Source of the DNA: Planctomycetia bacterium
GTDB taxonomy: Bacteria; Planctomycetota; Planctomycetia; Gemmatales; HRBIN36
NCBI GenBank assembly: GCA_016795155.1
Contig: JAEUIE010000048.1
Location: 1-32,901, forward strand
Reading direction: 5' to 3'
Length of the DNA: 32,901 nucleotides
Part shown: positions 1 to 32,901 of the stretch, piece after piece
How the letters are laid out: each line of letters begins with the position of its first letter
Numbering within the stretch: the first letter of the stretch is position 1
Made by a program: the position numbers and the translations under genes
The notes under the pieces: generated by a model
Told to the model about the DNA's origin: nothing
Databases searched by the model: none
Seen by the model: only the letters and a program-made list of their open reading frames with translations

Positions 1-1
1 C

Positions 2-334
2 GTGATGGCGATCCTGAGCCGTGAAGGTCAGACTTATGCCAGGATGCAATTCTCGGCAGGTCCCGGTGGCCATTGTCGCTTGCGCTGGCGAGTTGACTGG
101 GAGTCCTGGCCACGTGAGCTTACTAACAACGTGCTGACCGAATTCCGAGATGCCTGGCAACAGGAGTATCGACAAAATGTTTTACCGCAAACCTTACACC
201 ATTTTGGAATTCATCCAACCCACACTCAACCAGAACTTCTCAATCCAACTCCCCAGATATCGGATCTGGATACCTGGGATGAATCGTTCTGGACTTCCTT
301 AGGAGATACGCTTAATGAACACATCATTCCCTGA
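2..334 (+). CDS. Unidentified protein, possibly 5'-truncated, upstream of ThiF-like gene
   Basis: An open frame runs from the window edge to TGA at 332-334. GTG at 2 and ATG at 5 could be internal, so the true start may lie outside. The 110 visible residues are rich in Trp, Gln and His, with no signal peptide or membrane segment; I do not recognise a family. The stop overlaps the start of the ThiF-like gene (315) by 20 bases in another frame, which suggests translational coupling and a shared operon. In PRTRC-type cassettes, E1-like genes sit with E2-like and JAB-like partners. This could be the C-terminus of such a partner, but nothing in the visible sequence proves it. Confidence 0.6.
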   Translation: MMAILSREGQTYARMQFSAGPGGHCRLRWRVDWESWPRELTNNVLTEFRDAWQQEYRQNVLPQTLHHFGIHPTHTQPELLNPTPQISDLDTWDESFWTSLGDTLNEHIIP

Positions 335-995
335 TCGGGATATTCGGCAACGCGGCTTGGTTCCTGCTGACAAGTTATCCAGACTCCATTTACTGGTGAT
401 CGGCGTCGGGGCGATTGGTCGACAAGTTGCACTGCAACTTGCGACTCTTGGCGTGCAAAGAATGACCCTGGTGGATCACGATCATGTTGCTGAGGAGAAC
501 CTGGCTGTCCAGGGGTACAGGCCAGATGATCTGGGACATACCAAGGTCCAGGCCACAAGCACGCTTTGTCTGCAAATCCTACCGTCACTTCAAATGACGA
601 TGCTAACTGAACGATTTCGACGCCAACCCGGTTGGTCTGCGGATTCCGACAGGATCCCAGTAATTATGGTGTGTGTAGACAGCATCACGACAAGGAGAAT
701 CATTTGGGAAACATTAAAAGGACGTTTCGCACTTCTTGTCGACGGACGCATGCAGGCAGAGGTCATGCGTGTTCTGGCACAGGATGAACGGACGAATCCG
801 CAGCATTATCAGAACTCGCTTTTTAGCGAATCTGAAGCTCAGAGCGGCCCCTGCACTGCTCGCTCGACTATCTACACCGCTTCAATCGCCGCTGGCTTGA
901 TGATCGCCCAGTTGGTTCGATGGCTTCGGCAAGTACCCTTGATCCCCGATCAAACTCTTAACCTGTTGAGTGGTGAACTGATCATTAACGAGTAG
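315..995 (+). CDS. ThiF/HesA/MoeB-family E1-like adenylyltransferase
   Basis: The 226-residue product has the E1-like Rossmann ATP-binding fold near its N-terminus: VIGVGAIG (residues about 29-36), a following Arg-containing helix, the acidic LVDHDHV strand end, then EENLAVQGY and a conserved Lys in LGHTKVQA. A later PCTARSTIYTASIAAGL segment matches the C-terminal helix region of ThiF proteins and carries a Cys. Family knowledge: these enzymes adenylate the C-terminus of a ubiquitin-like or sulfur-carrier protein. It lacks the long C-terminal domains of MoeB or UBA-type enzymes and resembles the short ThiF members of mobile PRTRC-type cassettes. The start overlaps the preceding gene by 20 bases. 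A strong terminator at 1025-1052 ends the unit. The substrate is unknown. Confidence 0.85.
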   Translation: MNTSFPDRDIRQRGLVPADKLSRLHLLVIGVGAIGRQVALQLATLGVQRMTLVDHDHVAEENLAVQGYRPDDLGHTKVQATSTLCLQILPSLQMTMLTERFRRQPGWSADSDRIPVIMVCVDSITTRRIIWETLKGRFALLVDGRMQAEVMRVLAQDERTNPQHYQNSLFSESEAQSGPCTARSTIYTASIAAGLMIAQLVRWLRQVPLIPDQTLNLLSGELIINE

Positions 996-1024
996 TTCGT
1001 TACTACCCAGCGTAACACCCCATC

Positions 1025-1052
1025 CCTGCCTGGAATACCAGGCAGGTTTTTT
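1025..1052 (+). terminator. Intrinsic terminator after ThiF-like gene
   Basis: A perfect 9-bp stem, CCTGCCTGG / CCAGGCAGG, closes a four-base AATA loop and is followed directly by six T. It lies 29 bases after the ThiF-like stop codon and just ahead of the ribosome binding site of the next gene, so it separates the two transcription units. Confidence 0.9.
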
Positions 1053-1070
1053 CATTTCTGGAGGAGAAAC

Positions 1071-1790
1071 GTGTTAACACGTGGCAATCGTAAATTAGGA
1101 CTGAAACACATCTGGGGATTTACCCTCCCCTCGGGTACGGATGCAGTCTGCCCGGGTCGCACCTCCATCTGCGCCCGATCTTGTTACGCTTTGCGCCTGG
1201 AAAAGTTGCGTCCCAAAGTTCACAAGGCCTATCAACGTAACCTGGTGATGACCAAACGCCGAGATTTTGCTCAGCGAATGTATTACTTTGTCCGGGCCAT
1301 GCGGATAAGGACTGTACGCATCCATATCGGCGGAGATTTCTTTTCGGAGGAGTACGCCCGAAAGTGGCTCCAAGTTATTGAGAAGTCACCTCGAACCCAT
1401 TTCTACTTCTACACCCGATCCTGGCGTATTTCACCAATTTGCGTCGTATTGGAAGAAATGGCTTCTCTGCCCAATTGTTCAGCTTGGTACTCCTGTGACA
1501 GCGAGACGGGGTTGCCAGCCAATGTGCCGCCACGGGTTCGACTCGCCTGGCTGCAGCTAGATCCTCTCGAGCAGATCAATTCCCCAGTGCATCTGATCTT
1601 TCGAGATTATCCACTGCGCAAGCATCCAGTTACACATTCTTCAGATGCGCATATTTGCCCAGAACAAGATGGACTGAGGCGGAAGCAACGAATCACAAGT
1701 GAATCATGCCAGTTCTGTTTCATGCCTAGAGTAAGTAGCCATTCCAAGCGAGTACCATTAGGCATGCTGAATGATTCGGGTAAATTGTAA
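1071..1790 (+). CDS. Phage gp88-like cysteine-rich protein
   Basis: The GTG start is chosen because GGAGGAG (1060-1066) lies four to five bases upstream. The 239-residue protein has an N-terminal cysteine cluster, C27-x6-C34-x3-C38 within VCPGRTSICARSCYA, a middle VRIHIGGDFFSEEYARKW segment followed by an FYFYTRSW motif, and a C-terminal pair CQFC with an earlier HIC. This pattern matches, from memory, the mycobacteriophage 'gene product 88' family, found in phages and mobile elements, whose biochemical role is not established. The cysteines suggest a metal or iron-sulfur site, but the spacing is not the canonical radical-SAM CxxxCxxC. It stands alone between a terminator and a palindrome at 1799. 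Confidence 0.75.
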   Translation: MLTRGNRKLGLKHIWGFTLPSGTDAVCPGRTSICARSCYALRLEKLRPKVHKAYQRNLVMTKRRDFAQRMYYFVRAMRIRTVRIHIGGDFFSEEYARKWLQVIEKSPRTHFYFYTRSWRISPICVVLEEMASLPNCSAWYSCDSETGLPANVPPRVRLAWLQLDPLEQINSPVHLIFRDYPLRKHPVTHSSDAHICPEQDGLRRKQRITSESCQFCFMPRVSSHSKRVPLGMLNDSGKL

Positions 1791-1798
1791 TTCTTGTC

Positions 1799-1812
1799 CG
1801 GCGGCGCCGCCG
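1799..1812. repeat. GC palindrome copy 1
   Basis: A perfect 14-base palindrome, CGGCGGCGCCGCCG, lies 8 bases after the gp88-like stop. The same core with longer symmetrical flanks recurs at 4905-4924 and 7182-7199. Its function is unknown. Confidence 0.85.
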
Positions 1813-1947
1813 AAAACTTCACGCGATCTGCCTGTATCGACTGTCGGTACCTGATTACATCTTCATTCAAAACACAAATGAATTCTGGCTGCGATGTAAC
1901 CATTGCACCGCTGTTTCATTTATCTCGTTACCATTTAGGAGAACACG

Positions 1948-2121
1948 ATGCCCGCGAGGCAAAAGTTAAATGCTGTATCACTCTACCTCTGCCTGATTGT
2001 GGGTGCGATTGCAGCCCTGGTTTCTGGGTCTGGATCCGTATTCTGGATAGTTTCCGGGATACTGGTCATGATTGCCCTGCATTCTGGGGCGTTTCGCCCT
2101 ACAAGTGGGAAAAGGCAGTAA
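1948..2121 (+). CDS. Small two-helix membrane protein, 57 residues
   Basis: ATG at 1948 is preceded by TAGGAGA (1936-1942) at proper spacing, and the frame closes with TAA at 2119-2121. The product starts MPARQKLNAVSLY and contains two hydrophobic stretches, roughly residues 9-29 and 32-47, separated by a short Gly/Ser turn, with a basic C-terminus (RPTSGKRQ). That fits a small inner-membrane hairpin protein. No family is recognised. A stem-loop follows 7 bases after the stop. The good ribosome binding site, hydrophobic pattern and trailing hairpin support it as a real gene despite its size; its role in the element is unknown. Confidence 0.65.
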   Translation: MPARQKLNAVSLYLCLIVGAIAALVSGSGSVFWIVSGILVMIALHSGAFRPTSGKRQ

Positions 2122-2128
2122 CCCCACC

Positions 2129-2157
2129 AGCCACCTCGTACCTATTGCGAGGTGGCT
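2129..2157 (+). terminator. Stem-loop after small membrane protein gene
   Basis: AGCCACCTCG and CGAGGTGGCT form a perfect 10-bp stem with a 9-base loop, starting 7 bases after the stop at 2121. No T run follows directly (a run of seven T begins about 26 bases later), so it is a probable but not textbook terminator. Confidence 0.6.
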
Positions 2158-2218
2158 TGAACTTTGGCCTAATCAAGACTCTATTTTTTTAGCCATTCTC
2201 CGACAGCTTCAACCATTC

Positions 2219-3133
2219 TTAGTTTTGCAAGGTTGAATCTGCAAATACGCGGTTAAATGGCTTCCCATGTCGAGTAGTTTTTACTCGTGATCGAGCGAGC
2301 TTTGATCGCATAGAGTTCGTTATCTTTTGCGCTAGCTGGTTCTTTCGTTCCAGCATTACTTGGATGGTTACCAGAGATTTGAGACCTCGCTCGTATCGAA
2401 CCTGGGCGGAGTCATATTGTTTTTCGAGATGGCGGATTAAAGAAAAGTTTGTTTTCTGTTTTACTGATGCTTCGGTGTATAACATTTCAGCTAGATAAAC
2501 TTGTAGCCAGAGAATGGAAAGCCTCTCGGCATGTGCCACTTCCAAAGCACTTCCTCCCCCTTTCCACTCGTTTTTCAGTTTTTTTAGTTTCCGTTTCAGC
2601 GATACCTTCTGTTTGACATTATCACCCAAGTAGGCTGTTAGAAGATGGTCGATCGATTTCTGAAACATGTCTCCATGGAGATCCCAGAGATCAGCTTCCT
2701 TCTCCATCATTTGCTCAAGCTCATCTTCACTAACACTTGCATTCTGCGTTGTGCTGGCCTCCTGTTCTTTAGTTTTCGGATGTTCGTTAGTTGGATTCGG
2801 TGATGGAGTCGCGTTCATAGCTTCCTTCCCTGGACGTTTGAGTCGCCAACTACTCCCATGCAGATGGAAACCTGCATTGTTCAGAGTCAACATAGTAAGC
2901 GTTGACAGGCACTTGTCCCATAACATGGAAGTTAATTCAAGATGTTCGTGATACTGCTGCAGTTTCTTCATTTCATACCTCGAACGAACTCTCTCCTGCC
3001 TATTCACTTTTACTTCTAGTTCAGCCAACGCCGCAAGATAACCATTACCATAATATTCACGCACCACACGGCCATGAACACGTCGGCTGCGTGTGTAATA
3101 CTCTCTCCCACCCTTGCGCTTTTCCCACGCCAT
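2219..3133 (-). CDS. Planctomycete-type hypothetical protein (MAWEKRKGG family)
   Basis: I place the start at the ATG at 3133 (MAWEKRKGGREYYTRSRR); an upstream in-frame GTG at 3148 is less likely. The N-terminus, with its basic 'KRKGGRYYTRSRRVxGRVVREY' pattern, is one I associate with a recurring planctomycete accessory protein of unknown function. A low-complexity linker (about residues 105-135, rich in Pro, Thr, Glu and Gln) follows, then a long highly charged alpha-helical and probably coiled-coil region, and a basic tail. There is no signal peptide or membrane segment. The basic N-terminus could bind nucleic acid, but this is inference. The AT-rich gap 3134-3451 separates it from the divergent DUF1580-like gene. 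Confidence 0.75.
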   Translation of the reverse strand: MAWEKRKGGREYYTRSRRVHGRVVREYYGNGYLAALAELEVKVNRQERVRSRYEMKKLQQYHEHLELTSMLWDKCLSTLTMLTLNNAGFHLHGSSWRLKRPGKEAMNATPSPNPTNEHPKTKEQEASTTQNASVSEDELEQMMEKEADLWDLHGDMFQKSIDHLLTAYLGDNVKQKVSLKRKLKKLKNEWKGGGSALEVAHAERLSILWLQVYLAEMLYTEASVKQKTNFSLIRHLEKQYDSAQVRYERGLKSLVTIQVMLERKNQLAQKITNSMRSKLARSRVKTTRHGKPFNRVFADSTLQN

Positions 3134-3451
3134 GTTTTGGCTACCCACTTGTGTTACATTTTTTCAGAAATACCGCTTACTATATCTAACAGTTCTACTG
3201 TTCTGATCAATCGTATTTCCAGGCATTTCCGCAACAATTTTCGATATTATACACCACTCGAATCATCATTTATTCATAATTGAATCGTATGTAAACTGTC
3301 TTATTCTGTCTCATTCATAGCTATTCTGTCTGGATCTAAATTCTTATTCATCAGCAACCTGTCTTGTTGGTAGTTATAATCAGATGTATATTCATACGTG
3401 ATATGGCGGGGACATACTTTGCCAATCATTTCTCGGATGGGGGGAAGACAA
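3134..3451. promoter_or_regulatory. AT-rich divergent intergenic region
   Basis: This 318-base AT-rich gap lies between divergent genes and should hold both promoters. ATTCTGTCT occurs as a direct repeat at 3303 and 3323, a possible regulator site. A TATAAT occurs at 3375-3380, without a convincing -35 at standard spacing. No gene is visible. Confidence 0.35.
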
Positions 3452-3775
3452 ATGATTGACATCGATAAAGAAAAATTGATTCCTATTCGTAAATCAGGTA
3501 AATTGTTTCCTGGCAATCCTCATGCATCAACCGTTTATCGGTGGATCAAAGCGGGAATGAACGGGTGCTTTCTGGAGACCAGCATGGTTGGGGGGAGGAG
3601 ATTCACTTCCCAGGAAGCCGTTAAGCGCTTCATAGTAAAACTGACCCAGAAAGCCGATGGCCGTTATAATCGTGAATTCGAGTTTTCAAAGGAAGAACTG
3701 GAGCAAATGGGTTCACCACGGGATGACAATCTTTGGTCTGGCAACTTTGGCGAAATCGAATTACCTATTGAATAA
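3452..3775 (+). CDS. DUF1580-like small DNA-binding protein
   Basis: The ATG at 3452 is chosen because a run of G followed by AAG (3439-3446) provides a strong ribosome binding site about six bases upstream. The 107-residue product contains LIPIRKSGKLFPGNPHASTV, then YRWIKAGMNG, GGRRFTSQEA and a basic stretch, the order of a winged-helix excisionase-like fold: helix-turn-helix ('pick a row, pick a wing') and then a wing. This matches my memory of DUF1580, a family common in planctomycete mobile elements. The acidic C-terminal tail (EFSKEELEQMG onward) is less conserved. It may act as an excisionase or a regulator of the element; that is inference. Its 3' end overlaps the convergent gene at 3765. 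Confidence 0.75.
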   Translation: MIDIDKEKLIPIRKSGKLFPGNPHASTVYRWIKAGMNGCFLETSMVGGRRFTSQEAVKRFIVKLTQKADGRYNREFEFSKEELEQMGSPRDDNLWSGNFGEIELPIE

Positions 3776-4112
3776 TCAAGCGATCTATCAAGGAAGGGGC
3801 AATTCTTGGCACCGACGAAATGTGATACCAGGTTTGCCCCCTTCGGCGAAAACCATATCGGGAGGCTCTTTGCTCAAGAAATGTTAAGGCAAATTGTTGT
3901 AACGCCTCATCAGTTTGGAGTATTTTATCGGTGAGTGCCTGTAATTCCTGTAGATTATGAGTTATTTCAGCTTCCTTCTCCTTGATCCGCTTCCTTAGAT
4001 ATTTCTTCTGCTGACTGATAAATTTTTCCTCCTCACGGCTACTCATTTCATCTAACTGCTGACTAAAGCATAATTCTTTTTCTTGTTCCTTATCCCGATT
4101 CTTCCTAGGCAT
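3765..4112 (-). CDS. Small charged coiled-coil protein, unknown
   Basis: The start is placed at the ATG at 4112 (MPRKNRDKEQEKE) because GGAGGA lies about seven bases before it; the in-frame ATG at 4124 overlaps that site. The 115-residue product is dominated by Lys/Glu/Gln helices (KKYLRKRIKEKEAEITHNLQ, continuing to about residue 70) typical of a coiled coil, followed by a basic C-terminus (RYGFRRRGQTWYHI). The C-terminal part resembles small planctomycete proteins encoded beside DUF1580-like genes, but I cannot name a family. It converges on the DUF1580-like gene with an 11-base overlap at their ends. Confidence 0.6.
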   Translation of the reverse strand: MPRKNRDKEQEKELCFSQQLDEMSSREEEKFISQQKKYLRKRIKEKEAEITHNLQELQALTDKILQTDEALQQFALTFLEQRASRYGFRRRGQTWYHISSVPRIAPSLIDRLIIQ

Positions 4113-4222
4113 GACATCCTCCATATATGCGTTTCTTGTTCATCATTACACTACACATGTGTACCACAATCGATTTGTGTATCCAATACCAACAAGTCAG
4201 ACACGTTACTGAACTATTTCAG

Positions 4223-4257
4223 CCGAAGTGGCACAGATGTAAGTGAGAGGAGTCGGT
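4223..4257 (+). repeat. Imperfect direct repeat, copy A
   Basis: The segment around AGTGGCACAGATGTAAGTGA resembles copy B at 4953-4990 (AGTGGCACAGGTGGTAAGTT) over about 36 bases, including a shared GAGTCGG near the end. The copies precede the IS5 remnant and the IS3 orfA respectively, so this may be a shared IS leader or terminus. Confidence 0.5.
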
Positions 4258-4291
4258 AACAGGCAGCCAGCAAAAGAAGAACGAGTGATGC

Positions 4292-4813
4292 AAGAAGAAT
4301 GTCTGGCAGTTCATCCAAGAAGTGGTTCAGGATCCCTTACACGATTGATACTTGACAGCACTATCGTGCAGGCCCACAGCACGGTGCGGGTATGAACGGT
4401 AGAGAAGATGACCAGGTGTTGGGACGATCCCATTGTGGATTTGGGATAAAATTCCACTCATCCTCATATGGATTGAGTCAGCTATGACGAATGTCTCCGT
4501 CCCGGGCAGGACATCAATCTTACCGTGGAATTGATGAGTGTCCCTCCGTTGAAAGAAGGCATCGCGACAAAGGATACGGCAGCAACGGGCTAGTGGAAAT
4601 GTTCGAATTATGTGGCGCATGCGATCATCCGCCACGATTCAACCACTAAACACCAGGGACTAGGACCAGCATTGCTACTAATGGAGACGGAACATCGTAA
4701 ACAATGTGTCTATCACTGAAACAATGCTGACATGTGGCGATCCGATAAGAGAAGACAACTCGACCTTTCACTGCATGGTGCTCTACGCCGCGATCACCTA
4801 TTGGCACAAGTGA
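4292..4813 (+). pseudogene. Decayed IS5-family transposase
   Basis: Reading the plus strand across frames recovers the IS5-type DDE transposase in the correct order. First comes NVWQFIQEVVQDPLHD (from about 4298), then DSTIVQAHST (4354 on, matching the DSTIVRAH first-Asp motif), LGRS..GFGIKFH (about 4417), a degenerate PGQ-like segment, DKGYGSNGLVEMFE (about 4570), PPRFNH (matching 'IPPRSNR'), and a C-terminal TFHCMVLYAAITYWHK ending at TGA 4813. Many stops and frameshifts interrupt it, so it is an old, inactive remnant. In its time it would have catalysed cut-and-paste transposition. A reverse-strand open frame here is a shadow. Confidence 0.75.
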
Positions 4814-4904
4814 TTCCCAGATTGCCTACCTCAGTGGCATGAATCAATAAGGTCTAACTAACCATTCCGAGTGTGCCATAGTGGTTGAGAAGCCTGATGT
4901 TGAA

Positions 4905-4924
4905 TTCCGGCGGCGCCGCCGGAA
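4905..4924. repeat. GC palindrome copy 2, longest form
   Basis: TTCCGGCGGCGCCGCCGGAA is a perfect 20-base palindrome. It lies between the IS5 remnant and the IS3 element and shares its 14-base core with 1799-1812 and 7184-7197. Confidence 0.9.
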
Positions 4925-4952
4925 CTGAGTTAGTGATTCTGTAATGTTTTAC

Positions 4953-4990
4953 CCGCAGTGGCACAGGTGGTAAGTTAGAGGGAGTCGGGT
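4953..4990 (+). repeat. Imperfect direct repeat, copy B
   Basis: This is the counterpart of copy A at 4223-4257, with AGTGGCACAG, TAAGT and GAGTCGG in common. It lies about 30 bases upstream of the IS3 orfA start and could be part of the left terminus or leader of the element. Confidence 0.5.
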
Positions 4991-5020
4991 CTGGTTGCCA
5001 TTGAAGAATCATGAGACTCC

Positions 5021-5311
5021 ATGAGTGAGCGTAAAGAGCGTCGGCATTGGTTGCCGTCGGAGAAGTTGCGGATTGTGCTGGCGGGATTGGATCGAGGGAC
5101 GAATCTGTCGGAGCTGTGCCGTCAGGAAGGGATTAACATCACCCAGTATTACCAATGGAAGAAGCAGTTGCAGTCGTCGGCGCAGGAGATCTTCTCCCGG
5201 CAGACGACCAGTAAAGAAGAGCAGCTGTCGGCGGAGGTGCAGCGGTTGCGTAATGTGATCGCGGAGATCACGACGGAAAATTTGGAGATAAAAAAGGGGC
5301 GCTGGGTTTAG
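5021..5311 (+). CDS. IS3-family transposase OrfA
   Basis: The 96-residue product has the usual OrfA layout. An N-terminal helix-turn-helix (WLPSEKLRIVLAGLDRGTNL, then SELCRQEGINITQYYQWKKQ, residues about 10-50) recognises the IS ends. It is followed by a leucine-zipper-like helix, LSAEVQRLRNVIAEITTENLEI, used for multimerisation. In intact IS3 elements a -1 frameshift fuses OrfA to OrfB; here the frame ends at KKGRWV just as the orfB remnant begins, close to the A-rich stretch at 5289-5294 where slippage would occur. OrfA is intact but cannot transpose without an active OrfB. Confidence 0.88.
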   Translation: MSERKERRHWLPSEKLRIVLAGLDRGTNLSELCRQEGINITQYYQWKKQLQSSAQEIFSRQTTSKEEQLSAEVQRLRNVIAEITTENLEIKKGRWV

Positions 5312-5690
5312 AGGACTACGGCCAGTTGCCGGTGGAGCTTCAGGAGCGAGTGCATCAGGAGGTGCTCAAGACAAAGGCACGAAGCAGCTGGCCGGTGAAG
5401 AAGACGTTGCTGGCGTTGGGGATACCGTGATGAGCGAGGGGAATTGCAGGCCAGGCCGGAGATTCGGTCGGACAATGGAAGCGGGTATCTATCGAAAGAG
5501 TTCCGCCAGGTGCTGGAGGAGAATCGGCTGAGCCATGTGAAGATCAAGGCGAGCTGCCCGGAGGAGAATGGCTTGATGGAGCGGAGCAACCGTATAGTGT
5601 GAGAAGCCTGGGAGCAGGAGATACCTCCGGAGGATGTGGAGTCGGCGTTGGACTACTACCGAGGCAACCCGGAAGCCTTGAATGAGGAGA
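5298..5690 (+). pseudogene. IS3-family transposase OrfB remnant, internally deleted
   Basis: The first part reads VHQEVLKTKARSSWPVKKTL and LALGIP (to about 5428), the N-terminal helical region of OrfB. It jumps directly to RPEIRSDNGSGYLSKEF (from about 5455), then HVKIKASCPEENGLMERSNR, and an EDVESALDYYRGNPEALNEE-type C-terminus to about 5690. The second catalytic Asp (SDNG) and the Glu of the NGLMER motif are present. The first catalytic Asp and roughly 120-150 residues are missing, and stops occur at 5428-5430 and after RSNRIV. The remnant is inactive. Confidence 0.75.
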
Positions 5691-6095
5691 GTCGTGTGAG
5701 GAGAACTCGCGTGCGAAGGTGATTTCCTCGGTAGCTATGGTGCTCACAACAAACTGCGGATAATCGTGCTTTTCCGAGATCTCTTTGCAAGCTCGCCGAC
5801 CATGCTTCAAGAACTTCGAGGCTCAAGCTCGATGAGTTGGTTCCAGATTTCCCTGACATCAGTTTGGAAATCATCAATCCTATCAGTTGAGATTTTATCT
5901 CAATTTTGAGATTTACTCGCCTGGTCGCGTAAATCTTAGTTTTGAATCGAGAGTATCATCTTCCTCGAAGGAAGAGCAAGACCCTCGGGATGTGGTTGGT
6001 TTGTTTTATTTGACAGGATCTATGACCTCGATGGATCTTTTCCCTCGGGGGGTGATTTGGATCAATTTGGCGCGATTTTTTATCAATCAAAATAT
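5691..6095. other. No convincing gene; AT-rich part near Rep-like gene
   Basis: Between the IS3 remnant and the hairpin at 6096 I see no supported gene. A minus-strand segment (about 5870 to 5700) reads as broken protein-like pieces in changing frames, for example KEISEKHDYPQFVVSTIATE, and could be a decayed gene; I cannot name it. From 5885 TGAGATTT occurs twice (5885, 5905) around a small CTCAATTTTGAG palindrome. Together with the stem-loops at 6096 and 6184 this may be part of an origin for the Rep-like protein, which is inference only. Confidence 0.3.
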
Positions 6096-6120
6096 CACGC
6101 CCCGCGCTTCGCGGGGCGTG
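6096..6120 (+). terminator. Perfect 10-bp GC hairpin with T tract
   Basis: CACGCCCCGC and GCGGGGCGTG pair perfectly around a five-base GCTTC loop and are followed by AATTTTTT. It has the form of a strong intrinsic terminator, yet no gene clearly ends just upstream. It lies about 190 bases before the Rep-like gene, so it may instead be an origin hairpin or insulate that gene from upstream transcription. Confidence 0.65.
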
Positions 6121-6183
6121 AATTTTTTGGTGGTATTAAATAAGACATTAAGACTTAAAGAACTAAAAAGAACTAACCCCTGA

Positions 6184-6206
6184 AGTATTGACCGTAGGTC
6201 AATACT
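6184..6206. repeat. Perfect inverted repeat upstream of Rep-like gene
   Basis: AGTATTGACC, a GTA spacer and GGTCAATACT form a perfect 10-bp inverted repeat with a 3-base loop, 107 bases before the Rep-like start. It could be an operator, or the stem of a nicking site for a rolling-circle initiator. No T tract follows, so it is not a typical terminator. Confidence 0.75.
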
Positions 6207-6312
6207 GGTATGTTGCGCCGTAGAAGACAGCCTCTCTAATAACTAAATTAAGTCTTTGTAAATAAACAACTTACGCGACATCTAACACTTCACCGTTGAA
6301 ACTGGAGATTTC

Positions 6313-7449
6313 ATGACTTATAGGACTCTCTACCATCCACGAAGACCGTACGTATGGTTCTCCATCGGTTCGTCCTGGAGACCGTGTTTGAGACAAAAAA
6401 TCAATCCCAAGGTCGACTATGTCGGGAAGCCGTACGACGACAAATCAGCAACGCTCGGGCTGTCCGAGGCGTTCCGAAAAATCGAAAACCGCAGCTTTAC
6501 TATGTACTCTAAAATTAATGCCTACGCTCAAAAGATAAAAAGCGTGTTATCAGAACATGTTCTGAGAAAGGTATCCCGTCTGCATCATTGCCCGCCCAAT
6601 GGTGGTTACCGATCTTACTCGGATATGGGTCGCCATCCGTGCGGATCTGCGTTGCTGTGTCCTTACTGCTGGGTTCGAAGAGTATCCTGGCCGTTGATGC
6701 GAGGGATCATGACTGGAATTGCCAACTATTCAAAAATTACCAGGATTGCCAAGCACTATAAGGCAGGCCGTATTGTTCGGTTCGGTGTCGTGGTGAAAGT
6801 TGCCACCTGCCACGCACGGCCGGCTGATGTTCTCAAATACATGTCATCAGTGCTGGGGCGTATGGTGAAGTTCTTGAAGAGATTGAAGGGTCACCAACGT
6901 CCGCCCGGGATACGCGGTGCAGTCATGACTTCCACATTGCGATACGGTAATGATGGATTCTGGCACATCAGGTTTCGAGGTGTCGGCATCCAGGACTTCG
7001 AAGGTAATAAATACACTCCCTATAACGTCAACAGCGCGCTGCTGCTGTCTGCGAGGCATACCTGCGGGAAAGTGATTCCAAGGCCCGTCGACAAATTCTG
7101 CCATCAGGTTGATGTGGAAAGAAAGACAGTCAATCGCACTTTCCTGAAAGCGGTGGCGTGGGCTGCCAGGTTTCAGGACATTTCGGCGGCGCCGCCGAAC
7201 GTCCTGCTCTCCATACTTCGACGCAAGACGAAGTATCGTCTGACCAGACGATTTGGAGTCTGTCATCGAAGATTCAATAAGATCAACCCTAATCTCAAGG
7301 CCCTCAAACAGGCCTTCGAGATGGAAGCAGAGTACAGGAAATTCGTGGAGAATCTGACTCATGAACAGAGCGTTTGTAGTGCTGAGGCAGGGGCACCGGC
7401 CGATTGTGCTACAGGAGAAGAGCAAGGCTCAAGAGAAGAGCAAGGCTAA
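6313..7449 (+). CDS. Rolling-circle Rep-like protein, HUH motif degenerate
   Basis: ATG 6313 has GGAGA a few bases upstream. In this 378-residue protein, C110-x5-C116-x2-C119 followed by Arg-Arg (CGSALLCPYCWVRR) is the zinc-like motif preceding the nuclease domain in plasmid and phage rolling-circle initiators ('CPxCxxRR'). A beta strand IVRFGVVVKVA (about 154-164), a helix, and RGAVMTSTLRYGNDGFWHIR then fit the order of motifs I and II. However, the HUH site reads H218-I-R220 and not H-x-H. FLKAVAWAARFQ (about 277-288) sits where the catalytic Tyr helix is expected but lacks a Tyr. It may be a diverged or inactivated initiator, or a relative with another role. The C-terminus carries an 18-base tandem repeat. 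The GC palindrome at 7182 lies inside the coding sequence (Ala-Ala-Pro-Pro). Confidence 0.55.
   Translation: MTYRTLYHPRRPYVWFSIGSSWRPCLRQKINPKVDYVGKPYDDKSATLGLSEAFRKIENRSFTMYSKINAYAQKIKSVLSEHVLRKVSRLHHCPPNGGYRSYSDMGRHPCGSALLCPYCWVRRVSWPLMRGIMTGIANYSKITRIAKHYKAGRIVRFGVVVKVATCHARPADVLKYMSSVLGRMVKFLKRLKGHQRPPGIRGAVMTSTLRYGNDGFWHIRFRGVGIQDFEGNKYTPYNVNSALLLSARHTCGKVIPRPVDKFCHQVDVERKTVNRTFLKAVAWAARFQDISAAPPNVLLSILRRKTKYRLTRRFGVCHRRFNKINPNLKALKQAFEMEAEYRKFVENLTHEQSVCSAEAGAPADCATGEEQGSREEQG
7182..7199. repeat. GC palindrome copy 3, inside the Rep-like gene
   Basis: TTCGGCGGCGCCGCCGAA is a perfect 18-base palindrome within the Rep-like coding sequence, where it encodes an Ala-Ala-Pro-Pro stretch. It shares the 14-base core with 1799-1812 and 4908-4921. 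Confidence 0.9.
7415..7447 (+). repeat. 18-base-period tandem duplication at the end of the Rep-like gene
   Basis: GAGAAGAGCAAGGCT occurs at 7415-7429 and again at 7433-7447, a period of 18 bases. It gives the repeated EEQGSREEQG at the C-terminus, directly before the stop at 7447-7449. Confidence 0.85.
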
Positions 7450-7524
7450 GGAAGTGTAAAAAGACGAACTTCATACAACCCGTGCATTTGTCGCAAACTT
7501 CTAGACTTAAACTTCCGGTATTTC

Positions 7525-9108
7525 TCAGGCTGATCCTACAAAATATTTGCCATAAAGATAATCAGTTACAGCTTTAGGTACTATTGTCTGCCTGACATAA
7601 TGCTTTCTAGCAATTTCATTTGGAGTGTGCCCCAACCAAAGTTGTGCGGTTGATAAATCAAACTTCTCTGTTATCAGAGTTGCACCAGTCTTTCTGAAAT
7701 GACGAGGGCTCAATGAGATGTTGCTTCCATTGATCGTCCGACGCCAATATTGGTAAACGAGATCTTTGTTGACAATTTGATCCCCACGCATGCATTTCTC
7801 ATAGAGTTTAGCGCCAGTTTCACTCAGCAAAAGATGCAAATTGTCATTACATGCGGCTTCTTTTAGGCAGTCTAAGGTTTGCGGCCATAGATGATGGGTA
7901 ACAGTAAAGCCTTTGCCAGCCTTTTTCATTTTCGATCGACGTCTGGTGATGGTGCCTTTTTGGAAATCTACTTGGTTCTTCTCGATATCCGAAACATCTG
8001 CCTGTGTCATTCCACAATTCAGCATGAGCAGGAAGCAAGCCTTGTAGATTGGGTGTTTTACCTGTAACAGTATTTTGGAAATCTCAGCTGGCTCGAAGAC
8101 CTTTGGATCGCCACAACTAGTATCGAATCTAAACTCTTTGCTTTTCATTTTCCTGGGCAAATGGTCTATGTGCTCGTTGTTGTATGCCCAATGCAAAAGA
8201 GCGAGTCCAAACTGGAATACCTTCTTGGCATAGATTCCTGACCATCCTTCCTTTTTTGATTTTAACCTCTCCACCTCCTTCGACTTGCAGAAGTCATACC
8301 ATTGCTTGACTTTGGACTGAGGGAAATGTTCAAGGTTAGTCTCTTCACCAAAGACTTCTTTGAATAGCTGCATCGTGCGACTGAGATTATTGAAATCAGT
8401 AGTTGATTGGCCAAGTTTGAGGCAGTTTGATTTCTTTTCTTTGAGAAATTGATCCGCTAGATAACCGAGAGACTTGGATCGTGGCGTGACTTCAATGAGT
8501 TTTTCGAGGGTTTTCATGTCAACCGAATAGCCGAGCCTTTCTTTACCGTGTTTGTCCGTGAATGCCCTGTCTAGGTTCTGCTGTAAGATACCTCGGATGC
8601 ACTCTTTAATGCCCACAGTTTCAGCTTCCGGGAGGCGTCCCCTATGAGCAATGAGTTCAATCGTTTTCAGATAGGACATCATTACTGCAGGAAGGGAGTT
8701 ATCCCACGAACTATTCCCGCGACTAAGTCTGTATTCTTCATAACAATCATCAACCAACTTTGGTGAAACAATAGGTTTGGCTGGTCTGTTCTTCAACTTA
8801 TTAATGTGATCTTGAGCACGCATTGCCTCATCTATCAAGCCGGCGGAGTGAAGCAGTGCTAATTCGCGACGAGTAGCATTGACGGAATCTGCGTGCGGAA
8901 GCTGGTCCTCTTTAACTTGAGCCAAGCGCATTTTTATATCTTGGAAATGTTTATTTGCCAAAGGATAGGAATCAGATTGAGTCCATAAGGTGTTATCCTT
9001 CAATCCAAGATCTGAGCACTTTACACGATATCGTGTCCCTTCAATCATCTTGGTCCATCGATAGTGTGGAGCACCTTCCCAGGAGCCTGCTTTTCTGTAT
9101 CGTTTCAT
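7525..9108 (-). CDS. Tyrosine recombinase (integrase) of planctomycete type
   Basis: The 527-residue protein, larger than most integrases, has a long N-terminal DNA-binding part and a C-terminal catalytic domain. There I find RRRSKMKKAG (beta-hairpin Lys region), SPRHFRKTGAT aligning with box II (Arg472; the usual first His appears as Arg469), WLGH (His494), and HYV with the likely nucleophile Tyr504. The box I segment reads LNCGMTQADVSDIEKN, with Thr-Gln where the first catalytic Arg normally lies, a variant I recall from other planctomycete integrases ('NCGxxQxDIADL'). It starts about 150 bases from the tRNA fragment at 9260 and reads away from it, as expected for an integrase beside its attachment site. 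It should catalyse integration and excision of the element. Confidence 0.85.
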   Translation of the reverse strand: MKRYRKAGSWEGAPHYRWTKMIEGTRYRVKCSDLGLKDNTLWTQSDSYPLANKHFQDIKMRLAQVKEDQLPHADSVNATRRELALLHSAGLIDEAMRAQDHINKLKNRPAKPIVSPKLVDDCYEEYRLSRGNSSWDNSLPAVMMSYLKTIELIAHRGRLPEAETVGIKECIRGILQQNLDRAFTDKHGKERLGYSVDMKTLEKLIEVTPRSKSLGYLADQFLKEKKSNCLKLGQSTTDFNNLSRTMQLFKEVFGEETNLEHFPQSKVKQWYDFCKSKEVERLKSKKEGWSGIYAKKVFQFGLALLHWAYNNEHIDHLPRKMKSKEFRFDTSCGDPKVFEPAEISKILLQVKHPIYKACFLLMLNCGMTQADVSDIEKNQVDFQKGTITRRRSKMKKAGKGFTVTHHLWPQTLDCLKEAACNDNLHLLLSETGAKLYEKCMRGDQIVNKDLVYQYWRRTINGSNISLSPRHFRKTGATLITEKFDLSTAQLWLGHTPNEIARKHYVRQTIVPKAVTDYLYGKYFVGSA

Positions 9109-9169
9109 GAGTGTTCCATGCTCTCGACAGGAGGGTGAGTTAGTGATGCCAATGCGACTTGGAAAAAAT

Positions 9170-9218
9170 GGGGTAAATCATGTGGGGTAAAATGCTGTTA
9201 TAGGTATCAATTTACCCC
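9170..9218. promoter_or_regulatory. GGGGTAAA repeats between integrase and attachment site
   Basis: GGGGTAAAT (9170-9178), GGGGTAAAA (9184-9192) and the inverted ATTTACCCC (9210-9218) lie in the 150 bases between the integrase start and the tRNA fragment. Two direct copies plus one inverted copy so close to the crossover site suggest recombinase arm sites, excisionase sites, or an operator controlling the integrase gene. Confidence 0.55.
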
Positions 9219-9259
9219 AAAGACATGCAAAAATCCGCTTAAAATTTACACTTTTGCGA

Positions 9260-9301
9260 TTCCTAAACCGTAGGTCACAGGTTCAAATCCTGTCGGGAGT
9301 A
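9260..9301 (+). other. Attachment site: displaced 3' half of tRNA-Arg(CCT)
   Basis: The sequence folds as the 3' half of a tRNA: anticodon loop TTCCTAA (9260-9266, anticodon CCT), 3' anticodon stem ACCGT (9267-9271), variable loop AGGTC, T stem and loop ACAGG-TTCAAAT-CCTGT (9277-9293), acceptor 3' strand CGGGAGT (9294-9300) and discriminator A. CCA is not encoded. The bases before 9260 do not pair with the anticodon stem and no 5' half exists upstream. The tRNA sequence therefore stops exactly at the anticodon loop, a known crossover point for tyrosine recombinases. I read this as the attachment junction on the integrase side. Confidence 0.82.
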
Positions 9302-9314
9302 ATTGAGAAAATCC

Positions 9315-11369
9315 ATGATTCGAACAGTTTGTTGCCTGCTGTTATGCTGTCCGCTGCTCCAGGCTCAAACCGTCAAGACCAGTGATTATCGAGCAGGCTG
9401 GGTCACGCTGCCCAAGCCCCCTGCACTGGTTTATCATTCGCATGTTGGCAGCAATCCGCAACCTCCAGCAGTGTACGAATGGGCCTATTCCCTGGTGGAT
9501 GACACAGGCAGAATCAGCCCGATGTCGCCTTCCGTCAAAATCAACGCACCACGCAATTACACCATCAGCGTCAAACTGCAGGATGGCATGTTCACACGGG
9601 CCTGCGCCTACGTCCTGTGGTCGCGGCGGGTAGGTGGCAGTTCACCACTGGGGCCAGCAGGAAATGGCGAACTCGAATGGCGGTCCAACGGCGCCAATAA
9701 AGCTCAACAACCTCGACCGTTTCTTGCCTTGACGGGGTTACCCGATCATAGCTTGCGTGCTCGAGCCATCCAGCCAACCATCCGCTGGTATGCGGGCAAT
9801 TTCAGCGAGCGATTCGAAGATGAAACGTTTTTCCCACGATCAACCGTCTTGGCAGCGCCGGACCATCCACCTCTGATCACCGTTTACCACATCCCCAACA
9901 GGGCATACGAAGTCTGCTACACCTGGGTAGGCAATGAGGGAGAGTCTCCTCTTTCGGATGTGATTACGGTTCTCCCCAATTCAGAAAGCGAGGATTTCAA
10001 CAACCCTTTCTGGCTTCAACGACCTGGTTGCCCGCCACAAGGAGCACTCGGATTTTACCTTTACCTCAGAGTAAAAGGAGAATCCAACTGGCATCGGCAG
10101 CCCAGAAGACACGTTGACAAGTATTCCACTCGTGATGATTTTCTCTGGGGACTCACCCAGATCAAAGTGTCAGTTGATCGCTTTGTTGAGAGTAAGCAGT
10201 CACCTGCCACCCGACAGGGACGCTCCTGGCTTACCAGTCTGCAGCAGGCCATCGAGCAAACCAATCAAAGCATCCTGGTGGATTCTCCTCAGGAGCTGCG
10301 TTGCCCGGTGATCATGCCATTTCGGGCCGGCCAGTCGATGCGACGCACCATCTCAGCCTTGAATGGTGCATCCTGGGATCTGACTACGGTCAAGCCCTCA
10401 CCGGGCACTGCCCTGCCCTATCCCACCGAATGGCCGATGTGGGTTGAGACATCGCAATACACCCGGCTGGTAGGATGCAACATGGAATCCTCCACGGCGG
10501 AATGCGGCATTGATTTCCTGAGTTACGATGGCTCCACCTGCTTTCACTTCCGTGCTGAGCGATGCTCGATCAAACTGTGGCGATCATTGATAGGCAGAAA
10601 GTATAGTGCAGCCATCAGGCAACTGGCCCATTTTGAAGGGGCACATACCTGCAGCGAACCAATCTTCATCGATTGCGACGTCTGGGCCAGGCATGGTGTG
10701 GTGTGTGAAGGAGGCCAGTCAGCCAACTGGGAAGTGAGGTCAATGAACGCAGTCTCCGCTGGCGGACTGGAATCGTCCATCCTGAGCATTAACAATTCCG
10801 GTTCATTTTTAGTCAGTGGCCGCATTACGACCGATGGTGCACGAGCGTTTATTGCTGCGGTAAACATTCGGCAGGTTACGGTAGAAAACTGGTATTCTGA
10901 TCGAGGTTTTCCATGCTGGGTTTGCTTCAGCACTCCCAATACTGCAACCACTCTTAATATCACTGTAAACCAGATTAACCACTGGCCTTCCAGTGATGGC
11001 GCGCAGGGCGATTGGGATTGGTTGCATGTTGCGGAAATGGCCCAAGCCGGCGAACACATTGCCAAGCTGAGAATCACAGGACTGGCTGCCAACCATTACC
11101 GAGCAGATAGCCGTGGACAACCCTTCGAAGGTGGCGCTCCCCGGTGCCGGATTTTCTGTCCTCGTTATGCAGGACTTGATTACCGCCTGCCCAATAATTC
11201 ACTGCTCAGCCAACTCAAGGTGCACGAAGAATCACGTCAGTGGTGGAACACGCATGGCACCGAGTTTCAATATCCCATCGTGGGCATGGTCTGGCACAGT
11301 TACCAGAGCCAGTGGGATCACGGGAAGGATGCAGCCCAACGCAGACCCGAAATCAAAACGCGCGACTAA
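9315..11369 (+). CDS. Large secreted protein, probably beta-helix type
   Basis: I prefer ATG 9315 (MIRTVCCLLLCCPLLQAQ, a clear signal peptide ending at Ala-Gln) over the in-frame TTG at 9303, which sits against the tRNA end. The mature protein of about 665 residues has an N-terminal half with fibronectin-like features (AVYEWAYSLVDDTGRISPMS; YEVCYTWVGNEGESPLSD) and a C-terminal half of short beta-strand repeats with Asn, Gly and Cys (PIFIDCDVWARHGVVCEGGQ), suggesting a right-handed beta-helix. No catalytic motif is evident. It begins only 13 bases after the attachment site, so integration has probably cut it off from its original upstream sequence. It converges on the bestrophin-like gene with a 4-base overlap. 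Confidence 0.75.
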   Translation: MIRTVCCLLLCCPLLQAQTVKTSDYRAGWVTLPKPPALVYHSHVGSNPQPPAVYEWAYSLVDDTGRISPMSPSVKINAPRNYTISVKLQDGMFTRACAYVLWSRRVGGSSPLGPAGNGELEWRSNGANKAQQPRPFLALTGLPDHSLRARAIQPTIRWYAGNFSERFEDETFFPRSTVLAAPDHPPLITVYHIPNRAYEVCYTWVGNEGESPLSDVITVLPNSESEDFNNPFWLQRPGCPPQGALGFYLYLRVKGESNWHRQPRRHVDKYSTRDDFLWGLTQIKVSVDRFVESKQSPATRQGRSWLTSLQQAIEQTNQSILVDSPQELRCPVIMPFRAGQSMRRTISALNGASWDLTTVKPSPGTALPYPTEWPMWVETSQYTRLVGCNMESSTAECGIDFLSYDGSTCFHFRAERCSIKLWRSLIGRKYSAAIRQLAHFEGAHTCSEPIFIDCDVWARHGVVCEGGQSANWEVRSMNAVSAGGLESSILSINNSGSFLVSGRITTDGARAFIAAVNIRQVTVENWYSDRGFPCWVCFSTPNTATTLNITVNQINHWPSSDGAQGDWDWLHVAEMAQAGEHIAKLRITGLAANHYRADSRGQPFEGGAPRCRIFCPRYAGLDYRLPNNSLLSQLKVHEESRQWWNTHGTEFQYPIVGMVWHSYQSQWDHGKDAAQRRPEIKTRD

Positions 11370-12229
11370 TTATTCGGAGTCCTGTACGAACTGCATATCT
11401 GAATAACGTTGTCCCGGATCGTATGGGCATAACGCTCCAGATCGAGATCGTCCTCATCATGACCAAATGGATCTTCAATGTGACTGTCGATCATTTCTAT
11501 TCCCATCAGGAAGAAGCATACCAGCAGTAACACCGGTATGCCTTTCCAGCCGAGATAGGAAATGGTGTACCAGGGAGCAATCAGCAGGTGCAGGAACAAC
11601 CCTGTCCGCAACATGGCCTTGTATGAGAACGGAATGGGTGTGTTATCAATGCGTTCGCATGCTCCACAGACATCCAGCAGTCCGTTCAGATGCAAATCCA
11701 TGTTTCTGAACATGAACTCATTGATTTTGCCTTCCCGTAACCACAGCGCAGCCTGCTGATGCAAGTGCTTGGCGATATATGCCGGGATATGAGCAGGCAT
11801 CGCGGTCTCTCCTTCGAGCCCTGGAAAATCCTGAAGTCGATAAGTGTCTTTTCTCAAGTGTTTTTTCAGACTGAAAGGAAATGCCGTTAACAGTTCTACT
11901 GCTCTGGTATTTTTCAGTTCATCAGGTGGAAGGTAAGCAAACCATTTGGCAGCAAGGTTGCGGCTATCGTTGACCAGTTGCCCCCAGAGTCGTCGGCCTT
12001 CCCACCAGCGGTCATAAGCCGTTCTGTTCCGAAAGCCCATCAGCAGGCTGAGAATAATGGTATTGATCAGCGATGCTTCTGTGCCAAGTTCATTGATGTG
12101 GAAACCCGTTAAGTCGAGCACCAGCCAGGTAATCAGGCAATAAACCAGCACAATGCTTAGCCACATTCCCAGTTGAGATGCAATGGAGAGAATGAAATGC
12201 AACTTGAGCCATGTGATCAGGTATTTCAT
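11366..12229 (-). CDS. Bestrophin-family anion channel
   Basis: The start codon ATG 12229 has TGAGGT a few bases upstream. The 287-residue product has hydrophobic segments near the N-terminus (LSIVLVYCLITWLVLDLTGF), a middle GFRNRTAYDRWWEGRRLWGQ signature and a C-terminal hydrophobic pair (LRTGLFLHLLIAPWYTISYL; IPVLLLVCFFLMGIEMI) followed by an acidic SHIEDPFGHDEDDLDLE tail. This is the pattern of bacterial bestrophin/UPF0187 membrane proteins, pentameric anion channels in the cytoplasmic membrane. The physiological role in bacteria is largely unknown. It is transcribed alone, converging on the preceding secreted protein gene. Confidence 0.85.
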   Translation of the reverse strand: MKYLITWLKLHFILSIASQLGMWLSIVLVYCLITWLVLDLTGFHINELGTEASLINTIILSLLMGFRNRTAYDRWWEGRRLWGQLVNDSRNLAAKWFAYLPPDELKNTRAVELLTAFPFSLKKHLRKDTYRLQDFPGLEGETAMPAHIPAYIAKHLHQQAALWLREGKINEFMFRNMDLHLNGLLDVCGACERIDNTPIPFSYKAMLRTGLFLHLLIAPWYTISYLGWKGIPVLLLVCFFLMGIEMIDSHIEDPFGHDEDDLDLERYAHTIRDNVIQICSSYRTPNN

Positions 12230-12332
12230 GATACCTCATTGATACTAACGACTGGCTGCTTGCCTAGAGTTATCAGTACCGCAAAGACTTTGAAGCATGA
12301 GTGGCGAGTAACATTGCATCACCTGAGCCTGC

Positions 12333-12360
12333 TTGACAGGTGAGTGGCTACTGCTAAAAT
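12333..12360 (+). promoter_or_regulatory. Promoter of tRNA-Glu
   Basis: TTGACA (12333-12338) and TAAAAT (12355-12360) are separated by 16 bases, close to the sigma-70 consensus, and the tRNA begins 11 bases after the -10 box. Confidence 0.75.
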
Positions 12361-12370
12361 TGCAGCAGAT

Positions 12371-12443
12371 GGCCCTATCGTCTAGAGGCCTAGGACGTAG
12401 CCCTCTCAAGGCTAAAACGGGGGTTCGAATCTCCCTAGGGTCA
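12371..12443 (+). tRNA. tRNA-Glu (anticodon CTC)
   Basis: The 73-base cloverleaf is complete. The acceptor stem GGCCCTA pairs with TAGGGTC, with one G-T pair. The anticodon stem TAGCC/GGCTA encloses the loop CTCTCAA with anticodon CTC. The T arm is GGGGG-TTCGAAT-CTCCC, and the discriminator base is A. CCA is not encoded. It is preceded by a good promoter and followed by a terminator. Confidence 0.95.
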
Positions 12444-12453
12444 TTTGTGCAGG

Positions 12454-12483
12454 AAAGCCGGTTTCCTTGTGGAAGCCGGCTTT
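12454..12483 (+). terminator. Terminator after tRNA-Glu
   Basis: AAAGCCGGTTTCC and GGAAGCCGGCTTT form a 13-bp stem with one G-U pair and a TTGT loop. It is followed by TGTTCTT. It lies ten bases after the tRNA. Confidence 0.85.
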
Positions 12484-12506
12484 TGTTCTTCACCGAGGAG
12501 GCTTGA

Positions 12507-13301
12507 GTGGCCAGTGCCAAGCCATCAGCATCGTTGCAGGTACATTTGCTGCCCGGTCTGGTGGATGCTTCGGCACTTCGGGGTGGTGTTGTCGTAGTCA
12601 TTGATGTCTTGCGTGCCACGACCACTATGGTTCATGCCTTTCATGCCGGTGTGACCAGTCTTTACCCTGTTAGCGAAATACCGGTTGCATTGTCGCTGGC
12701 GGAAGAATTAAAAGAATCAGGCGAAAAGGTACTGCTCTGCGGCGAGCGAGAGTGCCTGCCTATTCCCGGCTTTGATCTGGGCAATTCGCCGAGCGATTTT
12801 ACCTGGCAGCGGTGTCACGATCAACTGCTGGTGATGACCACCACCAACGGCACTAGAGCTATGTTGCATGCCCGGCACGCAGATCGTGTGCTGGCTGCAG
12901 GCTTTGTCAATTTCAGTGCCGTCTGCGAAAATCTGCTGAACGAAACCCGGCCCATTCATTTTCTCTGCGCAGGTTCCAATGGTCACATCTCACTGGAGGA
13001 TACGTTGCTGGCAGGAGCTTTAGTTGCAGCCTTGATGCCGCATCTGAAGGCTGAACTCAACGATAGTGCCAGATTAGCCTGGGACACGTTTGAATGTCAT
13101 GGATTGCTGTTGGAAGAAGCATTCAAACTTTCAGGTGGCGGACAGCAACTGATCCAAGCTGGCCTGAGTGAAGATCTTGAATGGGCTGCTTATGTTGATC
13201 GACTGATGATCGTTCCCGAGATGCGCTACGATGGCAAGCAGCGCATTTATTTTCAGATAGGCTCTGTTGGGCTTGAACGAAGATTGTGGCCCGGGAAATA
13301 A
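12507..13301 (+). CDS. comB: 2-phosphosulfolactate phosphatase
   Basis: The GTG start at 12507 is supported by GAGGAGG (12495-12501) five bases upstream. The 264-residue product carries the ComB signatures: VVVIDVLRATTTMVHA near residue 30, CGERECLPIPGFDLGNSP around 75-90, MTTTNGTRAM around 110 and FLCAGSNGHISLEDTLLAGA around 155. ComB is a Mg-dependent phosphatase that releases phosphate from 2-phosphosulfolactate, a step known from coenzyme M synthesis in methanogens. Homologues occur in bacteria without coenzyme M, planctomycetes included, where the product is presumably sulfolactate or a related organosulfonate. No comA or comC is visible nearby. The gene stops 11 bases short of the convergent oxidoreductase gene. 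Confidence 0.9.
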   Translation: MASAKPSASLQVHLLPGLVDASALRGGVVVVIDVLRATTTMVHAFHAGVTSLYPVSEIPVALSLAEELKESGEKVLLCGERECLPIPGFDLGNSPSDFTWQRCHDQLLVMTTTNGTRAMLHARHADRVLAAGFVNFSAVCENLLNETRPIHFLCAGSNGHISLEDTLLAGALVAALMPHLKAELNDSARLAWDTFECHGLLLEEAFKLSGGGQQLIQAGLSEDLEWAAYVDRLMIVPEMRYDGKQRIYFQIGSVGLERRLWPGK

Positions 13302-13312
13302 GTCCAGTGCTG

Positions 13313-14707
13313 CTATTCAGGCATGGTTTCCTTCGCCTGTTTCCAAACTGGTCCATACACTTCCTTATCAAATGGCGGGCAGCCGGTAACAAACTGTCCC
13401 TCGGCATTATGTTTGGATCGCATGAGGGCAGTGCAATAACTGAAGGTACGGCAGACACGCTTGCGATCGAGTTTGCCATGATCCATCAGTTGTTTGGCGA
13501 AATCAGGTTGCGACAGTGAAGCCCGGCCAACTCCAACTAGACTGATTTTGCCCTGCTGAATACTGGCTGCACCGGCGTTGAAGAGAAACTCCTGCAACCA
13601 ACTGTATCCACTGCCAACACAAGGTAATTGCGGGTAACTGAGTTGCACTTGCCCCGCCAGATGTAGGTGCCGATGAACACCCTCCAGCGGATGTTCCGGC
13701 GTTGCGTAGCCATCGGGTGGCGGATATTCGAACGGCCTTAAATAATGTGGTGATGCATAGGGGTTGCCCATCGTCAGATTGAACAGGCTGACACCCAACG
13801 AATGCATCTCGCCAATCCATTGCACAGGCTCATTGAGATCGGGCATGTCAGGTTGAGATGGGTTTACTCCCCAATAATTACTCAACGGCAATGTACAGCA
13901 AACAGCCTGCCCTTTGTTATCTGACATTCGCTTAAAAGGAATACCATCAAACAGATTTATACGACTGGCAAGGATTAACGAGGGAAGTTCCTGGCGACAA
14001 CGGCTCAGTATATTTCGTGCAAGCCTGGTTCGATTTTCAAAACAACCACCATATGGACCAGGCCTTGTTCGGGCTGAAAGCAACTCGTTCAGCAAATAAC
14101 GATGACATTGCTTGAGGTCGACAAACTGAAACCCGGCACGATATGCAACATGTGCTGCTGTGACATAGTCATCTTCAAGCCTCTTCAGATCTTCATCACT
14201 GAGATATCGAGCCGGTGATTTCAGTCTGGCATCCAACAGTTCATCATGACAAGCAATCAATGGCTGTTGATAGGAATAGCGACCGGAATGAGTCAGTTGC
14301 AAACCAATCAGCAGATCATCATCTTTACCAAAGGCTTCGAGGTGAGCATTTCTGGTTAGCTCTGCCAGCCGGGCCAGGCTGGTCAAATGACTGACATCAG
14401 CAATCAATTGCCTTGAATTGGCTCGTGCCTCAGGCACTACTGCAGCAGCTTCACCCCAAATGAGCTTGGCGCCACCAGAACCAAAGCGTCGGTAACGGCG
14501 TTCGGTCAAGTCACCCGGATGTCCATCCGTGGTTCCATCACAACCTTCCATGGGATGGATACACAAACGGTTGCCCAATACCTTGTTGCCGATGGTCACC
14601 GAGGTAAAGAGAGGCGACAAATCATCTTGAAAAACCAGGTCGACTTTAAGGCGGGCACATTCCTGACGCAGTTCATCAAGAGTTTTGAATCTGAAATAAT
14701 GCGCCAT
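13313..14707 (-). CDS. Old-yellow-enzyme-family NADH:flavin oxidoreductase
   Basis: The 464-residue protein is a TIM-barrel flavoprotein of the OYE family. Visible signatures are LFTSVTIGNKVLGNRLCIHP followed by MEGCDG (barrel entry and FMN site), LTERRYRRFGSGGAKLIWGE, a substrate-binding LQLTHSGRYSYQ, and DLKQCHRYLLNELLSARTRP with GPYGGCFENRTR, equivalent to the 'H.Y.L..FLsp..N.R.D.YGGs.eNR' motif. C-terminal residues after about 380 are FMN-phosphate-binding-like (VGVGRASLSQPDFAKQ). Such enzymes reduce activated C=C bonds using NAD(P)H. The substrate cannot be read from the sequence. It follows the beta-propeller gene by 18 bases on the same strand, so the two probably form an operon. Confidence 0.85.
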   Translation of the reverse strand: MAHYFRFKTLDELRQECARLKVDLVFQDDLSPLFTSVTIGNKVLGNRLCIHPMEGCDGTTDGHPGDLTERRYRRFGSGGAKLIWGEAAAVVPEARANSRQLIADVSHLTSLARLAELTRNAHLEAFGKDDDLLIGLQLTHSGRYSYQQPLIACHDELLDARLKSPARYLSDEDLKRLEDDYVTAAHVAYRAGFQFVDLKQCHRYLLNELLSARTRPGPYGGCFENRTRLARNILSRCRQELPSLILASRINLFDGIPFKRMSDNKGQAVCCTLPLSNYWGVNPSQPDMPDLNEPVQWIGEMHSLGVSLFNLTMGNPYASPHYLRPFEYPPPDGYATPEHPLEGVHRHLHLAGQVQLSYPQLPCVGSGYSWLQEFLFNAGAASIQQGKISLVGVGRASLSQPDFAKQLMDHGKLDRKRVCRTFSYCTALMRSKHNAEGQFVTGCPPFDKEVYGPVWKQAKETMPE

Positions 14708-14725
14708 AACTTGCCTGCTGGTAAA

Positions 14726-15952
14726 TCACTGAATGCAGTAGAGTTTTTCATCCGTTCGCAGATAAAGCTTACCCAAATAAGGCGTAGGTGTAGCCAGTGT
14801 TCTACCAGGCAACGTATTCTTGCTTAACTCTTTGAAGGCTGGCCCAGCTTCCACCACGAAACAAGTGCCTTTCTCATTGAGGCTGTAAATCTTGCCGTCT
14901 GCATGTAGCAGTGATGCCGAGTGGCCACCACTCAGTCTTCCCTGCCAACGCTGCTCACCCGTTTTAGCATCGAGGCAACTCATGACACTGAAATCAGAAA
15001 CCATGTAAAGTGCATCACCCACAATGACTGGTGAAGGCGTGGCAGGTACGCTCCGAGGTACCGTCCAGGCGACATGCGTTGGGGTTACATCGCCATTGCC
15101 TCCCGGCTTAATAGCCATCAGCTTGGGAGATTCATAACCGGTGCAGATGTAAACTAATCCTTGATGATACAGAGGACGAGGTATCTGCGAAAACCCCCTG
15201 TATCGAACCCTCCACAGTTCCTTGCCGGTGTAGGGATCAAGTGACATGACTACTTCACTACCCTGGCAGATTACCTGATGTACACCTTCATGTGTGATAG
15301 CCAGCGGCGTACCAAACGAGAACGGCTTGTTGGTTTCAACTTTGCGATCCGTCTTCCAGCGTGTTTTTCCTGTGTTGATATCCAGGCCAATGACAGCCTG
15401 GATATCGGCACCATCGCAACAGAAAATCAGAGTATCCTGCGAGAGGCAGGGCGACCCGCCGTTGCCATGAACAGGCTTGTACTGGTACTCCTGATTACTC
15501 CACAGGATTTTTCCATCAAGATCAATGCACGCCGTACCCTGATGTCCAAAGTGGGCATAGATGCGGCCATCTTTTAAAATTGGTGTCGGACTGGCATGGC
15601 TGTTTTTATTGTGAATTTTCGGCGCACTGGCTGGTTCTTGAAAAACTTCGATATTCCAAATTTCCTTACAATGCTCCGTATCCAGGCAGAGTAATCGTAA
15701 CGAAAAGCCCTTCTTATCTGGCTTGGGCACTGCCGTGGTGAGATAGATACGACCAGCCACGACGATTGGCGACGACCACCCTTCTCCAGGAATATTGACG
15801 GACCAGGCGATATGCTCCTTTTCATTCCAGGAAATGGGTAGTTTACCTTGATAGTGCCCCTGACCGGTAGGTCCACGAAACTCAGGCCAGTCTTCCGCAG
15901 CAATCGGTGCTGACAGCAGAAATGGAATCAATAACCAAAGCCTACGCCACAT
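14726..15952 (-). CDS. Secreted PQQ-type beta-propeller protein
   Basis: The signal peptide MWRRLWLLIPFLLSAPIAAE is followed by DWPEFRGPTGQG, the opening typical of the large planctomycete family of PQQ-like repeat proteins. Repeats of the form YLTTAV, RLLCLDTE, GKILWSN, DINTGKTRWKTDRKVE, DPYTGKELWRVRYRG and DAKTGEQRWQGRL (Ala/Asp-x-x-Thr-Gly-x-x-x-Trp) are the WxxxxxG-type blades of an eight-bladed propeller. The catalytic residues of true quinoprotein dehydrogenases are not obvious, so this is probably a binding or scaffold protein in the periplasm. It is the first gene of a likely operon with the oxidoreductase at 13313-14707. Confidence 0.85.
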   Translation of the reverse strand: MWRRLWLLIPFLLSAPIAAEDWPEFRGPTGQGHYQGKLPISWNEKEHIAWSVNIPGEGWSSPIVVAGRIYLTTAVPKPDKKGFSLRLLCLDTEHCKEIWNIEVFQEPASAPKIHNKNSHASPTPILKDGRIYAHFGHQGTACIDLDGKILWSNQEYQYKPVHGNGGSPCLSQDTLIFCCDGADIQAVIGLDINTGKTRWKTDRKVETNKPFSFGTPLAITHEGVHQVICQGSEVVMSLDPYTGKELWRVRYRGFSQIPRPLYHQGLVYICTGYESPKLMAIKPGGNGDVTPTHVAWTVPRSVPATPSPVIVGDALYMVSDFSVMSCLDAKTGEQRWQGRLSGGHSASLLHADGKIYSLNEKGTCFVVEAGPAFKELSKNTLPGRTLATPTPYLGKLYLRTDEKLYCIQ

Positions 15953-16097
15953 GTTGCTCTGTCTCCCTGGAAGAAAGTAATCTATTTGTTTGAATCATGA
16001 TGACGATGATCTCATAGCGGGTTTGCCCAAGTTGCCTGGTATCTACTTGATGAACACAGGTTGGCAATGGTACACTTTTGGCAACAAGGAAATGCGT

Positions 16098-16502
16098 ATG
16101 CCGAACAATCCCTCTCCCGAAAAGATCGACCAGTACCAGGGCATGCCCAAATGGCTGCATGCCATCGCCATTGATACCAGCAAACTGCAATGGTGGATTC
16201 TCTTATTTCTACTTCTGAGCATTGCAGACCTGGTGATCACTTATTACCTGCTGAATCTCAGTCCTGATTTTTATGAATCCAATCCTATTGCCAATTGGTT
16301 TTTTAAGAATTGGAATATAGCGGGCATGACCTTCTTCAAATTCGGCGTGGTGGCCTTTGTTATTACGATTGCTGAGATCGTCGAACGAAAGCGTCCTGGC
16401 TCAGGTAAGTTTGTACTGTTTCTAGGCTGCGTGGTGACTGCTGCAGTCGTTGTCTATTCCATCCGGCTCTATCAGCAATACGTGCCTCACTTGACTGTGT
16501 AA
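16098..16502 (+). CDS. Small membrane protein, DUF5658-like
   Basis: I place the start at ATG 16098, since AAGGA (16086-16090) lies seven bases before it. An in-frame TTG at 15990 would add 36 residues but has no ribosome binding site and would leave only 37 bases to the divergent gene. The product of about 134 residues has three predicted helices: WWILLFLLLSIADLVITYYL with LL, MTFFKFGVVAFVITIAEIVE, and FVLFLGCVVTAAVVVYSIRL. The first contains 'SIADLVITYYLL' and then 'ESNPIANWFF', the pattern of DUF5658-type proteins (D..T...L..G..E.NP). The function is unknown. It is followed by the glycosylase gene after 28 bases. Confidence 0.75.
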   Translation: MPNNPSPEKIDQYQGMPKWLHAIAIDTSKLQWWILLFLLLSIADLVITYYLLNLSPDFYESNPIANWFFKNWNIAGMTFFKFGVVAFVITIAEIVERKRPGSGKFVLFLGCVVTAAVVVYSIRLYQQYVPHLTV

Positions 16503-16530
16503 TTGTGCGAAAGTTTTCCATCTTGGTTTC

Positions 16531-17454
16531 ATGCCAGAACTACCCGATATCACTGTCTATCTGGAGGCGTTACAGCATCGCATTGAACGCAAGCCTTTAC
16601 TCAAAATTCGTATTAACCATCCGTTTCTTCTGAAAACTGTCGAACCACCAGTTTCTGCATTCGAGGGCCGCAGGGTTAAACAATTTCGCAGAATTGGCAA
16701 ACGAATAGCCATCGGTCTGGAAGAAGATTACTGGATGGTTCTACACCTGATGATTGCAGGACGCCTGCAATGGAAGCCTCCACAGTTTGTCATGTCGCGT
16801 CGATACGGCTTAGCTGCGTTTTACTTCGATGAAGGCACACTGGTCATTACCGAAGCTGGCACCAGACACCGTGCATCGTTACATCTGGTTCAAGGCGAAT
16901 CAGCACTGAAAGTACATGATCCAGGAGGCCTGGAAGTCTTTGATATTTCCGAACAGCAGTTTCAAGCTCATTTGCGGAACCGGTGCGGAAATCGCCCGAT
17001 CAAGAAAGTACTGACCGATCCAACGCTCTTCAGCGGCATAGGTAACGCCTACTCAGATGAGATTTTGTTTCATGCCAAAATGTCGCCGTTTGCCATTGGC
17101 AGCAAATTGAACGACAGCCAGATTGATCAACTGCTTATGACCTGCAGAAAGGTACTTCATGACTGGACCAACAAATTAAGGAAAGAGAATGGCTTCAAGT
17201 TTCCAGGCAAAGTAACAGCTTTCCACCCTGACATGGCGGTGCATGGTAAATTTGGTTCGCTTTGCACAGTATGCCAGGCGCCAATTCAACGTATCCGGTA
17301 TGCAGAAATGAAAGAGACTAATTACTGCCCAGGGTGCCAGACGGAAGGAAGAATACTTGCAGACCGCGTCATGTCGCGCTTACTCAAAGATGACAGGCCT
17401 AAGCATTTGAACGACTTGCTTGAGTATCAAGACAAGCTTTTTGAGGATGAATAA
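16531..17454 (+). CDS. Fpg/Nei-family DNA glycosylase
   Basis: The 307-residue product starts MPELPDITVY. The catalytic N-terminal Pro and the Glu after it are kept, though canonical MutM has MPELPE, so the sixth residue is Asp. GKRIAIGLEEDYWMVLHLMI with AGRL supplies the conserved Lys and the HLxMxG-like strand. LTDPTLFSGIGNAYSDEILF is the helix-two-turn-helix with the GIGNxYxDE signature, and CTVCQAPIQRIRYAEMKETN through CPGC is the zinc finger. These enzymes excise oxidised bases and cleave the strand. A C-terminal tail of about 30 residues beyond the finger (RVMSRLLKDDRPKHLNDLLE) is unusual. The D variant and the tail suggest a planctomycete subfamily and not classic MutM. Confidence 0.88.
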   Translation: MPELPDITVYLEALQHRIERKPLLKIRINHPFLLKTVEPPVSAFEGRRVKQFRRIGKRIAIGLEEDYWMVLHLMIAGRLQWKPPQFVMSRRYGLAAFYFDEGTLVITEAGTRHRASLHLVQGESALKVHDPGGLEVFDISEQQFQAHLRNRCGNRPIKKVLTDPTLFSGIGNAYSDEILFHAKMSPFAIGSKLNDSQIDQLLMTCRKVLHDWTNKLRKENGFKFPGKVTAFHPDMAVHGKFGSLCTVCQAPIQRIRYAEMKETNYCPGCQTEGRILADRVMSRLLKDDRPKHLNDLLEYQDKLFEDE

Positions 17455-17617
17455 TTAACGATTTTGTTTTTGGTGAAAATTATTCCATTACTAGCGGCCT
17501 TTCTTTTTTCATTCCGTGCTTGGCAACTAGAGTCGATTCGAATCTGCATTCAATCGCGGTTAGTCTTTTTTCATTAACAGAGCCCATGGTTACCTGGGTT
17601 ACTTTGGGGATTATTCC

Positions 17618-20479
17618 ATGCTACGCAAGTCCAAACGCTTTCCGAATCATCGCAAGCTCTCTTTTGAATATCTCGAGCAGCGTGCCAATCCATCCTGCAC
17701 ATCGCTGTTTGATCCGGTTGTACAGCTGCTCACGATTCAAGGCACATCGTTTGATGATGCAGCAGTCATCAGCCAGGATCAGGCAGGCAATATTCTCCTG
17801 GATGGTGTTACCACCGGGGCCACCGTCAGCAATACCAGTTTGATCAGCATCATCACTGGAGATGGAACGGATGCCGTCACCATCGACCAGACCGGCGGAC
17901 TGTTTTCCAGCCCGGTGACTGGCAAACCCATTAAAATTATTCTGGATGCAGGCAGTTCTGATCATGATATGTTCGCACTGCAAGGTTCAAAACAGGATGA
18001 CACCATTGACCTGGGCGTAATCGCAGGCGTGCCACAGATTAATGTCAATGGTGATGATACTGTCGATATTATCGCGGGTAATTTTGAAGAGTTTCGCATT
18101 TTCGGCAATGCAGGCAATGACACTCTGAATGCATCTGGCTCGCCGGTAGTGGGTGATGCCTTTGCTTACGGTATCGCTCTCAGTGGCGGTGCTGGCAACG
18201 ATACCACCAAGGGTGGAGCCAATGTCACGGCCCACGAAGGTGGCCTGGGCAATGACACCCTGATTGGCGGCAGCTCACTAGACAAATATTTCTTTGGTGG
18301 CAGCAACCTGGGAAGTGACTCGATCAATGATACTGCCGACCAGAACGGCACCCTGATTTTTAACGATCTGGCATTTGTCGACTTTGTCGGTCCGGTCAAA
18401 GTGAATCTGGGCACCAGTCAGCCACAGGTAGTCAATCCAGGCAATCTGACTCTGACCATTCTCAATCAGGGCATTGGTGTTGTCATCGGCACTCCGTTCG
18501 CTGACACCATCCTTGGCAATAACAATAACAATTATCTCCTGGGCATGGGTGGAGATGACACTCTCTCCGGCTTGGGAGAGAACGATCTCATTTATGGTGG
18601 CGAAGGCAACGACAACATTGATGCCGGAGCAGGCGACGACACCGTATTTGGCGAAGCGGGTAATGACAAAGTTCAGGGCGGTGAAGGCAACGACACCATC
18701 GAAGGTGGTGATGGCAACGATTCGCTTGATGGCGACCCCGTCCTGCCTGGTCGAGTGCACGGCAACGACACGATCAAGGGAAATGCCGGGGATGACACCA
18801 TCTACGGACGTGGTGGCAATGATGCTCTCTATGGCCACACAGGCAATGACAAACTCTATGGAAACGATGGCGATGACACCCTCCATGGAGGCGATCACGA
18901 CGATCTGCTCGAAGGCGGCAACGGCAACGACCTTCTCAACGGCGACGACCTAAGCATCATCTTCGGTGGCGGTAGCCGACTGAGCGCACCTGGGAACGAT
19001 ACGCTGTATGGCGGAGCAGGCGATGATGTAATGTATGGTGGAGGAGAAAATGATTTCCTCTACGGCCAGGCAGGAAAAGATAAAGGCTTCGGCGAAACAG
19101 GTGACGATAAGCTCTATGGTGGAGCAAATGACGATGAACTTCACGGCGGCTTCGGCAATGATGAGCTGCATGGCGAAACAGGCAACGATACTTTGGATGG
19201 CGACTCAGGGGATGACATCCTTTACGGCTACGATGGAGCAGACTCGCTGAACGGCGGTACTGGCAACGACGAACTCCGTGGCGGCAATCAGAATGATGTG
19301 CTGGTTGGTGAAGAGAACAATGACAAGCTCTTCGGCGACTCAGGCAACGATATTCTCGATGGCGGCAGTGGGAACGACTATCTCTCTGGAGGAGAGGGCA
19401 ACGATTACCTTTTCATGGGTGAAGGCAACGACACCGGCCTGGGTGGCAAAGGTAATGATACCGCTACCGGTGGATTGGGCGATGACACCCTTTACGGCGA
19501 TTTCGGCGACGACAAACTGTCAGGCAACGAGGGTAACGACAAGATTTATGGCGATGATGGTGACGATTCCCTGGCAGGCGGATCGGGAGATGATCTTGTC
19601 GTCGGCGGGAACGGCATCGACTATCTGTATGGCGATGAAGGCCACGATGAACTGCGTGGCGACGCTGGTAATGACAAATTCTGGGGTGGCTCAGGCAACG
19701 ATCTGATGACCGGCGGTCTGGGCAATGATGAGCTTCATGGAGAAGACGGGCTTGATGACATCAGTGGCGATGATGGGAACGATTTAGTTTACGGCGGCGG
19801 CGGCCAGGATACCATTCATGGTAATGCTGGCGATGACAATTTGAATGGTGGTGATGGCAATGACACCATCTATGGCGATGGTGGCAAAGACAAGTTATTT
19901 GGCGACGCTGACAATGATGATCTGAATGGTGGCGCAGGAGACGACAAGCTCTACGGCTACTCCGGCAATGATGATCTCAGCGGCGGTGATGGCAATGACA
20001 TTCTCTATGCCCATGAAGGGAACGACTCGTTGTACGGCGGCAGCGGCCAAGACGAAATGCATGGTGGTGAAGGCAATGACCATCTAGCTGGCGAAAGTGG
20101 CAACGATGAAATGTTCGGTGACGATGGCGAAGACGACATATATGGCGGCATCGGCAACGATATCATCCGTGGTGGAAAGGCTGACGACAAGATTTGGGGT
20201 GGCGACGGTAAGGACAAGATCTATGGCGAAGGCGGAGATGACAAGATTCGAGGCGAAGACGGCAACGATAACCTCGATGGCGGCTACGGCTTCGACATCC
20301 TCTTCGGCGGCAATGGCGACGACCGACTCTATGGCGGTGGCGAACTCGATGGCATCCCCGATTACATGTACGGCGAATGGGGCGCAGACTTTTTCCGATT
20401 CGCTAACCCGGAAGAAATGTTCTTCTCCGATTTCACCCCGTTCCCCTTCAGCCTGGATAGTTTCATCTATCTTCCTTGA
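17618..20479 (+). CDS. Large RTX-like calcium-binding repeat protein
   Basis: The 953-residue protein begins MLRKSKRFPNHRKLSFEYLE followed by QRANPS. The basic stretch plus LEQR motif is typical of planctomycete secreted or surface proteins. Residues to about 290 form a non-repetitive region. From about 290 to 930 dozens of GGxGNDxLxG nonapeptides run almost without interruption (GGEGNDTIEGGDGNDSLDGD and variants), the glycine/aspartate-rich beta-roll that binds Ca2+ in hemolysin-type proteins. The last 25 residues are hydrophobic/aromatic (FSDFTPFPFSLDSFIYLP). No enzymatic domain is visible, so the role is probably structural or adhesive. The periodic sequence opens false frames on both strands. 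Confidence 0.9.
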   Translation: MLRKSKRFPNHRKLSFEYLEQRANPSCTSLFDPVVQLLTIQGTSFDDAAVISQDQAGNILLDGVTTGATVSNTSLISIITGDGTDAVTIDQTGGLFSSPVTGKPIKIILDAGSSDHDMFALQGSKQDDTIDLGVIAGVPQINVNGDDTVDIIAGNFEEFRIFGNAGNDTLNASGSPVVGDAFAYGIALSGGAGNDTTKGGANVTAHEGGLGNDTLIGGSSLDKYFFGGSNLGSDSINDTADQNGTLIFNDLAFVDFVGPVKVNLGTSQPQVVNPGNLTLTILNQGIGVVIGTPFADTILGNNNNNYLLGMGGDDTLSGLGENDLIYGGEGNDNIDAGAGDDTVFGEAGNDKVQGGEGNDTIEGGDGNDSLDGDPVLPGRVHGNDTIKGNAGDDTIYGRGGNDALYGHTGNDKLYGNDGDDTLHGGDHDDLLEGGNGNDLLNGDDLSIIFGGGSRLSAPGNDTLYGGAGDDVMYGGGENDFLYGQAGKDKGFGETGDDKLYGGANDDELHGGFGNDELHGETGNDTLDGDSGDDILYGYDGADSLNGGTGNDELRGGNQNDVLVGEENNDKLFGDSGNDILDGGSGNDYLSGGEGNDYLFMGEGNDTGLGGKGNDTATGGLGDDTLYGDFGDDKLSGNEGNDKIYGDDGDDSLAGGSGDDLVVGGNGIDYLYGDEGHDELRGDAGNDKFWGGSGNDLMTGGLGNDELHGEDGLDDISGDDGNDLVYGGGGQDTIHGNAGDDNLNGGDGNDTIYGDGGKDKLFGDADNDDLNGGAGDDKLYGYSGNDDLSGGDGNDILYAHEGNDSLYGGSGQDEMHGGEGNDHLAGESGNDEMFGDDGEDDIYGGIGNDIIRGGKADDKIWGGDGKDKIYGEGGDDKIRGEDGNDNLDGGYGFDILFGGNGDDRLYGGGELDGIPDYMYGEWGADFFRFANPEEMFFSDFTPFPFSLDSFIYLP

Positions 20480-20504
20480 TAACTCAAACTGAGCTTCGTT
20501 TTCT

Positions 20505-20529
20505 CCCCTCTCCCTTGGAGGGAGAGGGG
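20505..20529 (+). terminator. Perfect 10-bp GC hairpin after RTX-like gene
   Basis: CCCCTCTCCC and GGGAGAGGGG pair around TTGGA, 25 bases after the RTX-like stop. The following TTGGGGGTGAGGGGGTT lacks a T tract, so it may be a dispersed GC-rich repeat that also serves as a transcription terminator. Confidence 0.6.
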
Positions 20530-20624
20530 TTGGGGGTGAGGGGGTTATTTGTGCTAGACGCTGTTACAAAGTCCTGAATCACATTCAGGACTTCTCTTTC
20601 CTGGCACTACGAAAAGGATTGTTT

Positions 20625-21107
20625 ATGTACACAACCCGGTTTCTCACACTTCTGATCTGCCTGAATTGTTGTTTTGGATGCAAGGAGGCGACGCAGCCTG
20701 CAGGTTCCAGAAGCAAAGTGGTTGATCGTGAGGACGATCAACGCTATGCCCGACTGGCTTCCGGTGCACTCGATGATGGCGACAAAGCAGCAGAAGCCAA
20801 GGCCTGGCTTGATGCCAAAAACACCACGAACGTTCTTTGGAAAACCAGCCGTGCCCAGACGCTGCAATTTGTCAATGATTTATACCAGGCGGGAGCAGTC
20901 AAGGTGTATGCTATCTATGCTCCTCGAGATGGCACCATTCCAGTAAACCTGTGTGCAGAACTCTTCCTCGAATTACCGACAGACAAAGAGAAGCGACGCA
21001 ATGTTATTAAAGCCTACAACCGCATTGAATCAGAATTATGGGGCGAGGATGCTTCGTTGGAACGTGATCGGAGTCAAAAATATCTGCATCTGAACATGGA
21101 CCCGTAG
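20625..21107 (+). CDS. Putative lipoprotein, unknown
   Basis: ATG 20625 has AAAAGGA (20612-20618) six bases upstream; the in-frame TTG at 20619 is less likely. The 160-residue product has a signal MYTTRFLTLLICLNCCFGCK, with a Cys at about position 19 that could be lipidated, although the box (CFGC) is weak. The mature part is about 140 residues, with ADDGD- and Lys-rich helices and a central YAIYAPRDGTIPVNLCAELF strand. I recognise no family. It precedes two secreted proteins transcribed in the same direction, perhaps part of one envelope-related cluster. Confidence 0.65.
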   Translation: MYTTRFLTLLICLNCCFGCKEATQPAGSRSKVVDREDDQRYARLASGALDDGDKAAEAKAWLDAKNTTNVLWKTSRAQTLQFVNDLYQAGAVKVYAIYAPRDGTIPVNLCAELFLELPTDKEKRRNVIKAYNRIESELWGEDASLERDRSQKYLHLNMDP

Positions 21108-21139
21108 TATGATGAAGTCATGTTGACGGGAGTCAAAAC

Positions 21140-21664
21140 GTGCTCTTCATACTTCTTTTGCTTGCAGTCACTTTCACCAGGGATGATTTACCAGAAGGCT
21201 GGAATAAAGTCTCACTTCCAACTGCTGGATTTAAGGTTAATATGCCCAATCCTGAACGCAAATTCATGGAAGACAAGGGACCCGATGATAAACCGGTCTT
21301 CATACGCATGCATCGAGGTAAAGAGGGGAAAGTATCATACCTGGTAACTGTCAGTGAGTTTTCACTTTCTTATATCTCTCAACCCGCCAAGACGATTTTT
21401 GATAATGCCAGGGAAGGATCGCTGGCTCGTTCTGGTGGTTCTCTGGTCAGTGAAAAGGATATCAAGCTCGACAAAGTGCCAGGCAGAGAATTTGTGGTTA
21501 AAGCTAAGGAAGCAGGGTTTGTCCGTGCCAGGGTCTACGTATTTAATCAGAGACAGTATTCAGTCATGGTTGCTGGCCCAAAACTGGAAGATCTTGAGAC
21601 CCCAGAAACCAAACAGTTTTTTGATTCCTTTAAGCTGACCCCTATTCGCAAACAGGGAAAATAA
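21140..21664 (+). CDS. Small secreted protein, unknown
   Basis: GTG 21140 has GGGAG (21128-21132) about seven bases upstream. A short signal MLFILLLLAVTFTRD is followed by LPEGWNKVSLPTAGFKVNMP, and further on VPGREFVVKAKEAGFVRARV then YVFNQRQYSVMVAG and a final FFDSFKL. This layout (a substrate-like strand, a basic 'R.fvvka' strand, and a terminal F.SF motif) recurs in many secreted planctomycete proteins of about 150-180 residues, and in the next gene. Its function is unknown. Confidence 0.7.
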   Translation: MLFILLLLAVTFTRDDLPEGWNKVSLPTAGFKVNMPNPERKFMEDKGPDDKPVFIRMHRGKEGKVSYLVTVSEFSLSYISQPAKTIFDNAREGSLARSGGSLVSEKDIKLDKVPGREFVVKAKEAGFVRARVYVFNQRQYSVMVAGPKLEDLETPETKQFFDSFKLTPIRKQGK

Positions 21665-21712
21665 TTTACTTTTGTCACAAATCAAGAGGTGAACGGTATT
21701 GGGTTTTGAGCC

Positions 21713-22246
21713 TTGAAAAGGCTGATATTCAACCCTTACCGGATCATACCCATGTTGGCTCTCTTCAGCTTGCTGTACCCTGCATATCGAGGTTGGAAAA
21801 AACTGAGCACCCCGGAAGGTGTTCGTTTGCTCTTTCCTCATTCCCCAATCAGATCACATTCTGCAAGCAATACTTTCTTGGGACCTATTCAACTCACGAC
21901 TTACTCAGCCAAGTCTGAGAATTCCGCATTCACGACCATTCTCAGCATACGGGACTTTGACAACAGGAATGATCTTTCACCAGAAGATATGATCAACAGT
22001 TGGCGAATGGAGTATGATCAAACCATGCACCAGGCTGGAATCGACTCTGTATTGAAACAGGAGGAGTATCTCCCTGGCAAGAACTCTCGCTGCAACCTGC
22101 TCTACACCAATGAGTCTGAAACCTTATTCACCAGAATCTCATTGCTGACTTGTCGAAATCGAACTGTCATTTTGTTTGCAGTCGGGAAACTGGATGAAAT
22201 TTCAAACGACGCCTGCATGACCTGTTTCCGATCGATTCGTGTCTAA
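21713..22246 (+). CDS. Small secreted or anchored protein, paralogue of 21140 gene
   Basis: The frame opens at TTG 21713 (MKRLIFNPYRIIPMLALFSL); an ATG at 21752 is a possible later start. The N-terminus is a signal or membrane anchor. Although sequence identity is low, the layout repeats the preceding protein: GWKKLSTPEGVRLLFPHSPI near the beginning, a mid-protein LPGKNSRCNLLYTN and LFTRISLLTCRNRTVILFAV, and a terminal CFRSIRV like FFDSFKL. I infer an old duplication. No family or function is recognised. Confidence 0.65.
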   Translation: MKRLIFNPYRIIPMLALFSLLYPAYRGWKKLSTPEGVRLLFPHSPIRSHSASNTFLGPIQLTTYSAKSENSAFTTILSIRDFDNRNDLSPEDMINSWRMEYDQTMHQAGIDSVLKQEEYLPGKNSRCNLLYTNESETLFTRISLLTCRNRTVILFAVGKLDEISNDACMTCFRSIRV

Positions 22247-22287
22247 ATCTTGATTGACATCCTCAAGAAACACGTTTAGCCTGCTGC

Positions 22288-23823
22288 ATGCTCTCCACAT
22301 CGCGTGTCTGGCTACTGGTTCTGTTATGTTCACTGGCTATGTCGTATGGCTGGGGATTTCGGGGAGATTATGGCCATGAAGCTGGCGCCATGTTTCCCGG
22401 CTGCTTCCTGGCACTGTCGGTTCTGATAGCCAGCAATCGTAAAGACTGGCTCAATCGCATTACTCCCGTTGCATTGGCAGGTGCCATCGGCTGGGCCTTT
22501 GGCGGCTCCATGAGTTACGGCAAGGTAATCGGCTACACCGCGCATAGTTCGGTGCCTGATGTTGTCTACGGATTTGCCTGCCTGTTCCTGATCGGAGCGT
22601 TGTGGGGAAGCATCGGAGCAGGATGCTTGGGTCTGTCGCTAACGATGAAACGAAGTTGGCTGAATCAGTGGGCCGGCCCATTGTTTCTGTTGTTCTGCAC
22701 CTTGCAACTGCTGGACCACACAGGAACCACTGAATGGCTGCAAGAAGAGTACTTGAAAAACTGGGATGTTGACTGGGTTGCTGCCTGCAGCGGGTCAATT
22801 GTAGCTGTTGTCTGCATGGTTGTTCCAGTCTGGCGATCAGCTGCTGGCTTGATGTTCACCCTCTCCGTAGGGTGGTTGCTCGGCTTTTTTATTCTTACTT
22901 ACACTCTCGGAATCAGGATGACTCCTCCACGTGGAGACAACTGGGCAGGTTGCCTGGGTTTGGCCATTGCCTTTTTCATCTGGCTTCACGTCAACCGATT
23001 ACGTGCAGTTCGTTACCTGTTTCTAGTCGGCCTTCTTTCTGGTGGATATGGTTTTGCGATTGGCGACGGACTGAACATGATGGGACGCGCAGGCTGGGGG
23101 CCGATTGGTGAATTGGCTAAGTCTCTGAAGCTGGATGCCTGGAAATGGATGGAGCAGAGTTTTGGCCTCATCATGGGCTTCGGCGTCGCGCTAGGTATTC
23201 TGCAGATGTTGCGAAAACGTATCCAGCCTCCTGATGAAGATGCCCCAGCCGGTAGTATTCACCTGATTGGGCTCGTGTTTCTGCTCATCATCATGCCCTG
23301 GTTGAATTTTTTCAAGAATGTCCGCCGCTTGGCTGAGAACAACCAGTTAGGACAACCTCTCTTTGGCATGCCACAGGAATTCTGGTATTTTCTGATTGGC
23401 GGACTGGTTTCACTGGTAATATTGATTGCCATTTTGCTATATCGACGAGGCAAATTACTGATCATTCCAAGCACTGCGTTGGGCAAAGCACAATGGCTGC
23501 TGCTTTTCCTGATGTGGATTTCCGTTCTTGCAGCTTTCATGCAGGCCATGCCTCACATGAATCGAACCGGAACGCTTTGGGTGCATATCACTTTCTGGAT
23601 AACGGCTAGCCTGGTTACCCTGCTGACAGTGTGTGCATCCATCACAACTGAAGAAACGATACTAGACCCAGGCAACAGCGCCATGGATCCATCCTGGCGA
23701 ATGGGCACCTGGATGTGGTTACTCATCGCGTTAGTTCCCTTTCTGATCGGCATCCTCACCTATGGCACGATTGCCATGCATGATGCTCCCCTGCCCGGCA
23801 GCCATCTGCGTTTTGAGAAATGA
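22288..23823 (+). CDS. Polytopic membrane protein, unknown
   Basis: The 511-residue protein has about 12 hydrophobic segments. Conserved-looking motifs are GWGFRGDYGHEAGAMFPGCF near residue 22 and, in the central part, GGYGFAIGDGLNMMGRAGWG. Repeated Gly-Trp-Gly and Gly-Asp patterns at membrane borders suggest a transporter-like or channel-like fold, but I do not recognise a family. Similar unnamed proteins with the GWGFRGxxGHExGAMxPG motif occur in planctomycetes, as far as I recall. It begins 41 bases after the preceding secreted protein gene, so they may share a transcript. Confidence 0.75.
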   Translation: MLSTSRVWLLVLLCSLAMSYGWGFRGDYGHEAGAMFPGCFLALSVLIASNRKDWLNRITPVALAGAIGWAFGGSMSYGKVIGYTAHSSVPDVVYGFACLFLIGALWGSIGAGCLGLSLTMKRSWLNQWAGPLFLLFCTLQLLDHTGTTEWLQEEYLKNWDVDWVAACSGSIVAVVCMVVPVWRSAAGLMFTLSVGWLLGFFILTYTLGIRMTPPRGDNWAGCLGLAIAFFIWLHVNRLRAVRYLFLVGLLSGGYGFAIGDGLNMMGRAGWGPIGELAKSLKLDAWKWMEQSFGLIMGFGVALGILQMLRKRIQPPDEDAPAGSIHLIGLVFLLIIMPWLNFFKNVRRLAENNQLGQPLFGMPQEFWYFLIGGLVSLVILIAILLYRRGKLLIIPSTALGKAQWLLLFLMWISVLAAFMQAMPHMNRTGTLWVHITFWITASLVTLLTVCASITTEETILDPGNSAMDPSWRMGTWMWLLIALVPFLIGILTYGTIAMHDAPLPGSHLRFEK

Positions 23824-23904
23824 GATTCGTTTTCTTCACTGTTTTACCCTGGTGGGTAAGGGGGTTACATTCTGTTTGATGCGCTAACATATTCAATTCC
23901 ATAG

Positions 23905-24582
23905 AATAATATTCAATATCTACATGCATGCAGGTGCGCCATCAAACTTCAAGAAATCAAAATTCCGTTTTCCAGTATCAGCATTCCAGAATCGATAATT
24001 CAATTTGTGGATGAGGCCAATGAACGGATAGAACAATTTCAAGTAAATAACACTATCCCAGGATTTGTCGCCAGTCAGTTTTTGCAGGTTTATCAGGCTC
24101 TGCATTACATCAATCAGAATAATCTGGCACCAGGCAACCTGTTTTGTGAATGGGGCAGTGGCTTCGGTGTGGTCAGCAGCCTGGCTGCTCTTTGTGGCTT
24201 TCATGCGATCGGCATTGAAATTGACGAGAAGCTGGTGGAGGAAGCAGAACAGTTAGCTGCTGATTTTGACATCGATGTCAGTTTCTATTGTGACAGTTTC
24301 ATCCCGCCGGGTAATGAGAATCTCCTGGCTACAGAAGAAAGTTCTTCCTGGCTGACCAACAGGCCAGGTGACATGCTGGAATCAGGCATCAGCCCAGAGA
24401 GTTTCGATGTGATTTTCGTTTATCCCTGGCCTGGCGAAGAATCGCTCATGGAGCAGCTTTTCGTATCGCATGCAGGAACAGGTTCTCTTCTGGTCTCCTT
24501 TCATTGCCGCGAAGGAGTCCGTGTTCAACGCCTGATCAAATCGTCTTCCAAAAGAAATTCCTTACGACACGCTGGAAGATAA
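23905..24582 (+). CDS. SAM-dependent methyltransferase lacking a clear start codon
   Basis: The core is a class I methyltransferase: LFCEWGSGFGVVSSLAALCG supplies the glycine-rich SAM loop (EWGSGFG), followed by AIGIEIDEKLVEEAEQLAAD (acidic residue for ribose binding), and FDVIFVYPWPGEESLMEQLF as motif IV. The first usable start in frame is GTG 24007, yet convincing protein sequence extends upstream (IKLQEIKIPFSSISIPESII, then QF) to a TAG at 23902, with no ATG, GTG or TTG. Translation might begin at a rare ATT (23911) or ATC (23941), or the start has mutated. The substrate is unknown. Its 3' end overlaps the convergent M16-like gene by 21 bases. Confidence 0.65.
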   Translation, partial: NNIQYLHACRCAIKLQEIKIPFSSISIPESIIQFVDEANERIEQFQVNNTIPGFVASQFLQVYQALHYINQNNLAPGNLFCEWGSGFGVVSSLAALCGFHAIGIEIDEKLVEEAEQLAADFDIDVSFYCDSFIPPGNENLLATEESSSWLTNRPGDMLESGISPESFDVIFVYPWPGEESLMEQLFVSHAGTGSLLVSFHCREGVRVQRLIKSSSKRNSLRHAGR

Positions 24583-25827
24583 GTAGTTCAACTCACGTGG
24601 CCCCATAGTCACCAGGGTGCCTTTCACCAGTGGCTTCCTTCGGCAATAATCCACAATCTTCTCAGCGGTCAGTGCATTCACTTCTGCCTGTATTTCCTCG
24701 AATGGACGCACTCTGCCGTAATAGTACCAGTCGGAAGCAATCGCCCCTGCTCGTGCTGAAGTCGATTCCTCCTGCATGATCAGTGACGATTTAATGCCCG
24801 CCTGGATACGCTGCACTTCATCTGGTTCAATGCCATCTTCAATGCGTTTCAGTTCCAGCAGCATGCTATCCAGCGTATCCTGTGCCCGTTCATTCGTGGT
24901 ACCTGCATAGCAGAGTACCACGCCACGGTCCTTCATGCCCTGATAACTGGCCCAAACTGAATAACATAGTCCTTTCTTCTCTCGAACCTCGGTAAACAGT
25001 CTGCTGCTCATGCCGCCACTAAGCACCTGTACTGCACCCATTGCATTGAAGTAATCTTTATCCGTAACCGGGATGCTATCGTAAGCCAGACCAATCTGGG
25101 TTTGTTGAGTGTCTTTCTGCAGATGCGATTTGCCCAGTTCCGCTGCCGAATGCGAGAGTGTAACTTCAGGCTGTGGCGACCAGTCGCCAAATAGCAGCCC
25201 CACTTTGTCGACCAGTGCTTGCCAGTCGATGTTTCCTGCCACGCTGAGTATGGTGGCATTAGGACGAAAGTGGCGTCGATGAAATGCCTTCAGGTTGGCT
25301 ACGGTGTTGGCTTCAATGCTTTCCGGGGTGCCTCGCCTATCATTACCCAGTGGTGCAGGCAGATGACGCCGACGCAGTTCCAGCATGGTTTTGCCTTTGG
25401 GGTCATCTTCCAATGCCTCAATATCCTGAAGGGCTAACGCCTGAATGGGTGGCAGTTCTGCATCCGGCAAATGTGGCCTGAGAACCACATGGGAATACAG
25501 TTCTAGCGAAGGCAGCAGGTTCCTGGCAATCGTTGCCCCCCAAATGCGTGTGTGCAGCATGCCAACGCTTTCTTCCCGATCCAGACCCAGTGCATCCATT
25601 TCGAGCATGAGTGCCTGGTTGTCAAATGGCCCAGCGCCACGTGTAATCATTCCCGAGAGCAAGTTGGAAGTGCCGGCCAGTGTAGCCGGATCGTATGCAT
25701 AGCCAGCCGGTATCAAAAAGTTAAATGCTGCAGTTCGAACATAATCCATAGTCTCGGCAATCAGCACCAGACCATTGGGAAAAACATGATGACGAACGTT
25801 TGAATGTGCCAAGACCATTTCCTTCAT
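24562..25827 (-). CDS. M16-family protein without the zinc-binding motif
   Basis: The 421-residue protein has the insulinase fold: HHVFPNGLVLIAE at the N-terminus, AGTSNLLSGMITRGAGPFDN where HxxEH is normally found, HRRHFRPNATILSVAGNIDW in the middle, and GGMSSRLFTEVREKKGLCYS as the C-terminal domain signature. The His-x-x-Glu-His zinc ligands are absent, so it is probably a catalytically inactive partner, like the non-catalytic subunits of two-part M16B peptidases. The start ATG (25827) overlaps the GNAT stop in an ATGA, so the two are translationally coupled. No active M16 partner is visible in the window. Confidence 0.85.
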   Translation of the reverse strand: MKEMVLAHSNVRHHVFPNGLVLIAETMDYVRTAAFNFLIPAGYAYDPATLAGTSNLLSGMITRGAGPFDNQALMLEMDALGLDREESVGMLHTRIWGATIARNLLPSLELYSHVVLRPHLPDAELPPIQALALQDIEALEDDPKGKTMLELRRRHLPAPLGNDRRGTPESIEANTVANLKAFHRRHFRPNATILSVAGNIDWQALVDKVGLLFGDWSPQPEVTLSHSAAELGKSHLQKDTQQTQIGLAYDSIPVTDKDYFNAMGAVQVLSGGMSSRLFTEVREKKGLCYSVWASYQGMKDRGVVLCYAGTTNERAQDTLDSMLLELKRIEDGIEPDEVQRIQAGIKSSLIMQEESTSARAGAIASDWYYYGRVRPFEEIQAEVNALTAEKIVDYCRRKPLVKGTLVTMGPRELNYLSSSVS

Positions 25828-26375
25828 AGAACAGATTCATCGCTGTGAATTTCTTTATACGCCGTACTCATCTTACGGAAGCCCAGTCGCTGGTACAGCA
25901 GGAGTGCAGCCTGGTTTTCTGCGGTCACTTCCAGCGATGCCGTTTTCCTGCCCAGCCGGGCGAAACTGTGCAATGCCTGCAAGACCAATGCTCGGCCTAA
26001 TCCGAGTCGGCGAAAGGATGGTACTACCGCAACATTTTGAATGCTACCCTCATCCAGAGAAGCTGACAATGACTGAATACTCGCACAGCAGCCCCCCGGA
26101 CTGGCTATCATCCATGTCGCTTCTGCAAGAAAATCTGAACGCAGCCTGATTTCATTGATGACGTGCCAACATCCCGCCCTTTTTGAGAATGAACGAAATA
26201 GCTGAGCATCCAATGTTCCACGGAAACTGAGATAATGCACCTCGGCAAACAGATCAACTAACCCGTTATCCCAAGGCACCCAGACGTACCCTTCTGGCAA
26301 CACTGGCACCGGCGGCAACTGGTGCAGGCTGATCGACATGCGATGCCGGGTGAGATAGGTCAAGGTGCTGGACAT
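25824..26375 (-). CDS. GNAT-family N-acetyltransferase
   Basis: I prefer ATG 26375 (MSSTLTYLTRHRMSIS); the frame could extend to TTG 26411, and a later ATG lies at 26339. The core shows the GNAT acetyl-CoA motif: NVAVVPSFRRLGLGRALVLQ, with R-R-x-G-L-G for the pyrophosphate, and ASLEVTAENQAALLLYQRLG followed by F, the motif B that ends in LYxRLGF. The acceptor substrate is unknown. It ends in an ATGA overlap with the M16-like gene, so the two are likely one operon. Confidence 0.8.
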   Translation of the reverse strand: MSSTLTYLTRHRMSISLHQLPPVPVLPEGYVWVPWDNGLVDLFAEVHYLSFRGTLDAQLFRSFSKRAGCWHVINEIRLRSDFLAEATWMIASPGGCCASIQSLSASLDEGSIQNVAVVPSFRRLGLGRALVLQALHSFARLGRKTASLEVTAENQAALLLYQRLGFRKMSTAYKEIHSDESVL

Positions 26376-26577
26376 GGTACAAGAGTAACACCCTTCACTA
26401 CCCGTTGTCAAAGTCTTGATGATCCGTCAAGAGTAATTTCATAACTGCGCGAATGCAGGATACCGAAGTCTCGAAATTGCTATCGCTAAAAATCGCCCCT
26501 GCCGTTATGTTCCCCACCGTCTCAGGGTGAATTGGATTTGTTCAGCCTTTGCCTGTGAATTCCAGGGATCTATTTGA

Positions 26578-27600
26578 ATGCCGACATTACCTGTAACTTC
26601 TCATAAATTAATTTCCCTGGTTATTCCATGCTGTAATGAAGCTGATGTACTGCCACTGCTGTTTGATCGGATACAAAACGAAGTTAAAAACTGGTCTTAC
26701 GCCTACGAAGTCATCCTTATCGATGATGGATCTACTGATGCAACCTGGGAACTGATGCAGCAATTCCATGATCAAGATCATCGGTGGAAAGCAGTCAAGC
26801 TGTCTCGAAATTTTGGCCATCAGTTGGCGTTGTGGACGGGATTGCAGCATGCCCAGGGAGATGCAGTAGTAGTACTGGATGCCGACTTGCAGGACCCGCC
26901 CGAAGTAGTTCCACAATTTCTGGAACAATGGCAAGCAGGGTATGATGTGGTTTTTGCGATCCGCCGCAAACGTAAAGAAGGCATGTTGAAACGTGCTGCT
27001 TACTTCTGCTATTACCGGTTCTTGAAGATGTTATCAGAGATTCACATTCCTCTCGATTCGGGTGATTTCTGTGTGATGGATCGGCGTGTGGTGCAAGCCC
27101 TGCTTTCGTGCAATGAGCAGGAACCTTTTATTCGTGGCTTGCGTGCCTGGGTGGGATTCAGGCAAACTGGCCTGACTTATGAACGAGCAGGACGTGCCGC
27201 AGGCGAAGTGAAATATACGTTTTCCAAGCTCGTTAAATTAGGACTCAACGGCATCTTCAGTTTCTCGACCAAGCCTCTGAAGTTGGCAACCTGGCTAGGT
27301 ATCACCTGTTCCAGCCTGGCCTTCCTGGCTGGAGTATTCGTACTCATCCGTTATCTATTTGCAGAACAACTCAAACCCTATGGTGTTCTGCCTGTGCCCG
27401 GCTATGCATCCATTATTATTGCAGTGCTGTTTTTAGGTGGCTTGCAACTGGTCAGCCTGGGCATCGTCGGTGCCTACATTGGCCGCATTTTCCAGGAAGT
27501 CAAAGGCAGGCCATTGACGTTTGTATCGGAAAGCGTTGGCCTGGTTGAGAAGCAGATACCCGGTGTTCATCATTTCCCCAAGCAGCGGAAAGCTGCGTAG
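26578..27600 (+). CDS. DPM1/GtrB-type family 2 glycosyltransferase
   Basis: ATG 26578 has AGGGA (26564-26568) nine bases upstream. The 340-residue protein has the GT-A fold of GT2: LVIPCCNEADVLPLLFDRIQ at the start, VILIDDGSTDATWELM, the DXD-like VVVLDADLQDPPEVVPQFLE, and RRKRKEGMLKRAAYFCYYRF, then DFCVMDRRV. Two C-terminal helices (WLGITCSSLAFLAGVFVLIR and ASIIIAVLFLGGLQLVSLGI) anchor it in the membrane, ending in GRIFQEVKGRP. Such enzymes (DPM1, GtrB, ArnC) transfer a sugar from a nucleotide sugar to a polyprenyl phosphate. Which sugar and lipid are used is not evident. The gene abuts the convergent HAD gene. Confidence 0.88.
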   Translation: MPTLPVTSHKLISLVIPCCNEADVLPLLFDRIQNEVKNWSYAYEVILIDDGSTDATWELMQQFHDQDHRWKAVKLSRNFGHQLALWTGLQHAQGDAVVVLDADLQDPPEVVPQFLEQWQAGYDVVFAIRRKRKEGMLKRAAYFCYYRFLKMLSEIHIPLDSGDFCVMDRRVVQALLSCNEQEPFIRGLRAWVGFRQTGLTYERAGRAAGEVKYTFSKLVKLGLNGIFSFSTKPLKLATWLGITCSSLAFLAGVFVLIRYLFAEQLKPYGVLPVPGYASIIIAVLFLGGLQLVSLGIVGAYIGRIFQEVKGRPLTFVSESVGLVEKQIPGVHHFPKQRKAA

Positions 27601-28284
27601 TTACCGAACCAGCTTTGTAAACCGAGCAACTTGAACTTCAGTTAATGTTTCAACAACCAGATCAGCACCAGCATCCTGCAATGCTTGCCATTCGCTATGC
27701 CCGCCACCCCGCACAGCAACACAACTCATATGTGCTGCCTTAGCAGCCTGCACGCCGAAGACGGCATCTTCCACCACCACGCACCATCCAGGCAAGACCG
27801 CTAGTTTTCCGGCTGCTTTCAAAAACACTTTTGGATCAGGCTTTCCCCGCTGGGTATCTTCCATCGAAACAACCGCTTGTAAATAAGGCGAAAGACCTGC
27901 CAGTTCTGTCAATAACTCAATGTTTTTTTTTGGAGCACTAGAACCAATTGCCTGACGGAAACCAGCCTCCGCAAGCGCTTCAACGATTTCCATAGCCCCG
28001 GGTAACAACTTCACGCCTTGCTCACGGGCAGCATCTCTGAATAGGACTTCTTTATGCTCGCCTAGATCATCCATGCGGGGATCATTACTGGCAAAACCAA
28101 ACAGTATGCCAAGTATCTCCGGATTTCTTCTTCCAAAAGTTGCACTGAACTGCTCATGAGTCAGCTCATGTCCCAACTCTGCAGCCACCTTCTGCCAGGC
28201 TGCGTAGTGCAGTTGAGCAGTATCCACCAGCGTGCCATCCAGGTCCCAGATGACTGCCTTCTCATGATCGTCCTGTTTATTCAT
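27601..28284 (-). CDS. HAD-superfamily phosphatase, beta-phosphoglucomutase-like
   Basis: The real gene starts at ATG 28284 (MNKQDDHEKAVIWDLDGTLV); the frame remains open far upstream only as the shadow of the SRPBCC gene. The 227-residue product shows all four HAD motifs: DLDGTLVDT (motif I), IGSSAPKKN (motif II Ser), RGKPDPKVFLKAA (motif III Lys) and VVEDAVFGVQAAKAA (motif IV Asp). A cap domain with LGHELTHEQFSATFGRRNPE lies between I and II, the subclass I type of PGMB and phosphoglycolate-phosphatase-like enzymes. The substrate is unknown. It ends exactly at the convergent glycosyltransferase stop. Confidence 0.85.
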   Translation of the reverse strand: MNKQDDHEKAVIWDLDGTLVDTAQLHYAAWQKVAAELGHELTHEQFSATFGRRNPEILGILFGFASNDPRMDDLGEHKEVLFRDAAREQGVKLLPGAMEIVEALAEAGFRQAIGSSAPKKNIELLTELAGLSPYLQAVVSMEDTQRGKPDPKVFLKAAGKLAVLPGWCVVVEDAVFGVQAAKAAHMSCVAVRGGGHSEWQALQDAGADLVVETLTEVQVARFTKLVR

Positions 28285-28382
28285 GATGCCTCTAGCGGTT
28301 TGATAGTGAACTGGTATGTTACAAATTTGTAGGGTACGCTGTGCGTGCTCCACTGAATCTCCAAGCCCTAATTGGCACTCGA

Positions 28383-28524
28383 GATGGGTGCCACGGTTTC
28401 GTCGTACTCGACGTAACCGTGCTGGTTTAACGAGGCGATGAAGTAAGGACATGTATGAACGTGCCCATAATGACAATAAACTTGGCATTGTTACGCTGAG
28501 TACAGCGAAACAATGGCACCCATC
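28383..28524. repeat. Paired-hairpin inverted-repeat element
   Basis: The 142-base element is bordered by GATGGGTGCCA (28383-28393) and its exact inverse TGGCACCCATC (28514-28524). Inside each border lies a hairpin. Hairpin 1 is CACGGTTTCGTCG / CGACGTAACCGTG with a TACT loop (28392-28421). Hairpin 2 is ATTGTTACGCTG / CAGCGAAACAAT with an AGTA loop (28487-28514). Read inward from either end both are GTTTCG-N2-GTACTC-N2-CGTAAC, with one mismatch at the same place and compensating changes in other stem pairs. It fills most of the 285-base gap between the HAD and SRPBCC genes; no gene is seen there. Confidence 0.8.
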
Positions 28525-28569
28525 AAGCAGGCCATTTGAGCCTTGGTCGTCCCCTAACGAAAGTTGCTC

Positions 28570-29115
28570 ATGAACGAAACCATCCTTTGGATTATCGCCA
28601 TCGTCGTCGGCCTGTTCCTCCTCTTCGCCCTCTTCGTCCTGGTGGCCGGCCTGCGTTCGCCGGTTGAACATACCGTCGCTCGCCGCATACAACTCAAGCA
28701 ATCTGCTGAAGAACTCTGGAACACCATCAACGATCATGAAAAAGAAACGGAATGGCAGCCTCACTTGGAATATTGCACACGACTTCCTGATATCGACGGC
28801 AATCCTGCCTGGCAATTGAAACACAAAGGTAGTGGCAATCCACCGATGACGCTGATCACTACCGTTTCCGAGCCGCCCTACAAACTCGTCGGCACCATCT
28901 CCGATCAGAAAAAAGTCTTCGATGGCAGGTGGATTTTCGAACTGAAACCCGTTCACGGCGCCACCGAACTTACCCTCACGGAAACCGCCAAAATCAACAA
29001 CCCTGTTTTCCGCGGTCTCTACCACCTCTTCGGCGACCCGGCGATGTACCTCGATCAATACCTGAAAGCCCTGGCAGCGAAGTATAATGAAACTGTGACG
29101 ATTTCAGGATTGTAG
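28570..29115 (+). CDS. Membrane-anchored SRPBCC-family protein
   Basis: ATG 28570 (MNETILWIIAIVVGLFLLFA) is preferred to TTG 28564. The first 30 residues form one membrane-spanning helix. The rest, about 150 residues, has the START/Bet v1-like SRPBCC layout: VEHTVARRIQLKQSAEELWN as first strand and helix, WQPHLEYCTRLPDIDGNPAW, FDGRWIFELKPVHGATELTL as the central strands, and a long C-terminal helix DPAMYLDQYLKALAAKYNE. SRPBCC proteins bind hydrophobic ligands in a deep cavity; the ligand here is unknown. An 8-bp stem-loop GTCATCTC/GAGATGAC (29115-29138) follows, without a T tract. Confidence 0.8.
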   Translation: MNETILWIIAIVVGLFLLFALFVLVAGLRSPVEHTVARRIQLKQSAEELWNTINDHEKETEWQPHLEYCTRLPDIDGNPAWQLKHKGSGNPPMTLITTVSEPPYKLVGTISDQKKVFDGRWIFELKPVHGATELTLTETAKINNPVFRGLYHLFGDPAMYLDQYLKALAAKYNETVTISGL

Positions 29116-29226
29116 TCATCTCACTCCGTCGAGATGACAGAACGTGCAATCACCTAGCACCTTACTCGCTAACCCAATAATAGCCCTTTGCAGTATCATC
29201 ATTTATTGAGATACTATCTTGACACC

Positions 29227-29254
29227 GCGTCCTCAGGACGGAGCGTGAGGACTA
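29227..29254. repeat. Palindromic repeat upstream of oxidoreductase
   Basis: GTCCTCAGGAC is itself a palindrome, and GTGAGGAC a few bases later repeats half of it (CGTCCTCAGGACGGAGCGTG). The phrase GGAGCGTGAGGACTAC is one I associate with dispersed planctomycete intergenic repeats. It may be a REP-like copy or an operator; it lies about 30 bases before the oxidoreductase start. Confidence 0.35.
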
Positions 29255-29270
29255 CAAACCAGAAGCACCC

Positions 29271-31502
29271 ATGCGACGAGTGAAGACTGGCGGCGGCTGG
29301 AGAGCGATCAAGTACTCGCTCACCATGGCCAACAAGGTAGGCTGGTGGCGATTCTGGAAAGCGATGCGCTCGCAGAATGCCTGCAAGACCTGTGCAGTCG
29401 GTATGGGTGGCCAGCGCGGCGGCATGGTCAACGAAGCAGGACACTTCCCCGAAGTCTGCAAGAAATCGTTCCAGGCGATGATCTCCGACATGCAGGGAGC
29501 CATCAAGCCGGAGTTCTTCCAAGAGTATAGCATCGCCAAGCTCAAGACGCTCTCCCCGCGTGAACTCGAAAGTTGTGGCAGGCTTAGCTTCCCCGTCATC
29601 GCTACTGTCGGTGCCACTCACTATCAACCCATCACCTGGGATAATGCACTCGGCAATCTTGCTGCACAACTCAAACTAGCTGGGCCGATGAAAACTTTCT
29701 TTTACGCTTCAGGCCGATCCTCGAACGAAGCAGGCTTCCTACTGCAACTATTCGCCCGGCTCTTCGGCACCAACTACGTCAACAACTGTTCGTACTATTG
29801 CCATCAAGCCAGCGGGGTGGGACTTTCCGCAAGTCTGGGTACCGGTACCGCAACGGTATCTCTCGAAGACCTCGAACATGCCGATTTCGTCATGCTCCTC
29901 GGTGGCAACCCGGCTTCAAACCATCCCCGACTGATGCGTTCGTTGATGCAGGTACGGCGCAACGGTGGACAGGTCATCGTTATCAACCCGGTCAAGGAAC
30001 TGGGGATGATGAAATTCCGAGTCCCCAGCGACATCCGCAGCATGCTCTTCGGCTGCGACATTGCCAGCTTTTATTTGCAACCCCACATCGGCGGCGATGT
30101 GGGGTTCCTCACTGGCCTGGCGAAGATTATTCTCGAACAGAGGCAGCATAATGCCGCATTCATCGAGAAGGCCACTGAAGGATTTGATGAGTACGCACGC
30201 CATATCAGGAACACATCCTGGCAGGACATAGAATCGCAGTCGGGGATCAGCAAAGCAGATATCCAAGAAGTGGCTCAGCGATATCTGCGATCGGAAAGGG
30301 CTATCTTCGCCTGGACGATGGGCATCACCCACCATCTGCATGGCGTCGATAATGTTCGCAGCATCGTTAACGTCGCCCTGCTCCGAGGCATGGTCGGCAA
30401 GCCCCATGCAGGACTGCTGCCAATCCGTGGTCACAGCAACGTGCAGGGCATCGGCACCGTTGGCGTAACTCCTACACTCAAGGCCGGTATTGTTGAGCGC
30501 ATGGTGAAACGCCTCGGCGTACATCCACCATCTCAACCCGGTCTCGACACCATGGCCTGCATGCACGGTGCCGACCAGGGTGAACTAACGACGGCACTCT
30601 GTCTCGGTGGCAACCTCTACGGCTCTAACCCCGACAGCACCTTCGCTCATCGAGCTTTGAGTAAGTTGCAGCAGATCACCTACATGAATACGACGCTCAA
30701 CACCACGCATGCCTGGGGCCTAGCCAAGGAAACGATGATCCTGCCCGTGCTGGCCCGTGACGAGGAACCGCAGCCAACGACGCAGGAATCGATGTTCAAT
30801 TTCGTGAGGCTGTCAGCAGGCGGCCCCAGCCGAGTGGCCGATGCCCGTAGCGAAGTCAGCATCCTCAGCGAACTGGGGCAGCGAGTACTCTCCAACACTC
30901 CCGTCGATTGGAAGAGCATGGAAAGTCACCATGCCGTCCGCAACCTGATGGCTGACCTCATCCCCGGCCTGGAACCCATCGCCCAGCTCGATGCCGACAA
31001 GAAAGAGTTCCACATTCCCGGCCGACTAATCCACACACCCACTTTCCCAACGCCCACCGGCAAAGCAAAATTCCACCCTGCCCCGCTGCCAAGGGAGACC
31101 TCGCCACCAAGCACCCTCCGACTCATGACCGTCCGCAGCGAAGGCCAGTTCAACACCGTTGTCTATGAAGAAGAAGACCTCTACCGAGGCCAGGACCGCC
31201 GCGACGTGATTCTGCTAAGCAAGGACGACATGCAGAGATTAGGCCTGCGTGAGAATCAGAAAGTATCGGTACGCTCAGCCACCGGCGTGATGCACAACAT
31301 CCTCGCCCGCCCCTTCGACATCCGCCCCGGCAACGCGCTGATGTACTTCCCCGAAGCCAACATTCTGGTTCCCAGCGGAGTTGATCCCTATTCCAAAACC
31401 CCAGCGTTCAAGTCGATAGCGGTGACGGTGGAAGCGGAAACAGGTGGCTTGGTGACAGCGGAGGCGTTGGGGGAGAGGCTGAAAACGAGAAAACGAGGAT
31501 AG
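29271..31502 (+). CDS. FdhF/YdeP-like molybdopterin oxidoreductase
   Basis: The 743-residue protein is a single-chain bis-MGD oxidoreductase. Cys38-x2-Cys41-x21-Cys63 (ACKTCAVGMGG ... PEVCKKS) lies near the N-terminus, the region that binds the [4Fe-4S] cluster in formate dehydrogenase relatives, though only three cysteines are seen. NNCSYYCHQASGVGL places Cys177-His178 at the position of the metal-ligand selenocysteine or cysteine of formate dehydrogenases. DFVMLLGGNPASNHPRLMRS is the MGD-binding Rossmann strand, and the C-terminal domain has RSATGVMHNILARPFDIRPG. It resembles the FdhF/YdeP family, whose physiological substrate is mostly unknown. No twin-arginine signal is seen, so it is cytoplasmic. 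No electron-transfer partner is adjacent. Confidence 0.85.
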   Translation: MRRVKTGGGWRAIKYSLTMANKVGWWRFWKAMRSQNACKTCAVGMGGQRGGMVNEAGHFPEVCKKSFQAMISDMQGAIKPEFFQEYSIAKLKTLSPRELESCGRLSFPVIATVGATHYQPITWDNALGNLAAQLKLAGPMKTFFYASGRSSNEAGFLLQLFARLFGTNYVNNCSYYCHQASGVGLSASLGTGTATVSLEDLEHADFVMLLGGNPASNHPRLMRSLMQVRRNGGQVIVINPVKELGMMKFRVPSDIRSMLFGCDIASFYLQPHIGGDVGFLTGLAKIILEQRQHNAAFIEKATEGFDEYARHIRNTSWQDIESQSGISKADIQEVAQRYLRSERAIFAWTMGITHHLHGVDNVRSIVNVALLRGMVGKPHAGLLPIRGHSNVQGIGTVGVTPTLKAGIVERMVKRLGVHPPSQPGLDTMACMHGADQGELTTALCLGGNLYGSNPDSTFAHRALSKLQQITYMNTTLNTTHAWGLAKETMILPVLARDEEPQPTTQESMFNFVRLSAGGPSRVADARSEVSILSELGQRVLSNTPVDWKSMESHHAVRNLMADLIPGLEPIAQLDADKKEFHIPGRLIHTPTFPTPTGKAKFHPAPLPRETSPPSTLRLMTVRSEGQFNTVVYEEEDLYRGQDRRDVILLSKDDMQRLGLRENQKVSVRSATGVMHNILARPFDIRPGNALMYFPEANILVPSGVDPYSKTPAFKSIAVTVEAETGGLVTAEALGERLKTRKRG

Positions 31503-31524
31503 GCACAGAATGCCAAGGTGAAGA

Positions 31525-31881
31525 ATGTATCGATACCGAGTTCGACCAGGTTATGGCTCGACGGAACTTCTGATCGAGATTCAGCTCGAGCCTGCTGACC
31601 AATCTTTCTCTACCGAATTAAAGAAAGTGCTCAAGCAATTGAATGGGAGGGCTTCCGAATTATCCCTTTTGTCATCACTCAACGATGCTGTGTATGACTT
31701 CAACAGTGATGCAGGTCCATTCTCAATAAAGATAGACATTTGGGACATTGTCTTTATCACGGCTCCAAATAACCAGAGCGCTATTTTGAAGATTGCAGAA
31801 GTCCTGCGAACAAATGCTCAGTTTGAGCAAGAAATCGTGGACTTTGATGAATACAAGAGAAATATCACAGAGATCGCATGA
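31525..31881 (+). CDS. Small hypothetical protein
   Basis: ATG 31525 follows the oxidoreductase stop by 22 bases, with AAGGTGAAGA just upstream. The 118-residue product is soluble and slightly acidic, with predicted alpha/beta pattern (LLIEIQLEP, FSIKIDIWDIVFITAP, ILKIAEVLRTN). I recognise no family. Short spacing suggests cotranscription with the oxidoreductase, but codon or regulatory evidence is absent. Confidence 0.5.
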   Translation: MYRYRVRPGYGSTELLIEIQLEPADQSFSTELKKVLKQLNGRASELSLLSSLNDAVYDFNSDAGPFSIKIDIWDIVFITAPNNQSAILKIAEVLRTNAQFEQEIVDFDEYKRNITEIA

Positions 31882-31994
31882 TAAGAGCAGATAGCCTTCA
31901 AATCATACCAAGTATTTTTCATCGCTAATTTTTGATGAGTCTGCAATTCAACACACGATATCATTGTAATCGTATGTTGAAGAGAGGAATTGTT

Positions 31995-32234
31995 GTGCCT
32001 CATGACCCGACTGAAATTCTGTATGCGACTGGAGAAGTTGCAAAAGTCGGTGATCTCGTTGACAACGATGGCTGGGACTCGGTCGTTGAAGATGTAATCA
32101 TCACCCCAGACCGTATGGCATTCTGGGGGCTAAAAAAGCCAGGCTTGATGCTACAGTGCGAAGAAGCAGGGCTGGTCTTCGAGCCATGCTCTTCAACCTC
32201 CTGGAATGCTATCATCTTCAAGAGTCGTGCATAA
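31995..32234 (+). CDS. Small hypothetical protein
   Basis: I choose GTG 31995 because AGAGGA lies six bases upstream; ATG codons at 31935 and 31974 in the same frame are possible. The product of about 79 residues (VPHDPTEILYATGEVAKVGD onward) contains a DxVDNDGWDSVVEDV-type strand pair and RMAFWGLKKPGLMLQCEEAG, a compact beta-rich layout. Family unknown, with no signal peptide. It is followed 16 bases later by the broken membrane protein gene. Confidence 0.5.
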   Translation: MPHDPTEILYATGEVAKVGDLVDNDGWDSVVEDVIITPDRMAFWGLKKPGLMLQCEEAGLVFEPCSSTSWNAIIFKSRA

Positions 32235-32250
32235 CAGGGAGCAGCATATC

Positions 32251-32644
32251 GTGTACTTCGCCACCATCATTCTTCTCATGTTCGTCCTGCCTATTGGTTC
32301 AATCGCAGCTGAAGCCATCACTCGTGACACCGGGCTGACCTGGCTGCTGGTTGGTAAATGGGTTGTCTTCTGGTGCGTGGGAATCCGGTTATTCGTGGCT
32401 GGGTTGCAACAAACGATTCAGCCATGTTACACCGTAAATCCTTGGCCTCAAGGGAGACGAGCCACTGATTGTCGTCCGTGAGTTGGGCTTTGCCAACCTG
32501 TCTGGCGGCATCTTCTACGGTCTGGCCGGAATCAATCATCTGCTACAACAGCATCGCAACCAAAAAGAAAATATGGCAAAGGTAACAGACCTCGCAGCAG
32601 CCGTATTTTTGTTGGCAGCTTTTATTGCTGCGATTCGTGTTTGA
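32251..32644 (+). pseudogene. Small membrane protein gene with a single-base frameshift
   Basis: GTG 32251 has AGGGAG (32236-32241) upstream. Frame one reads MYFATIILLMFVLPIGSIAA, then WLLVGKWVVFWCVGIRLFVA with GLQQTIQP, and then runs into nonsense ending at 32481. The second frame from 32438 continues as a normal protein: ILGLKGDEPLIVVRELGFAN, LSGGIFYGLAGINHLLQQHR, then LAAAVFLLAAFIAAIRV and TGA at 32642. Removing one A from the AAA at 32436-32438 joins the two into a protein of about 130 residues with three or four membrane helices. ReLGFAN-type motifs occur in DUF6790-like membrane proteins, an uncertain match. The cause may be a real mutation or a sequencing error. Confidence 0.65.
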
Positions 32645-32667
32645 TGGCTGTTTGGTACCACAGGTAA

Positions 32668-32712
32668 CGCTAAACTTCGTGCCACAGGTAACAGGCACTC
32701 CGGTTACCTGTG
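32668..32712. repeat. CACAGGTAAC direct and inverted repeats
   Basis: CACAGGTAAC occurs at 32669-32678 and 32683-32692 in direct orientation, and its exact inverse GTTACCTGTG at 32703-32712 forms a 10-bp stem with the second copy around a 10-base loop. This may be the end of an insertion sequence whose gene starts off the right edge, a bidirectional terminator between the converging genes, or an operator. Confidence 0.6.
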
Positions 32713-32778
32713 CTCGCAAAGTACGTAGAGTTAATCTAACACAGGTTATCGGACTACCGATAGAGGCCGTCCGGTAAT

Positions 32779-32901
32779 TCAGAGTGCATCGAGGATCCAT
32801 TGTATTTGCCCGTTGTTGTTTCCGCAGCGGTGGTTATGTCGCAGCAGAAGTTGATAGTTGGCGATGGCAGCGAGTAGTTGTGTTTGGTTGTTGCCCAGTC
32901 C
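32779..32901 (-). CDS. C-terminal fragment of an unidentified leftward gene
   Basis: On the minus strand an open frame enters from the window edge and ends with TGA at 32779-32781. The visible 40 residues read GLGNNQTQLLAAIANYQLLL, then RHNHRCGNNNGQIQWILDAL. The Gln/Asn- and His-rich C-terminus and the adjacent inverted repeats at 32668-32712 recall the end of an IS transposase, but no catalytic motif is visible and I cannot assign a family. Confidence 0.35.
   Translation of the reverse strand, partial: GLGNNQTQLLAAIANYQLLLRHNHRCGNNNGQIQWILDAL

Follow-up and report, generated by a model that had tools for sequence, protein, structure and literature searches.

The locus studied here raises the question of what a protein may do that carries a cysteine motif of rolling-circle replication initiators (Reps) but reads H-I-R where the H-x-H of the HUH nucleases is expected. 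The gene lies in a stretch of 32,901 nucleotides from a Planctomycetia bacterium, which as a whole is called the window below. From its letters alone the gene had been predicted either to belong to an integrative element that once replicated by rolling circle and is decaying, or to represent a new family with changed chemistry. The open reading frame (ORF) encodes 378 amino acids; its frame is intact and a GGAG ribosome-binding site is seen in the sequence. The CPxC-RR motif was found as CPYCWVRR (residues 116-123), and H218-I219-R220 was confirmed within WHIRFR (residues 217-222). The Tyr reported missing from its expected helix is indeed absent, and Phe stands at the corresponding column. 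The features of the protein are as follows:

6313-7449, plus strand: Rep-like protein of 378 amino acids, a divergent member of an HUH-less family by family-profile scores
6589-6678, plus strand: putative zinc-binding motif C93-P-P ... C110-x5-C116-P-x-C119-x2-R122, from family alignments
6961-6978, plus strand: W217-H-I-R-F-R222, the strand that bears WHPHxH in Reps, from profile alignments
7171-7173, plus strand: F287, in the column that holds the catalytic Tyr in Reps, from an alignment of 40 members

The motif Cys residues, P117 and R122 are invariant across the family alignments, and the window protein lacks none of the four Cys. Alignment to real Reps places Arg at both HUH His positions (R220 and R222).

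At ordinary thresholds the window protein has no family match of note in Pfam, PHROGs, NCBIfam or the PDB, and no helicase domain (SF3 fusion) was found in its 378 residues with Pfam. Direct searches gave no match among viral contigs, plasmids, phages and genome contigs, and nothing beyond the protein itself in the genomes of 61 relatives. The sole extra match in 392 genomes of the phylum (L002) was spurious, lying antisense to a 603-aa ORF. The family was exposed by a low-threshold sweep (E <= 1) of 397 genomes of the same class. Twenty of the resulting stretches were inspected. Full-length members were present in four of them and a truncated one in a fifth; most other rows of the sweep were rejected as noise. 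These first members are long ORFs that share NCPP...C....CP[FWY]C[WYF]xR and, in their C-terminal part, the block [RSP]YP...L...FGxxR. When five members were combined in a profile, it matched 22 of the 397 class genomes at E <= 0.01. This count includes weak rows and the query genomes, and some of the weak rows may be spurious, such as a 21-aa frame in G712. With a DNA pattern derived from the motif, members were found on 19 of 23 and then on 9 of 11 viral contigs. The pattern also hit 23 stretches of genome contigs, of which 5 proved to be members, all from planctomycetes (Planctomycetota, Gemmataceae, Gimesia, Kuenenia and Phycisphaerales). Members and non-members are clearly split (E < 1e-30 versus > 0.08), and two looser pattern scans (48 and 21 stretches) gave no new members. 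To the family thus found, genomes of the class contribute about 20 members and IMG/VR viral contigs 28, some of the latter identical in sequence. Three other family members had no match in annotated phages, and L054 had none in plasmids. Pfam gave nothing above threshold for 15 other members, the best being Rep_1 at E 0.19. The neighbours of integrase homologues in relatives, tried as another route to the family, included no convincing Rep-like gene.

Does the window protein belong to this family? Four rows of the family alignment used with hhalign had originally been found through the window, and therefore a profile of viral members only is the cleaner test of membership. Such a profile, built from 19 viral members with the window left out, scored the window ORF at E 1.1e-9 among 3533 ORFs, with 26.6 bits coming from the half with the Cys motif and about 10-11 from the rest. 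In hhalign the single window sequence matched the family with P 96.9 and E 1.9e-10 over 189 columns. By these profile scores the window protein does belong to this unnamed family, although as a divergent member.

The alignment of homologues that had been proposed for H-x-H and Tyr gave a clear picture. Among 40 distinct members, about half of them on viral contigs, none has H-x-H at the HUH columns. The first-His column holds 17 residue types and no consensus. The second has Arg more often than any other residue (22 of 40), and a subgroup is out of register there by one residue. The family has also not retained the Lys that ends the Y-x-x-K motif of Reps. At the Tyr column 33 members have Tyr, four Leu and two Phe (the window and L086), and one is misaligned. 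The loss of the His pair is common to all members and is therefore probably old and family-wide, with no local decay; the window copy is unusual solely by its additional loss of Tyr. The new-family alternative is thereby upheld as far as the family and the missing H-x-H are concerned. As for changed chemistry, the family might still cleave or join DNA, with Tyr retained and Arg or other residues replacing the HUH metal site, in which case the window copy would be a dead branch. The Tyr column and the frequent Arg at the second-His column point this way, and the retention of Tyr in so many members would be odd if enzymatic function were fully lost. Yet the His pair itself is gone, with no consensus left at its first column, six members have Leu or Phe in place of Tyr, the Lys is not kept, and the Tyr may be structural, as part of an R/S-Y-P motif. 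We regard altered chemistry as unlikely, and a loss of nicking as the more likely outcome.

The kinship to rolling-circle Reps, which had been suggested from the Cys motif, was borne out by profile-profile alignments of both the family and the window protein. The Reps compared come from planctomycete genomes (L226-L232) and from small plasmids, where they are mostly annotated 'protein rep'. Against 13 of them the family aligned in hhalign with P 97.2, E 3e-11 and a score of 84.7 over 174 columns, whereas 57 column-shuffled family profiles scored at most 17.8. The family portion after the Cys motif alone gave P 92.4 and E 5e-7. With a shallower profile of six Reps the values were P 81 and E 1.2e-5 (C-terminal part alone, P 3.4), and therefore the depth of the Rep profile matters. 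As a control, 30 alignments of neighbouring genes reached no more than 21.7 with the family and, among the 12 matches listed, no more than 24.8 with the six-Rep profile. In the alignment the W-xxxx-R strand of the family falls on WHPHxH, and the catalytic Tyr is matched by the family's R/S-Y-P. The window protein alone matched the Reps with P 58.7 and E 9.5e-5, with WHIRFR beneath the HUH strand. Based on these alignments, the family descends from, or has a common ancestor with, Rep_1-type HUH initiators of small plasmids. It resembles these initiators (PF01446; 'protein rep' of 2-3 kb plasmids, pPP81, pAYL) in having the Cys motif followed by the same predicted order of strands and helices. 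It differs from them in the missing H-x-H, in Y-P instead of Y-x-x-K, in the Phe of the window copy, and in that it has no match above any Pfam threshold.

The predicted structure was examined next to the profiles. A single-sequence model of the window protein reached a pLDDT of only 36.7, and the fold evidence thus comes from a relative, L117, whose model from 29 sequences has a pLDDT of 87.0 and a pTM of 0.85. After the Cys motif this model predicts beta-alpha-beta-beta-alpha-beta, the Rep-type order of elements. Foldseek against the PDB gave nothing at E <= 0.001, the best match being the DNA-binding domain of papillomavirus E1 (0.06). With VIA-align, 12 of the 50 PDB matches listed are HUH Reps or a Helitron. 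The best is SIRV1 ORF119, which we take to be a Rep as in this count (Z 5.0, rmsd 4.1, 101 residues aligned), followed by the wheat dwarf virus Rep (Z 4.3, rmsd 3.0, 85 aligned), a Helitron (Z 4.0, rmsd 3.5, 138 aligned) and Reps of a nanovirus, a circovirus and a vientovirus (Z 3.1-3.6). In a viral structure library 11 rows reached E <= 0.001, and the five named rows among the 50 matches listed are all replication proteins. Matches of the L117 model include Microvirus mar14 (E 1.1e-3), mar42 (1.2e-3) and Inovirus Gp2 (5.6e-3). A fold unrelated to HUH nucleases, which would have spoken against the original prediction, is not what the model of L117 suggests. Taken alone this evidence from structure is weak, but it is consistent with the profiles.

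In VIA-align nearly the same scores are reached by ferredoxin-like proteins that are unrelated (CCA-adding enzyme, eEF1B, CutA). These matches, the low Z scores and an operator-like palindrome upstream of the window gene would fit a ferredoxin-like transcription regulator of phages or elements, whose resemblance to Reps is limited to a common fold and the Cys motif. The profile-profile match at E 3e-11, which is still 5e-7 once the Cys motif is taken away, and the collinear motifs, with W-xxxx-R on WHPHxH and Tyr on the catalytic Tyr, argue against such a regulator, and we find it very improbable.

Another question is whether the DNA in front of the gene bears any trace of an origin. As described, it is AT-rich (35.1% GC at 6122-6312, 49.8% in the window), and it contains two perfect inverted repeats:

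6095-6121, no strand: perfect inverted repeat 1, with a 12-bp stem and the 3-nt loop CTT; also terminator-like
6184-6206, no strand: perfect inverted repeat 2, AGTATTGACC-GTA-GGTCAATACT, with a 10-bp stem, from repeat analysis

Both had been described as 10-bp repeats. The second is exactly so, and the first turned out to be longer; together with a T-run it can also be read as an intrinsic terminator, whichever strand is taken. When the 414 bp upstream were dinucleotide-shuffled 2000 times, no shuffle had two perfect stems of at least 10 bp. Across the whole window 8 such stems were counted, where shuffles average 0.2, so that real DNA is richer in perfect stems than shuffled DNA. Other genes of the same stretches serve as a matched control: perfect stems of at least 10 bp lie upstream of 8 of 26 members, the other 18 having no such hairpin, and of 6 of 135 other genes (p 2.6e-4). 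Only members with an upstream gap of at least 100 nt were counted, and the thresholds were set after a first look. With the window excluded the counts are 7 of 25 and 5 of 123 (p 7.8e-4). Because of this family-wide enrichment, the hairpins of the window are more than coincidence. Besides the window, the loci L148 and L218 have two such stems each, with related arms. Homologues that never have H-x-H, together with inverted repeats that are not conserved, had been named as evidence against the prediction; the former is what we found, and the latter is not, as the repeats recur.

In three Gimesia-type loci (L205, L206 and L218) a 10-mer specific to each locus occurs seven times within 450 nt upstream of the family gene, and in shuffles at most three times. 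The 10-bp unit of these iterons differs by locus and the surrounding architecture is conserved, a concerted change. Iterons were rejected as a general feature of the family (4 of 36 versus 26 of 269 controls), and no such array lies upstream of the window gene.

The window gene sits on a real tRNA-integrated element, in agreement with the integrative element that had been proposed. The element and its parts are:

1-9301, no strand: portion of the element in this contig, its left part missing, deduced from the two att ends
3398-3775, plus strand: DUF1580 protein (PF07618, E 1.8e-15) with weak HTH/excisionase similarity (phrog_66, E 0.064)
5021-5311, plus strand: IS3-type remnant, OrfA with the rest degenerate (PF01527, E 4.4e-12; NCBIfam IS3 below cut-off)
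7525-9108, minus strand: tyrosine integrase of the element (PF00589, E 1.6e-10; PHROG phrog_1, E 1.8e-20)
9170-9177, 9184-9191 and, inverted, 9211-9218, no strand: three arm-type repeats GGGGTAAA, from repeat analysis
9260-9301, plus strand: att core, the 42-bp 3' end of tRNA-Arg(CCT), by identity to the intact tRNA on contig C13

The intact tRNA-Arg(CCT) lies on another contig (G000:C13:577-650, which is L248 577-650), and an exact 24-mer of this tRNA occurs at two places of the genome only, in the window and at C13:579-602. The other att end has GGGGTAAA twice and GGGGTAAT twice. The duplicated tRNA 3' end and the arm repeats thus adjoin the integrase, as in known tRNA-integrated elements with a tyrosine integrase, which have the integrase beside att and arm repeats at both ends; here, in difference to these, the contigs end inside the element and only parts are seen. 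We infer that C48:1-9301, in the window contig, is the right part of the element and C13:1-576 its left end, C13 and C48 not being joined, and that host DNA would begin at 9302. The DUF1580 protein probably belongs to the element. Adjacent ThiF-like and GP88 genes at the left contig end (315-1790) are apparently element genes as well. A 12-bp direct repeat is found at 4926 and 9136 of the window, and two more DUF1580 genes lie within about 2 kb at G000:C53:213658-215756, perhaps in another element.

With the element in hand, the first alternative of the original prediction can be weighed, namely that the window copy is left over from a once active rolling-circle replicon and is decaying. It is true that the window member is very divergent and without Tyr and that the IS3 remnant lies 1 kb upstream. 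Yet the gene retains its frame, its ribosome-binding site and the four motif Cys, neither the integrase frame nor either att end is disrupted, and the HUH loss is shared by all 40 members. This picture of decay is thereby not supported, and we consider it improbable.

The neighbours of the family members are of help in suggesting a function. In 33 clustered stretches (28 viral and 5 genome) an HldE-like kinase/nucleotidyltransferase and an SbcD-like phosphoesterase occur in 13 each, an SbcC-like ATPase in 10 and a helicase in 4. Among 76 neighbour proteins of nine viral stretches there are also a terminase large subunit, a DnaB-like helicase, a dCTP deaminase and Ant. The viral contigs that bear members reach 235 kb and look like those of tailed phages. 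Of the 21 distinct chromosomal member loci, 8 have an integrase-like ORF within the stretch examined, the window being one of them; the window integrase and those of 4 of 5 other loci checked passed Pfam, L205 failed, and L210 and L217 were outside this check.

A mechanism that fits these data, and that we favour with moderate confidence, is a family derived from Reps that has lost the HUH pair and probably binds DNA without nicking it, for replication or its control. The family keeps the N-terminal four-Cys motif and a predicted Rep-type core without the His pair, and in the window copy without Tyr too. The protein would bind in a sequence- or hairpin-specific manner near its own promoter, and once bound it may take part in replicating planctomycete phages and integrative elements or regulate their replication. 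The homology, the motif loss, the replication-recombination neighbours and the upstream repeats are together best explained by a Rep-type protein in which nicking was probably lost while DNA recognition remained. A more specific scenario, which we put forward tentatively as possible rather than probable, is that a plasmid Rep was acquired by dsDNA phages and integrative elements of planctomycetes, was stripped of its nuclease and now acts at origins by binding hairpins or iterons, beside an SbcCD-like hairpin nuclease and a helicase.

The Rep-derived binding protein can be compared with several known systems. Microvirus and inovirus replication initiators are nicking enzymes of small ssDNA phages; they match the family model in structure, and in contrast to them the family is found on contigs of up to 235 kb. 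Polyoma- and papillomavirus proteins are described as having an HUH domain without catalytic motifs that binds DNA (PMC6668415). The origin-binding domains of papillomavirus E1 and polyomavirus T-antigen are thus similar to our family in being Rep-type domains minus the catalytic motifs. Unlike them, the family has no fused SF3 helicase, helicases being separate genes on the viral contigs; it also keeps the Cys motif and mostly the Tyr, and its hosts are bacterial. An inactivated HUH example from bacteria or phages was not among the literature matches listed, in which subscription journals are mostly uncovered, and we claim no priority; in the literature searched no paper on planctomycete phages was found. 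Loss of the Rep-type nuclease is known in eukaryotic dsDNA viruses, and this diverse family, if our reading is true, would be a similar sort of case in bacterial phages and elements. The transition from a nicking initiator to a binding protein would then be open to study in laboratory bacteria. As a candidate marker, the family may also help to recognise planctomycete phages.

Some further genes were noted in passing. The locus L203 has a reverse transcriptase ORF at 9671-11479 (PF00078, E 1.6e-38), and related ORFs are present in the member stretches L209, L210, L217 and L219/L127. An Mrr-like restriction endonuclease is common to L209, L210 and L220. In the window itself, 17618-20479 encodes a 953-aa protein with Gly/Asp-rich repeats of the GGxGxD type.

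Follow-up and report, generated by a model that had tools for sequence, protein, structure and literature searches.

A displaced tRNA-Arg(CCT) 3' half very probably marks the right end of an integrative element in a planctomycete draft genome

The window, as we call the whole 32,901-nucleotide stretch of planctomycete DNA analysed here, carries at positions 9260-9301 (+ strand) a 42-bp tRNA-Arg(CCT) 3' half that we read, with a probability of roughly 95%, as the attR of an integrative element inserted in the host tRNA-Arg(CCT) gene, with attL at C13:577-650 on another contig of the same genome. The fragment reads TTCCTAAACCGTAGGTCACAGGTTCAAATCCTGTCGGGAGTA and corresponds to tRNA positions 32-73, opening with the 7-nt anticodon loop (TTCCTAA) and closing with the discriminator A. 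ARAGORN and Rfam, run on the window, called no tRNA at 9260-9301 because the 5' half is absent.

We searched the 5.28-Mb genome with mismatches allowed and found a second copy of the 42-mer at C13:578-619 (-), identical at 42 of 42 positions; these two copies are the only ones in the assembly. On C13 the block is part of an intact tRNA-Arg(CCT) gene (G000:C13:577-650, - strand), in which it occupies positions 32-73. The match between the two copies stops exactly at the limits of the 42-bp block on either side, and the expectation for an exact 42-mer by chance is ~5e-19. An earlier note on this DNA had described a tRNA 3' half complete from the anticodon loop to the discriminator base, lacking its 5' half and broken exactly at the anticodon loop; the limits of the identity, which begins at the first base of the loop, bear out both points. 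The integrase start that it saw 150 bases away belongs to a tyrosine integrase ORF at 7525-9108 (-), 151 bp from the fragment. The note had also taken everything left of the boundary to be a mobile element whose other end and intact tRNA gene lie outside the window. The intact tRNA-Arg(CCT) gene that it proposed to look for is the one at C13:577-650, with its 3' end toward the contig end, and this gene and the arm repeats found at both junctions support that placement.

The arrangement was compared with what Islander uses to recognize tRNA-gene islands. The same genome holds an intact tDNA and an identical end fragment (42/42 bp), an integrase gene lies in the interval 151 bp inside attR, and the end fragment is a 3' fragment on the correct side and in the same orientation, the polarity of both contig ends fitting insertion in the anticodon loop. 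Contig C13 terminates 577 bp downstream of the intact gene, whose 3' end therefore faces missing sequence, and the window contig starts 9.26 kb upstream of the fragment. The draft has 68 contigs, and the two sites are on separate ones; the middle of the element was not found, so that their linkage is one that we infer. In three relatives (G049, G034 and L137) one replicon has both ends, at a distance within 2-200 kb.

We propose that the attP of the element carried its own tRNA 3' half, from the anticodon loop to the discriminator base, with TGGGGTAAA arm repeats flanking it. The integrase encoded at 7525-9108 would have crossed over within the 7-bp anticodon loop (9260-9266, +), where the shared identity begins and where the predicted cleavage positions would fall. 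The chromosomal 5' half and its promoter would have joined the element's 3' half to give the intact gene at C13:577-650 (attL), and the original chromosomal 3' half, thereby displaced, would have come to lie at 9260-9301 (attR), next to the integrase gene. We further infer the continued mobility of the element and the identity and length of its unassembled middle.

The integrase (527 aa) matches PF00589 (E 1.6e-10) and a PHROG integrase, and its AlphaFold model aligns with archaeal Xer, Tn1549 Int, lambda Int and Cre with Z up to 16.9. Confidence in the model is moderate (pLDDT 70.6, falling below 50 at residues 486-507 around the Tyr), and we therefore read it for the fold and not for the place of R391 in the active site. 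The Tyr, ArgII, Lys and second His/Trp of tyrosine recombinases are present (K393, R472, the His of WLGH and Y504), and Thr occupies the position of the canonical box I Arg. Arg is found at this position in 0 of 61 aligned full-length family members; R-x-K (R391 and K393 in the window integrase) is present in all 61, and the nucleophile position holds Tyr in every family sequence aligned there. R391 may stand in for the missing ArgI. The substitute Arg of IntCTnDOT probably also lies two positions before the catalytic Lys. No relatives of the integrase were found in IMG/VR or among phages or plasmids, and no description of the family was found in the literature within reach of the search, most subscription papers lying beyond it.

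Lacking a canonical ArgI, the integrase could be less active, and the element might even be a dead relic, its integrase inactive and its att site a fossil. The absence of ArgI from 61 of 61 aligned family members favours this reading, as does an IS3-type transposase fragment inside the element part (5021-5311, +; PF01527 and NF033516). However, the integrase ORF is intact, the R-x-K and the Tyr are conserved as described above, and the att duplications are perfect in most mapped family members. Moreover, a survey records that the CTnDOT integrase lacks this Arg, which is functionally replaced by an Arg further downstream (PMC8138268). With such exceptions known, a missing ArgI marks a variant of the tyrosine recombinases and not an exclusion from them, and we regard a dead relic as unlikely.

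The two junctions share the arm-type repeat TGGGGTAAA. On the window side, two direct copies lie at 9169-9177 and 9183-9191 (+) and one inverted copy (TTTACCCCA) at 9211-9219 (-), which, taken in order from the far end toward the core, places them at 92, 78 and 48 bp; the C13 side has four direct copies. The word TGGGGTA occurs three times (window) and four times (C13) in the 150-bp element-side arms, and none of 2000 dinucleotide shuffles reached three shared copies. GGGGTAA was found nowhere else in the window or in the 37.7 kb of C13. The core is thus flanked on either side by several arm sites, as expected for lambda-type heterobivalent integrases, and the window-side layout recurs in relatives; the N-terminal domain of the integrase is predicted to bind these candidate repeats. 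Since both junctions carry one repeat word, they most likely belong to one attP.

The shared word also bears on the possibility that two or more elements sit in tandem at one tRNA gene, with C13 holding the attL of one and the window the attR of another. Tandem islands are known (Islander, PMC4383910), and ends on separate contigs with the middle missing leave room for such an array. Against it, even relatives mostly differ in their repeat word whereas both arms here have the same one, and a tandem would leave a third 42-mer where the assembly has two, unless the third lies in the unassembled part; we consider it quite improbable. Decay or partial deletion of a tRNA gene, unrelated to the integrase, is barely credible as the origin of the fragment: bare tRNA fragments without a nearby integrase do exist (tRNA-Arg(CCT) 5' fragments in G074, G059 and G078, with no integrase of the family in the stretches fetched), but 100% identity over exactly the block from anticodon loop to discriminator, unique in the genome and 151 bp from an integrase, together with matching arm repeats at both junctions and an equal layout in relatives, in effect refutes decay.

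With 9260-9301 read as the attR of one integrative element, the flanks can be reassembled. When the left flank on C13 is joined to the right flank in the window through the 42-bp core (attB), one ordinary tRNA-Arg gene results, and the reciprocal attP junction gives no tRNA. The mapping of attR and attL makes 1-9301 of the window, from the contig start to attR, the right-end part of the element, and its G+C is 0.473 (47%, against 51% in both flanks); the two chromosomal flanks are nearly equal, at 0.508 and 0.506. Genes for an OsmC-like protein and a class II tRNA synthetase-like protein lie in the left flank on C13. The polarity of attR suggests that the chromosomal right flank is 9302-32901, which carries genes for a bestrophin-like protein, tRNA-Glu, 2-phosphosulpholactate phosphatase and metabolic genes, among others.

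Using the 42-mer with up to two mismatches, we found no empty site in the remaining 101 genomes of the order; the exact 42-mer was absent from genome_contigs, and the gene order around tRNA-Arg(CCT) does not persist in other genera of the family. A weak beta-propeller match in G003, at a similar distance and in a similar orientation, was considered as a hint of an empty site and set aside as uninformative, the propeller family being common. The first protein of the right flank, a 688-aa ORF at 9303-11369 immediately beyond attR, has a single paralogue in this genome (on C57, 32% identical), and a search of 60 related genomes gave no relative. A consensus promoter scan of the junction gave results at chance level. 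At the other end, contig C13 has its terminal 141 bp, and no more, in common with the end of C65 (L003:1-141 and L041:1-141), within an IS remnant. Because C13 ends in this shared remnant, the sequence beyond it is uncertain, and the overlap in the assembly graph may hide the next piece of the element. C65 itself, which carries kinase and sigma-factor-like genes, was not assigned as the missing middle; it may share the IS remnant only.

We then compared the window with relatives of the integrase drawn from 61 related genomes, GTDB contigs (33 loci) and 392 genomes of the phylum. Most have a tRNA or a tRNA 3' half within ~200 bp of the integrase start, in one of three configurations: (i) a bare 3' half pointing away from the integrase gene, as in the window; (ii) an intact tRNA pointing away from it (21 loci with this geometry, nine of them mapped at both ends); or (iii) an intact tRNA whose 3' end faces it (seven loci). 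At one type (iii) locus, G034:C8, no second-end repeat was found within 71 kb. The configurations are clustered on the integrase tree (17 changes versus 34.9 in shuffles), and the branch of the window integrase, though long, falls within a supported group made up mostly of type (i).

Type (i) targets include Arg, Glu, Lys, Gly, Met, Pro and Val tRNAs, named from the fragment sequence unless mapped. For three type (i) elements a single contig spans both ends: at tRNA-Gly(CCC) in G049 (43 bp, 86.8 kb), at tRNA-Gly(CCC) in G034 (48 bp, positions 26-73; 39 kb) and at tRNA-Val(GAC) in L137 (47 bp, positions 31-77; 8.8 kb). In each, the integrase gene adjoins the fragment and the intact tRNA lies at the opposite end, which is the arrangement that we propose for the element in the window. 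With that of the window, four mapped elements carried a tRNA 3' half and left the integrase gene at the displaced fragment. The integrase-side arms of these loci have a common design: in 11 of 14 type (i) loci, counted from the far end toward the core, two direct 7-mers 12-14 bp apart are followed by an inverted copy ~30-36 bp nearer the core, a layout shown by 0 of 500 shuffles per locus. The word itself differs in most of them (TGGGGTA, TGCGGCC, TGCAGGC, TGGCAAA, TTATGTA, TGAAACA and others). As a pattern of sequence, the shared layout is independent evidence that 9110-9301 has the design expected of a genuine att site.

The mapped type (ii) elements occupy Arg(TCT) and Thr tRNA genes in G014 and G048, Thr, Sec, Leu and Arg(TCT) genes in G253, G408, G392 and G206, and Ser, Arg(CCT) and Met genes in G206, G408 and G392. 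Each of these nine has duplicated the tRNA 5' half, in a block starting between ~20 bp upstream and position 2 and ending at position 37-42; seven blocks are perfect, and the other two are 97.5% and 93% identical. The 5' half therefore comes from the element, and the old 5' half is displaced along with its native upstream region, the host tRNA probably being transcribed from element DNA (sister integrase loci L101, L104, L161-L165 and L170-L172). Type (i) and type (ii) blocks overlap only around the anticodon loop. Since the integrase end is joined to the chromosomal 3' half in both types, they agree in polarity and differ only in which tRNA half attP carries. tRNA-Sec, the mapped target in G408 (L163), also adjoins an integrase gene in G056 (L023). 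Isolated tRNA-Arg(CCT) 5' halves occur at G101:C12:39827-39865, G074:C15:3402-3439, G059:C119:11243-11284 and G078:C51:291-328; they were possibly displaced by 5'-half islands, and the stretches fetched around them contain no integrase of the family.

Islander records 3919 islands, of which 3760 have a 3' fragment and 159 have a 5' fragment; sites centred on the anticodon are common (PMC4383910). Archaeal pTN3-type integrases use the tRNA 5' half, and a similar situation is described as rare in bacteria (PMC8371274). Given these records, the element in the window is of a known kind, a tRNA-gene genomic island. It resembles Islander class A (PMC4383910) in having an intact tRNA at one end, an identical 3' fragment at the other, a tyrosine integrase between them and a crossover region in the anticodon loop; unlike that class, its integrase gene lies at the fragment end instead of beside the intact tRNA, and its ends are on separate contigs. 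Like 5'-fragment islands and pTN3-type elements, the elements of the sister integrases supply positions 1 to ~40 and displace the 5' half, which is the rule in the sister branch, whereas the element in the window supplies the 3' half. The integrase shares with lambda Int the fold of the core-binding and catalytic domains and the short arm-repeat clusters on both sides of the core, but its identity to lambda Int is low, ArgI is missing, and the arm words vary between most relatives while their spacing is kept. As in IntCTnDOT, the first catalytic Arg is missing and a downstream Arg is conserved (a likeness at the level of the sequence signature); unlike IntCTnDOT-type integrases, the family has planctomycete hosts and targets tRNA anticodon loops. 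The departure from known systems is in the integrase branch, without ArgI and with R-x-K, in the integrase gene at the scrap end, and in a sister branch with 5'-half islands as the rule.

Taking these observations jointly, we give even odds to a broader reading in which a planctomycete-wide family of ArgI-less integrases recombines in the anticodon loop of many tRNA genes. Polarity would be fixed in two of the three classes, the integrase end always joining the chromosomal 3' half, and attP would carry either the 3' half (the branch of the window, with the integrase gene beside the scrap) or the 5' half (the sister branch, with the integrase gene next to the rebuilt tRNA gene). Host tRNAs of the sister branch, tRNA-Sec among them, would lose their own promoter and probably be transcribed from element DNA; the branch of the window would keep the arm layout and rewrite the recognition word between elements. 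For annotators, the analysis fixes one end of a mobile element and indicates that 1-9301 should not be treated as core chromosome. It also exposes an integrase family that has many planctomycete tRNA targets, lacks the textbook first Arg and rebuilds opposite tRNA halves in sister branches. In the 5'-half branch, displacement of the native host tRNA promoter would have an addiction-like consequence that is testable. Conserved arm spacing with changing words offers a simple signature for finding att sites, draft genomes included.

Several genes are recognizable in the visible part of the element. A JAB-like gene cut by the contig start (C-terminal part, 2-334, +) is 60% identical to the end of a 261-aa Prok-JAB protein at C53, and is followed by genes for a ThiF/E1-like protein (315-995, +; PF00899, E 1.4e-23), a GP88-family protein (1071-1790, +; PF17338, E 7.4e-35) and a DUF1580 protein (3398-3775, +; PF07618, E 1.8e-15). 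No relaxase, coupling protein or secretion genes were found in the 9.3 kb seen, most of the element possibly being missing, and this part contains no conjugation or phage structural genes. Adjoining the integrase gene, an orphan 378-aa protein with clustered cysteines (6313-7449, +) has no family match and no relatives in the order's 101 other genomes, IMG/VR or plasmids; it is possibly a replication protein of the element.

The JAB/ThiF/GP88/DUF1580 block recurs at C53 with ~50-64% protein identity. There the block (L045:9200-19998, that is, G000:C53:214-225 kb) adjoins the DISARM genes DrmA, DrmB and DrmC, and an adjacent 349-aa protein has RING-like cysteine clusters. Finally, a 14-bp palindrome, CGGCGGCGCCGCCG, lies at 1799-1812, 4908-4921 and 7184-7197 of the window. 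It occurs six times in the 5.28-Mb genome, three times in the element part, twice in or near the related C53 module and once in C39, and may be an element-specific site for partition, replication or modification.
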